A stretch of 64,000 nucleotides of DNA, taken from contig NC_049982.1 in NCBI RefSeq assembly GCF_000003815.2, forward strand, positions 1,083,604 to 1,147,603. Reading direction: 5' to 3'. The stretch's first letter is position 1. Each line of letters starts with the position of its first letter. A program made the translations under genes and the position numbers. Shown here piece after piece: positions 1 to 64,000 of this stretch. This DNA is from Branchiostoma floridae (Eukaryota; Chordata; Leptocardii; Amphioxiformes; Branchiostomatidae). The notes beneath the pieces are model-generated. The model was not told where the DNA came from. It ran no database searches and was given only the letters and a program-made list of their open reading frames with translations.

Positions 1-1479
1 TTAGTCTGTATAGACAATAGCAAGAGTTCTTAACATAGCATAACTATGAAAGAGTGCTTAAGAGAACTTGGTTCTTAACATAGTTCTTAACATAACTATT
101 GAGCTATAGCAAAGTTTGGGGTAAATGTACAATATACATGGTTTCATTTATGCACTGCGTAATCGTACGAGACAATGTGGAATTGTAAGAGTTTTATTTT
201 ATAACACAAACATAAACCTATCAACAAGTGACCGTAGGTAACACACTCTGTTAACTTGTTATGGTTTATGTCGGTTGTGATGTTTTCTGTGGTGTATGAT
301 TCGGTGTTTAGAACGCATACAGAACACATCACATCAGCTTATACCAAAAACTTACTTAAAAGCTATCATTGCCAAATCTAAAACAGTCTGTACGCATTAC
401 TGCGGAATCAGCGTCTCAATCGAACGACACCAAATGAAAACAACAACGCACACCATTTTAAAAAGTGGGTCAATCATAGCTGTGGACAGCTGCCCACACG
501 AACCCACATCTGCTTTGAGATAAATAAATGCCAAACCCCATCGTCTATAGGCTAGCTGTTCTGCAATACCAGGGAAATAGGGGTGACATTTCAAATTATT
601 ACATGTACATCAATAATGAAAACAGCTACAGCGAAAAAAAATGATCCCAAGGATCAAACACGTTCTAACCATAAAATGCATATGACTATCAACCGCGCAA
701 AATGTTAACAGTATGCTATGTCAAACCAACCTCAATACTGAAAACGCAAAGCCCGAACGAGATGGCATATTCAGACAAGGATATCTGCTTGACGGTATCA
801 AATTACTACAATGCTTAAGGCGCAATCATAAGGAAGACCTGAACCACTATACCGGACGGCGTAGGGGTGAAAACTGAAATTATTACATCCATGATAAAAA
901 CAGCTGCAGCGAAAAAAATATACGTGCATCATTTCCCAACCGAGTGCAGACGACATGCCAATCCTCATGCGATTTCGGCATACGGAACATAGAGATATAG
1001 GTGCGAACATTCAACGCACAAAGTTATTACAAGACTCTGTTACTGGAGGTTACCCTCCAGTGTCACAGAGTAATAACTGCGATGAATATACATCAATTCA
1101 TAAACATGTAGAAAGCGTAAAAATTACCATAAGATAATCGACAGGCTGACCATACTGACTCCAACTTTGTTATATTTGTTTCGCCACGACTCGTTAACTT
1201 AGATACTAGAGAGTTTCAACTTCCGTCGCTATAGCGCTAGGGTTGAAAGGAACCTTGTGCCTTTGATACAGCTAAGAGAAACTCTGTACTGTGTGAAAAC
1301 GAAGGGCTCTCATCACCAGTGTTCTCAAGGGGCTTTGGAGCCAGATTCCAGGCCATGATCTTCAAAGCCATTTCTGATTAAAGTACCCTGTCTTCTTTGT
1401 AATTGTGTATGTCTCATGGTGCTATATTTGGGTTTGGTTTTCGGCCAACGTTTTCGCCAATGCAATTACCAGTGAAAGA
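1..1479. other. Intergenic, no gene recognised; one diverged duplication
   Basis: AT-rich sequence without an ORF that resembles a protein family. Two related stretches near 590-660 and 876-940 share a run of the type ATTACAT...AACAGCT-CAGCGAAAAAAA, about 285 bp apart, which suggests an old tandem duplication. Short repeats of a 'gttcttaacata' motif lie at 26-95. I see nothing else. Confidence 0.5.
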
Positions 1480-2020
1480 TGCCTGGCTTCAAGATAAAGG
1501 TTTGTCATTGAGTAAGGTTGCTCCATCCGATCAACAGCAACCTTTGTACTGCCAGGCACCATCTGATGTAGTGTGAGGTTTGAGTTAATTATACCTGGAC
1601 AGCAAGTGTACGTATATCAACTCGCTTTCAGTTATGTTCAGAACATTCTGTTAGATGAAAGAAATGCTGAAGTATCACATTCATTTTTCATTGGTTCATG
1701 TAAATCCATGGCTTTGTCACGGCGTAGGACGGGTGCATATGATACATAAAACATCAAACCAAAGTTGGCATTTACCCGGATAGAATATTCAGTAAAATAT
1801 TGCATGCTTTAACGTATAGGTTCTACATGGGGGACTTTGCTTGAACAGCAACTTTTGTATGGCTAGGAGCCCTCTGCTGATAAATGGCGTTAGGTTTTCC
1901 CTTGTCTGGACTTCAAGGATATTTTAGTTATGTCGAATACATTCTGCCAGATGAAAGAACTGCCTATGTATTCTTCATTTGGAATTGGTTTATTGGAGTC
2001 CGTGGCTCTGTGGCGATGGC

Positions 2021-2120
2021 ATTCTGCTACATACATGTACATAACTTCTGCTACATACATGTACATAACTTCTGCTACATACATGTACATAACTTCTGCT
2101 ACATACATAACTTCTGCTTC
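2021..2120 (+). repeat. 24-bp minisatellite, about four copies
   Basis: The unit 'cttctgctacatacatgtac' plus 'ataa' repeats with a period of 24 bp (starts at 2045 and 2069 can be counted directly). Because 24 is a multiple of three, all frames stay open across it, which explains the repetitive ORFs here. It is not a gene. Confidence 0.85.
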
Positions 2121-2605
2121 ATACATCAAATCAAAAGCAGTATTAACTACAATCAGTACAGTTAATTATGCCTGAGCCTTTTCATTAGGTTTTGCACAGT
2201 CTGCAATCTACGGCCTAGCACTCATCTACCTTTCATTTACTGCTAGTTCATGCAAGTCCATGTCTTTTTCATGGAGACGGTTAAATATTGATATGATATA
2301 TCTCAATTTATAACGAAACCAACCTTTACTCCATTACAGTTGTCAGTAAGGTCTGACGTAGATAGATACGGGTAAGCTTGCCATTACAGCATTTGCAAAA
2401 GAATACATTTTTTCAATAAAGTTCAGAACGCTTTGCAAGATGTCAACAAAGAAACCAGGCTGTAAGGTTTGATCCACTCAGACCAGGAATGACCCTTTCT
2501 CTTTAATAAGTGTGGCGGCTTCTTTAACTTACTTTGATGTGGCTCTCCCCAAACGGGGGACCTCCATTTAACGTTCTATCCGAGAGACGGCGATAAACGT
2601 CACAT

Positions 2606-2634
2606 GTGTGTGTTTGTGTGTGTGTGTGTGTGTG
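2606..2634 (+). repeat. (GT)n microsatellite
   Basis: A run of TG/GT dinucleotides with one TTT interruption. Confidence 0.9.
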
Positions 2635-3315
2635 GTGGTGTAGTGGTTCATTTGGGATCACGTACAAAATAAATTACCGATGCACGTCCTATCAATTATG
2701 TCCAGGGCAATCTGATTTTTTTCAGATGAAAGAACTGACATTCTACTTTTTCTATGCAAGTTTATGGCTTTCTCATAGAGACATTCTGGTGCCTACGATG
2801 AACCAGACGTTACATCAAAGCCACTGTAACCTCCAATACAGTCCCCAGTTAGGCCTACGTCACATTTCCTACCCGGGGCCCGGCCGGGCTGTTTGAGGAA
2901 ACGTAAAATTTACGTTTATGCCAATAAATATGCACAATGCATGCTGTTGAATTATTTTCGGTCCGTTTTGTGTTGTTGTTGTCTTTTATACCATACTTAT
3001 CGTTCCCGAAAGCTGCCAGGCCGGGCCCCTTTGTGGAAATGTGACCTTAGCCTAAAAGATGCCTGCCTTTGGTAAGATATAAATTTGTCATTTGCCAAGG
3101 TTGCTTGTACAGCAACTTTGCACAGCATTGAGCCGTCTGAATTACCCTTGCCTGGATATCATTTTTCATCAATAAAGCTTTGTCAAAATAACTCCAGAAC
3201 ATTCTGTCACATCAAAGAAGTATTCCATTTCATTTCACGTACATTTATCCAATTCCATTGCTTTGTCATCAAGACAGTCTACTGTGCATGATACCCCATA
3301 TATACATCAAACTAA

Positions 3316-3950
3316 ATGCAATGCTATAACTAGTCAAAGATGTATGATGTTAAGTTGTACTTTTAACGAAGCTAGAAGCAGCAGTCTTGTATTGCTTAAT
3401 CCCAATAAAGTAAAAAAGCAGCTTTACCTTCTGACTTAGACATTGACATTTATTTTACAGAATCTGATTTACTTGTGACCTTTTGTCTGAGTAAAAATCG
3501 AAGATTTGGGCGTTTAACAGCTTTATGCAGCTGTACAATTATGACTTGGCTCATTCTCCCTTCAACATAATCACATCATATGCCAATCTTTACACTAGGG
3601 ATCTAATTTGAAATGATATGAGGCGGCGTTTTGTTATGACAGCCAAAGTTGCTACCTCAGCACATCGACAGCGTCAAGGCGCGACCGCAACAACGACAAT
3701 GACCGGCTGGAGTCTCCCGGGCCGTAAAGGAATTGGCTTCATCAATTAAGCAGTGAACAACGTCGTCTTCAGTGGAAAAATCGAAGCGTTGAAATTTCTT
3801 CCCCTTATCCGATGTATTACGAGTGCACGAGGTTGTTGAACTTTGTTACATGAATAGCTAATAAACAATTTTTTTCTGTTTTACTGTTAATCTAACGTTG
3901 TTAAAACGCCGGTGAAAATTGCTAAATGAATTCACACACTTATATAAAGA
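3316..3950. other. Intergenic, nothing recognised
   Basis: No ORF, RNA gene or clear repeat family is recognisable. Confidence 0.4.
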
Positions 3951-3954
3951 TTGC

Positions 3955-4530
3955 TCTGCCAAAAAGCAGTTACTCAAGCAACTGGATATGGTTTTGGAGA
4001 CGGTCATTGTTTCATATAGCATCCGATTTCGTCAATATCTTATTAGCTGGATGTCTAACCTTCATCGACGTTCATGTTGCTCTGTTATACAAACCTCCTG
4101 GAATCTAGATGCAGAACTGCAGCATGATGGAAGGAGAGAGTTTATGGAGAACAGAAGCTCTGAGCTGCTCCGGAAAACCCGCACCAGACTATTAGTAAGG
4201 AAAGTGAGCTAGCTTGCATTAACTGTGTCTTAGCCTTGCTATCCTTTGAAATCCAAATTGTCTTCAGCTTGACTTTGGCTTAGCTTTGTTTTCTTTGGAA
4301 TCCAAATTGTCTTCAGTCTGAATTGCCTTACAACCTTTCCTATTGGACATCTGAAATTGTCTTCATTCATAGTTAGAGTATAAAAGACCTGTTTCTTCCA
4401 GATCTCTTCAGTGTCACTGACGAAGGATAGTGGATTCTATCCGAAACGTCTGACCGTTTCAAAACCATATCCAGTTGATTGAGTAACTATTTTTGGCGTA
4501 CCTGGATGTCTAACCTACATCGACGTAGCT
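3955..4530 (+). mobile_element. Retroelement-like unit with inverted hammerhead-containing ends
   Basis: The left end (about 3958-4073) is a decayed reverse-orientation copy of the right end (about 4411-4528). Both contain 'aactggatatggttttg' or its complement, and a terminal 'ggatgtctaacct-catcgacg' stretch. The right end carries an intact hammerhead-like core (see the separate entry) preceded by a TATAAAAG motif near 4379. The 340 bp between hold no recognisable protein. Penelope-like elements carry hammerhead motifs in pseudo-LTRs that can lie in direct or inverted orientation, so a Penelope-like relic is my preferred reading. A short non-autonomous 'retrozyme' is the alternative. Confidence 0.45.
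4411..4456 (+). ncRNA. Hammerhead-ribozyme-like motif, type I with minimal stem III
   Basis: The order fits a type I hammerhead. Stem I 5' strand GTCA is at 4413-4416. Core CTGACGA is at 4417-4423. Stem II is GGATAG (4425-4430) with CTATCC (4437-4442) and loop TGGATT. GAA is at 4443-4445. A two-base-pair self-complementary stem III ACGT lies at 4446-4449. The putative cleavage base C is at 4450. Stem I 3' strand TGAC is at 4451-4454 and pairs perfectly with GTCA. One departure is an unpaired A (4424) between the core and stem II. Very short stem III is known for Penelope-like hammerheads, which may act as dimers. Activity is not shown by sequence alone. Confidence 0.55.
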
Positions 4531-6105
4531 TGTATGTGGTTGGAAACAAATTCCCTGACGAATTATTTCTCAAGGATGCCTACTTAAAGCATGAAAAAAA
4601 AAACTTTCAGGAGCATACCTCATTGATTATAAAGTTTTCCAAGGCAAATGACTATAGATTACTTGGGCTGTGTGTATGATTGATTTATGATGTTGTTTGG
4701 GGGATCCTTCCCTAGAGACACAGCATTTCTTCAAATCTAATAACTCGTATCTATTATAACCTGACATTTACGTAATACAGAGGGGAGTCCCTGGCTCATT
4801 TTTTATGTATTCTCTCCGGACTAGTGAATAATATCTAATATCATCCCAGAATTCAATCTTAGGGTGAAAGTTTATCTAAGTTGGTAAAATACATTATGGA
4901 AAAGGTCGATCTTTTCAACTTGACCCACAGGAATTTTCAACTTGCTTTCTTGGGTCTCTCCCATTGTTGCCTACTTAAAGCATGAAAAAACTTTGATCTG
5001 GACACCAGGCTTTACGATCGTGTGACGTCAGTACGGGTCAAAGGTTCTTGGAAGTCGATATCACCACCCGCCCGTGTCTTTTAAGCGATATTCTTTAATT
5101 CATTTGGTCATTAATTTCTCATTGACACACCATCTCCGTTCTGTACAAAACAATGTAGGGTATGCTTACCGCTTATCGGTCCCTTGAATTTAGGATATGA
5201 ATATGTAAATAATGTTCAGCATGTGAAGCATTTACATGTTCTTTGATAATGGTTAGACATTCAGGTGATATGATAAAGCACTGGAAGATAACGTTAAGTA
5301 ATGTCAGTATTGCATTCTCGAGCATTGAACTGTTAATAAGAGCGTTAGTTGTTACATAATTTGACAAAGATGTTTCCGTGGTAAGCATGCCAATCAGTAC
5401 GTATTCTCTCCAGAAACGAAGAGGATGAGTAATTACGTAAGCATGTCAGGTGAGCGACAGTCGGGATTCAAACAGCCAGGAGTCACTAATCACTGGACTA
5501 CACATGCAACTTTAAAGAAAGAGGAAAAAAAAACTTAACGAAAAGGCTTTTTAAAGTTGAGAATACGAAACAAGGATCATTTGTCTGAACCACCCGAATG
5601 ATGAATAGCACTGTCCTCACGTTACAACCCCGGAGGCACAGGAGTTGTTAGACCGCGATAATTAATATCGAGCTTAACATCAATGCAATCCGTAAAGGAG
5701 TCACTGACTGACATTGGATCTTTTCTCCCGAGACAATTGAAGAAATGTTTTTCGTTTCCAAATACTTCTGATTAACCAGCCCAAAATGAACATTGAACAT
5801 GAACAAAATACTAGTATACAACCTGATTTTCTAAATTATGTCAACACCCGAAGTGAGCAGTCTGATATATCCTTCTTCAGGTAAACCCCCAGAAGAGCAA
5901 TGTCTTAGGCGTTCATGCTGGCCCTCTTTACCAAGCATGTCCAACATAGTTTTTAGTTGCTTGTCTCACTACTTGTGAGCAAGCCTATCTTCATTTGGAC
6001 CCATATGTGTCTGCTTCCAAACCATATGCGTCTGCCAAAGACGTTGAGCATTGCAAAGAAGCTGAAGCTTAAGTTGTCCAAAAATCTGTGAGATGCGTCT
6101 GACCC
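4531..6105. other. Intergenic; dispersed duplicate at 5240-5400
   Basis: No gene recognised. The stretch 5258-5400 (including 'gataaagcactggaagata' and 'gtattgcattctcgagca') recurs at 6777-6905 in the same orientation with moderate divergence, so it is a duplicated non-coding block or a repeat family. Confidence 0.5.
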
Positions 6106-6262
6106 GGCGCCCATCTCCGTTTTATAGCCCTAGGGCCACACATAGGTGCAAGCACTACAGCAGGGGGCTAGTCCACTGGTAGTGTAGTGCGTTTAGCTTC
6201 CATACTCTAAGCGGAGAAAGATACCAGTTTTTAAGAGCCATAGCCCGGCTACAGCATCCAGT
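6105..6262 (+). repeat. Dispersed repeat family A, copy 1
   Basis: It contains 'cgcccatctccgttt-tagccct' and 'actacagcagggggctag' followed by 'tagcttccatactct'. Close relatives lie at about 21205-21335 and 53688-53785. A family of at least three copies within 64 kb indicates a mobile or SINE-like origin. No transposase is visible. Confidence 0.6.
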
Positions 6263-7195
6263 CTTCCTTGGTGGGCTCCCATCCAAGTTGAGGATCAATG
6301 GATCGGGTGTATCAACGCGGCACGGCCGTAGCAGAGGGAACAGACCGACCGGAACAGCCTAAAAGAGATACAATCATGCTCCGGCCCAGGTCAGAGTTAG
6401 GGCTGGAAACTTTCCTCCAATAAACATCAGACAACACGTTCCAATGTGAGGATTAGACAAGTAAGGTGTTCCACCAGGTTGAATGACCGATAAGACTGCA
6501 TGTCAAGTTTCCGTTGAGGCGTTTTAAAACTCGACATAACGAGTATGAATCATGTGCAGTGCCGTGCAGTAAATGATAAATCATGTTATCTCGGTGGTTC
6601 ACACTTTAGCCCCAGCTGTCTCAGAATGTAATAAGTACGGTGGTGTTACCGCATCAGACATGACGTCTTTGTAATCCGATATAGTAAAATAAAACACCGT
6701 TTTCCTGGTACCGACTGACAGGGGCTTATGCGATTTTGCAATGAAGTTGGACAGGTGGATGTTTCCTAAGCCTCTTATGATAAAGCACTGGAAGATAAGT
6801 TGAGTCATGTCAGTATTGCATTCTCGAGCAGTGAACTGGTATTAAGAGCGTTAGATGTTACATAATGTGACGAAGAAGCTTTCGTGGTAAACATGGCAAT
6901 AGTATACATTGGATTAAATTATTATTTTTTCATCAACACAGATTACATTGATTATGTTTACCTTGTTCCATTCTCGGTTTGCTTGTTGTCTTGTTGTGTC
7001 TGTAGCAGGGTATGTTTTCCCAGGGAGGGTTTTTGCTTGCCTTTTTTTAATTTTTTTTTTACTCAATGGTCACCACGTAACAAGGCCTGAAGGCCACTTA
7101 AAGGTTACGGGTTACATGATTGGAACTGTAACAGCAACTCTTCGCCCCAGGTCAGAAACAACATGATTGAGACCAGCCCAATTGCTCACTATGAG
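6263..7195. other. Intergenic, partly repetitive, no gene
   Basis: It holds the second copy of the 5240-5400 block (6777-6905). It also holds a stretch near 7060-7110 ('caatggtcaccacgtaacaa', then 'gaaggccacttaaaggtt') that reappears diverged at about 32968-33030. No coding sequence recognised. Confidence 0.45.
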
Positions 7196-7199
7196 TGAG

Positions 7200-7540
7200 G
7201 ACTAACTGACCCAATAGGCGAAGCAGGGGTTACGAGGGCTGCTCGGGAGATTCCCTACCCCTATTTTGGCCGGAATGGTTTGATCCGCTCGGGTGGATGT
7301 TCGCACATGTGGCGGGTTCTTTAACGTGCATAGGGTATGCCTCTCCCCATACACGGGACCTCCATTTAATGTCCTATCCGAGGGACGACTCATTTTTCAC
7401 TTGAGTAAAGTGAGGAAAGTCGTGCAAAGTGCCTTTCCCAAGGGCACAAGACCGGCAACACGGCAGGCGGATTCGAACCGGCGACCTCTCGGTCACGGGC
7501 CGAATACACTACCACTGTGCTACGCGGCCCCACCTTTAAC
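7200..7540 (-). mobile_element. tRNA-derived SINE, family 1
   Basis: Read on the minus strand, the element begins near 7535 with a tRNA-like head: an A-box-like TAGCACAGTGG and a B-box GGTTCGAATCC at about 7470-7480. The body reads as the complement of 'cactttgcacgactttcctcac'. The head resembles a tRNA but has no clean cloverleaf and is followed by a SINE body, so it is a retroposon rather than a tRNA gene. Confidence 0.6.
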
Positions 7541-8385
7541 GCACTCGAGGCACCTCATTGAATACGGGACCCCATTTTATGCTTCTTCCAAAAGACGACG
7601 TCGTGTTCATGCCCAACCGAGATAACCTTCCTTGGATTTGAGCCAGCGTCTTCTTTAACCAACTATTTGGAACCAGGGGCTTAATGAATGAATGGGAGAG
7701 GCCCAGCTCTTTGACTGTAAACCGCTCCAAGAAGATTTTGACATGTTAGCAATGCCATGATTCCGCTCTGTGGGCTGACGTATCCTCTATGTTGTAAATC
7801 AATGCGTCAGAATCATTGACCAGAAGAAATTGAAGGCAGGCCATTTGCTGCAAATCGCCTTAGATCGCAACAGGTTTCGTTGCAAGCGTCCATTGAAGAG
7901 TTAAGCGCCCCTTCCAGATACAGCTTACTCAGTCAGCACAACCGAAGCGGTAAGAATCTACTAACAGTAAACATAGTGCTCGCCGATCCACGCAGCTAGC
8001 TATAGTGCGTCATGGTTATACAAGGGTAATTGCAACAGGCAGTAGGCATATTAAAGAGGTAACAATTGCGGAAGGTGCAGCTGAAAGATGTATTCCCAGT
8101 TTCCACAAGTTGAAAAGAACTCTGATTCTTTAGAAAAGCGTGTTATTACCAAGAACTTTACATAATTGCAAGGCTACTCCTTTGCCCTCCATCTGCTCTG
8201 CATCCTTCTTGCTCTAACGCACTTGTAAGTACAATAGCAATGGGTTTTATTAGAGAGGTTAAAGTGTACCGGTAGTGAAAAATTTGGCCTCTCAGCTTTA
8301 CGCTTACATCAGCACAGACTAATAATGCCAGTAAAGCATAGCCTGAGTGCTTCACGATTCACGCGATCTTCCTGACCTGTACAGG
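7541..8385. other. Intergenic, nothing recognised
   Basis: No ORF, RNA or repeat that I can name. Confidence 0.4.
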
Positions 8386-8389
8386 AAAC

Positions 8390-8900
8390 CCCAACAAAGC
8401 AGCTACATGCCCATTCATCGATCTGTGCGTAGATGCGAGTCAGTAGAGAGATGAAGGCTGGGGTGGAGATTTGTGTTGGGAGCTCAGGGCTTTCTTTCCG
8501 CAAGTCTTGCACTCTCGCTTTTTTCTTTTCTTTTTTGATTTCTACAAGGAAATCTTGTTAAGTTAACGCAGAGAATTTTCAAAATACGAGATTCTGACAG
8601 GAAGGCGAGTTGCTGTGGGACTTCTGGGCTTTCTAAGCATCCGGCCCACCAGCCATGCACTATCGCTCTTTTTTTTCTTTTTTTTTTATCTGACGAGGGA
8701 ATCTTGTGAAGCAAACACAGAGGATCTCTACAAAACATCAGAGCGCCGGGTTTTGTTGGGAGTTCCGTGCTTTCTAGTCCGCCATTCATGCACTATTGCT
8801 CTTTTCTTTCTTTGTTTTTCACAAGGGAATCTTGCCTGTAATTTACGCAGAGAGTCTTCTCAAGATCAGAGGAGGAAAGGATTAGCTGCAACAGTTTTTT
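8390..8900. repeat. Degenerate tandem repeat, about 130-bp unit, four copies
   Basis: Each unit has a 'gggag-tc-gggctttct' block, a 'catgcactatcgctctttt' block with a T-rich stretch, and an 'agggaatcttg' block, seen near 8480-8560, 8615-8720, 8755-8840 and 8840-8940. The ORFs that cross it are by-products. Confidence 0.6.
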
Positions 8901-8989
8901 TTCTTCTATTTTTGCTCTTAGACAGACGAGGACAATATGGCACTGCACTCAAGTTTTGTAACTTATATTAACAGTGCCACATACACGGT

Positions 8990-9318
8990 ACAAACAGAAG
9001 GTAAAGATAGTCTTTTACCTCCCCGACCGAAGTCAGGTACCCATTTTTACACATGGGTGTAGTGAGGAAGGTCGTGTAAAGTGCCTTTCCAAAGGGCACA
9101 ACGCCGGGGGCACGGCGGGGATCGAACTCAGAACCTATAGATTCCGAGCCGAACGCTCTACCAGTTACACCACGCCCGACGCCACAACGCCACAGCTGCA
9201 ACAGTTCCTGCCCCCTTTCATTGCCGCCTATGCAAGAGATGAAAACAAGAGCTCCGATCGACCTCTGGTCGTATCCACTTCCTCCGGGACCACATGGGAC
9301 TTTGAGACTTTTCAATAA
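8990..9318 (-). mobile_element. tRNA-derived SINE, family 2
   Basis: On the minus strand a tRNA-like head (A box near 9160-9172, B box GAGTTCGATCCCC at 9117-9129) is followed by a body that includes the complement of 'ggtacccatttttacacatg'. The same body is found in plus orientation at 58900-59000, and a related head at 23235-23305. Confidence 0.6.
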
Positions 9319-9690
9319 AATACGTAAGAACGCTTGTTTAGCAAAGGCAGAGACGTTCCTCTGAATACCAGATTCCTGGATAGCTGCAGAAGTTTCTGGC
9401 CCCTTCTATGCGTGCGTGAGCAGGGGATGATGACGCGCGAACTGAACAACCTCCGGGAGAGATCCAATGCTGTCTGAATCAGAAAGGGCTTTGCTACTTT
9501 TTGTCAATAAAGTGCACAAAAAATCTTTTGGGAAAATCCTTTTCTCGAACGCTGAAAAGGTTAAGAAGTCATCGGTTTAGCCGAAGTCAACCTTAAGTCT
9601 TGGATTCAAATAGAAAAAACAATGAAGCTGGATTGAAGACCATTAATTTTCAATAGCTCATACAAGAAATTGGGTATTTTACCCGAAAGA
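9319..9690. other. Intergenic, nothing recognised
   Basis: No feature supported. Confidence 0.4.
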
Positions 9691-10165
9691 AAACATACAT
9701 ACGTTTGACCTTTGCAATATAATTGCATTATTACTGATCCGCCTCAACCAAAAACATTAGGATTGAGCAGCTCCTCCGAGATTGGTGCACGGTTGTCTGA
9801 AACGGGTTCAACGCTTGATCGGTCATTCCACTTTTCATATAATTATAGAGAAGTTCTGAATGTATTGATGCATCCACATCGCCACTTAGAAATAATATGA
9901 GCTGAATTGAAGACGGAGAATCAATTTTCAATACCCTATACAAGACATTAGGTATTATACATTGCCAAAAGGAAACCCACATTCATTTGACCTTTCTAGC
10001 ATAATTGGCATTTTTTACACATGCACCTCACGCAAAACTTGAGCAGGCTCCTAGCAGATTGGTGCACGGGCGTCAGGAACGGGTTAAACGCTTGAAGGGT
10101 CATTCCACTTTTCATAAATAGAGAAGTTCTGAATGTAATGTTGCATCCATCCATAGACACTTAGC
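9690..10165 (+). repeat. Two-copy tandem duplication, about 300-bp unit
   Basis: Segments 9712-9900 and 10012-10165 share 'gattggtgcacggttgtc', 'cgggtt-aacgcttga' and 'ggtcattccacttttcata' in the same order. The connecting parts (9640-9710 and 9920-9990) also match. Confidence 0.7.
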
Positions 10166-10250
10166 AGTAATGTCCATCACAGGGTGGTATGAAGTGTGGA
10201 TGGAGGATTTAGGAGCACATCCGGCCTAATGTACCTTAACTGTGTAGGAG

Positions 10251-10464
10251 TTACTGTAAATGTATTTAAGTTCGCGGGGATTTAATTTCGCGGTAGCGGG
10301 AAAAGGACTTTTCGCGGTGGATTTAAGTTCGCGGTAACACCATAGACTACAGTCTAATGCCATAATAGAAAAAATTTCGCGGTGGTTTTAAGTTCGCGGT
10401 AAAGTGGGCAGCGCGAAAACCGCGAACATTAATCCACCGCGAACATTTCTGCATTTACAGTACT
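10251..10464. mobile_element. Foldback MITE rich in TTCGCGGT motifs
   Basis: The left end TACTGTAAATGTATTT and the right end GCATTTACAGTA are inverted. The inside repeats 'aagttcgcggt' in both orientations. The element is about 214 bp with no coding capacity. It is a typical non-autonomous DNA element; the superfamily is not determined. Confidence 0.65.
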
Positions 10465-11358
10465 GTAGAAGGAGTATGCAGGATTTCTGCTTCATTGGCA
10501 ATCTGTGTTGATGTGGAATCTCGCGGACCATGGCAAATGGAAGGACGTAAGTGCAGTCATCATTCAGCTAAAGAGTTAGATACGTACATTAGTGGTTGGA
10601 AATTTTTATCTCAAATGGATCAATTTCGACGACTAGGTTATTACAGCGACCATTTTACGCCCGTTCTCTATGTAAACTCCATTTTCACGCAGTAGAAAAA
10701 ATGCACACCGATTCATAACGAGCGCTACAGGTCGACGTACGGAAAAGCAATGACCTTGTAGTTGGAATTAAAAAAAAAACGCTCATCTCTCTTGGTAGCA
10801 TCTCTCTTGCTCTGGCATACCTGTAGCCATCACAGACCAGTCTTAAACTAAAAAGAGTTATGAATGGCAGAGTTGGGGTGATGAAAACGGGGTAAATATT
10901 TCACCAGGAGAGAGTAGACTCCTACGCAGACTTCTGCTGCGGCGGCGTTCATTCGTGATTTTCGGGCTAAAGTTGATTCCCTTTCTCGGCATAGGGAATC
11001 TTCGGCCATTTTGAAAGTCACAAATCAGTGCTTCTCAAATTAAAAAAAAAAATCACCGTTTAAGAAGGAGGTTAAGGGGGAAAAACATCTCCTCTTGGAG
11101 AATGCACGACAAACGAATTCATACGTTTAGAAGTCCCCTGGTAAATATTCCTCCTTGCATTGTTGACTGAATTTGAGTTTGATTTTTTTGTTACTATTTT
11201 TCAACAAGCCAAGTTAAGACAAACGTCACATTTTCAAACCGGGGCCAGGCCGGGCTGTATGTACAAACAAAAAATACAAATGTATACGCTAAAATATACA
11301 CAAATAATGCCCACGACTATTCTCTTTACGTCTTGCATAGTTTGGGGTCTTACGTGTA
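10465..11358. other. Intergenic, nothing recognised
   Basis: No supported gene. ORFs here are short and match no family known to me. Confidence 0.4.
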
Positions 11359-11359
11359 G

Positions 11360-11536
11360 AGTCAAACCTGTCTATAGCGGCCACTCAAGGGACCGGACAA
11401 ATTTGGCCACTATAGACATGTGGCCTCTGTATAGAGGTGGCAACTTGTAGATAAAATACCCAAGGGACCGACAAAAAGTGGCCACTATGGACAGGTGGCC
11501 CCTCTGTAGAGGTGACCCCTAATACAGGTTTGACTG
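11360..11536. mobile_element. Foldback MITE, 'gtcaaacctgt' ends
   Basis: Inverted ends GTCAAACCTGT and ACAGGTTTGAC enclose internally repeated 'ggccactatagacatgtggcc' type palindromes and 'aagggaccggacaaa'. About 177 bp, non-coding. Confidence 0.7.
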
Positions 11537-11627
11537 TATACCATACTTTTCGTTAATTATTCGCTTTGGCGCGCAACGTTCCATAAACCTAACACGTATC
11601 GCGAGCCATCCGTCCTTCCTGTACTAG

Positions 11628-12111
11628 TTAAGGTCTCATTGATGAGTTTCTTCTTCCCATAGACTTCTATGTTATAATTCGTGGTTTAAATGTGCGCGTT
11701 CATAATGAAGCTACGTGAAATTTCAGCAGATTTTTCATTCTATGTCGAGCACATTTACCCTATATCGTGGGAAAAAATTGCCAACGTAAACTAAGCATTG
11801 GAACTTTTTATAGCAATGACAAACTACGATTAGTCAATCCCCACAAAAGGCACTTTTTCGCTGCTAGTGTACAACCGCACCACTCAGAACCCAGGACTGT
11901 GTACCTCCGACCTAGCGCGCGGCTGCAAAACTTTACCTGCTAATTTCTTCAGTTACAAACAAGCTTTCACAAATCTAACTTTTGAGATCAGTTCCGCTGG
12001 CTGAAAGGGAATTTCTCACCGCTAAAAACATGCGTCCGTGCAACCGTTTATTTTTTGGCTCGGATCTCTTTTAGGGTACCCACTCGGAGTAATACATCAA
12101 TGAGACCTTAA
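11628..12111. mobile_element. TTAA-flanked non-autonomous element, 476 bp
   Basis: The element lies between TTAA at 11628-11631 and TTAA at 12108-12111 and has inverted ends GGTCTCATTGATG and CATCAATGAGACC. TTAA duplication is the hallmark of piggyBac-type insertion, although the termini lack the CCC start of most piggyBac elements. There is no transposase ORF. Its right TTAA is also the left TTAA of the next element. Confidence 0.7.
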
Positions 12112-13044
12112 CCCTATCCAGACCGGGCTTTTTCGGGATACCTGGGACGGGGGGGGGGGGGCTCTTTTGACCCCTCCTTCGTAATTTCAAAACGGCTTGG
12201 GTTACGATCACCAAATTTGGAGGGGGATGATGTACTAGTGAAGTGTTATATTTTCTGTAAGTTTGGTATTGTTATGACGTAATATGACGTAATTATGACG
12301 TCATAATGTCATATTTTAGGCAAAAATCGTCTACCTATGAAATTTCCGCTATACTTAAAGATATTAAAGAAAGCGATGACTATGAAGGTTACAGTATTGT
12401 TGTCTAAGTCTGCCAAGTCTTTTGTTGCCAATGACGACGACGGTGACGCCAATATGACGTCAGAAAATGACGTAATTTGTCCGCCATCTTGGATCGACAA
12501 GCTTGAATTTTCTAAAATACGCTTTTTTCCACATATAACCCCAAAACCCAATGGAAGTGGACTTAAAGGTTCAAATGATTGTGTTTTGTAAGAAAATAAA
12601 AGATTTTGACGGAATTTGAGTAAAAATAACATGTATTTATCGTTGAAAATGGCATTGTCCGCCATCTTGGATTTTGACCCATGACGTCATCAAATTAGCA
12701 TAAATTATGAATAATTTATTAGAAATGTAACCTAAAATTACACAGGATCTTAATGATATAGATAAACAAGTTTGGTTTAGCAATAAAACTATGAAATCCC
12801 ATAATTCAATCTGAAATTAGTAAATTTGGTAAAATATGCCTGTCAGAAACCCGTTGCCATGGCAACACGAAAAATTAAAAACTAAATTTTTTTTGCAGAT
12901 TTGTTGCTAACAATATTTTAGGAAAAGTCACCAAGTTTCGTAGTCCTAGCACACGTCGTTCGGCAGTTATACGACGTCAAAGTTGGCGCAGGCACTTTTA
13001 GCCCCCCTCCCCCCACCTCCCCCCCCCGGTCTGGATAGGGTTAA
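12108..13044. mobile_element. Non-autonomous piggyBac-like element, 929 bp
   Basis: TTAA target duplications (12108-12111 and 13041-13044) flank inverted ends CCCTATCCAGACCGGG and CCCGGTCTGGATAGGG. The CCC...GGG ends plus TTAA fit the piggyBac superfamily. Homopolymer G and C runs lie just inside both ends (12150-12161, 13006-13027). The two overlapping ORFs inside (12337-12591 plus, 12309-12665 minus) resemble no transposase, so the element is presumably mobilised in trans. Several TGACGTCA-like palindromes occur inside. Confidence 0.8.
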
Positions 13045-13089
13045 AGGCTTCAACTCTAATCACCTCCGGCGGTTCTGTAGCGAGTGAAG

Positions 13090-13321
13090 GTACACTCTCA
13101 CTGCACTTGAGTCAAGCTTGCGTCACTGCAGGGTTCGAAAGATACTCAATGAATTTCAGAGATAAAGAACGAATTTTATCACTTCTTGTGTACTTTGTCG
13201 TCTTCTAAGTCATACTTTTACGTATTACGCAATATCTATATTATAAAAAATTGCAAAACAGCGACGGAGTGAACGAATCCCGCAGTGACGCAAGCTTGAC
13301 GCAAGTGCAGTGAGAGTGCAC
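13090..13321. mobile_element. Foldback MITE with long inverted ends
   Basis: The left arm (13090-13138) and right arm (13274-13321) are near-perfect inverted copies. Landmarks are ACTCTCACTGCACTTG and AAGCTTGCGTCACTGC. About 230 bp, AT-rich centre, no ORF. Confidence 0.75.
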
Positions 13322-14000
13322 CCTAACGTTGGGAGATCGATGTTTTAAGCAGGCTATCTGTGCACCAGCGGGGCCGGCCTGTCAGCGATGAGGAATGACC
13401 GGTACAATGTCAGCAGTCGGACCATCCATTTCATTCTGTCGCTTGCTTTGGTGGAGACTTTCGACCTTCTCGTGGGCGCCTCGTCTCCTCGTCACACAAG
13501 ATTACTGTCTGAGATGATGAACAAGATGTTGGCTTAAGAAGAAGAGCCGCCAGACCACTTACTTAATGCGTCTCGCAACTCCGAACCTCCTAAGGGTGAA
13601 TCTAAGCCAGTTTGGATTTACTGTGAGATTCGATATCTCGACGTCAGGCCATCAAGGAATGATCCTGTCGATTGCTGGTTTCATGTTTGTTGACTCCTTT
13701 GCCACATATGTTCTTACTTGCGTAAACCGTGCTGTTACATACTAAAATAGTGGACTCCCTTTCCCAACATCGTGAGATGCAGTTTAACACGACATGACAT
13801 GGAAAGAGTTTTGTTTGTTGACTTCCTTTCGACCTACGTCTTGTGCTACTTTTCTTTGTGATCTTCCCTAGTAGTACTTATGGATCGTAATCTGGTATGG
13901 AACTGTTGCAGCTTTTTTCAAACATTGTTATTAAAATAAAACAGAATAAGACGAAGTTTGTAAGGGAATTGCAGGGTTTCAAGTGTGTTGACGTGTCACA
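13322..14000. other. Intergenic, nothing recognised
   Basis: No gene or named repeat. Confidence 0.4.
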
Positions 14001-14570
14001 TTTATGCACCTTGTGGCTGCCTATGCCTGTTGCTCCTTTTTCTTGTTATCTTCCTTTATAAATGAGCTGTGTCAGCTCTCTGTAGCTAGAAACATCGCGA
14101 GAAACAGACCGAAACGAAGCTTTTATGGCACTGCGGCGAATGTGTCTGTATCTAGTCACTGGCTTTCTCGCTACCTGCTAAGTCTGTTAGTTCTACATTT
14201 CTTTACTATCTCGCTTTAGAATCGAGCAGTGGCAGCTCCTTCCAAATATCGTAAAAAGAAGCCAAGACCGAATCGAAGTTTTTATGGCATGACAGAGGAC
14301 CCCGTACCTGGCTTGGATTCGGCTTGCTACATAAGTCTGCTTGCTATCTTCTTTTGGAATCGAGTTGTGGCTGCTTCTTCCAAATATCATAAAAAAGAGA
14401 AACCCAGACCGAAACGACGCTTGTATGGCATGACGAAGGTCTCCGTATACCTGGTGTTACTTTCTCGTTAACTAAGTCCGTTTGCTATCTTCCTTTGGAA
14501 TCGAGACTGCTCTGTCCAAACACCGTAAAAAGAAGGAAACGAAGCCCATGACGGAGGTTCCAGCAGTTTG
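14000..14570. repeat. Diverged tandem repeat, about 140-bp unit, four copies
   Basis: The unit landmarks are 'cagaccgaaacga-g-ttttatggcatgac' and 'gctatcttcctttggaatcgag' followed by 'tccaaatatcgtaaaaaga', at about 14040-14125, 14205-14290, 14345-14435 and 14485-14560. Open frames through it reflect the repeat, not a protein family. Confidence 0.6.
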
Positions 14571-15950
14571 GCGCCACCGAAAGGACCTCGCCTTTTCAGC
14601 GGCCGGTAAAGTCGTTCCGCATTAATGTCTCCGACTGCGTCAAGCCTGAGTGAGTCAACCTTAAGACAGTTTCGCTAAGGCCGCGGGGTTAGCAGGGCTT
14701 TCTCCTGGCAAACAGATAAAGGTCAGGAGCGCACTTTATACCTTATCATTGTGCCCAGGCTTTCTAAAGTTGATGAAGGAACGCTGGCAACGGTTAAGTA
14801 AAGTAGGAACTTCGTGGAAATGGCAACAGTGGCGGAAGTAGGGAAACTTTGAGTGGATATATGACTCATTCTTAACTTCCAAAAAGAGTTGATTCGCTGT
14901 AGAGGCTACCGCTAAAGGAAACCCAGACAGGCTACCCATAGCGTTCACTTTTTTGTTTCTTTTATATTGGACATACTTTGTGTGTTTCAAACAAGTTCAT
15001 AGCTTTTCGTGAGTCAGGCGTCGCCAGTTGATGAAGATTCAAAAGGAAAAAAGGGGGGAAGGAGCGAGGAAGACGATATTTCAATGCATCAAGGTTGTAC
15101 TGAATATCTAATGTACCTCACCGGTGAATTCTGGATGCACGATGATAATGATGATCAATGTAATACCAAAACAAGATTCTAATTGTTTGCAACGAGCTTT
15201 TGTAATCTTACGGTAAAGTCAGCCCAATCCAATATCAAACTTCGAGAAAGGCAACCTGCCTACCACCGCAGCACAGGTAGATAAGGCCAAACTGACTTAA
15301 TTTCAAGGATGACATCCTATGAAGACCCCAACTAATCCGCGAGGGCAACAAAAGAGAAAATGTAGCAAAAAATGTTGTCAAACCACAAGATTGAATAATT
15401 AGTTCATTCTTTCCCAGCCTTAGTCTGTCTTGTGTTCACCTCAAGTAAGACTATAGACAATAGACAAATGTTGTTATTTCAATTATGCTGTTACTGCCAT
15501 TCCTGTCTTTAAAGAGGGAACAATGTCGCTCTGGTCCCATGCCCTGTCCATGTGCCACCTTACCCTGGAGTGCTAATCCTTTGGCTAGCATCAAAATTAT
15601 GTTTGGCCAGGGATGCTACTGGGTGACACGTGGCCACAGTTTCTTTGAGAGCAGACAAAGATCAATGCGCCTGCGGATGCCATCCATAAAATGATGTCAG
15701 TGTGGCCTTATACCCATATCATCATCATGGACATCACAGAGGAGGTTTATTGTCACTTCGTATTATAGAATTTACACCGTGCGACACGCGGCGATAATAA
15801 CGTGCCATCTGAAGAGCCCCCTACTTATCACCATGAGCGTCTGCAGCCCGAGATCTCCATCTTAACCATGACCTCCTGCCTTTATGTACACCTGGGACAT
15901 TGCCTCGGGAAAGCTTTTTTTTTACGCAGCTAGCTTTTAGCGCGAAGAGC
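14571..15950. other. Intergenic, nothing recognised
   Basis: No supported gene. The ORFs 14736-14990 (minus) and 15485-15694 (plus) have no recognisable motifs. Confidence 0.4.
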
Positions 15951-15954
15951 CGGG

Positions 15955-17440
15955 ATTCATCCGCGAGTTTGGAAAGAAAGAAAAAAAAAGGTCGCTGGAG
16001 GAAGCTTCAGGTCGTCCCGTGTATCATCTGTCTCCATCTTAATGCTGATGGTGTTGGCACGCCTCTCGGGGGTCCCAGACGTGTCGCAACATGCAACTTT
16101 GCAGCCTTAAACTCGATGGAAAGCCTTAGTTATGATTGATCATAACTTTTGCAAACTCCTGCTCCTACCTTAAGGTACCTAGGGTACTCACAGATACGAC
16201 AACTTGACAAAAGGTGCAGAATGCATAGTCTTGCTATAGAGATCTAGCTGATGTTTCTATGTACATTACTGTGGGGTTAACGTTTGGCGTCTTCTTTGGA
16301 GGCAGAGGCTGATTATAGCTTCACACTTTCAATGATAAGTTTCAGGACTTACCTGCGAGTTTTGAAAGAAAAAATAACGGTTGCTGGAGGAAGCCATAGG
16401 TCGTTCCGTGTATCACGCATCTCCATCTCAATTTTTATTATGTTAGCACGCCTCTTGGAGTTCCCTGACGTGTCGTAACAGGCAACTTTGCAGCCGCAAA
16501 TGTAAAACCTTAGTTATGACGAATCTTTACTTCACTCCTGCAAACTCCTGCTCCTGCCCAAAGGCTCGAGACTCAGGGCTCGTTGTAACTAAGACTAGAG
16601 GTACACACAGATACGACAACTTTACAAAAGGTACAGAGTGCACAGTCTTGCTATAGAGATCTAGCTGATGTTTCTGTGTACATTACTGTGGGGGTTGACG
16701 TCTTCTTTTGAGGCAGAGGCTGATTATAGCTCCACATTTTCAATGACAAGTTTCAGGACTTACCTGCGAGTTTTGAAAATAAAAATAACGGTTGCTGGAG
16801 GAAGCCACCGGTCGTTCTGTGTATCACGCATCTCCATCGCAATGCTGATGGCACGCCTCTCGGAGTTCCCTGACGTGTCGTAATTTAGCCAACTTTGTAG
16901 CCGTAAACTCGATGGAAAGCCTTAGTTATGATGGATCATAACTTTTGCAAACTCCTGCTCCTACCTTAAGGCTCGTTATAACTAAGACCTGGGGTACTCA
17001 CAGATACGACAACTTTACAAAAGGTACAGAATGCTTAGTCTAGCTATGGAGATCTTAGCTGTTGTTTCTATGTACATTACTTTGGGGTTAATGTTTGGCG
17101 TCTTCTTTTGAGGCAGAGGCTGATTATAGCTCGACATTTTCAATGACAAGCTTCAGGACTTACCTGCGAGTTTTAAAAGAAAAAATAACGGTTGCTGGAG
17201 GAAGCTTCAGGTCGTCCCGTGTATCATCTGTCTCCATCTTAATGCTGATGATGTTGGCACGCCTCTCGGGGGTCCCTGATGTGTCGCAACAGGCAACTTT
17301 GCCGCTGTAAAATCTATATAAAGCCTTAGTTATGATGGATCTCTACTTCTGCAAACTCCTGTTCCTGCCCAAAGGCTCGTTGTAACTAAGACCTGGGGTA
17401 CACACAGATACGATAACGTTATATATAGAGGGTACAGAAT
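15955..17440. repeat. Tandem segmental repeat, about 0.4-kb unit, four copies
   Basis: Four copies begin with 'ggcagaggctgattatagct' (near 16302, 16710, 17112; the first, at about 15955, is partial). They continue through 'ttcaggacttacctgcgagt', 'aacggttgctggaggaagc', 'tctccatc' and 'ttagttatgatggatc'. A similar reading frame is open in three copies (start codons near 16284, 16668 and 17095), giving related 60-70 residue peptides. A frame conserved across recent copies is expected by descent, and each copy contains a splice-donor-like site on the minus strand (complement of 'acttacct'). Confidence 0.7.
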
Positions 17441-18440
17441 GTGTAGTCTAAAGATCAAGATGATTTTTCTATGTATTTTTACTGTGGGGGTTGGAGGCAG
17501 CTCCACGTGATCAGTTTGTCTTGTGTAGTATTAGAAGTAGACCGCTAGGCATGTCTCTTCGATGGTGAAAGCTTTGGGGAGATTACTTTTAAGTTTCATA
17601 ACGCCTATTTCTTACAGACTCAGGTCACGAGTACCCGAGTACCACGAGTAGTTTAAACACCTCGTGCGTTCAATGCATAATACTACTAGTAGATTCTAAG
17701 TAAGACTGATGGTTATGTTGTAGGCAAAGATTACATAATAGCCTTAGTTTCACTTAGTACTTGTTGCGTTTCGTAACATACCGCCAGCGATTACACACAC
17801 ACACTTACACTTACAGGCAGATCATCCATTAACACCAATGACAACAGCGCCATGGTGTCTGTGGGAAGTAAAGAGACGGATAAAACACCGCATTTTCACT
17901 GACTGGAGCAAGAAACTGGTAACATCTTAATCTATATTGCCTTTGGATCCAACCATACTTTACAGTTATGTTCGAAAGATGAGGAAAAAAAAAGTTGGCT
18001 AGCCTGCGTACAGGTAGTGGTTAGTAGTACTAGTAGTAACGTTAGTAGACTATTTGTTTTACAAAAACAGAAATGACACGAAATAAAATAGGTTATTATT
18101 ATTACTAACAGCTTGAACATTTGAGTTAGAAGCCGTGTGTCATATTAGTGAGTTTTCTCATTTCCGCTTATACAGAGCCGGGATGCTTTTGACGGGAAAC
18201 TAATTAAAGTGGCGACTTTGCAAACATTTATCGGTAAGACCGAATCTCATAATGTTCACGTATCTCGTAAATCATTTCACAAGGCACGTGTAAGCCTTTC
18301 TGACTCTTCCTGTGTTGTAATGATTGTAAATGATTTATTGGGTAGGCTTATTACTGTTAAAACTCATTTGGACATGTATGGTTGAAACATATTATATCGG
18401 CGACCAACTTCGCCTCCGGCTACAAGATATACACATACAA
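17441..18440. other. Intergenic, nothing recognised
   Basis: A short (AC)n stretch lies near 17796. No gene supported. Confidence 0.4.
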
Positions 18441-19057
18441 GAGTGGTTCAGCAGTATCAAAAAGAATTCAAACTTTCCCGTTTGAACAGCTCATCATCAA
18501 AAAATGTCTATAAACAAGAAAAATACCTGTATGATATGAATAACTTCGACATTCGTAAATCCATAACACAGTTAGGAATCAGTAGTCATAAATTGAGTAT
18601 TGAAACAGGAAGATTCCACAATTTAGCCCCTGACCAAATGTTTTTTACCATTTTGTCCAAAGCAAATTGAAAATAAATTTCACTTCGTTATGGAGTCCCC
18701 TATGTATCATATGTTACGCAATACGTTATTCAAATCCCTATGTATACATGATACAGATTTCAAGATACTAGATTTTGAATATATCTTCAGATCAGCTATC
18801 AGAATGCTAAGAAAGGTAAATACATAAAATATGGCTTTGTAATTAGAAAAGATGGTGACACTCATGTTTAGCCCCACCTGAATGTATAAGGTTTTTTCTT
18901 ATTATCCTGTATTGTTTAATTGGTTGAATCTTTTTATCCTATATTGTCTAATTAGGAGAATTGTATTCTTTCTCTCTTTTCTGTTGTAGTTTACAGTTGA
19001 CCATACAAAAGTAACGGTACTTTTTATCGTGTCAATAAAGCTTGTGTATATATATTG
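18441..19057 (+). mobile_element. LINE relic: C-terminal end of the retrotransposon polyprotein plus 3' UTR
   Basis: The frame from 18443 encodes a stretch resembling the C-terminal part of many non-LTR retrotransposon proteins: an 'IRKSITQLGISSHKLSIETG' segment followed, after a frameshift near 18640, by CPKQIENKFHFVMESPMYHM. The family pattern is a basic helix with SxHxLxIExGR, then Cys, then an 'E-E-HF-CP-Y' signature, and it is clear here although broken. A T-rich 3' tail with AATAAAG at about 19035 follows. The reverse transcriptase and endonuclease are missing, so it is 5'-truncated and dead. Confidence 0.65.
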
Positions 19058-19149
19058 AATTGTTCATGTACATGTATCTGATATATGTTGGACAGCCGCA
19101 GGACAAAACGGCATCCATTGTGCAGACCCGGTGATAGAGGATGAGACAT

Positions 19150-20560
19150 GGCAGCCCTAACGCGCGGAGTGTGTCGTGAAGGTTCACTAATAAACCATAC
19201 ATTGATGACAGCCCTAACGCGCAGAGTGAGTCGTGAAGGTTCACTAATAAACCATCATTAATGACAGCCCTAACGCGCAGAGTGAGTCGTGAAGGTTCAC
19301 TAATAAACCTTCATTAATGACAGCCCTAACGCGCAGAGTGAGTCGTGAAGGTTCACTAATAAACCATCATTAATGACAGCCCTAACGCGCAGAGTGAGTC
19401 GTGAAGCTTCACTAATAAACCATCATTAATGACAGCCCTAAAGAGCAGAGTGAGTCGTGAAGGTTCACTAATAAACCATCATTAATGACAGCCGTAACGC
19501 GCAGAGTGAGTCGTGAAGGTTCACTAATAAACCATCATTAATGACAGCCCTAACGCGCAGAGTGAGTCGTGAAGGTTCACTAATAAACCATCATTAATGA
19601 CAGCCCTAACGCGCAGAGTGAGTCGTGAAGGTTCACTAATAAACCTTCATTAATGACAGCCCTAACGCGCGGAGTGAGTCGTGAAGGTTCACTAATAAAC
19701 CATCATTAATGACAGCCGTAACGCGCGGAGTGAGTCGTGAAGGTTCACTAATAAACCACCATTAATGACAGCCCTAACGCGCAGAGTGAGTCGCTGCGGT
19801 TCACTAATAAACCATCATTAATGACAGCCCTAACGCGCAGAGTGAGTCGTGACGGTTCACTAATAAACCATCATTAATGACAGCCCTAACGCGCAGAGTG
19901 AGTCGTGAAGGTTCACTAATAAACCATCATTAATGACAGCCGTAACGCGCGGAGTGAGTCGTGAAGTTTCACTAATAAACCATCATTAATGACAGCCCTA
20001 ACGCGCAGAGTGAGTCGCTGCGGTTCACTAATGAACCACCATTAATGACAGCCCTAACGCGCAGAGTGAGTCGTGAAGGTTCACTAATAAACCATCATTA
20101 ATGACAGCCCTAACGCGCAGAGTGAGTCGTGAAGGTTCACTAATAAACCGTCATTAATGCCAGCCCTAACGCGCAGAGTGAGTCGCTGCGGTTCACTAAT
20201 AAACCATCATTAATGCCAGCCCTAACGCGCAGAGTGAGTCGTGAAGGTTCACTAATAAACCATCATTAATGACAGCCCTAACGCGCAGAGTGTGTCGTGA
20301 AGGTTCACTAATAAACCATCATTAATGCCAGCCCTAACGCGCAGAGTGAGTCGTGAAGGTTCACTAATAAACCATCATTAATGACAGCCCTAACGCGCAG
20401 AGTGAGTCGTGAAGGTTCACTAATAAACCATCATTAATGACAGCCCTAACGCGCAGAGTGAGTCGTGAAGGTTCACTAATAAACCATCATTAATGACAGC
20501 CCTAACGCGCAGAGTGAGTCGTGAAGGTTCACTAATAAACCATCATTAATGACAGCCCTA
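19150..20560 (+). repeat. 56-bp minisatellite, about 25 copies with exact period
   Basis: The unit starts GACAGCCCTAACGCGCAGAG and ends with TTCACTAATAAACC plus ATCATTAAT. Unit starts fall at 19207, 19263, 19319, 19375 and so on to 20551, which is exactly 24 periods of 56 bp without one indel. Only the first unit (from 19150) is one base longer. Point variants (CCCTAA/CCGTAA, CAGAG/CGGAG, GTGAAGG/GCTGCGG, GACAGCC/GCCAGCC) are scattered and shared between non-adjacent units, which points to exchange between units. 56 is not a multiple of three and no coding function is apparent. Confidence 0.95.
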
Positions 20561-21099
20561 TCCACTAGGACGGCGCTCTCGCCGCGCTCTCTCTGCGGCC
20601 TAAAGTTTTGTAGATCTCTCAACGAATTCTATAGAAAAGAAACGAATATTTTTACACTTGGTGTGTTTTGATGTCTTCACAGTCACACTTAATTACGTTT
20701 TGTATGATATACCCAGTGTGAAAGCGAAGGTTACACATATACTATTTAAGGTGGGGTCACACCTGCGTATATATTTAAGTCCGTATGAGGCGCGCATGGG
20801 AGTATTTGGCCCCACCAGGCTCCACAGGTCATTGTAAAGATAATAGAAATTGGACAAACGTAAACAGGTAACATGTCGGACGAGTTAGCTGGGTCGCTAA
20901 CCATGCTTCTCGGTCAGCTTACTCATCTGGCATGTTATGTATCTATGTTTGTCCAATTTGTACTATTTTTCCCGCGACCTGTGGAGCCTGGTAGAGACTA
21001 AGAGCGTCATACGCACCTCAAATGGACTTGAATATATACGCATGTGTGACCCCACCTTTAGGTCGCAGTGAGAGCGCAGCGCGATCACCGTCTAGTGGA
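20561..21099. mobile_element. Foldback element interrupted by a second foldback element
   Basis: The outer arms start CCACTAG-ACGG and end before CCTAAAG (20561-20606 and about 21058-21099, inverted). The inner arms start TAAGGTGGGGTCACAC (20747) and end GTGTGACCCCACCTTTA (21060); they include 'gcgtatatatt-aagtcc' in inverted orientation. The inner unit lies next to the right arm of the outer one, a nested insertion. It sits at the edge of the 56-bp array, and a solitary decayed unit of that array reappears at 21120-21163. Confidence 0.75.
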
Positions 21100-21199
21100 A
21101 AGGGGGCCTTAATAATATATGACAGCCGTAACACGCAGAGTGTGTCGTAAATGTTCACTAACAAGTTAGTTAAAAGTTAAACCCTTCCCGCGCCAAGGG

Positions 21200-21340
21200 C
21201 AGTGCCCATTTCTGGCGCATAGGGCGGTGCCCATCTCTGTTTCGTTAGCCCTGGGCTACACACAACGCAATCACTACAGCAGGGGGCTAGTCCACTGGTA
21301 ATGGTGTGTGTTCAACTTCCATACTCTTTCCCGAATGCTG
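21200..21340 (+). repeat. Dispersed repeat family A, copy 2
   Basis: It shares 'cactacagcagggggctagt' and 'aacttccatactctt' with the copies at 6105-6262 and 53688-53785. Confidence 0.6.
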
Positions 21341-21346
21341 AGTGCT

Positions 21347-21395
21347 AAGCAAGCAGCTGAGAAAGCAGCTGAGAAAGCAGCTGAGAAAGCAGCAT
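21347..21395 (+). repeat. 12-bp minisatellite, four copies
   Basis: GCAGCTGAGAAA is repeated in tandem, directly beside the SINE at 21405-21500. Confidence 0.85.
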
Positions 21396-21399
21396 GTAC

Positions 21400-21500
21400 C
21401 ATTTTTATAGTCTTTGGTATGACTCGGCCGGGATCGAACTCACGACCTTCCGAATGCAAGGCGAACACTCTACCCACTAGGCCATTGCACCGGCTACCCA
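21400..21500 (-). mobile_element. tRNA-derived SINE, family 3
   Basis: Minus-strand reading: A-box-like TGGCCTAGTGGGTAGAG (from 21484), B box GAGTTCGATCCCG (about 21430-21442), and a short body 'agtcataccaaagac'. A plus-strand relative with the same body lies at 34846-34930 within IMMP1L. Confidence 0.6.
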
Positions 21501-22345
21501 CTAAGCCATTGCACCATTCACTAACAAACCATCCATTAAAGCTGGGATTAGCGCCCGAAGCGTGATGGATCACCGAGAAATCCATCCGTCTCTCCAAGTG
21601 GCAGAAATTGGGGAAATGATTGAATGTCAGTGTAGACTTCCTAAAGGCACAATTCTAGCTGTAATATTATTTGCGACGTGCACGTTTGTTATAAGGCCAT
21701 GTTCATTTGATTACACGGATGACATCCTCCGGGAACTCCAAAACTGATGCGAGCGAGCGAATAAAAGAAAAGTTTGGCCAAAACAAAAGTTGCCTCCAGC
21801 ATGAAATCAAAGTGGCCAGGAAGGTTGAACATAGGACTAAACACACATAGTATGGTATACCATGATCCGCTGGACCTGAATTTTCTGTACTGGTACCTCC
21901 CCCAACCAACAATAGATTTTTTTGGCTTTCCGTCCTTTCACATCTTATTCTTTGACTTTAGATTCATTTTGGCATTCTATATATGGCATTAGTTATCTGT
22001 TTTTGATACTTTTTTTTTCAATCTACGGAATATTTGTGCTCATTTTACAGCTGCTTTGCACAATTTATTGTGGTCGAAAACTTTTTTTGGGGGGAAATGG
22101 CCGAAAACTGGTGCGAGCGCGGATGTCATCCATATAATCAAATCAACGTGGCCTAAGTGATAAAACTAATGAAGAACCCTAGTCTAGATACACACAAGAC
22201 TCCTTGATACGTACTACATCACTACGACAATTCTGTTTAGTGTAATCTTGCGTTTTGATGAACATGAACTCGTGACATACGTCTATTCCGGTGGAGCAAA
22301 CATTTTATTACCTACATGAAATAGTCATTGAGATTGAATTTTCAC
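21501..22345. other. Intergenic, nothing recognised
   Basis: A fragment related to the 56-bp unit ('ttcactaacaaaccatccatta') at 21516-21538 is the only recognisable item. Confidence 0.4.
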
Positions 22346-22361
22346 CAGCAGTTGTATGTTT

Positions 22362-22408
22362 ATGTGTGTGTGTGTGTGCGCGCGCGCGTGTGTGTGTGTG
22401 CGTGTGTG
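22362..22408 (+). repeat. (GT)n/(GC)n microsatellite
   Basis: Alternating TG with a central CGCGCGCG run, a purine-pyrimidine alternation with Z-DNA potential. Confidence 0.9.
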
Positions 22409-23225
22409 AACATGATAACTAAAACGGCTGGATGGATTGGTTTCATACTTGGTGCACTGTGTTCGTGGGATGTGACGAACTCTGAAAATGATTGGATTTT
22501 GAGCCACCAAGCAGGTTCCCTTGGTATTGCAGCGGAACTTCATGTTCTGTTATCTTGTGTTCTGGACATGCTATGGGCACGTTTTTGTAATGTTAGATAG
22601 CACTTGCGCTCGGAAAGAAGTTGCAACTTTAGACTTTCTAGCCAAAGCTAGCTAGGTAGTTTTTTTTGTAAAAAAAATCCAAAGAGGATAACTCAAGAAA
22701 GAAATAACAGATTTTCATTATCTATGGAATATAAGTAGCCATGGCTTTAATTTTCAACTTGATAAGTGAAATCAGTCTACCGCATTTGATGCAATTTTTG
22801 AATACAGGTGTAAATGACTTTAATATAATTGTTGGCTGTGATGTCATATTTTGTCACTTTATCCTTGTTACTACGTTCATGGTGTATATATATATATATG
22901 TAGTAGATATATATTTTTTTAACCCATCTTATTTTTTCGGCCTCTCTTAATAAGTTTCAGATCTGCAGAGGATGTTATCATCCATGAAATGTACTTGCTG
23001 TATCCTTATCGGAATATCGGAATAAGAGAACAGAGAAGCAATCAAACCGCCGAAGATCTGTGTCTGCAAACGGGACGGTAAGTCTGACGAATGGTGGCGC
23101 CTTCGTCTTATCTCAAATCTTGCCATTGAACTTGGAGCCATTGAACTTGCAAGAGAAGGGGAGGGGGCGTCCCAGCCGATTGGACTATTCTTTTTACATG
23201 CCACTAGGGTGGTTACACGCGAAAT
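22409..23225. other. Intergenic, nothing recognised
   Basis: An (AT)n stretch lies at 22884-22900. No gene supported. Confidence 0.4.
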
Positions 23226-23231
23226 TAACTT

Positions 23232-23400
23232 TGGCGTCGTGTGTGTGGCGTAACTGGTAGAGCAATCGGCTTGGAATCTAGAGGTCCCGAGTTCGACTCT
23301 CGTCGTGCTCCTGACCTTGTACCCTTGGAAGATGCACTTTGCACGACTTTCCTCACTTTACCCAGATGTACAAACTTCATGACGCGTGAAGACGTCACTA
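23232..23400 (+). mobile_element. tRNA-derived SINE, family 2
   Basis: A-box-like TGGCGTAACTGGTAGAGC (23247-23264) and B-box-like GAGTTCGACTCTCG (23289-23302) are spaced as in a tRNA. A body with 'tgcactttgcacgactttcc' follows, shared with the minus-strand copies at 7200-7540 and 8990-9318. Confidence 0.65.
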
Positions 23401-23564
23401 GCCTCCTAGCAAAGTTTTTGAGTCGGGCTTTTGGGAGCTTAAAGCGTGCCTTTTTCTGATGGCATATTAATTGTATTGCATTCGGTTTCTTGTATCAGTG
23501 CCTCTTAGAATTCGTTCTAATTCTATGGCAGCAATAGGAAGTCAAAGTGCATTAAGACAGATAT

Positions 23565-24770
23565 GCCATCAGAAAATATATATATATATCGACAAGCCCC
23601 CAAAAGTCTTTACATGACATCCTGCCAATACACATGAAAGAAGTCTTTGTGACTTGCCGTGACAAACTGCGAGTGAAACTTACATTCATCCCTCAACTCT
23701 CTCTCTGTCTTGAATGACTGTTGTGCCCTGTGGCAGTGGTGTTTGAATCAAAGTCGGGTGCCTACTGAGTCCAAGACAAAACGAAAAAGAGAGGGGTTGC
23801 TCGAGGAAGAGACAACAACTATCAGTCGTTGAGGGAGAGACAAATGCCACACCTTATGGTCCTCTAGAGAAGTGACCGTGAACCGCAGCAGTGGGTATGA
23901 TATATATATATGTATATATATATACATGCCCTGCCTTTCATTGAATGGCTATAAAATGCCCCTTTAAAAGTTTTAAAGCCACTAGCTTAGACAAACAAAT
24001 GCAGCAGACACAGTTATTGCACCAGCTACATCCCTGACGGGCACTGGTGCAATGGGGACCTAAGTCTCATAGCTATAGGTTTGCTATTGAAGTATCTTTC
24101 TTTTCACATATGAAGTAGGGACGCCTTTTGGAAAAGCTTCAGCTTCATGACATGTACTGTAGCAAGATGAAAGTGATAAACATGTTTAAGCAAACCTTCG
24201 TATTTGTTATGTCTCCTGAGTCCAAGACAAAGCGAAAAAGAGAGGGGTTGCTCGAGGGAGAGACAAATGGAAGGATAAAGCAGAACAAACGCCTCTCTGC
24301 TACACCTGATGGCACTCAAGAGAAGTGACTGAAATTCAGAAGAGAGTATGAAATATATACAAGTCCTATCTTTCATTGAATGGCTCCAAAGATACCTAGT
24401 ACCTTTTTATAGCCAATACACAATTGTTAAAGGCACGCGCAGCACACATAGTTATTGCACGGGGCTACATCGCTGAAGGGCACCGTTGCAATTGGGACCT
24501 ATGTCTCATAGTATGACTCTTGGGGTACCATGAAGGGACGCCTTTTGTAAAGGCTTTTCATCTTTCTGACATGTACTGTAGCAAAATGAAACAGATACAC
24601 TTGTACGGGCAGACCTTTGTGCTTGTTATGTACCATTTATCATTACTGTCAAAGTCGCTCTCCATGATTCTGAAGTATATTAATGTACTCTTTCTCTACC
24701 TGATAGTGAGTCAATACGGTCATGAATCATCAATCTTGAAGAGGAACTACAGCATGAGCACATAAATTTG
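23565..24770. repeat. Diverged three-copy duplication, about 0.45-kb unit, with (AT)n tracts
   Basis: Shared blocks are 'gagtccaagacaaa-cgaaaaagagag' (23768, 24218), 'gttattgcac-aggctacatc' (24013, 24451), 'agggacgccttttg' (24117, 24534) and 'ctgacatgtactgtagcaa' (24147, 24567). AT microsatellites occur at 23574-23591 and 23899-23925. No protein family recognised. Confidence 0.6.
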
Positions 24771-25555
24771 GGACTGTGTCTTTCGGTACAACGGTGGCCC
24801 TTGCTGAGAGTTAAAAGCCGATTGCCGATGGCCATGGATAGTTTGGACATAGAAATCTGTTTCCTCTCTTTATGTTACAATTTTTCAATGTATCCTCTGG
24901 TTACAAAAACTACCGTACGGTACTACTGATCAATGTTGCATATCCCTTGTGATGAAAGTGGATCCAGCATAACAAGTTAACATTACATTCACCAGTCTGT
25001 ATATAGACATACTGTATGTTTGTACATTTCTCAGTTTATTCTTAATACTGCAATTATTTAAAGCTCATTTCCTCATTTTGGTAAGTACTTTGTTGATACA
25101 TAAAATGGCTTCTTATTAATACCTTACCAAATAACCCCAAAACCCCTCTTTCTGTGTCCAATGTGACAGATGGCTACGTTTTTATCATGTAGTTGATTGC
25201 GATGGCATGCATTGCCAGTCAGACGTGTATTCAAAGATGTACCTGTGTATCATTTCTCTTTCCTGTTGGTTGCATATGTAGTAGTTGCTTGTTGCTGCTG
25301 TATTTTCACCTAGTGCTTGATATATATTCATTTCATACTATAGATGCATGCTTCTCCATAGCATTAATTGTTGAGAGTTACTGGGGCTTACCCACGGCCT
25401 GCATACATCAGTTGGTAAAAGTCATTTCTATCAACAAAAACGGTCTCAGGCAGCTACAACATATTTACAATCTGAATAATACCAATGAGAGTATTAATTT
25501 AGTACATTAAAAAATATACTGTAATGATATCGACAGACTGAACAAATTTTCCAGT
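24771..25555. other. Intergenic, nothing recognised
   Basis: The 105-residue ORF at 25193-25510 has no recognisable domain and ordinary AT-rich composition. I do not call it. Confidence 0.4.
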
Positions 25556-25559
25556 CATT

Positions 25560-25930
25560 AACCCTGTACCCCAAAATCCTTGCTGATCATTGGTTATCCC
25601 CATGTTCGGACATCTATAATGTTACATTCCATTCTACGTTTCGATCCCCCTATATTCCAACAGCCCTATATTTTAATCCCCCTACAGTTGTATGTTCTGA
25701 CAGCCTTTTGTTTCAACACCCATAATTTCTATGTTCCGATGCCCGTGTAAATTCTGACATCCCTGTATGTATGATCCTACAGCCATATATTCTGGCAGCC
25801 CTATGTGCTGACACCCCTATGTTCCGAGACCCCTTTGCTTTGACACCCCTATTTTCCGACACCCCTATAACCCCTATAATTGTAAGTCTTGTGACACCCC
25901 TATGTTTCAACATCCCATAGCCCTGATATA
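25560..25930. repeat. Degenerate short tandem repeat, 'cccctatgttccgaca' type
   Basis: Units of roughly 18-22 bp, variants of 'acccctatgttc-gacacc', run through this interval with irregular spacing. The minus-strand ORF 25713-26105 is a translation of these repeats. Confidence 0.65.
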
Positions 25931-26331
25931 CAATTAACATTGGGATGTTGGAATGATGGGCTACCACAACATTGTGATGTCCCTCAGTCTGATCTTCCCA
26001 GTTTGAGTGCAGGCAAAGCTCCAGAGCTAGCTGTGCAAGCAATAATATTGAGCCATCGCCATTACTACTGAGGATGGTATGTATATAAGGAGCCTTCCAC
26101 ATCACAGGCCAGTAACCCTTCTGTTCCGAGTGCAGGCAAAGTTGTCATCTGGTTGAGCCGCCTGTCCTTCCATGGTCCTCTCCTTTCCCTCCTTCCTGTA
26201 TCTTTTATGGTCTTCTGTCCCCCTGTTTGAGTGTAGATGGTCCTCTGTCATCCCTAACCCAAAGTGTCCTTTGTGAGTATAGACGAAGCTCCTGATGTGT
26301 CATCTAACAGAGCTGCCCGGGTCTTTCATGG

Positions 26332-26434
26332 NNNNNNNNNNNNNNNNNNNNNNNNNNNNNNNNNNNNNNNNNNNNNNNNNNNNNNNNNNNNNNNNNNNNN
26401 NNNNNNNNNNNNNNNNNNNNNNNNNNNNNNNNNN
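26332..26434. other. Assembly gap (103 N)
   Basis: An unresolved run of N inside the C-rich array. True length is unknown. Confidence 0.99.
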
Positions 26435-26963
26435 AATGCTCCTATATTTTTCATGGCCCTCTGTCAAAACTACCACCCCCCTTATTCTTCCCAGTTTTGA
26501 GCAGGTGAATCTCTTGTCATGTGCCCGTGTCTTTCATGGTCCTGAAGATCTGCAGGATAAACATCACCCCCCCCCCTCCATTCCTGTGTGAGTGTAGTCG
26601 AAGATCCTGTCATCTGCCTGTGTCTTTCATGGTAATCTGTCCCCCCCCCCCATCCTTTCCTGTATGAGTGCACCGGGAGCTCCTGTCATCTGCCAGGGTC
26701 TTTCATGGTCCCCCCCCCCCGTTCCTTCCCTGTATGAGTGCAACGGGACCTCCTGTGATCTGCCAGGGTGTTTCATTTGCCCCCCCGTTCCTTCCCTGGA
26801 GGGGCACACCGGAAGGTTCTGTTGTTTGACTGTGATGTTCATGGTCCCCCCCACCCCATCCTTTCCCGGTAGCGTACACCGTTGGGTTCTTCACACGACG
26901 TGCTTTGTTCCGAAGGTTGAGGTCTGGCGGAATATCACTTCCCATCCTAGTTAAATCCTGGTG

Positions 26964-27063
26964 NNNNNNNNNNNNNNNNNNNNNNNNNNNNNNNNNNNNN
27001 NNNNNNNNNNNNNNNNNNNNNNNNNNNNNNNNNNNNNNNNNNNNNNNNNNNNNNNNNNNNNNN
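26964..27063. other. Assembly gap (100 N)
   Basis: An unresolved run of exactly 100 N in the same array, likely a placeholder. Confidence 0.99.
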
Positions 27064-27294
27064 GGAGCTTCTGTCATCTGCCCGTGTCATTCATGGTCCC
27101 GAGGACCTGCAGCATCCCCCCATCCTTCCCAGTTTTGTGCAGGTGAATCTCTTGTCATCTGCTTGTGTCATTCATGGTCCCCCTCCCCCCATCATTCCCT
27201 GTGTGAGTGCAGGTGAAGCTTCTGTCATCTGCCCGTGTCTTTCAATTGGTAATCTGTCCCCCCCCCTCCCCCCTTCCTTCCCTGTATGAGTACA

Positions 27295-27402
27295 CCGGAA
27301 GCTCTTGTCATCTGCCCGTGTCTTTCATGGTTCTGAGGACCTGCAGCATCTCCTGGGGAGGACCTCTCAGGCTGCCGGAATCTCCGGGGGGCCACACCTG
27401 GA
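27295..27402 (-). other. Candidate exon next to the C-rich array, gene unknown
   Basis: On the minus strand a strong polypyrimidine tract and CAG acceptor (complement of 27403 onward, ending at about 27402) precede a GC-rich segment. One frame stays open from the acceptor into the array and encodes APRRFRQPERSSPGDAAGPQ followed by NHERHGQMTRAS. Donor-like GGTGTA follows the copied part. The layout matches the exon-border arrays of IMMP1L and ANKS3, so this may be an exon of an unidentified minus-strand gene. I found no partner exon. Confidence 0.25.
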
Positions 27403-27465
27403 GAAAAGATGATAGAAAAACAAACAATATCTTAATATATTTGTTTGCGCACTGCCCTAACTAGA

Positions 27466-27560
27466 GTAGAGGCTATAAAAGCCAGTGCGGTACCACTCTC
27501 TTGTCATTCTGATGAAGACTTTTGAATAAAAGGTCGAAACCGGTAAATCTGAAATCTTAA
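27466..27560 (+). ncRNA. Hammerhead-like motif, divergent family
   Basis: The core CTGATGA is at 27508-27514. An imperfect stem II pairs GACTTTT with AAAAGGTC (27516-27534, one bulged G). GAA follows at 27535-27537, then a self-complementary ACCGGT as minimal stem III, and A as cleavage base. Stem I is weak (ATT with AAT). A CTATAAAAGCC motif lies about 35 bp upstream, as at the 4.4-kb copy. The same extra A follows the core. It could instead be the 3' tail of a LINE that resembles this arrangement by chance. Confidence 0.35.
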
Positions 27561-30500
27561 ATCTTTCTGAAATCTTTATTAAAATACCATATTGCAGACT
27601 TTAAATCAAGTCTGAATTGTGATGGTAATTTACATGTACTCCTCCAGGGAGAATTGCACAAAGAGTTACGTACAGTAATTTAAGAAGATACATGGTTTAA
27701 AATCGTAATTGCTAACAAACAATATTTACAAAATATCAAGGACCTTATATCACTAGGACCAAGACAAGTGTTCAGCTGTTATGTACAGGCTAGACATTCA
27801 CGAATAGTCGACATAATTAGGGGGAATGTTTCGAAGGTCATTCTGAGTTATTTAACAGTTCAGTCAGAAAGGGAATGGCAGAGTTTTTGTGTCTGTTGGT
27901 GCGACAGATCGGCGTGTCCAACTTGTTGGCATTGCGTTGGCAAATCGTTGTGTTTCAGCCGTCATCCTTCTGACGCCTTGTCGACAATATCTTAATAAAT
28001 TTGTGTCATTCTTGTACACAAGTCTTCTGTTAATTTCATTTGTGCAATCATCATCATTCTGTGGGATGGTTCCTCAAGTTTCTAATTGTTTATTTGAAAA
28101 CCAATAGAAACAAGCAAACAAAAAAATATCTTAATAAAGGAAAATGCGACCCGAAGATGAAAGTGCAGTTTAACAGGGTATGGTTTAGTCACACAATGAC
28201 AACAATAAGAAGGTAGCAGTTTCACACACATCACCATGAAGACAGAGGCTTTCCTGAAACAGCAATGGACATCAGTGCCTCTGCCAATACCCAAATTACT
28301 CTGTGGTAATTATTATGAATAATTAGTTAAATCATCTGATGAAACATCAGGTACAGCAATGCTGTATAAGATTTGCATCAAATATCAGCTTGGTCCGCCC
28401 TTGGTGCACTGGGATTCAAAACTTATTTTGATCAAGCTGACCAGTTGAACATGTCAAATTCTAACTCATATTCCCTCATAAGGATCACATGCAAAATGTA
28501 AATCATGTTTATATATAATTATACATATAGGTATAAAAAATATGTTTCCCAATCATGGTTAGACAAAACCATAGGAAAAGTTACTGTCCTTTGTAATGCA
28601 AAGTGGGACCCGAAAGTATACTGGAGAGTTCTACGTATAGTCAGAGTCCTCCCTTAGATTGTTTAAGGTGGGGTTGTAGATCCAAACATCGATCCACATG
28701 TTCATGGATATGTCGTGAGTCTGAGCTAACTTCAAAATCTGTGCACATGAAATCAGCACAAACATTTCTACATTTGTAAATTTACAGTCTCAAGATCTGG
28801 TGTTGATATCACACACCATTTTATTTGAGTGCTTCATACAACTGGGGATTTCTGGAAAGTCTCAGTAGTATCATGTATCAAAGGCTTTCTGAAAATAAAG
28901 ATCCTGATAATGAGAACATATCTGCCTATATGACGATTTTGGGGGTACAAGTTATACAAATATGCTTTAATGGGTAATGCAGAAAAATGATCTTGTCGAT
29001 GAGATGCCATAAAAAATGACAAATATTGCACTTCATATAGATGTGTATCATAGTGTTGTGAAACCTTTTATAGACCAGAAAATGACAAATGCATCGCGAC
29101 TGCTACAAAACTGCTATAAAGATACAGAATATACATTGTCACTGCTACAAAACTGCGTATCCACCGCAACATGACGGAATGCATCGCAGCTGCTACAAAA
29201 TTGTAACATAAAACAAGCTAAGCTTAATGATTTTCTCTGCAGTTCTGCAACTAATTTAGGGCATCTGAGTGATACATCATGCATTAAAAAAAAAGTCAAA
29301 AGAATGGTTGGTTAACTGTCCCCATCTACACAAACTACAGTTCCGTAAAAATCAGCAGTTTGTGTATGTAATAGCATTGTGTAATATGAAAAATAGTAGA
29401 TAATGCAGAACTTTATTTAAGACTTGATCTATTGAGCATAAACTATAGTGCAGCAGTGATGCTATATATAACTGCTTAGAGGATCATGACTGACGTATCC
29501 AATTATTAAGGAAGATAAGTCTCAGCCATCATCACAAGACAAAATGCTGCTGTGCGACCTTTTCAGAACCACCACAAAACAACAGAACGCTTCACAATTG
29601 CTACAAAAATGTGGAGAGAAATGAGCAGATATGCCCATAAAATATCTAACCAGAGCATAAAACAGACTGAAGTTACATTTTGCCAGTATACAGCAGGTTT
29701 GGAACCCCGCAGGAGGCTATCTAAAACACACAAAAGGACAGAATATTGTGTCATTATTGCTGTGAAATTATCGAGAAATGGGCAGTCCTAACAGGAGCTG
29801 ATATTCTTGTTCTCCCAGGGGGGTCATCCATAAAACTGGCAGGACAAACTAGAGAAAATTGGTTTGGTAACTTGAGTTCGTTCACTGGTCGTTCTTCCTC
29901 GTAAACTCCGAAGGGAACTAATTTAAAGTTTCCCGTCTGTTCACAAACTGGACAGACACAGGGATAGGGTAAACGTGCTAACCGTCACAAGTTTGTTCAC
30001 TGTACTCTACTATCTACATGTGCTATAGTCATGTACTCTACTATCGACATGTGCTATAGTCAATTCAAGTTGTGTCACCTGTTTCTTTTCACTTTAAGAT
30101 TCAAGCTGCTGATGTGACTGTTTGACTGACACTATCTAAGAGTCTGTTTTCTTGTTTCAGCCTCAAAGTACAGTATGCTCTCCTCCTAGGAGTGATAGAT
30201 TACCATTAAACTCATGAGAAACATATGGAATCACAATCTCTAATTGGCAATGAGGAGACCTTGTGGATATGTATCCTCCAAAGCAAACATTAGGAACCCT
30301 CTGACTAGGTAAAAAAAGGGAAGATACACACAGGAGATATCTCCTCTTCTGCTGGGTGTGTTTATCCTGTGTTTTCCCTGACTTTTGACAATTGAACTGA
30401 TGAGCTTTGGAAGGGTGCATGAGACTGTAAAGTTAAACCACTGCCAAAGTTTCCCGATCTACAGTAGGTGTGACAACGTGTGATGGATTGTTGAACTGAT

Positions 30501-31620
30501 GGAGTTCCACACTGATGGATCTGGGTTCGTTTCTTAATGTTGGATAATTGGTGTCCCGCCTGAATAACGGACATTTCCACTCTGGCCAGTCAGAGTAAAG
30601 ATGAAGACGAACCTTCCAACACAAAGGCAAACATCGGATCAAGTTTTCAACCACTGTCGCCTTCTTCATGATCAATACTGATGACCAATCACTTCAGAAT
30701 GTAAACTCACGAGGGTTACAGACACGTAATCTTGTGAATATAGGTGATGTCGACAATTAGTCAAACATGCCAGGAAGTTGCATCATTTGTCATCAGTATT
30801 GATTCCAAAGAAGGCAACAGTGGTCGTTAAAAATTTGATATATGCATTCAAATAACCTTTGTGTTGTAAGAATGCTTAGCATTGTACTATGATTACGACC
30901 AACACAGATGAGCTTCCATGATAATAAAGACAAACCATCTGATTTACTCCATCTCCACCAAAGCAGCAAACAACTGTCTAAATTTGCACCAGTACATCAG
31001 CTCAAATTGGGTCCCAAAACGTTCAGCGATAACAGCAATAAAGTCAGCAGCTCAACTGCAGTTACCTTTTTTTTTCAGTTTTTTGTATGAACACTTACTA
31101 TTCTTTGTTCTTCTCTTCTCTTTCTTGAACCTGTATTATGATGTCTTCCCTCCATTGTGTTTATATTTACTTACAATCATACATTTTTTAAAGTCAATTG
31201 CATGTACTGCTTGGGCAAAAGCACATAATTCGAAAACATGCCAGGCATGTGGACATGTGAATGCAATTTAATATTTATAATAGCTTGTTTAACAAAATAA
31301 TGTACATTAATAGCAGGGTCTTTTGGCCAAATCTTCTCCATTTAAGGCTTTTGATTCTGATAAACTCTAAAACTTCTTGAGATGGAAATTCATGAAGACT
31401 TACATTGAATGGAAGCACATTGACAGCTAATTAAGATAACGAGCTAGACAGATGTGATGACTTCCACCATATGGGTTGCTATGAATGCAGCTCTATGATT
31501 AGGAAAGGCATTTGGGAGTAACTGATTAGTCTGAAAATGTCCACAAACCGCCTCTCTGCTAACCCATCTTAATTTACCAGACAGGGAAGTGCCTGTTTCT
31601 TATAATTAGACCATCCAGCT
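27561..31620. other. Long intergenic stretch, no gene recognised
   Basis: About 4 kb of AT-rich sequence. A 'gctacaaaactg' motif recurs near 29101, 29143 and 29192. Adjacent minus-strand ORFs at 30163-30420 and 30433-30675 have ordinary composition but no family signature, acceptor/donor pattern or partner exon, so I do not call them. Confidence 0.4.
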
Positions 31621-32160
31621 TTAAATTAAGTGTGACCTCCGGAATTGCCTTGCGACAGCCCGTTTGGGCACAGCGCTCCACAAATCAAGCTGATATACGG
31701 TCCAGTTATCAATTAGGGATCGCAGTGAACAATGGAAACAAATGTACATGCCATGTAGATGTTTGTTTGAGTTGTAATTAGTTGAGGAACTCCAACTAGA
31801 TTGTACAGTTACTCAGTTGAGGAAGTTTCTCCATAATATTGTATAATTGTCCCACTCTGTGATGATTGTTTGGGTTAATTAAGAACTCCAACAGAGATGT
31901 TCAGAGTTGATGACGTTTCTACCAATGGCATATATATGTCCTACTTCCTGTACTTGAGCCATTTTTTCTAACCCAATCGCCTTACAACAGTCCAATTTGG
32001 CATAGCGTTCCACAAATCAAGCTGATTTATGGTACAGTTAGCAATTAGGGATGGCAGTGAACAATGGAAACAAATGTACATGTAGATGTTTGTTTGAGTT
32101 AGTTGAGGAACTCCAACTAGATTGCACAGTCACTGAGTTGAGGAAGTTTCTCCATGTATA

Positions 32161-32265
32161 TGCCAAAAATAGTTACTCAAGCAACTGGATATGGTTTTGA
32201 AACGGTCAGACGTTTCGGATAGAATCCACTATCCTTCGTCAGTGATACTGTAACTATTTTTGGCA
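32161..32265 (-). mobile_element. 105-bp snap-back element with intact hammerhead-like core
   Basis: A 16-bp inverted repeat, TGCCAAAAATAGTTAC at 32161-32176 and its complement at 32250-32265, bounds the element. On the minus strand the hammerhead-like layout runs from about 32248 to 32205: CTGACGA (32242-32236), GGATAG/CTATCC stem II, GAAA (32216-32213), ACGT, C. It is identical in the core to the 4.4-kb copy. Stem I has three pairs plus a mismatch. Confidence 0.55.
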
Positions 32266-33162
32266 TATCTTATTACCTCGATGTTTAACCTACATCGACG
32301 TATTCTCAATGTATAATTGTCCCACTCTGTGATGCTTGTTTGGGTAATTAAGAACTCCAACAGAGATGTTCAGAGTTGATGACGTTTCTACCAATGGCAT
32401 ATATATGTCCTACTGACTGTGCTTGAGCCATTTTTTTCTAACCCAATTGCCTTACAACAGTCTGTTTGGGCATAACGTTCCACAAATCAAGCTGATATAC
32501 GGTCCAGTTAGCAATTAGGGATCGCAGTACTAGTGAACAATGGAAACAAATGTCATGTAGATGTTTGTTTGAGTTAGTTAAGAACTCCAACTAGATTGCA
32601 CAGTTACTCAGTTGAGGAAGTTTCTCCATGTATAATTGTCCCACTCTGCGATGTTTGTTTGGGTAATTAAGAACTCCAAGAGAGAATTGATGAAGTTTCT
32701 ACCAATGGCATATATATGTCCTACTGACTGTGCTTGAGCCATATTTTCTAACCCAATCGCCTTACAACAGTCCAATTGGGCATAACACTCCACAAATCAG
32801 GCTGATTTACTGTGAAGTTTAAGCAATTAGGGATGGCAGTGAACAATTGAAACAAATGTGATGTTTGTTTGAGTTAGTTATTAAGAACCCCTATTACTGT
32901 AGGTTGTATGGAGTTGAGGAAGTTTCTGCTATATATACATGTCCAAGTCAATGATGCAGGGAGTCATTTTTTCTTACTCCATTGTCACCACATAACAAGA
33001 AATGAAGGCCACTTCAAGGTTGCCAGTAACAGTCTGACCTCCATCAGGAGACTTGATTGTAGTATTACAAATGGTCAAAACAAATGTGATGTTTGTTTGA
33101 GTTATTTAAGAACTCCAACTAGGTTGCACAGTCACTGAGTTGAGGAAGTTTCTCCATGTATA

Positions 33163-33267
33163 TGCCAAAAATAGTTACTCAAGCAACTGGATATGGTTTT
33201 GAAACGGTCAGACCTTTCGGATAGAATCCACTATCCTTCGTCAGTGATACTGTAACTATTTTTGGCA
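33163..33267 (-). mobile_element. 105-bp snap-back element, hammerhead-like core with a stem III change
   Basis: Same length and same 16-bp inverted ends as the 32.16-kb copy, 1002 bp away. The minus-strand core CTGACGA (33244-33238) and stem II are intact. The palindromic stem III ACGT has become AGGT, which should abolish the self-complementary stem. It lies in a duplicated unit, so it probably descends from the other copy or the reverse. Confidence 0.5.
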
Positions 33268-33968
33268 TATCTTATTACCTGGATGTTTAACCTACATCGG
33301 CGTATTCTCCATGTATAATTGTCCCACTCTGTGATGCTTGTTTGGGTAATTAAGAATTCCAACAGAGATGCTAAGAGTTGATGAAGTTTCTACCAATGGC
33401 AATTATATATGTCCTAATTTCTGTACTTGAGCCATTTTTTCTAACCCAATTGCCTTACAACAGTCTGTTTGGGCATAACGTTCCACAAATCAAGCTGATT
33501 TACGGTCCAGTTAGCAATTAGGGATGGCAGTGAACAATGGAAACAAATGTGATGTTTGTTTGAGTTAGTTATTAAGAACCCCTATTACTGTAGGTAATGT
33601 ATGGAGTTGAGGAAGTTTCTGCCATATATACAAGTCCTAGTCTATGATGCATGGAGTCATTTTTTCTTACTCCATTGTCACTACCTCAGCAATAACTTCA
33701 AGGTTCCCAGTAACAATCTGACCTCCTTTAGGGGACTAGATTGAAGTAAAACAAATGATCAAAACAAATGGACACGGACTATGAACGATGAGCTTTTGCT
33801 GCACTATACCTATAAAGAAGTCTGTCCCTTTCGTTAGGATAATGCATTGTACTGACTGGTTCTATATATACTCCATGTAGATGTCGGTGTATGTAGATGT
33901 CGGTGCTGGAGTGTAATTAGCATGGTTACCAAAACATTGGTGACTTACAATCAACTAAATGAAATTAT

Positions 33969-34575
33969 TTACGCATCATAACAAAATGCTCCATGACATT
34001 GTGATATGACCTTGAAAACGACCTTGCTCCTGAGCAGCGCGTACGGTACGGGCCCATACACACGAGAGTCGCTGGAGTTCCCCATGTTGTCTCCAACCAA
34101 CCACACGTGACCGCGAGGAACCTAGCAGGAAAAAAAGCCAATCAAAAGATGACAGACTTCACCCCTTATCCATACCCCTTGTCCACTCTTCAATCTACTC
34201 TACAATCCACTCTACAATCTTACACTGCGTAGCAGTTCCCCCTATCAGTTAACTGATGAAAAACACGTCCTTGTGTACATATAACAGTATCTGTGGTTGT
34301 TGAAGAAGACTTACCAAGAAATTTAAACCATTGCAAAAATGCCTTTACTGCCTTCTGCCAGCTCACCGTCTTGTTTCAATGGTGAAATTAAAACCATTAC
34401 AGGCACTCTAATTGCGTAAATCCCAAGAAAACACTCATACACACACCTGCACAAACACACAAGCACAGACACACATACAAGCACACATACACACACACGC
34501 ACAGACACATGCACACACACACACAGGCACAGACCGAACACACACTCACGAACACACACTCACACACAGACACAA

Positions 34576-34618
<43 letters not shown>

Positions 34619-35968
34619 CAACCACACACACACACAGCCAACACACACACATTGTGTAGCAGTGCCCTCTAGCAGTTTCAACATGAACTTACCCATCTGT
34701 ACTTCTTGATGAAGGACCCAGGATTGAGGCAGACCTTGTCCCCCTCCAAACCCGCCACTCTCTTACAGATGAAGATGTTTGGGTTGGTGGGGGATCTGGC
34801 GATCACTACATCACCCCTGGAGAGACACACAAGAAATTTCAGTGAGTTATCGCATTTGGGAGGTCAGGTGTTCGAATCCCGCCTGGGTCATGCCAAAGAC
34901 TTGAAAATGGTTACAGACTGCATTTCTGCTTAACACTCAGCACTTACCTGAAGCTGTGTGTGAAAGAGTACAGATCAGGATGTCATTGAGTTTTCTTTGT
35001 TTTGACATTCACAAACTGGTGAAAAAGCTGAGTGACAGAAATATGTCTTTCTGATGTCTTAAAGCCAATATTGATACAGAATGCTTGTCATACCCGAAAC
35101 AGCCCTTCCATGGACATTGAGTGAGTGAGTGAGTGATTGCTTCCATTTAGGGCAGGGAATTTTTTTAACTTTTACGTGTCTTTATGAAATTTAACCAGGT
35201 TTCATATCAAGAATGAAAGTACACTATCTACAAAATAATGACAAGGAGAAATAAATATCTTAACACCATAGACCATGATGAATATGAGATTTTCTATGTC
35301 TTCAGGCATATCGAATATGTACTAGTATGTTTGTTTCCATGACAGAGGCTAAAGACTTACACATTCACAGTCTTCATCATGACACTGAACTTCTCTGTGA
35401 TGAGGACGTCCTGGGTGTGGATGGTCGGCTCCATGGAGGGGCCTGAACACTGCGGAAACAAAGGACCCAAAGGGTATGCATGGGGGTTTCAGGCTCCCTT
35501 TATAAAACCACATTTAGCTTAACATTTCTCCATCAATACTCCACTGTTGTTGATAATGTGTTTGATTCTCATACCTTGTAGTCCACCTAATAGGTATTCA
35601 TGCCAATGATTCATACATTAAGTAAACACTAAGACCAGACTGATATCTTTGATCAATCCGTTCACTCCAAGAGGGACCCCTTTTCTTTTCAATATTAAAG
35701 AGAAGTGTATGGTTTCTTGAAGTGTGGCTTTCCTCAAAACACTGAACTTCTCACTGGACTTCTCAGGCTTAACCTTAAGAGGACATGCCTAACTGAAGCT
35801 AGTACTAATTTTCACCTGAGTTGAGCAAGGGGATTGAGAAAAACTGCTTACCACAATAAAATCAGCTGCGTACTCCAGGGTGCAGTGAGCGATGCAGCCG
35901 TACTGCACAGCATAGCCGACCACGGCAGCAGCCTTCCACACGGCAGCTCGCAGTCCTCCGGAGAACAT
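33969..35968 (-). CDS. IMMP1L: IMMP1L, mitochondrial inner membrane protease subunit 1
   Basis: Signal-peptidase-I-type serine protease. In animals and yeast this subunit works with IMMP2L on the intermembrane-space face of the inner membrane and removes sorting peptides from imported proteins. Coding exons (minus strand) are 35852-35968, 35361-35449, 34693-34816 and 33969-34121, all with GT-AG borders and consistent phases, joining to 160 residues (human about 166). The N-terminal 39 residues carry the [13 protein letters not shown] membrane segment. Exon 2 carries the catalytic serine in SGPSMEPTI. Exon 3 carries GDVVIA and the catalytic lysine in [12 protein letters not shown]. Exon 4 carries [17 protein letters not shown] and ends with TAA at 33971-33969. 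The C-terminal tail after KVVFKVI differs from vertebrates. It is head-to-head with ANKS3. The first coding exon is the seed of a nine-copy array. Identification is by family motifs and is firm. Confidence 0.93.
34417..34651. repeat. (CA)n microsatellite in IMMP1L intron
   Basis: A long imperfect CA run with GCACA and ACAGACA interruptions, between IMMP1L coding exons 3 and 4. The overlapping His/Thr-rich ORFs are by-products. Confidence 0.95.
34846..34932 (+). mobile_element. tRNA-derived SINE, family 3, partial
   Basis: B box GTGTTCGAATCCCGC (34868-34882) with the body 'gggtcatgccaaagacttga', a relative of the minus-strand copy at 21400-21500. The A box is decayed. Confidence 0.5.
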
Positions 35969-36012
35969 CCTGATATCAGACTGCAGTGTCGCTATCTGGC
36001 AACCATAGCGGT
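35852..36012 (-). other. IMMP1L: IMMP1L first coding exon, functional copy
   Basis: The acceptor CTCGACAG ends at 36013. About 44 nt of 5' UTR, the ATG at 35968-35966, 39 codons and a GTAAGC donor at 35851-35846 follow. This is the only one of nine related copies that continues past the VQY codon into [10 protein letters not shown] and has a donor. Confidence 0.85.
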
Positions 36013-37300
36013 CTGTCGAGGCAAAGAGAAAACATTATTAATCATTGTTAACATCGTACTGCACGACATAGTCGACCACTGCCACAGCCTTCCACACGGC
36101 TGCCCGCAGGCCCGAGAACATCCTGATATCAGACTGCAGTGTCGCTATCTGGCAACCATAGCGGTCTGCTGAGGCAAAGAGAAAACATTATTAATCATTG
36201 ATAACATCGTACTGCACAGCATAGCCGACCACGGCTGCAGCCTTCCACACGGCTGCTCGCAGTCCTCCAGAGAACATCCTGATATCAGACTGCAGCCCCA
36301 CTATCTGGCAACCATGCCGGTCTGTTGAGGCAAAGAGAAAACATGATGAATCATTGTTAACATCGTACTGCACAGCATAGCCAACCACGGCAGCAGCCTT
36401 CCACACGGCTGCCCGCAGTCCTCCAAACATCCTGATATCAGACTGCAGTGTCGCTATCTGGTAACCATAGCGGTCTGTTGAGGCAAAGAGAAAACATGAT
36501 TAATCATTGTTAACATCGTACTGCACAGCATAGCCGACCACGGCAGCAGCCTTCCACACGGCTGCCCGCAGTCCTCCAGAGAACATCCTGATATCAGACT
36601 GCAGTGTCGCTATCTGGCAACCATACCGGTCTGTTGAGCCAAAGAGAGAAGCAATAAAAAAAATGATTAATCATTGTTAACATCGTACTGCACAGCATAG
36701 CCGACCACGGCAGCAGCCTTCCACACGGCTGCTCGCAGTCCTCCAGAGAACATCTTGATATCAGACTGCAGTGTCGCTATCTGGTAACCATAGCGGTCTG
36801 TTGAGGCAAAGAGAAAACATGATTAATCATTGTTAACATCGTACTGCACAGCATAGCCGACCACGGCAGCAGCCTTCCACACGGCTGCCCGCAGTCCTCC
36901 AGAGAACATCCTGATATCAGACTGCAGTGTCGCTATCTGGCAACCATACCGGTCTGTTGAGCCAAAGAGAGAAGCAATAAAAAAAATGATTAATCATTGT
37001 TAACATCGTACTGCACAGCATAGCCGACCACGGCAGCAGCCTTCCACACGGCTGCCTCCAGAGAACATCCTGATATCAGACTGCAGTGTCGCTATCGGGC
37101 AACCATACCGGTCTGTTGAGGCAAAGAGAAAACATTATTAATAATTGTTAATATGGTAAGTACTGCATGTAGCATAGTCAACCACTGCCGCAGCCTTCAA
37201 GTTCCACACAGCTGCCCATAGTCTGGAGGAGAACATCCTGATATCAGACTGCAGCCCCGCTATCTGGCAACCATGCCGGTCTGTTGAGGCAAAGAGAGAA
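36013..37300 (-). repeat. Eight decoy copies of the IMMP1L first coding exon, about 155-bp unit
   Basis: Each unit has the pyrimidine tract and acceptor (TTTGCCTC-ACAG), the 5' UTR, the ATG and up to 23 codons ([19 protein letters not shown] and on to VQY). It then jumps directly into the intron of the next unit (GATGTTAACAATGATTAAT), without a donor. Copies sit at about 36120, 36275, 36430, 36585, 36752, 36905, 37075 and 37240. The two outermost are the most diverged: one lacks part of the first codons, and one has a CTTGAA insertion. Frames read through several units, so the minus-strand ORFs here are not independent genes. Confidence 0.9.
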
Positions 37301-38415
37301 AATGTGATTAATGAGAAGTTTATTTGCAAGTTCATGCCCCGAGGCTAATTGCAAGTACATGGACCAGTATAAACATAGGAGACATACAAGTGGCAATGAA
37401 CAGTGATAAACATTATTGTGAAAAGAGGCTACTTGATTACTAGTGTTGGCTATTTCTATCATTGTTAACAATTTGCGTAAGGCCAAGTTTGGAGTTGATG
37501 TGATACTGGATTGATCCCTTTACAGCTGGGAGCTTGCAGTCGTACGGCATCATGTGACCAGTGGTAAGTGGCTGATGAAATCCTAAAGGATTCCGCCTCG
37601 TGCAACCCTATGGAGTACCCTATGCTGTACACTTACCTTGTAACATACAATGTGTATCAGCTTCAAACTAACAAACAGTTGGATATGACGACATAGAATC
37701 TAAACAAGGCAAAGTTTTCTGCTTTCGGATGTGTAATTCGTTGGAAAGCCGGTGTAAGTTGTAACTCCCTTTATCAACCGTGGGAACGCCTTTCTGGCAG
37801 GTTACATAACAACTCAAACTTTGCATATTAAACCAACTCCAGGCCTTCAACACAACCAACCTTCTTTGTCTTCTCGTGTCATCACTACACTTTTCTGACT
37901 ACAACCTACATCGTATATGTTACACTCTTTTAATAAGCTGAGGAGTACTTTACGAGCTCCATTCTATAATGGTTTAAATGGTTTGTGTAGGGGAAATTTC
38001 CAAACACGTCTAATTCCGCTTGGGGACTTTAAAAACTGGTACATGAATAATCACCAAACGAAGTGCCACTCTAGGACTAAATCATATTGCATGCATGTCA
38101 CAGAATATTAAAGAGGGTATAGTTAAGTTTGTTGAATAAAGAATCTAAAGAGAGAAGAGGTTCCAGGTTCCAACTGGAGTGACATACTCCTATATTTAAC
38201 TAGTCTACTCTGCTCTTGTTCTATCCCCTACCTTACCCCCATCCCCCATGTCCCCTTACCTTTGTAATCAACAATGGCTAACGTTATCAGCCAGTGGGAT
38301 ACCGCGTTTCTGTTACCAAACGTTTGCGATGGAAAACAGCTCTCCAACTAACATATGGTGGCGGGCAGGACATTAAAACAGGACAGGGAACAGCAGAAAA
38401 CACAAACGTGGGAAA
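37301..38415. promoter_or_regulatory. Intergenic interval between IMMP1L and ANKS3, presumed divergent promoter
   Basis: The IMMP1L first coding exon needs at least one upstream non-coding exon because it begins with an acceptor. ANKS3 must start before 39.5 kb. The transcription start regions of both therefore fall in or near 37.5-38.5 kb. No TATA box with clear placement is visible. The part from about 38300 to 38530 is less AT-rich with several CpG. Short ORFs here are not supported. Confidence 0.4.
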
Positions 38416-38517
38416 ATGTCGTCTGCAGTGACCTCTGGTGACTTCTCGGGAGGTCAACAGTCAAAGGTCATATCATTTACCCGTCATCCACCGCGGCACA
38501 ACATGGCAGGCGATCAG
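38416..38517 (+). other. Candidate ANKS3 5' leader exon with upstream ORF
   Basis: An ATG at 38416 opens 34 codons ending ...HNMAGDQ exactly at a CAG/GTATGT donor (38518). The next good acceptor is TTTTGCAG at 39175. Joined there, the frame stops after 13 more codons, before the ANKS3 start. It is thus more likely a 5' UTR exon with an upstream ORF than the true N-terminus. Confidence 0.3.
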
Positions 38518-39217
38518 GTATGTATGGAGCCCGCTTTGGTGTTATTGATTAAAAACGCGATAATTATGGCAATTATGACGGAGTTTTCATAGTTTTTAAT
38601 TAATAAGAAGCAAATTTGTGTATGAGGTAAGTTTCCAGGTGTCGAGGGATTTGTATAAGTCGTTTACCGCAGTGCGGAAAGGTGGTTTCATGTCTGAGAA
38701 TTTTTGTGCCGCCGACAAAAGACCTGAGTTTGATTGATAGTCAGTCAGGTATGTCCAGGTATGTGCCCGGATTAACGGTAGTGCGGCAGGGAAGGTGGGC
38801 GGCAGGAAATGTGCGGCTGGAGGCGAGGGGGTGACTCATTGGCGCATTGCTTTTAGAAGTTGTTAGAGTAAAGAAAATCGTGTATAGGGTATGCAGGAAT
38901 ACTGTATGTATGGCTCACGTATATTACTAACAAATAAGTAATAATTTATGGGGTAAAGAAACCTTTTGCTCCGTAACGTTGAATAACTTATGGATTGCCA
39001 AAATTCTAGAAGTAACACCAAGTTTCAGTGCGACACATGTTTGCTTTTCTACTGTACATTTTTGCAAAAGAATGAAAGGAGAAATGATAACGAATGTCTG
39101 AAGTTGTTTCTTTAAAAGTTGGCTTTGGGTCACAGCTCTATCAATTACTAGCTCTGACTTCCTTCTGTTTTGCAGGTTTTACATCTTCCCAGACTGCCAG
39201 TTGAAGCACAGCTATAA

Positions 39218-39512
39218 ATCCTGTGAGGACCAATCCACAGCTTGGGTTACATGCACGTGTAGGGACCAATCCACAGCTCAGGTTACATGCTCGTGTAGGC
39301 ACCAATCCACAGATCAGATTTCATGCACTTGTAAGGACCAATCCACAGATCAGGTTACATGCTCGTGTAGAGTCCAATCACATCACAGATCGGGTTACAT
39401 CCATGTATGTGTAGGGACCAATCCACAGATCAGGTTACATGCACGTGTAGGCACCAATCACAGATGTACGTGTAGGGACCAATCCGCAGATCGTGTTACA
39501 TGCAGGTGTAGA
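39218..39512 (+). repeat. 36-bp minisatellite in the ANKS3 leader, about eight copies
   Basis: The unit 'accaatccacagatcaggtt' plus 'acatgcacgtgtaggg' repeats with some length variants. It lies between the acceptor at 39175 and the ANKS3 start codon, so it is probably transcribed as 5' UTR. The Cys-rich ORF 39201-39527 is its translation. Confidence 0.85.
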
Positions 39513-39523
39513 GTCCATTCAGG

Positions 39524-42500
39524 ATGAGTTGCACAGAACACGTGGAGTATCCCTACGAGGCCAGTGATGAGGCCAGTGAGAATGAGCTGCTGGACCGCAG
39601 CCTCTCCATGTGGCGCGGGTGGGGCTCCCTCAACACGGACACCGACGGGTTCGACCCCATCCCCATCGACCTGCACACCGCATCCTCCATCGGACAGTAT
39701 GATACGGTACATTGTACTTCTACACAACTCTTTTCTATAGAATAATAAACAAAAGGTAGACAAGTTTCTTTTTGATTTGAACATGGCACGACAAGAAACT
39801 ATGGACTTTGAGAAGATGGACTGATATTATGTCGACTTTTTTGATTATGAAATGTTGAAAAACTTGAATTGTATTCTTTCTGTGTATATTAACTATTGCA
39901 AAGGCAAGACCTCTGACCTCCACCATCCTTAAGTTAAAATCTTGAAAAGCGGCTTAGGCTGAAGATGTATCAAGGTTTAAAAAAAGGTCAGCAAAAACAA
40001 AACTGTACGGCACAATGTTCAGGAACAAAGTTAGAGACCTTACCCTTGTGTGTCTAGTGATGGTGGTGCAAACAAATAAGCAAATAAACAAAAAACGGTA
40101 CATGGCAACAACAAAAAACAACAACAGTGGTGATGATATACAATGCCACACTAGATATAATCCCCTTTCTTTTACAGCTGCTTAGAGCTAGGGGAGCCAT
40201 TATAAGTTCTTGGCCACCCAAACTTTGAAATGTTCTGTTGTCTTGGCTTTTACTAGGTGTTGTGCTAACTTGTAGTAATGGGTTCCATTCTGTGACTGTT
40301 TTAGGTACGTGCCATTGTCCAATCTGGGAAGCAGGACCTGGATAAGAAGAACCACGGTAGCTGGACGCCACTGATGTATGCGTGTTACATCGGACATGAC
40401 AACATTGTTAACCTGCTGCTGGACGCTGGGGTGGACGTCAACCTGAAGTCTGCAAAGGTTGGACATTTGTTAAGAGCAAGTTAGACACAGAGTCACTTCC
40501 TAGATAGTATAGAGACTCATCCTTTCTGTACTTTGTCAAAGTCTTAAACAGCTAAACACTGCTATGAATTTTGCTAAAATTTTGGTCATCATTTTATCTT
40601 TTTGTCGTTTTTTCTATGTAATTAGGGGTGGGTACTAGTAGAGAAATTCAGGCCCAGGTACAGTCCAGGTCCAGAGGATCAGGTCCGGACCTAAACCTGT
40701 ATGTGAATGGATGGTACTCAAAACAATGGTCCATATCGCTACAAAGGAATCTGTTGGTGGAGTATCATATCTTCACATAAACAAGTCTGTTAAGTTAGAC
40801 CAAGTTTGACTATCAACTCTCCTCTACTTCACTCTTGTAATTTTCTTGGACCAATAACACGTGAACACCTGCCGTGTCAGTTTAATCTGTTCATTTTCTG
40901 ATCGGACCAACATCCAGTTTTTCTGGACCGGACAAATCACTCCAACAAGAAAAAACGATTTTGTACAACATACCAGTGCCCACCCCTATGTGTAATATGT
41001 TTATAGTAAGTAATTTTTAAAAGATACTTAGTTTTATTAAGTGTGCGTATCAATAAATATATGTATGTAAAAGAGTGTTCAATTCACCCAACTGACTGCA
41101 AAGGTTTTAAGGAAGTTATGTGATTAAAAATTCTTTCCTTTATAAATTCAAAGGGCCAGACGCCGCTGATCCTTGCCGCTAGCTGTGGGAACGAAAGCGT
41201 GGCGTACTTCTTGTTGCAGCAGGGCGCTGACCTCACGGGAAAGGACCGGAGAGGCTGGTCAGCACTGTTCCACGCAACTAACGCTGGACACCAGAACATG
41301 GTGAGACTTAGAGTATGGTGAAGTTTGTTTTTTATCTCACGGGGAAGGACAGAAGAGGCTGGTCTGCACTGTTCCATGCCACCAACGCAGGGCACCAGAA
41401 CATGGTGAGACTTAGACTAGTTAGTTAGAGTATGGTGAAGATTGTTTTTTATCTCACGGGGATGGACAGGAGAGGCTGGTCGGCACTGTTCCATGCCACT
41501 AACGCTGGGCACCAGAACATGGTAAGGGCATGGTGAAGTTTCTGTTTTCTGCATTCATTCATTCTACTTAAACAAGGGCTTAATAAAGCTTAAAGGAATG
41601 AAAATTTACTTGAGTAAACTTCTACTTTTTAGTCTAAGTTTCTACTTTTGAATATGCCAATTCTGGGTAGCAAAGCTACAAGCTTTAAGGGCCCATTTGA
41701 ATTTACTGGCATGGCCTGATGTATTCAAATCTGTGTGAGTTCTGTATTGACTTTTTTTGGTAACAGTGTACATGTACCCACAAGTATAATTGCCTTCTTG
41801 ATAAAGGTTCCATAGGTGAAATTGATATAAAATCGTTAATGTACATTTTGCCCAAACAAACAGGTGAAGTTCCTGTTGGAGGAGGGGGCAGACACAGAGT
41901 CCCGCGAGCCGACCCTGGGTCTCACACCGCTGTGCCTGGCTGCAGGGGAGGGTCACGAGATCATCGTACAGACGCTGCTTGATCACGGAGCCAACGTCAA
42001 CGCACAGGTATCATCTCCAGTGTACAAAATATTTTTCTGAGCCAGGTTGCTCAGTGTGCAACATGGAGAAAAAACTAGGTTGCACAACTGAATTTCAAGT
42101 TGCACCACCTACAATTCTTTATTTTCTGAAAAAAAAGGTACAATACATACATACATCATAACCTTTTACTATCATATTCAGCAATTACTGACATGATTGG
42201 CTATATGAAATGGAGCTGCCTCAGTCCATTTATTTCTTCCAAGTAAATTGACAACAAAATCGAGTTCTCGGGCACAAAATCTACGTTGCGCCCTGTGCAA
42301 CCTGAGTCTAAAAGTAAGTTGCACCAAGCAAAAAGTGGTTGCAATGTGCAAGTGGGTATTTTGCACGCTGATCTCTCTCCAATATATTAGGCCTACAGCA
42401 ACTCAATGACACCATTGCATACATTATATTCTTTACTGCTACAAGAGTCTGCATCGCAGAATATCTTTGAGATAGTCCCCGTTTTCATTCATTCATTGCA

Positions 42501-45500
42501 CAGCTAGTTTCTTTTAATTGATACAACAGTAACTTGTTTTGTTCACATTTACTTAAAATTTCTGTTACCCATTTCGTATTTATGTATGCATGCATGCATG
42601 TGTGTGTGTGTGTGTCGACATCACGTTTTTACTCTTGTTTTATATTTATGTTTTAAATAGCTTTACATACTTTAAGTATATAGAAAATTATGTGCATCCT
42701 GCCCAATGCTCATCAAAATATGTGAATAACATCAATTTGAATAAGATCAAAACTGTGAATTCGCAGAGCTACAATGGGGACACTCCGCGCATGCTGGCCC
42801 TCATCAACGGCCACTCCAAGATTGTGGGGCTGATCGACACATTCACCGCGCAGCCCGGCACAAGTCTCCGTGCTGCGCCAGGATTGGGTGACAATAACGA
42901 TGACCTCAGCTCCTCCGACGAGTTCAGGGGTCACAGGAAGCCTCCCCGCAGCCACCACCACCGCAGCTCGCGCGCCCGCCGGACACCCAGCATACGGGAC
43001 GGGCCCGCCGAGTTCGCCCGCAAGACGGGTATTCCTGTCCAACCTCAGCAGGTAACTAACATCCACACGTAGCTTACAAGACGGGAATTCCTGTCCAACC
43101 TCAACAGGTAACTAACATCTGCACCTAGCTTACAAGACTGGGATTCCTGTCCAACCTCAACAGGTAACTAACATCTGCACCTAGCTTACAAGACTGGGAT
43201 TCCTGTCCAACCTCAACAGGTAACTAACATCCACACTTAGCTTACAAGACGGGAATACCTGTCCAACCTCAACAGGTAACTAACATCCACACTTAGCTTA
43301 CAAGACGGGAATTCCTGTCCAACCTCAACAGGTAACTAACATCCACACTTAGCTTACAAGACAGGAATTCCTGTCCAACCTCAACACTGGTAACTAACAT
43401 TCACACTTAGCTTACAAGACGGGAATTCCTGTCCAACCTCAGCAGGTTAACCACATTCACACTTACATGTAGCTCTACAATGAAGTTGTTTTCCAAATTT
43501 GCCTTCAAGCTATCAAAGAAAAATTAAAGCCAACAATGTCTAATTTCTTATTAACTTTTTAAGGCGCCTGGACGCATGCCTGGCTAAAAGCTTTCAAAGC
43601 TTTTAGCCAGGCATTGGTAATATTTTAATTTGTAGACTTTAGGCTTGTCTATCTGTTATTTGTTATACAAAAAGTTGTTTGGTTGGTCTACTTTCACAGA
43701 AGGGTAGTATGTGTCATCAGCCCCACCCCCCATCCACCAAACCTATGGTCCAGAAGCCTGTGCAGTCTGGTTGTGCCCAGTGGTTATGTGATGTACCAGG
43801 ACAAGCGGTGGGGATGATGGAGAAGTGCTCTCTATTGATCCCTATTTCATTCATCCATTCATTCCTGTCTACACCTACAGAAGGGTAAGGCGTCCCAGCC
43901 TCCGTCCACCAAACCCGCGGCGCAGACCCCCGCGGTGCCAAGCAGCCCGGGCGTGCCCAGCGGTTATGTCACGTTCCAGGACGAGTGGGCCGGGGAACGG
44001 GAGGAGGGTGAAATCCGATTCCGTGACGTAATCTCCCCCATCAACGTCAGCGAACATGACCTGGACAGCTCAGGGGGACGCCAGGAGGTTTGTTTGTTTT
44101 TGTTTATTTCTTTGTTTGTTTGTGGGCCGGGGAGCGGGAGGAGGGTGAAATCCGATTCCGCGATGTCATCTCCCCAATCAACGTCAGCGAACACGACCTG
44201 GACAGCTCAGGGGGACGCCAGGAGGTTTGTTTGTTTTTGTTTATTTCTTTGTTTGTTTGTGGGCCGGGGAGCGGGAGGAGGGTGAAATCCGATTCCGTGA
44301 TGTCATCTCCCCAATCATCGTCAGCGAACACGACCTGGACAGCTCAGGGGGACGCCAGGAGGTTTGTTTGTTTTTGTTTATTTCTTTGTTTGTGGGCCGG
44401 GGAGCGGGAGGAGGGTGAAATCCGATTCCGCGATGTCATCTCCCCAATCATCGTCAGCGAACACGACCTGGACAGCTCAGGGGGACGCCAGGAGGTTTGT
44501 TTGTTTGTTTGTTTGTTTGTGCCTTCACTCTCCTCAAAGCCCTGGCCATCAAGAGCAGCAGCAGCAGCGGAAGGCTGTGAGCAGGGTTGTAGCCAGCGCC
44601 CGTCCTTCCGTCCTTTGACGGAATTTTGCAGCTGGGGACGGAAAAATATTTTGCCCATTCCGTCCTCTGTGACGGAGAAAATCGATATGTAAAGATACAA
44701 CAAAAACTAAAAATCGTGCAAAGATCTCCAAAAATTAAAAGGATTTTTTCACAGCGCCGGGGCAGGGGTCCGCATTTCAGGCTATTCAGAAGGCTTATTT
44801 TATCAGGTTTTTAGGGCCATATCTACGATAATAGTAGCAGTCACTTAACTTCTTTTCAGTTTGACATAACAATATTTCAAGTCAAAGCGTCAAAGTCAAC
44901 TAAAAACTCGTAATCAACAAACTTTACTCAGCTCAACAGTAACGTTAACTATTGTCCGGTTTGCCATCCGAAGTTGAAGCTCTTATTTATAGCGCTAGTA
45001 TCTTCGATGCGCCGTTAGCCGCTGTGCCGTGCGACTGTTTTTGACGGTCTTACATCCCTAAGTTGCCGCTTTGCTGTCAGACGATATACCAACGGACATG
45101 TTTCAAGAAAAATACCCGGCAAAACCATTGTTCCGCATCAGATTCTATTCTATAAAACATGTGGGTTACAGTCTGATAAATATTTTGTAGAAGCACCGCT
45201 GTGGGAAAGTGCAAGGAATAATCACGTAGCATACGAAGTTCGCTGTCAACTGTCACACGACTGTTTGAAACTCTAACCAACAGCCGCGGCCTTTGATGAA
45301 GTCGGCGAAAAGGTGCACTGCCTTTGCAACAAGGAAGCCGACGGTCTCATGGTGGGCGGGGCCACATGACGAGGCTTGCCCCGGCCCCGAAAGGAAATGC
45401 CCGGGTTTTACATACAAACTTACGGTGGCTTGTACTTTACCTTGCCGAACCAAAGAGCTTCAAATTTAGAACAGGAAATTTGGGAACGCGACCCGCCCTT

Positions 45501-48500
45501 GCTCTAGAAATGTGTCAGAGAGAATTGATTTTATTTTCCGCGCTGAAAAAGAAATGACGCAACTAATAGTAAGAGCCTATGTGATCAACCCCGCTCCCCA
45601 TATAAGGAGATTCCCGGGAAAATCTGGCTGTTCCGGGGAGGGATCCCACCCCGCTATAATAGGACCGCGCCGGATCAAACCGTGGGCGATTCTTTCAAGT
45701 GGTTCGTTGTACATGCTCGCCGACTCGCCGTCTATGTTTCCAATCTTTGTAAAGTGTTAAAATGCTACTTACCTCATTAAGATGAACTGACAGATGAAGT
45801 GTGTTGTGTTAATCGACGGTTTCTCTCATCGGCGATGGTAGGAATCGACGTGAACTTTGATACGACTTAACTAAGTAAGACGCAAACGGCCGTTGTTGAA
45901 AATGTTTTATTCTCGCCGATGTGAGGGCGCCGTTATCCCTTGTATGTGCTATTGTGCTTGTGTATATTTCTCGTAGGACGTAGATACATAATAAATTTTT
46001 GTTGTACTAAACGTGCTGTTTCTTTTCTGTGTAAATTCTATACAATATAGAAGTGCAGCTGTGTAACACGCTTACAATCTTACCCTCATACCAGCAATCT
46101 GTGCGATCACTGCGGTGGCGGTAGCATCGGCCCCTTTCCTAAATAAAATCCAGCGTAAAACCCTCGTGTAATTTCTTTTACCAAAACAGATGTATTAACA
46201 GCTCAAAATGCTGGAAATAGCGTTTCAGAGGGTCTAGATTTCAAAATTTTCCGGGGGAGCATGCCCCCCGACCCCCCTAGGAACGTCGCGCCTTCGGCGC
46301 GACATCTCGCGCCTACGGCGCTCGATAGGATTTTCAGTAAAAAGTTGGGGGACGGAAAATGATTTCGGGCTGGCTACAACCCTGGCTGTGAGGCTTATTT
46401 TGCCTACTTAACAAATAATCTCAGTGGACCTTATAGAGCTTCTAAACAACATCCAGTGTGCCAAGTACCATCCTGTGTTTGAGGACCAGGACATTGACCT
46501 GCACGTGTTTCTCACACTCACTGATAATGACCTCAAGGAACAGACTGTTTTTAAATCAAGTTCCATTTTAAACCAATTGTAGTGAAATGGACATTTGTTT
46601 TGAGTATCGCCCATGCACAACTTTTTACAGATAATTAGGTTCAGGTCCTAACCTGGACCGTACCCGTACCTGAATTTTCTGTACCAGTACCCACCCCTAT
46701 AGTACCATCATAGATAAGCTTTTATGTTAATAGAGGACCATCTTGCTATCCTACTCCAGGGTGCTGACCCAGCTAACACACTGGATGAACATTGTGCCTT
46801 CGCTCTCTCCAACGCCCTGACCATCGTCTTATAGCGTACATTTGTAACAGGCCACCACAATATACAATATACAATCTATGCTTATAGAATACCACCATGC
46901 TATACTGTTCTAGGCGGCCGACCCAGCGAACACGCTGGATGAACAGTGTGCCTTCGCCCTCTCCAACGCAATAGGCATAACACACTGCTTTTGTACAGTA
47001 AGAACAACCTGCATGCGATAAGACCACACTGATAGGTTAACCACGAGTCCACCCTCCCATCCTGCTCCAGGGTGCTGACCCAGCACACACTCTGGACGAA
47101 CAGTGTGCCTTCGCTCTCTCCAACGCCCTGACCATCGTCTTTTAGCGTACATTTATAACAGGCCACCACACTATACAATATACAATATACATTTATGCTA
47201 ATAGAATACCACCTTGCTATCCTGTTCCAGGTGGCTGACCCAGCAAACACGCTGGATGAACAGTGTGCCTTTGCCCTCTCCAATGCCCTGACCATCGTCT
47301 TTTAGCGTACATTTGTAACAGGCCACTGCACTATACAATATACTGCTAATAGAAGACCATCTTGCCATCCTGTTCCAGACGGCTGACCCAGCGAACACGC
47401 TGGACGAATAGTGTGCCTTCACCCTCTCCAACGCCCTGACCATCATCTTTTAGCGTGCATTTATAACAGGCCACTGCACCATACAATATACTTTTATGCT
47501 AATAGAATACCACCTTGCTATCCTGTTCTAGGCGGCCGATCCAGCGAACACGCTGGATGAACAGTGTGCCTTTGCCCTCTCCAATGCTCTGACCATCGTC
47601 TTTTAGCGTACATTTGTAACAGGCCACAGCACTATACAATATACAATATGCTAATAGAAGACCACCTTGCTATCCTACTCCAGTGTCACTTTCACTTTAT
47701 TTATTTTACCAGTAATTACATCTCAGGCCGGAATTCGGCCTGCTTTCCAGGTAATCCTGGACATAAAAGTACAAAGTACACATAGCACATATACAATACA
47801 TAATAAAATTATCCAATATCAAAGTCCAGACTACGGAGCATCAGCCAGATCAAGTTCTAATTCTCAATGAACTTCTTAAAAGTCCTGAGGCTGAGCAATT
47901 GCCGTTGCTTTAGCGGTAGTGAATTCCAGAGGAAAGGTCCGTAGGACTGTAGACTGTTTCGAAATGCAATGACTCTTGCTGGTGGACAGCAGAGTAGGTG
48001 AGGGTCATAGTCCCTTAGACGTTTTACCTCTGACCGAGTAGGGCGTACACTCATTGTTGGTGGAGCCTCCCACTTGAACAAAGATGCCAAGTACGCCGGC
48101 GCCTTTCCATGAATTGTCTTAAAGACAGTAACAAGAGTCGTAATTTCTGTCCGTTTACGCACAGAGTCTATCCCTGCCTCTGCTCTCAAGTTGTCGACTG
48201 TCACGTGGTCTCGGAGTTTGTGTCCTGTGATGAGCCTTGCAGCCCTGTTTACCAGTCTATCCAGCTGTATTTAAACATAAGAGTTTTGTTGCCTTGTGCA
48301 AGGCTTGGTAGCCATGCTGTGGCGCAATACTCCAGATGAGCCAGTAATAGTGTCTGATACATGGTTTTCAGCACTTCGTCCGTAACAAAGGTTCTGGCAC
48401 GTCCCATTGCTCCAAGTCCGCTAAGAAGCTTCTTCGTGATTTTTTGTACATGTGCTGACAAAAATGCTGACCCAGCAGACACGCTGGACAAACAGTGTGT

Positions 48501-51500
48501 CTTCGCTCTCTCCAATGCCCTGACCATCGTCTTTTAGCGTACATATGTAACAGGCCACCGCAATATACAATATACTTCTATGCTAATAGAAGACCATCTT
48601 GCCATCCTGCTCTAGGAGGGTGATCCAGCGAACACGCTAGACGAACAGTGTACCTTCGCTCTCTCCAACGCCCAACACACTGACAGTCTGGTTTTGTACA
48701 GTGAGAACAACCTGCATAAGACCAAACTTATAGGTTTGATCCACTCATAATGGGAAGGGCCCCTACATGTAAGTCCATAACCCTAACCACAGTCCACCTT
48801 GCTGCTCCGGGTGGCTGATCCAGCGAACACACTGGATGAACAGTGTGCCTTCACCCTCTCCAACGCCCTGACCATCGTCTTTTAGCGTACATTTGTAGCA
48901 GGCCACCACACTATACAATATACAATCTAATAATAATAATTGCTTATAGAAGACTACCTTTCTATCCTAAGGCTGTTGCAGGCGGCTGACCCAGCTAACA
49001 CACTAGATGAACAGTGTGCCTTCGCCCTCTCCAATGCCCTGACTGTACCAGTACCTGAATTTTCTGTACCCACCCCTAGTACCATCACAGATAAGCTAAT
49101 AGAAGACCACCTTGCTATCCTGTTCTAGGTGGCTGACCCAGCGAACACCCTGGATGAACAGTGTGCCTTCGCTCTCTCCAACGCCCTGACCATTGTCTTT
49201 TAGCGTACATTTGTAACAGGCCATCACACTATACAATATACTTTTATGCTAATAGAAGACCACCATGCTATCCTGTTCAAGGTGGCTGACCCAGCGAACA
49301 CGCTGGATGAACAGTGTGCCTTCGCCCTCTCCAACGCCCTGACCATTGTCTTTTAGCGTACATTTGTAACACCTGGCGACCACACTATACAATATGCTTG
49401 ACGTATGCTAATAGAAGACCATCTTGCTATCCTGTTCTAGGTGGCTGACCCAGCGAACACGCTGGATGAACAGTGTGCCTTCGCTCTCTCCAATGCCCTG
49501 ACCATCGTCTTTTAGCGTACATTTGTAACAGGCCACCACACTATACAATATACTAGACGTATGCTTATAGAATACCGCCTTGCTATCCTGTTCTAGGTGG
49601 CTGACCCAGCTAGCACGCTAGATGAACAGTGTGCCTTCACTCTCTCTAACGCCCTGACCATCGTCTTTTAGCGTACATTTGTAACAGGCCACCACACTAT
49701 ACAATATACTAGACGTATGCTTATAGAATACCGCCTTGCTATCCTGTTCCAGGTTGCTGACCCAGCGAACACGCTGGATGAACAGTGTGCCTTCGCTCTC
49801 TCCAACGCCCCGACCATTGTCTTTTAGCGTACGTTTGTAACAGGCCACCGCACTATACAATATACTTTTATGCTAATAGAAGACCACCTTGCCATCCTAC
49901 TCCAGGGGTGTGATCCAACGAACACGCTAGATAAACAGTGTGCCTTCGCTCTCTCCAACGCCCAACACACTGACAGTCTGGTTTTGTACAGTGAGAACAA
50001 CCTGCATAAGACCAAACTTATAGGTTTGATCCACTCCTGATAATGGGAAGGGCCCCTACATGTAAGTCCACAACCCTAACCACAGACCACCTTGCTGCTC
50101 CAGGGTGCTGACCCAGTGAACACGCTGGATGAACAGTGTGACTTCGCTCTCTCCAACGCCCTGACTGCACCAGTACCTGAATTTTCTGTACCCACCCCTA
50201 GTACCATCACAGATAAGCTAATAGAAGACCACTGTTATCCTGTTCCAGACGGCTGACCCAGCAAACACGCTGGATGAACAGTGTGCCTTCGCTCTGTCCA
50301 ACGTCTTGACTGTACCAGTACCTGAACCAGTACCACCCCTAGTACCATCACAGATAAGCTAATAGAAGTCTCTTGCTATCCTGTTGCAGGTGGCTGACCC
50401 AGCTAACACCCTGGATGAACAGTGTGCCTTCGCTCTCTCCAACGCCCTGACCATCGTCTTTTAGCTTACATTTGTAACAGGCCACCACACTATACAATAT
50501 ACGTGACATAATGCTAATAGAAGACCACCTTGCTATCCTACTCCAGGGTGCTGACCCAGCAAACACGCTGGACAAACAGTGTGTCTTCGCTCTCTCCAAT
50601 GCCCTGACCATTGTCTTTTAGCGTGCATTTATAACAGGCCACAACACTATACAATATACTTTTATGCTAATAGAATACCACCTTGCTATACTGTTCTAGG
50701 CGGCTGACCCAGCGAACACGCTGGATGAACAGTGTGCCTTCGCCCTCTCCAATGCCCTGACCATCGTCTTTTAGCGTACATTTGTAACAGGCCACCACAC
50801 TATACAATATACTAGATGTATGCTAATAGAATACCGCCTTGCTATCCTGTTCCAGGTGGCTGACCCAGCAAACACGCTAGATAAACAGTGTGCCTTTGCT
50901 CTCTCCAACGCCCAACACACTGACAGTCTGGTTTTGTACAGTAAGAACAACATGCATAACACCAAACTTATAGGTTTGATCCACTCATAATGGGAAGGGC
51001 CCCTACATGTAAGTCCACAACCCTAACCGCAGACCACCTTGCTGCTCCAGGGTGCCGACCCAGCAAACACGCTGGATGAACAGTGTGCCTTCGCCCTCTC
51101 CAATGCACTGACTGTACCAGTACCTGAATTTTCTGTACCCACCCCTAGTACCATCACAGATAAGCTAATAGAAGTCTCTTGCCATCCTGCTCTAGGCTGC
51201 TGACCCAGCGAACACCTTGGATGAACAGTGTGCCTTCGCTCTCTCCAATGCCCTGACCATCAAGAGCAGCAGCAGCAGCAGTGGGGACCTGGAGAAGGCT
51301 CTGGGGCTGAACCAGGAGAAACAGCCGGCCACTCAGCAGCCTTCCTGGCACCAGGCAAGAACTGTCATTGTTCTTAATCTCTAAGCAGATCCTACAGTAG
51401 CATAAGATAGTATCAAAAGCTGGCAGAGAAGTGAAGCCGGCTTAGGAGTGTGTTTCTCTGACTACACTCCTTGGCCAGTTTGGTTGGTACTATCTTATGC

Positions 51501-54500
51501 CATCTTGGGATCTGCTTGGAAATTAATAGTTCTACATGTAGCTGGTGTCTTTTAGCATAACAGGCTACCACACTATAAGTTGTGACCACCACACTAAAGG
51601 AGGACCAATGATGCTGATTTTTAACTACTAGTAGTGTCCCTTGTATTCACTTGTGGAACAATGTCTGATCTATATGATGCCCAAACAATCGGACTAGTGG
51701 ACTTGTCCAACCCTGCATTTACTGACATTGTTTCACTCCCTCAGGTGTACCAGCAGCCCCCTCAGGCCCCCCGCGCCATGCCCGACCCCCCACCGGAAGT
51801 GCTGCCTCCCTTACCTGCCAACATCCCCGCACCTGTCCCCGACACTGAGGGGAGTACTGAGGTATGGTCTGGATTTTGTACTGCGATGTTTTATCCATGA
51901 CATGATGTTTGATGCATGGTTTGAATCTTTTATGTAACATAAGGTTTGTCAACCTTTGTAGCACTTATACAATGTACATGTACTTCATAATCATCAACTA
52001 CATGTTGTTTGGCAGATCTAGCTGTATGTAGAATTTAGTGTATAAAAGTACTACTATTGCAGGTGTACCAGCTCCTGAATAACCTACTGGAGCTTCTGAA
52101 CAACATCCAAGTGTGTCCCACCCTGTGTTCACACAAAACTAACTTTTACTACTACAATATGTACATGTACTACTACAGGTTTACCAGCCCCCAAAGGACC
52201 TAATGGAACTGCTAAACAACATCCAGTGTGCCAAGTACCACCCTGTGTTCACTCAAAACTAAGTATCACTACAACATATTGTACATGTACTACTACAGGT
52301 TTACCAGCCCCCTAAGGACCTAATGGAACTGCTAAACAACATCCAGTGTGCCAAGTACCATCCTGTGTTTGAGGACCAGGACATTGATCTGCACGTGTTC
52401 CTCACACTGACTGATAATGATCTCAAGGAGGTGAGGGGGAAAAACTACACTTCTGTTTCCATTACAATCAATCAATCAATCAATCTGTTTGCAAATTGGC
52501 TAGACAGTTATGATAGAACCTGAGTGTAGTTTGTACTAGATCTATATTAACCTACATGTATAAACCTATTTTATCAGCAAGTTCTCTGTCACACCATTCT
52601 GGATTTGTTTCACATTGCACTGTGTTTCTTCCAATATTGCATAGCCTAGAATCTACATTATACTTTATAGGTAGTTGTCTTAATACAATTATTTGCCTTA
52701 CATTGTGCCCATTTTACAATTGTTGTGCAATAAAATTTGACTTGACTTGACTTGTATGTAGTTAAATACAATACAAACCCCTACTAGCAGACACTGCATA
52801 TTGTTAATCCATAGCTGTATGTCTTACAGCCCAAACACTAAAGGTAAAATTGCGCAATGTTTATAACAGTGTCTTACAGTTAAAAACACTTCACAATACT
52901 TCTTAGGACAAATATGTATGGAAAAACTTTTGTTAACACAAATTTTCAAAAATTGTTTTCCTTTACATTTCAGATTGGCATCAAGCTGATGGGCCCGCGG
53001 CGTAAGATGACGTCGGCGATCGCCCGTTACCACAGCCACGCCCGGTTACACATGACGGGTCCGGAGCACGCCTATGCAGACAAGCTGGAGAGTGAGATGC
53101 AGGAGCTGGCCATGCAACTGCACAGGGTAACTAATACTGTCCATTTAATGTCATACCTGTGACGTGAAAACGTTCGATATGGGTGTTCCGGACCGGGGCG
53201 TACGCTTCCGTATCGCACAGGTTCGAAAGGCGTATCACACAGGCTCCATTCGAATAAATCGAACTGTTTCGAGCGGGCCGGTTGGCAATTCGAATACCTG
53301 ATTCGGACGTTGGAACATTGCCTTTGGCCGTCGGGCGATCCGACCCGCGGTCGGTCTGATACCTTGGGTGATGCGGAATACACCGTGTTGTATTCTATAT
53401 GTACTCAACCGACATTCAAATATCTTGTGATGCTATCCTGTAATGCGTAAATTGCCATGCAGCTACACAATGTACACAGGGTGTGTATGCAGGGTTCTCT
53501 CCTGCGCAGTTGAACATAGGGGGCCCATACATGTACATGTTTGCTATTATATGTATTGCAAAAAGGCAATACAATGGACAGCGCATAGAGTATGTAGTAC
53601 ATGTAACTAACAAGCTAAGAAAAGCTAATACATCTGAACAAGAAGCCCCAGCTCCCTTATCAGAAGGTGCATCAGGCCAGCACCCATCTCCGCTTCTAAG
53701 CCCTGGGGCCACACATACATGTAGGTGCGAGCGCTACAGCAGGGGGCTAGTAGTGTAGTGTGTTTAGCTTCCATACTCTTCCTCTTATCAGAGAAAGAAG
53801 TAGGTTAGGTAATTATTGTTCCAGGTTTCAGGTGTCAACACACCTGTTTGTCGCAGGTGTATCAGTTGTTATCACACCTGTTTGTTCCAGGTGCATCAGG
53901 TACTAACACCTCTGTGTGTTTTATCCAGGTGTATGCGCAGGCAGAGCAGCTGAAGCAACAGGTGCTACAGGAGCATGAGCTGCGAAAGGTGGTGGAGGGA
54001 TGTGTGGTGGAGAACAAGGCTGCCTGGGACCGCGTCAGACAGGTTTGTTTGGATCTTTACAGTAGTACATAACTCAAAGTGTTACACACATTCTGTACTG
54101 TAGAGTTTGTAAGTTAGAGCAGGCTGCATGGTGGAGGGATGTCTGATGGAGGACAAGGCTGCCTGGCACTGCGTCAGACAGGTTTATTTGGATCTTTACA
54201 GTAGAATATAACTCAAAGTGTTACACACATTCTGTACTGTAGAGTATGTAAGTTAGAGCAGGCTACATGGTGGAGGGATGTCTGATGGAGAACAAGGCTG
54301 CCTGGGATCGAGTCAGACAGGTTTGTTTGGATCTTACTGTTACTAGCTGAGCAGTACATAACTCACATTCTGTGCCAGAGTTTGTAAGTTAGAGCAGGCT
54401 GCATGGTGGAGGGATGTCTGATGGAGGACAAGGCTGCCTGGCACTGCGTCAGACAGGTTTGTTGGATCTTATTGTAATACATGTTTCATGGTGTTTATAA

Positions 54501-57500
54501 GTGCAGACTACGTAAGGAAATGATGTGATGTAGGGCTGTTTCGTGGGAGAAAGCCCCCCGGATGCTGATATTACAATTGACAAGCTTTACTGGTACTGCA
54601 TCCGACAGGTTTGTTTGGATCTTATTGCGTCTTAGTGCATATTGATCCAATGTTTTGAGCATTTGGCCTGTACCCCTAGCCTTGCTACGAGGGGCATTCA
54701 ATAAGTAATGTCCCTGACCCATTTCCCATAGCAGGAGATTAATGAAACTTGGCACAGTTATTAGTCTTTCTCTTCATAAGAACCACCCAGAGTTTTGCAT
54801 TTCTCCCATCATTTGATGTAGCTCTGGACACCGTTCTTGTAGGACATCCCAGGTTGGTCCTCCGACAGATGCCTCATCAATGGCAGAAGAGGAACGACCA
54901 GGTCTGGGAGCTGTTTCCACAGACTTCCGACCTTGTTTGAATTCAGGATGCCAGCGTTTTACAAGGTCATATGATGGGGCATCATCACCATAAGTTTTTT
55001 TCATTTCATAAAAAGTCCCCTTTGGTGTGCGTCCTTTCAAATACAAAAACCGGATCACTGCGCGACACTCAACTTGCTCCATTTCACACCTGGTCCATTT
55101 CACACCTGACTCAGTTCAAACACCAGTAAATCAGTAACCACAATTAGTTCAGAGCTGTTTTTTGCAACATAAGCCATAGAGATATGACTCATTACACATG
55201 CAAAATTGCATCTAGATCAGACAACTGGGAATGGGTCAGGGGCATTACTTATTGAATGCCCCTCGTACATGTGTAAGTGTTGTGGTATTTTTCAATGAGC
55301 TCAATGTTCTCTTTGAAGATAAATGCGTTTCCAGCATTAATAGCTAGACTGGACCTTATGACCTTGACATGGTGTTGCTAACCGCTGCCCTGCCCCACCC
55401 CAGGTTGCCACGGAGACCCGTGAGCTGTGCAGCGATGTGCGACTGCTGGTGCACCAGGTCAGGATGTGTCAGGACGAGTTCTCCCGGAAACTCCTGCCTG
55501 AGGCAGACAGTGGTGAGTCATTCATGATCCTCACACAAATCATTCTCCAACACAGCCGTGGTAGGTCATAGGTCTTGAGGTCACGACCCCATAGGTCAGA
55601 GGTCACAACACTTTGTGTCAATTTTTTTTTTTTTTGGTATTTTAACTCCTTTAAGAGAAGCTGTCACATTTTTCATGTGACAGCTGAAGAAGTTTCACTT
55701 TGATCTTACCAAATTGAATAAACCAAAAATTGTGTTACCGGGCAGTAGACAGTAGTGAATTGGAAATCCCATCATACAGAACTTTTCTTAAAGAATGGTT
55801 TTTATTAAAGAAAACATACTCTCAAAATCCAACAATTGTGGCAGCCAGAAGGCTAGAATAATGTCGGACTTAACATCATTTTGAAATTAACGTACCGGTG
55901 AATAAAATTATCAATTACATTAAAAGGAAAGCATGATTAAAAGCAAACTGCTTGGCAAGATGCATGATAGTTTTAAACTTCGAGACGTTAGAACTAGTAC
56001 AATGTACAATCATTACATATACTGGTAACATGTCACAGCAATATAGAAGGCGCTTTCATTCAGTCCTGAATGTTAAAATGTTCATCAATTGGGTCATGTG
56101 GGGTATGGCACTGTTTCTGTAGTGGTCAGTTTTGCAGAGAGACAGCAGGCTGGTAAAGCTTGCTGATAACCTGACTCAAGTTTAATAGCTGTGAAATATG
56201 GAGACTTTGTCGTTCTTTATATCTGTGACTACCAGCTGTCCCTGTGGTGCCATGGCAACAGCACATGGGTTGTCCATGTCTGTAGTAATGTGTTTGAGGA
56301 ATCTTCCTGTGTTGTCAAACATCTCCACACGACTGTTTCCACTGTCTGCCACAATGATGTTACCTGCCCTGTCTGTATATATGCCACAGGGATAACCCAG
56401 CTGACCTTCACCACTTCCCTCACCTCCAAACTGGAACAGAAACTGTCCACCCTCGTTGTACACAAAAACACAGTGATTGTAACAGTCTGACACAAGAATA
56501 TTCCCTTTTCCATCCACAGTGGTGTACCGCGAGTACTTCATCCCCTGCAGCTGACCCACAGTTTGAACAATTGTCCCATCTGGCCTGAACACCAAAACTT
56601 CACCATGTAGGTTACTCACTAAATCTTGTGCCGTCGCTTTGGTGATGAGGATGTGGTTCCTCACGATGTCCATAGCAACTCCATGGTACCACTCGCGTGC
56701 CTGAATCTTCTTTTGTTCAAACTTCCTCAGCACCCTGCCCTGTTTGTTGTACTGCACAGCAAACGCAGCAGACTCTGTCTCCCCCACCACCCACAAGTTT
56801 CCCTCCGCGTCCATGGTCACGTCATTTGGGCACATCTTCTGTCCACCTGACACAACTGTTGGGAACTGGTGAACAAATGTTCCTTGCAGGGTGAAGACTT
56901 GGATTCTCTGGTTCCCCCCTTCTGCTACAAAGATCTCCCCTTCGTCCGACACTGTAACACCATTTGGATACTTGAACTCTCCTGTTCCAGAACCAGATGT
57001 ACCAAATGTCATCTGCAGATTATGAGACTGATGCCCTCCTTGCCTTTGGTTACCATAAAAATGTCCTTTGTAAAATGTACCAAATGTCATCCTCTCATCA
57101 TGAGACCAGGGCTCCCCTTGCCTTTGTTTAAGGCTCTCCTTGCGTTTTCCCTTGCCTTTGCCATAAGAATTTATTTTAATTCTTGCAGTTGCTGAAATGA
57201 TTGGTGCAGATAGGATTGTCACATGTCCCAATACTGCCACTGGGGTGTCTGTGGGCTGAAAGACAGCAGGCTGGGTTTGTACAGGAGTTGGTGCTGCTTT
57301 TCCTCTGTACTTTCCTACCACCTCTGTCAATGCAGTTTGCTGACTGAGAAACTCGATCCATCCCTGCTGCATTGCATGTTCTGCTCGATCACAGGCAGCA
57401 GACAGTTCATTGACATCTGCCAAAACTATGTCTCTCCCAGTCTGTATTTTCTCCAAGTTCTCGCTGTGATTTTGTTGTGATTGGGACAAGAGTTGGTCTT

Positions 57501-59430
57501 TACTCTCTGTGAGTTGGTGCACCATTGTCTGCACCGTTTGGTTGTAGGCCTGAATGATGCCGTTGTCTCTCTGCTGTCTCTGTTCATTCAGGTTTTTCTC
57601 TTTTTCCCTCAGACCTCTGATGAAGCTGCAGTAACTTTCCAGAATGTTCCTCCCCTCATTGATCAAGGCCTGGACTGTAGACATCTTTTCCTGTGCAGCC
57701 TTTTTAAGGCCTGTGGTTGGATGTCCATCATGGCTTTCTTCACAACACTCAGTACAAACTGGCATGTTACACTGTTTACAGTAGAGCTTGACTTCCTCTG
57801 AGGGGTGAAAACTGCACCTGTTTCCAGATTGGGGTTGTTCCCTTGTTTCCCCTGACAGAGTAGCCTGGTTTTGCAGCCTCTCACACATATTTGCTGCCAT
57901 GAGGTTGTCTGGTAAACCTGCGACCCCCTGGGGTGGCAGCCTGACCTGCTGACGACAGACTGGGCACTGGAAGGCCCCTCCCCTCCCTGCAAGGTTCTCC
58001 AGACATGGTGACAGACAGAAGGTGTGCTGACAGGGCAGCACCTTGGGCCTGGTGAACAGCTCCAAGCAGACGCTGCAGGACAGTTCTTCCCTGAAATGTG
58101 TCCCCAAACTTGATGGTGCAGCCGCCATTTTGTTATCCTTGTAACGACTATAAAGCCTTCTTAGGTTACAGTTGCACTTGCCCGGCGCCTTTGTCTGCAG
58201 CCTGGTGTTTGTCAGGGCTCTTTGTCTAGTACACAGATTGGGTTTCGGTCTTACCTAAAAAGACGTGTACAATGGTGTAAGTCTAGCTAAGACATACCTC
58301 TATAAAAATTACCATGAAAGCAAAGTTTTTGCACTAGTTTTAGGTTCATGTTTTTCATGACGACCTCTTCACCTTGAAACACTGCAAAAATTTAAAGTTT
58401 TTGTTCAAAATTTAAAAAGTTTTTGTTTTCTTCCACCCGCCTACATAATTATTTCTCCTGCTAACATAACATCATCTCGAACAAATGTGCTTGGAGATTA
58501 GTGATACATTTGTACATAACTTTTCCACACTCTCTCTGACATGTCCGTACATGTATGTTATACACATACAGCTCAGCCTCCCGATGATCGGTACATCCAC
58601 CCAAGTCCTGCTGGCACAGGACAGCCTTCCAACACAGACAACAGGTTCCCTGGTAAGTATGAATGGTTGACACAAAGACTTATATTTTTCTAGCGACAAG
58701 ACATCAAATTGATTGTGGTTCTTAGTGGTCCTTGTGACTGAGTTATTGGATTCCGAATCAGATCAACTTCTGTAAGGGAAATTGACTGTGTGAGGTGTCC
58801 TTGGTTAAACAATGTAATTTTGTTGGAGGGAAGTACATGTATGATGGCATTAGTGGCAAATTGGTAAGGTGTTTGGCCCATAAGATCCTGGATCGGATAT
58901 CCATGAGATCCATGCTGTGGCCCTGGGAAAGGCCGCACTTAACGTAACTTTCTTCACTCTATCTAGGTGTAAAAATGGGAACCCGACTTCGGTTGAGGAG
59001 GTAGAATGGTCGAAGGAGAGTGTTTGGCTCTGCCCTCCAATACCGTGTCCTAGGCACGGTAGATGACAACCCGTTGCCCTTACTGAGTTAAAAAGGCTAT
59101 GGGACTACCTTTACCTTCCCTACTTTTTACAGCTGACATACATATAATGAATATGACATTTATTATCCTCCAGAAGATGATGCTTCCCCGGACGGGCAGG
59201 GAGACCCGGGCCCCGACGGCCACCCCGCCCCGCTGTTGCCGCGGGTTACGCTGATCTCTAGCGGGCAGCTTCGGGAGATGGGCGCGGCCGAGTTGCAGAC
59301 AACCATGTCAGAGTTCATGGGTCAGATGGACGTCATCGTGGGGAAGGCCATGGGCAGCATGCAGCAGCTACTGGGGCCAAACCAGCTGTCCGGGTCGCCT
59401 GGGTCGAGTGGGTCGTCCAAGTCTGGGTGA
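39524..59430 (+). CDS. ANKS3: ANKS3, ankyrin repeat and SAM domain protein 3
   Basis: Cytoplasmic adaptor. In vertebrates ANKS3 binds ANKS6, NEK8, BICC1 and NPHP proteins in the ciliary/polycystic-kidney network through ankyrin repeats and a SAM polymer. The coding exons are 39524-39706, 40305-40457, 41154-41300, 41864-42007, 42767-43051, 43881-44087, 51196-51354, 51745-51861, 52299-52430, 52974-53126, 53929-54042, 55404-55512, 58572-58652 and 59174-59430. Phases agree throughout (0 up to exon 12, then 1, 1), giving 746 residues (human 656). Six ankyrin repeats (about residues 45-235) are followed by a DLSSSDE motif, a Ser-rich linker, a SAM domain (about 470-545) with FEDQDIDLHVFLTLTDNDL, a coiled coil and a C-terminal helix ending in Gly/Ser. 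The start was chosen because EASDEASENELLDRSLSMW matches the family N-terminus. One donor is GC (exon 7). Six exon borders seed tandem arrays. Confidence 0.93.
40623..40989. mobile_element. MITE in ANKS3 intron 2, 'aggggtgggtact' ends
   Basis: The ends TAGGGGTGGGTACTAGTA and the inverted CCAGTGCCCACCCCTA enclose 367 bp without an ORF. Inside are 'caggtccagaggatcaggtcc' type short repeats. End fragments of the same family lie at about 46637-46703 and inside several units of the exon 7 array. Confidence 0.7.
41333..41523 (+). repeat. Two decoy copies of the 3' part of ANKS3 exon 3 with donor
   Basis: Segments 41335-41404 and 41453-41521 repeat LTGKDRRGWSALFHATNAGH and the following codons, plus the start of the intron (atggtgagactta or atggtaaggg). 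The 5' part of exon 3 and its acceptor are not copied. Period about 117 bp. Confidence 0.9.
42596..42615 (+). repeat. (TG)n microsatellite in ANKS3 intron 4
   Basis: ATGCATGCATG followed by a TG run. Confidence 0.85.
43052..43450 (+). repeat. About seven decoy copies of the ANKS3 exon 5 end with donor, 56-59-bp unit
   Basis: The last 11 codons of exon 5 (RKTGIPVQPQQ region) and its donor AACAG/GTAACTAAC are repeated with the intron start 'atccacacttagctt'. The period is 56 bp between 43071 and 43127. Donor sequences remain intact in nearly every copy, offering seven extra GT sites right after the real one. Confidence 0.9.
43576..43614. repeat. Perfect 19-bp hairpin with a one-base spacer, ANKS3 intron 5
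   Basis: ATGCCTGGCTAAAAGCTTT (43576-43594), C, then its exact reverse complement (43596-43614). No TSD or larger inverted repeat was recognised around it. Confidence 0.95.
43698..43815 (+). pseudogene. Decayed copy of ANKS3 exon 6, 5' half
   Basis: The segment starts with a CACAG acceptor and AAGGGTA and follows exon 6 (43881) with 'ccatccaccaaacc', then 'gtgcccag-ggttatgt' and 'taccaggac'. Frame is lost by small indels. It is the only copied border here that includes the exon 6 acceptor. Confidence 0.65.
44088..44573 (+). repeat. Three decoy copies of the ANKS3 exon 6 end with donor, plus one exon 7 fragment
   Basis: Segments 44123-44224, 44260-44361 and 44393-44494 repeat WAGEREEGEIRFRDVISPI to SGGRQE and the donor GAG/GTTTGT with its GTTT-rich intron start. 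The period is 137, then 133-134 bp. The last unit ends in a (GTTT)n run and joins at 44521 to a fragment of exon 7 that still encodes AIKSSSSSG (44521-44570). Confidence 0.92.
44574..46392. mobile_element. Non-autonomous hAT element, 1803 bp, with 8-bp target duplications
   Basis: The 8-bp duplication GCTGTGAG (44574-44581 and 46385-46392) flanks ends CAGGGTTGTAGCCAGC and GCTGGCTACAACCCTG, the classic hAT pattern. Subterminal short repeats are 'ccgtcc-ttgacggaa', 'gacggaaaa' and a GC-rich 'gccttcggcgcgacatctcg' stretch with 'cgcctacggcgc'. No hAT transposase motif appears in any frame. The internal ORFs are short, so it depends on a transposase elsewhere. The intact duplication suggests recent insertion. 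Confidence 0.9.
46423..46541 (+). pseudogene. Displaced copy of ANKS3 exon 9 (SAM) within intron 6
   Basis: It encodes DLIELLNNIQCAKYHPVFED and on to FLTLTDNDLKE with high identity to exon 9 (52299-52430), about 5.9 kb upstream of it. The first codons (VYQPPK) and the GTGAGG donor are missing. It follows the hAT element by 30 bp and precedes a MITE end fragment and the exon 7 array. Confidence 0.85.
46759..51195 (+). repeat. Twenty-three decoy copies of the ANKS3 exon 7 acceptor and exon start, about 155-bp unit
   Basis: Each unit contains 'accttgctatcctgttccag' (acceptor), the exon start encoding ADPANTLDEQCAFALSNALT, then 'catcgtcttttagcgtacat' with an in-frame TAG, and 'ggccaccacactatacaata'. 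Copies start near 46770, 46925, 47082, 47240, 47393, 47548, 48477, 48627, 48826, 48998, 49145, 49301, 49453, 49610, 49768, 49919, 50118, 50262, 50407, 50560, 50714, 50872 and 51067. Some units are variants with 'ccaacacactgacagtctgg' or with a MITE end. None has the real continuation KSSSSSSGDLEKA or a donor. Confidence 0.95.
47683..48468 (-). mobile_element. 5'-truncated LINE inserted in the exon 7 array
   Basis: On the minus strand a first part (from about 48468) encodes LKTMYQTLLLAHLEYCATAW, the conserved region after the reverse transcriptase of CR1/Jockey-like LINEs. After a frameshift near 48265 the second part reads RLVNRAARLITG and ends in YGPFLWNSLPLKQRQLLSLR with FKK, the usual C-terminus. 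A 3' UTR with AATAAAT and short AAGTGA repeats ends at 47683. RT core and endonuclease are absent. It splits the array between copies 6 and 7. Confidence 0.85.
51196..51354 (+). other. ANKS3: ANKS3 exon 7, functional copy, with GC donor
   Basis: After the 23 decoys this is the only copy that continues beyond ALTI into KSSSSSSGDLEKALGLNQE and ends at CACCAG/GCAAGA. GC-AG introns usually have a strong CAG/GCAAG context as here, and no GT near it keeps the frame with exon 8. It encodes 53 residues, with the run of serines matching the Ser-rich linker of vertebrate ANKS3. Confidence 0.8.
51383..51522. mobile_element. Short foldback element in ANKS3 intron 7
   Basis: The left arm 'aagcagatcc' plus 'gcataagatagtat' and the inverted right arm 'atactatcttatgc' plus 'ggatctgctt' enclose about 140 bp. 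No ORF. Confidence 0.65.
52063..52262 (+). repeat. Two decoy copies of the ANKS3 exon 9 acceptor and exon start
   Basis: Copies at 52063-52130 and 52179-52253 carry the acceptor (TTGCAG, CTACAG), VYQ-type starts and NNIQCAKYHPVF or a shortened version. They then switch to 'actcaaaactaa' with an in-frame stop (HSKLS-stop or HTKLT). The real exon 9 follows at 52299. Period about 118 bp. Confidence 0.9.
52299..53126 (+). other. ANKS3: ANKS3 exons 9-10, SAM domain and start of the coiled coil
   Basis: Exon 9 (52299-52430) and exon 10 (52974-53126) together encode the SAM domain: ELLNNIQCAKYHPVFEDQ, the LTDNDLKEIGIKLMGPRRKM end-helix motif, and SAIARYHSHAR just beyond. The leucine, DxDL and GP-KM positions typical of ANKS3 SAM domains are all present. 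The rest of exon 10 (YADKLESEMQELAMQLHR) starts the coiled coil that continues through exons 11 and 12. Confidence 0.9.
53160..53345. repeat. CpG-rich insertion of unknown kind in ANKS3 intron 10
   Basis: A stretch with repeated TTCGAA and TTCGA motifs and 'ggaccggggcg'/'cgacccgcggtcg' palindromes. Its composition differs from the intron around it. It is probably a MITE, but I cannot define its ends. Confidence 0.35.
53688..53790 (+). repeat. Dispersed repeat family A, copy 3
   Basis: It shares 'gctacagcagggggctag' and 'tagcttccatactctt' with 6105-6262 and 21200-21340. It lies in ANKS3 intron 10. Confidence 0.6.
54121..54613 (+). repeat. Three or four decoy copies of the ANKS3 exon 11 end with donor
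   Basis: Copies ending near 54182, 54321 and 54460 repeat the codons around VVEGCVVENKAAWDRVRQ and the CAGACAG/GTTTGT donor with the intron start. They are separated by 'cattctgtactgtagagt'. A fourth, very decayed copy with 'gcatccgacag/gtttgtttgg' ends at 54609. Period about 140 bp. Confidence 0.88.
54686..55267 (-). mobile_element. Internally deleted mariner element, 578 bp
   Basis: TA dinucleotides flank perfectly inverted ends starting CGAGGGGCATTCAATAAGTA (54688 and 55265). The minus-strand ORF 55103-54774 keeps the N-terminal DNA-binding part of a mariner transposase (CRAVIRFLYLKGRTPKGT, GDDAPSYDLVKRWHPEFKQG, RPGRSSSA). It then jumps to the C-terminal tail, so the DD-D catalytic region is missing. 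It is non-autonomous. The copy at 62311-62889 has the same deletion. Confidence 0.9.
55661..55688. repeat. Short hairpin in ANKS3 intron 12
   Basis: AGCTGTCACAT and ATGTGACAGCT are separated by a T-rich loop, next to a T11-T13 run at 55622-55634. On the minus strand this lies about 0.5 kb downstream of the TRIM stop codon. Confidence 0.7.
55801..55806 (-). terminator. Possible polyadenylation signal of the TRIM/NHL gene
   Basis: AATAAA on the minus strand (TTTATT on plus), about 375 bp after the stop codon at 56182. Confidence 0.45.
56182..58128 (-). CDS. TRIM2/3-like RING, B-box, coiled-coil and NHL protein, intronless
   Basis: Probable E3 ubiquitin ligase of the TRIM-NHL class, 648 residues in one exon. 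The RING domain (about residues 16-60) starts CSVCLELFTRPKVLPCQHTF and ends CPVCRQQ. The B-box (about 104-145) has CSFHPSEEVKLYCKQCNMPV, then CTECCEESHDGH. A coiled coil follows to about 280, then a low-complexity linker with two copies of a GNQRQG/MTFGT motif, then about six NHL repeats to the end (FKYPNGVTVSDEGEIFVAEG, YPCGIYTDRAGNIIVADSGN). In the RING the third cysteine pair is C-x3-C (FCLSPC) instead of the usual C-x2-C. It lies antisense in ANKS3 intron 12, with no intron of its own, so it is probably a retrocopy-derived member of the large lancelet TRIM family. Substrates (proteins or RNA) cannot be inferred. Confidence 0.9.
   Translation of the reverse strand: MAAAPSSLGTHFREELSCSVCLELFTRPKVLPCQHTFCLSPCLENLAGRGGAFQCPVCRQQVRLPPQGVAGLPDNLMAANMCERLQNQATLSGETREQPQSGNRCSFHPSEEVKLYCKQCNMPVCTECCEESHDGHPTTGLKKAAQEKMSTVQALINEGRNILESYCSFIRGLREKEKNLNEQRQQRDNGIIQAYNQTVQTMVHQLTESKDQLLSQSQQNHSENLEKIQTGRDIVLADVNELSAACDRAEHAMQQGWIEFLSQQTALTEVVGKYRGKAAPTPVQTQPAVFQPTDTPVAVLGHVTILSAPIISATARIKINSYGKGKGKRKESLKQRQGEPWSHDERMTFGTFYKGHFYGNQRQGGHQSHNLQMTFGTSGSGTGEFKYPNGVTVSDEGEIFVAEGGNQRIQVFTLQGTFVHQFPTVVSGGQKMCPNDVTMDAEGNLWVVGETESAAFAVQYNKQGRVLRKFEQKKIQAREWYHGVAMDIVRNHILITKATAQDLVSNLHGEVLVFRPDGTIVQTVGQLQGMKYSRYTTVDGKGNILVSDCYNHCVFVYNEGGQFLFQFGGEGSGEGQLGYPCGIYTDRAGNIIVADSGNSRVEMFDNTGRFLKHITTDMDNPCAVAMAPQGQLVVTDIKNDKVSIFHSY
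58836..59110 (+). mobile_element. tRNA-derived SINE, family 2, in ANKS3 intron 13
   Basis: A decayed head (A-box-like TGGCAAATTGGTAAGG at 58852) is followed by a body with 'aatgggaacccgacttcgg', shared with the minus-strand copy at 8990-9318. It then reads 'ccttactgagttaaaaaggc'. Confidence 0.6.
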
Positions 59431-61130
59431 TTGTGGTCTGGGTCGCCTGGGTCCAGTGGGTTGTCTAAATCTAGGTGATTAGATACTGGTGGTTGCACAC
59501 TGGGTCACCTGGGTCTTTAAAGTCTGGATGATTAAACACTGTCTGGGTTGCCTGGGTCCAATGGGTTAAAATTTCTAAGTCTGGGTGATAAATACAGTGG
59601 TTTACACACTGATTTGCATGGGTCTTCAAAGTTAGCCTGATATTTTCTTCCTATTCCTGCAATAGTATCAAATGTTATACTTGGTCTAGAAGGTCTTCAA
59701 TGATGAAACCCTCGCGGTTACACACTTGGTCAGCAATATTTATAAACACTGGTTCTTCAAAGTCAGAGCAAAGTGCACTTGTGGGAATCATGATAAGGTG
59801 ACCGATAGCTTAAAAGAAAGGTGCAGTGAAACCTGTAATGTGGGCCAACTCTGCATAAACATTGCCTGGCCATTCATTTGCCAACTTGAGGCCAACTTTG
59901 GTGTTTAGATTGTATCCTAGCCTTGAGAACCTTGTCTATTCTGGCAACCTGTCTACTATGACCATTTTCAAAACCCTCAATTAGCAAGTAAGTTACCGTA
60001 TGCAGGTTGGATTGTACTAGAAGGCCGACATTTGCAAGCAATCGCTGGATATTTCCCTCTACAGTCTCAAACAGAATGTGACCTCCATTCTATCTCCTTA
60101 CTGTGATTGACACCTTGTTACATGCAGAGGGTCATGGTACATGTAGCAACAGAGCTTTTAACCCAAGAGTGCCTTATCCTGCGTTCAGTATGGTAGCAGA
60201 GCTATGTGATTTTTTACCACTCAAATTCTCGTTACTTTTATAGATCTGATGTTTACGAAAAGGGACCATCTGAATACTGCCATTGTTGTGCTAAGTCAGA
60301 CTTACACATAGTTGCTGCCTGAATAACATTTACATATTACATCGAACCAAAGAATTTTCAACAAGATGATGAAAACAAGAATGGCTGTGATACAGGGTTA
60401 GTATAGAAGAGTGGTGATAGGTGGTACCCTGCAACGTTGCATTTGTATATTTGTTAGTTGTTTCTGTATATCTCTGCTCTGTTTTACATGTATGCAATGT
60501 TACTGTACATTTGACTCTTTACTTCAAGTCTGTTCTTATATGATTGTGATCAACGGAACATTCCTGCATCTGATCTTGTATATGTTGTAGTGCAATTTAG
60601 TTTTCAGAAAGTGCAAAAATGTACATGATTGTGAGCTGTAGATTTATAGGAGACTTTAACTGTACTGGTTACTATTAGACAAGTTTGGAAAGATGACATA
60701 CTGAACACATTCAAGTAAAATCATTCCGATACCATAATAATTATCGTACTACCTAGAATTTGTTATTATAAACAATTTCTTGCTGCCAGGGGCTAACAAG
60801 TGCTATCCCTGAGAAGGCCAGTCAGTTTGCCGCTAGGTCAAAAACATCATGTTACAGACATAACTAGTTCTAACTATTTAATAAGTGCCCTTAGAGACCT
60901 CAACATATCACATGTTGCAATAATATAGAAGGACTGATAGTTGTCAAGAGGAAGTTAGACCTGATGTAATGTAGAATTTAGATGGAGAGACAAAGAGTGG
61001 TAAGAATGTTATAGTTCCACAGATGTCTTCAGCATGTACATGTAGTGAGCGATAGGTGAGACAAGCAGATGTTAGGAACTGTCTTAGGCTCATGTTCGTC
61101 CAAAATCTAATATATCCTGCCAATAAAGAG
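59431..61130 (+). other. Presumed ANKS3 3' UTR and downstream sequence
   Basis: Just after the stop codon, 'gtctgggtcgcctgggtc-agtgg' is repeated about four times with decay (59390-59620), extending the codons of the Gly/Ser tail into the UTR. The first clear plus-strand AATAAA is at 61122-61127, which would give a 1.7-kb 3' UTR. An earlier non-canonical signal is possible. No other gene is visible. Confidence 0.4.
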
Positions 61131-62095
61131 GTCAAAATTTAAAAGATTCACTATGAAAAATGTGTCCAAAATGTTGCAAAAACATGTAACTGAAAGAGAC
61201 TGAGTTGTATCCTTACATCTGCTTGAAGATTGATACGCGGTGCTCATAATTAATGTCCACTCAACTCATTTCTCAAATGACATTCTTTTCGGACCAAAAT
61301 TCGATACAATATTCAGAAAAATAAGTCATCCATGAAAAATTGTGGTCTTTATATGTGTATAATGTAGACACTTCTCTACACTATTGACTGTCATTTCTGA
61401 GTCTAAGTGCTTCAAATTCGCATGTGAAAAATTCAATTTCTTAGTATCATCTGCAAATGTATCTTTGACATCTTTACATTGCCTTAAAGTTATAGCACAG
61501 GACATGGTAACAGCTAATGTTATTATGGCACATTACGTTTCCTTGTAATAGCATTTTTGTACCGCCTGTGCCTAGTGCCACTAAAACCCACGTTCATAGC
61601 ATGCTGTAATGAGTCGAATGACCATACAGACGTCTGTGTGTCAGTATTCCAGGTATCAATTTATAGACTATAGTATACAGATTCACCAGAAAGATTTCAT
61701 GCAATACACTTCAAAGAAAATTTCAAAATTGTGTGCTGTTTTCTTTTGAATTATAGATATGAATGTTAATGACATTATAACTGAACGTAAGGGTCTGTGC
61801 AGAATGCCTTACACATATAATTGTAAGGGAATGTAATGTGGATGTTGCACATGTTATGTACAGACTGGCCTTATGATAAGGCCTACAATGCACCCTCAGA
61901 TATGCATTACACTAGGAACATGCGAATGTATAAATGAAACAGTGACATGCAATAGTCCAGTCAAGTGGTTAGTGGCCCTGCTTCTGGAACTAGAAGCCGT
62001 GAATTCCCGGCTGTGCCGCTCAACCGACGTACACGCTAGCGGAAAGGATTGCAGTCCTTTAAAGGAAAGGACGTTAAGTCGTGGTTCACTGTTAC
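61131..62095. other. Intergenic, nothing recognised
   Basis: AT-rich, no supported ORF. Confidence 0.4.
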
Positions 62096-62100
62096 TCTCC

Positions 62101-62203
62101 AAGCAAAGGTTGAGTCGCGTAGATATAGTAGTAGACTTTAGAGGAGCGCCGGTGTAATTTTTCCGACTACTTCTATATCTACGCGACTCAACCTCTGCTT
62201 GTG
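62101..62203. repeat. Long inverted repeat, arms about 33 bp
   Basis: 'aaggttgagtcgcgtagata' plus 'tagtagtag' at 62105-62133 and its near-exact complement ('ctacttctata' plus 'tctacgcgactcaacctctg') at 62168-62198, separated by about 35 bp. Mismatches are few. No TSD recognised. Confidence 0.85.
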
Positions 62204-62310
62204 GAGTAGTTCATTGTGCTTGTCGAAAAGAGCTTGGGCAATTTTCCCGACGGAACGAATCTGTAAATACTGTACATAGCGTCTGTCTTCTCTGTCATTA
62301 CCAGTGGCAG

Positions 62311-62889
62311 AATACGTTCAATAAGTAATAACTCTGACTCATTTCCCATAGCAGCAGATTAATGAAACTTGGCACAGTTATTAGTCTTTCTCTTCATAGG
62401 AACCACCCAGAGCTATGCATTTCTCCCATCGTTTGATGCAGCTCTGGACACCGTTTTTGTAGGACACCCCAGGTTGGTCCTCCAACAGATGCCTCATCAA
62501 TGACAGAAGAGGGACGACCAGGTCTGGGAGCTGTTTCCACAGACTTCCGGCCATGTTTGAATTCAGGATGCCAGCGTTTTACAAGGTCATATGATGGGGC
62601 ATCATCACCACATAAGTTTCTTTCATTTCATCAAAAGTCTCCTTTGGTGTGCGTCCTTTCAAATACAAAAACCGGATCACTGCGCGACACTCAACTGGCT
62701 CCATTTCACACCTGGTCCATTTCACGCCTAACTGAGTTCAAACACCAGTAAATCAGAAACCACAATTAGTTCAAAGCTCTTTTTTGCAACGTAAGCTATA
62801 GAGATATGAATCATTACACATTCAAAATTTCATTTAGATCAAACAACTGGAAGTGAGTCAGAGTTATTACTTATTGAACGCCCCTCGTA
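62311..62889 (-). mobile_element. Internally deleted mariner element, second copy
   Basis: Highly similar to 54686-55267 over its whole length and with the same internal junction. The right end ends GCCCCTCG followed by TA (62888). The left end lacks about six bases (TACGTTCAATAAG instead of TACGAGGGGC...). Reading the minus strand, the C-terminal tail of the transposase (SCIKRWEKCIALGGSYEE) is in frame with itself but the two parts are not one ORF. Confidence 0.88.
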
Positions 62890-64000
62890 GCTCTCGAGTG
62901 AGCTAAACCGGTTCGATATCACTTTTCCTGATCGTGAATTAATAGATGAGTGAAAGGGTCTGAGTGGTAGAGTGGTACTTTTAACGTTAGAAACTCAGAT
63001 TTACAGTATCTTTACCTCACTTGACCTTAACCCAGGGCCGTTGCCATTCCTCATGATCATATGTTCATGAATATTTACGATTGCGCAGAACCGGAGTTAA
63101 AATGAGACATTTCTGGGAAAATTGTCTAGACCTTAGGATGTAAGCTAAGCCTCACACGCGCATGTTCGCTACTGCTCGGTGTCATCAGCCCAGATTTTTC
63201 AAATCATGTTTCCGTTTCCGCCCACCTACATGCCAGAAGAGAAAAGTCGTGATACAACAGGCGGAAACACGATCTTTTACCCCGGTAATGTATTAACCAG
63301 CTGCAGACTTCTAGCCATGGCCGGCAAACTCTCCTTGGCCGGGTGCTCATCTAAGGTCCTCGGGAAGACCTGCCTTGGCTGCCGAACAGATTTTCTGCCG
63401 GCCCTGGATAAAAGTCTGGTTTCTAGGGCAGCGACCTTGCGGCATACATGCATGTACCTTCCCAGCATAAAAACCTTGACGCGTTTCCTGAAAATCACCA
63501 ATTGGCCCACCCCAACAATAAACGCCAACGCGCGTCGAAGGAGCTGAGGAGGCTACCAGATTTCTTGGTTTAGTGTGGCACACCCTAAATGCAATATTAA
63601 AGACGGAGCATTGTGGATTTAAAAGGAAAAGACAGAAAACAGTGCTGGAAAACGTTTGAAGAATTAATTACATGCGTATACTGATTGCTGCATCTTGGCA
63701 ACCATACGAAGATGCTGCAATTCCGGTCAATTTTGTAGCTTCTTGTACTTAATGTAAAAGACAACAACAGCAAATGCTTTGTAAACGCAACCTCCTCGTA
63801 ACTTCCTAAAAAAACGCAGATAACATTTCTTGATACAGTTAAGGCCTAAAAGTTTAAATCGCAATAAACGGTGACGACGAAACAAACAATATATATGCCA
63901 TGTTATAAAATCATTCAGTACAAGCAAGAAAATAATATTAATATCCATGTCTATCATCCTTTGCTGGCACTCGTTGTCTTATTTAGCGAGGGTATGTGTT
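62890..64000. other. Intergenic, nothing recognised
   Basis: The plus-strand ORF 63179-63547 (122 residues) overlaps long minus-strand ORFs over the same GC-richer stretch. None shows a family motif or splice context, so none is called. Confidence 0.4.

Follow-up and report, generated by a model that had tools for sequence, protein, structure and literature searches.

Why have several exon–intron borders in two adjacent amphioxus genes each become a tandem array, and what happens to the extra copies once they are there? The question is posed by a window of 64,000 nucleotides of the Branchiostoma floridae genome (contig NC_049982.1, positions 1,083,604 to 1,147,603), in which a first-pass annotation had listed seven border-spanning arrays in IMMP1L and ANKS3. 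Array detection with TRF recovered every one of them, and the exon borders were fixed by tblastn with human ANKS3 and IMMP1L sequences, by reading of the sequence and by the continuity of the reading frame. The ANKS3 frame is continuous over 634 amino acids and 12 exons, with exons 1–11 each divisible by three in length. Domain searches find Ank and SAM domains in the predicted ANKS3 product and a Peptidase_S26 match in the predicted IMMP1L product. The arrays are compiled in the table together with further copies and an insertion; copy counts derive from border probes and include the real copy.

Table. Border-spanning arrays, related copies and an insertion in IMMP1L and ANKS3 (positions in the window)
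Feature	Position	Strand	Copies and unit	Real exon	Basis
IMMP1L first coding exon, acceptor-type array	35899..37304	-	9 copies, ~156 bp	35852-36012, at low-coordinate end	TRF, border probes, sequence
ANKS3 exon 3, donor-type array	41218..41524	+	3 copies, spacing 104-117 bp	41154-41300, leads array	TRF, probes, sequence
ANKS3 exon 5, donor-type array	43021..43465	+	8 copies x 56 bp	42767-43051, leads array	TRF, probes, sequence
Decayed acceptor-type copy of ANKS3 exon 6, intron 5	~43699-43830	+			by eye
ANKS3 exon 6, donor-type array	43985..44520	+	4 copies, ~137 bp	43881-44087, leads array	TRF, probes, sequence
Lone fragment of exon 7 end, intron 6, adjoining exon 6 array	~44519-44570	+			by eye
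Lone exon 9 (SAM) fragment, intron 6	46427..46540	+			tblastn, sequence comparison
ANKS3 exon 7, acceptor-type array	46719..51196	+	23 copies, ~153 bp, higher-order blocks (block comparison)	51196-51354, closes array	TRF, probes, sequence
Insertion splitting exon 7 array	47684..48464	-			sequence
ANKS3 exon 9 (SAM), acceptor-type array	52062..52430	+	2 by border probes (real, 52179); decayed copy ~52063 (by eye) not counted	52299-52430	TRF, probes, sequence
ANKS3 exon 11, acceptor-type array	53828..53928	+	34 bp unit	53929-54042	TRF, sequence
ANKS3 exon 11, donor-type array	53990..54613	+	real exon end, then 3 clear copies and a decayed one (54588), 139 bp	end at 54042, first	TRF, probes, sequence

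The periods of the seven listed arrays range from 56 to ~156 bp (TRF), and all seven have, as had been claimed, one complete exon at the edge on a side set by the type of border. The real exon closes acceptor arrays and leads donor arrays, as is geometrically necessary if each unit holds a single border. Acceptors are duplicated at IMMP1L exon 1 and ANKS3 exons 7, 9 and 11, donors at ANKS3 exons 3, 5, 6 and 11. The short acceptor array of exon 11 is an eighth array, which was missing from the earlier list. Copies differ pairwise by a mean of 4–15% in their exon parts and of 6–29% in their intron parts.

Arrays of this kind are already known from amphioxus, and those described here are mirage-type minisatellites as reported in PMC3087553 and PMC3902484; the precedent that the first-pass annotation had named is real. 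Published mirages comprise those of Adh3, of the globins BflGb6 and BflGb9, of PGBD5 and of TnC, each account dealing with a single gene or gene family. They have in common with the present arrays that tandem units (10–160 bp in the published cases) lie across a 5′ or 3′ exon–intron border, that the authentic exon is retained and that many of the other copies, hereafter decoys, keep their AG or GT. Unlike the mirages in these descriptions, seven to eight arrays are found here in one gene plus its neighbour, with up to 23 copies and higher-order blocks, and the decoys were examined for coding-like divergence. New are this divergence and the frequency of affected borders in an unselected sample. 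Known mirages are also unstable in length between haplotypes and somatically, and they evolve in concert within an array, edge units being exempt. In the IMMP1L tree the edge copy at 37280 is on the longest branch, and in the tree of ANKS3 exon 7 the real copy is nested inside.

Are the decoys usable as exons? Reading through them meets in-frame stops at ANKS3 exons 3, 5, 7, 9 and 11 and in the kinesin array L089, and a frameshift at ANKS3 exon 6 and in the SLC6 array L050. The decoys therefore look dead in the cases tried, and with no opposite splice site seen, arrays of whole or alternative exons could be ruled out. The geometry and these interruptions fit the earlier proposal that a duplication survives selection only if it leaves one exon intact. 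So does the published RT-PCR statement for the globins, whose mRNA splicing is described as undisturbed, as is that of Adh3. The splice dinucleotide is retained in 60/62 decoys of 12 arrays, where 45.5 would be expected from intron identity; this count contains nine decoys of L042 and L050 found by AG-containing patterns, which favours retention, and leaves out six sampled arrays. One of the two decoys scored as losses, the exon 11 acceptor copy, does carry an AG (53855-53856). In two of the sampled duplications left out, C5:24158943 and C7:324656, the decoy donor is lost as judged by eye.

A feature that had gone unnoticed in the first-pass annotation is that the decoys diverge from the real exon much as coding sequences do. 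We compared each real exon with the decoy adjoining it in 17 arrays, one of them without differences, and obtained a pS of 0.258, a pN of 0.047 and a ratio of 0.18. In five of the six ANKS3 arrays tested the differences are almost purely synonymous (synonymous to non-synonymous 9:0 for exon 3, 6:0 for exon 6, 6:1 for exon 7 and 2:0 each for exons 5 and 9). The exon 11 donor array (0:5) has no coding-like signal, and IMMP1L (3:3) is close to the expectation for decoys that were copied once and then left to decay. Under such static copying, modelled with a transition bias of 4 and a twofold CpG effect, the synonymous share should be about 0.45. Observed were 28/37 synonymous changes in the window arrays (P=0.00007) and 54/88 in all 16 arrays with differences (38.7 expected, P=0.0007). 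The nine arrays from outside the window with differences give 26/51 (P=0.17), so that static copying is not rejected by these alone, and heterogeneity between arrays is strong (P=0.00002). All P values are optimistic, since the copies of an array have a common history. Decay of CpG sites as the source of the third-position bias was tested under three mutation models and discarded: the rejection of static copying falls to P=0.0115 with a tenfold CpG effect, and the published effect is only about twofold. When we estimated the spectrum ourselves, from intron parts and another array, the transition bias was about 2 and there were no CpG transitions, at only six CpG positions. Among seven arrays, shared changes (S 25, N 14) and singletons (S 26, N 28) do not differ significantly (Fisher P=0.14), and the private changes of the exon 7 array (6 S : 13 N) are not coding-like; these statistics count distinct changes and depend on the copies chosen.

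How could untranslated copies come to diverge like coding sequence? Going by the sequences, it is rather probable that in five of the six ANKS3 arrays tested the decoys keep swapping with the functional exon end. The process would start with an ordinary tandem duplication whose unit takes in one exon–intron border. With one splice site per unit, only a single copy would be joined to the remaining exon, and the others would become decoys, presumably tolerated because splicing can ignore copies without an opposite splice site, in keeping with the globin transcripts. Between alleles, unequal exchange or conversion of short tracts would then let decoys and the functional exon end trade places. Every copy would thus recently have served as the working exon end, so that non-synonymous and splice-site changes would be purged, and synonymous ones would be kept and build up in a pool whose size is about the number of copies times that of alleles. 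In the exon 7 array the real copy groups among the decoys (tree support 0.73). A block of three units that has the real exon at its end is found twice more inside the array with 89–91% identity.

We simulated several modes of copying. On average, the real-decoy dN/dS stays at 0.43–0.72 if copying is one-way or if exchange is confined to a haplotype or to the decoys; interallelic exchange including the functional unit lowers it to 0.18 at N×r=4.5 and to 0.04 at N×r=15. The simulated averages match only interallelic exchange that takes in the functional exon end, and we infer that exchange takes place and that it is interallelic. Single runs went as low as 0.25 for one-way copying and 0.21 within haplotypes, and because replicates scatter in this way one array alone proves little. 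The ranking was unchanged in a smaller simulation with fewer replicates (one-way 0.39–0.47, within-haplotype 0.43–0.85, interallelic 0.03 at N×r=7.5). Such exchange appears feasible because the values published for B. floridae include an Ne of ~1.7 million (PMC12862219) and a mean conversion tract of 99 bp (PMC12500494); from the 96.1 conversion events per 73.0 Mb per offspring given for the paternal side in the latter report we calculate a rate of ~1.3e-4 per site per generation.

The simplest account of the anatomy would be that the arrays are tolerated passenger duplications, whose decoys each stem from a single copying of the real exon and have decayed neutrally since. It fits old or two-copy duplications and some arrays (C7:324656 with 4:7, C7:4205473 with 1:3, the C6 kinesin with 2.5:5.5, C12 with 0:2 and the exon 11 donor with 0:5), and the arrays outside the window together do not reject it. 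However, it is contradicted by the synonymous excess in the window and in the whole set, and it leaves both the retained splice dinucleotides and the recurring blocks ending in the real exon unexplained, so that we consider it rather unlikely. Synonymous divergence and intact splice dinucleotides would be explained directly if the decoys were translated, whether they act as alternative ends of an exon or as cassette exons, and were under constraint for the products they encode. The stops and frameshifts in the cases tried, the missing opposite splice sites and the private changes of exon 7 speak against this, which makes it very unlikely. That the arrays are assembly artefacts of a highly heterozygous genome we regard as hardly credible: repeat arrays are error-prone and an early genome draft contained a misassembled version of one published mirage (PMC3087553), but the copies differ among themselves, an insertion splits one array, like structures exist in other genes and exon 5 of ANKS3 has a single match in the assembly. 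This single match, exon 5 being the sole exon searched, was also the ground for rejecting a paralogue or second haplotype as the source of the decoys.

The first-pass annotation had further suggested a mutational mechanism aimed at splice borders, for example through transcription-linked breaks; the clustering would then reflect it. In ANKS3 all 7/7 arrays with units of at least 30 bp cross a border (P=3e-4; P=0.006 for six or more, random placement being conditioned on tolerance), in a post hoc test of a locus chosen for being striking; two further TRF entries are left out of the count, a 16-bp duplication at 55078 within a mariner relic, with which it becomes 7/8, and a 4-bp run at 44495 within the exon 6 array. 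Three gene families (SLC6, myosin and kinesin; 148 exons, 296 borders) were sampled without such selection, and in them border-spanning partial exon copies occur at 8/296 borders compared with 1.43% of intron points (P=0.066). The SLC6 genes (7/134 against 1.95%, P=0.017) would favour targeting, but myosin (0/112) and kinesin (1/50 against 3.25%) do not, and intron-only duplications are common. Tandem partial copies were not seen by eye in the myosin match table, nor in the P450 and Cpn60 match tables (tables only). Judged from these families, a genome-wide preference would not exceed about twofold and lacks significance, and strong targeting is not supported. Longer persistence of border arrays could moreover yield an equal excess, and maintenance by exchange may indeed let border arrays outlast purely intronic ones. 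Targeted mutation is unlikely in our view. Of the earlier interpretation the mirage precedent and selection by tolerance hold, while a mechanism preferring splice borders is not established.

We see an even chance that border arrays in general are live recombination pools, in which the working exon end and the decoys of its own intron continually replace each other, with untranslated DNA under protein-level constraint and coding sequence in concerted evolution with the intron. By extrapolation from the three families, border-spanning partial exon copies may number in the thousands. Should decoys and functional exon ends indeed exchange, protein-level constraint would extend to noncoding repeats, their low dN/dS could mislead gene finders into exon calls, and exon ends would have a recombination-driven source of variation. 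The idea that mirages seed new introns, already in print, would gain a population mechanism.

Related arrangements are found elsewhere. The zinc fingers of PRDM9 form a coding minisatellite with allelic turnover and share with the present arrays turnover through recombination among copies and alleles. All PRDM9 units are translated in frame, whereas here the units straddle a splice site, reach into introns and have one coding copy, and in the cases tried they contain stops or a frameshift; they are thus not coding minisatellites, whose units lie in frame inside one exon. In chicken, immunoglobulin V pseudogenes are a donor pool for gene conversion, likewise untranslated copies able to replace an expressed segment. 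Unlike there, nothing here points to conversion being programmed or to diversity being its product, and the synonymous divergence suggests purging rather than diversification. Mutually exclusive exons of the Dscam type also are tandem exon copies of which a single one is used; their copies have both splice sites, the decoys in our array sequences and read-through cases one.

Among the additional copies in ANKS3 introns, the lone exon 9 fragment, compared with the real exon along 37 codons, has seven synonymous differences and a single non-synonymous one, a ratio for which exchange within a tandem array gives no direct explanation. The insertion in the exon 7 array contains two open reading frames without a Pfam match; by eye, the encoded peptides resemble reverse transcriptase.

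Every one of the seven arrays that the first-pass annotation had named in ANKS3 and IMMP1L was recovered by TRF and border probes. ANKS3 has 12 exons on the plus strand with a single continuous reading frame of 634 aa, and the length of each of exons 1-11 is divisible by three. The predicted protein contains ankyrin repeats and a SAM domain (domain search) and aligns over most of its length with human ANKS3. IMMP1L, with a Peptidase_S26 domain, lies upstream on the minus strand. Beyond the arrays already named we found an array with a 34-bp unit at the ANKS3 exon 11 acceptor (TRF and sequence reading), an acceptor-type copy of exon 6, now decayed, and, in intron 6, fragments of exons 7 and 9. 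The single intact exon at the edge of each array is indeed present, but it is no separate clue: a unit with one border leaves the other border in single copy, so that by geometric necessity the complete exon must occupy that side.

Border arrays: copies including the real copy (counted by border probes) and synonymous:non-synonymous differences (S:N) between real exon end and adjacent decoy, 17 arrays; L and C handles are border duplications in SLC6 and kinesin genes elsewhere in the genome
Array	Copies	S:N	Remark
ANKS3 exon 3 donor	3	9:0	
ANKS3 exon 5 donor	8	2:0	
ANKS3 exon 6 donor	4	6:0	
ANKS3 exon 7 acceptor	23	6:1	
ANKS3 exon 9 acceptor	2	2:0	one further copy decayed, recognised by eye
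ANKS3 exon 11 donor	5	0:5	against synonymous bias
IMMP1L first coding exon	9	3:3	against synonymous bias
SLC6 L050		4:0	
SLC6 C5		4:0	
SLC6 L042		4:4	against synonymous bias
SLC6 L090			zero differences
Kinesin L089		4.5:1.5	
Kinesin C6		2.5:5.5	against synonymous bias
C12		0:2	against synonymous bias
C7:324		4:7	against synonymous bias
C7:4205		1:3	against synonymous bias
C7:6473		2:2	against synonymous bias

The arrays are real, belong to a known kind and do not stand alone as an oddity. In ANKS3 and IMMP1L they agree with the anatomical definition of the amphioxus mirage, a minisatellite with its unit across an exon-intron border. The amphioxus precedent exists: PMC3087553 describes mirages in globin genes and cites Adh3 and two further loci, which judging by the reference titles are retinol dehydrogenase and presenilin. 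It reports that copy number differs between haplotypes and that, by RT-PCR, regular splicing seems unaffected, and it puts forward a role in intron gain; PGBD5 and troponin C were added later (PMC3902484). Among titles and abstract openings of the best-ranked papers, with most subscription papers outside the search, we found no genome-wide survey of border arrays and, with the original Adh paper also outside, no earlier mention of decoys that diverge like coding sequence. The main value of the present arrays is evidence for a recombining pool shared by decoys and functional exon ends.

This evidence comes from the exon parts of the decoys. Pooled over the 17 arrays, the comparison of the real exon end with the adjacent decoy gave a pS of 0.258 and a pN of 0.047, and the 21 decoys of ANKS3 exon 7 compared with the real exon gave 0.361 and 0.039; within the window arrays, mean divergence of the intron portions is 0.06-0.29, a range overlapping pS. 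A static model, with one copying event and subsequent decay, leaves the decoy lineage free and the real lineage constrained, and a dN/dS of about 0.5 is expected. Under this model, with the transition bias set to 4 and the CpG excess to twofold (about what PMC12862219 gives for B. floridae), 38.7 of 88 differences should be synonymous; 54 were observed (P=0.0007). The P value becomes 0.00007 if the bias is 2 and CpG sites get no extra weight, and 0.0115 if the bias is 4 and the CpG effect tenfold. Of the differences in the seven window arrays, taken by themselves, 28/37 are synonymous (P=0.00007); in the nine other arrays with differences (eight sampled and L089) it is 26/51 (P=0.17). The arrays are heterogeneous in S:N (P=0.00002), so that both live and dead arrays seem to exist.

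Taken as coding in the cases tried, decoys or distal donors led to stops on read-through for ANKS3 exons 3, 5, 7, 9 and 11 and kinesin L089, and to a frameshift for exon 6 and SLC6 L050. Six of seven IMMP1L decoy frames end within or at the end of their own unit and one in the next unit. These reading frames leave no straightforward role for the decoys as alternative coding exons. The ATG frames of the IMMP1L decoys could serve as upstream frames, if ever retained in mRNA.

Forward simulations (150 haplotypes with six copies, each setting replicated eight times) were read out as real-decoy dN/dS. Mean values were 0.43-0.72 when the real unit was copied one way, when exchange stayed within a haplotype and when it was confined to decoys; with rare interallelic exchange they were 0.49-0.50. 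The value fell once exchange between haplotypes was frequent and involved the functional unit, to 0.34, 0.18 and 0.04 at N*r of 1.5, 4.5 and 15. Single replicates scatter (one-way copying as low as 0.25, within-haplotype exchange as low as 0.21), and therefore the argument is carried by the pooled value and not by any one array. For B. floridae, PMC12500494 gives a mean non-crossover tract of 99 bp and, for the paternal side, 96.1 events in 73.0 Mb per offspring, from which we compute a conversion rate of about 1.3e-4 per site per generation; N*r would reach the required range if 1-2% of the conversion events pair out of register inside an array. From the B. floridae Ne of about 1.7 million and mutation rate of 5.89e-9 (PMC12862219) a diversity of about 0.04 follows. 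Copy number times 0.04 comes within a factor of about 2 of the pS found with the adjacent decoy in exon 5, exon 6, IMMP1L and L050; for exon 3 the product is too low, for exon 7 too high.

Further signs of interchange were seen. The splice dinucleotide is retained in 60/62 decoys of 12 arrays (six sampled arrays being outside this count) with 45.5 expected from neighbouring intron identity, the 9 decoys of L042 and L050 having been located with AG-containing patterns that favour retention. In the ANKS3 exon 7 tree the real copy falls among the decoys (support 0.73), the three-unit block that the real exon closes is present at two other places in the array (89-91% identity, about 412 nt), and the adjoining intron has close relatives (90-96%, 77-88 nt) beside four decoys at 46760, 49129, 50249 and 50390. 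Exon 7 changes common to at least two copies are 14 S and 6 N, private ones 6 S and 13 N; over seven arrays the ratios are 25:14 and 26:28, which is not significant (P=0.14). A donor-type SLC6 copy (L090, 1-1001) has 78 identical exon bases, third positions included, next to diverged intron, the pattern that a short and recent conversion tract would leave. We regard the case for one recombining pool of decoys and functional exon ends as strong in ANKS3 and as only suggestive beyond it.

Whether a mechanism prefers splice borders, as had been proposed, is less clear. From the ANKS3 start codon to exon 12 TRF gives seven arrays whose unit is at least 30 bp long, and each of them covers a border; the count excludes a 4-bp run lying within an array and a 16-bp duplication within the mariner relic. 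When the same unit lengths were placed randomly in the collapsed gene (intron lengths entered manually), with only intron-only and single-border placements surviving, 2.4 border arrays were expected (P=3e-4 for 7 of 7, 0.006 for at least 6), P values to be read with the caveat that the locus was picked for being striking. In an unselected sample, the DNA of 148 exons matching the Pfam myosin head, SNF (SLC6) and kinesin models, some of them in close paralogues, border-spanning local copies occurred at 8/296 borders; the exon midpoints gave 2/148 and the collapsed intron points 1.43%. This is 8 against 4.25 expected (P=0.066), so that a true border preference is unproven. SLC6 had 7/134 borders versus 1.95% of intron points (P=0.017), kinesin 1/50 versus 3.25% and myosin 0/112 versus 0.26%. 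On inspection each of the eight is a partial exon copy across a border, one lying about 980 bp off instead of adjacent and two having lost the donor. Three acceptor copies in L089 and two donor copies in L090 stand outside the 8/296, as these genes were fetched on purpose after appearing in match tables. By the sample method 6/24 ANKS3 borders are duplicated versus 10.8% of its intron points, among which the intron stretches of these very units are counted too; the array with the 34-bp unit is too short for the method to register. In this genome of 513 Mb and 431 contigs border arrays are common, at rates that differ strongly from gene to gene. No sampled gene, most being sampled only in part, was seen to equal the clustering in ANKS3.

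Positions of ANKS3 and of further features in the window
Feature	Position	Observation
ANKS3	39524-55512 (+)	
Tandem repeat	15976-17450	411-bp unit, 3.7 copies (TRF), outside ANKS3 and IMMP1L
56-bp array	19148-20560	25 copies (TRF); unit contains donor-like CAGAGTGAGT
IMMP1L decoys	36153-37300 (-)	most retain ATG and a short frame, about 22-28 codons long (79 in one decoy)
36-bp array	39227-39465	6.4 copies (TRF), directly upstream of ANKS3 start codon; 5' UTR exon or its intron
Insertion, ANKS3 intron 6	44573-46392	about 1.8 kb, between exon 7 and exon 9 fragments (by eye); terminal inverted repeat CAGGGTTGTAGCCAG; target duplication 8-9 bp (GGCTGTGAG)
ANKS3 exon 7 donor	51354-51356	appears GC type (CAG/GCAAGA)
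Mariner-like relic, ANKS3 intron 11	54689-55269	inverted-repeat element, Mos1-type HTH_48 domain
TRIM-NHL type frame	56182-58128 (-)	one long open frame, 648 aa; RING, B-box, NHL repeats
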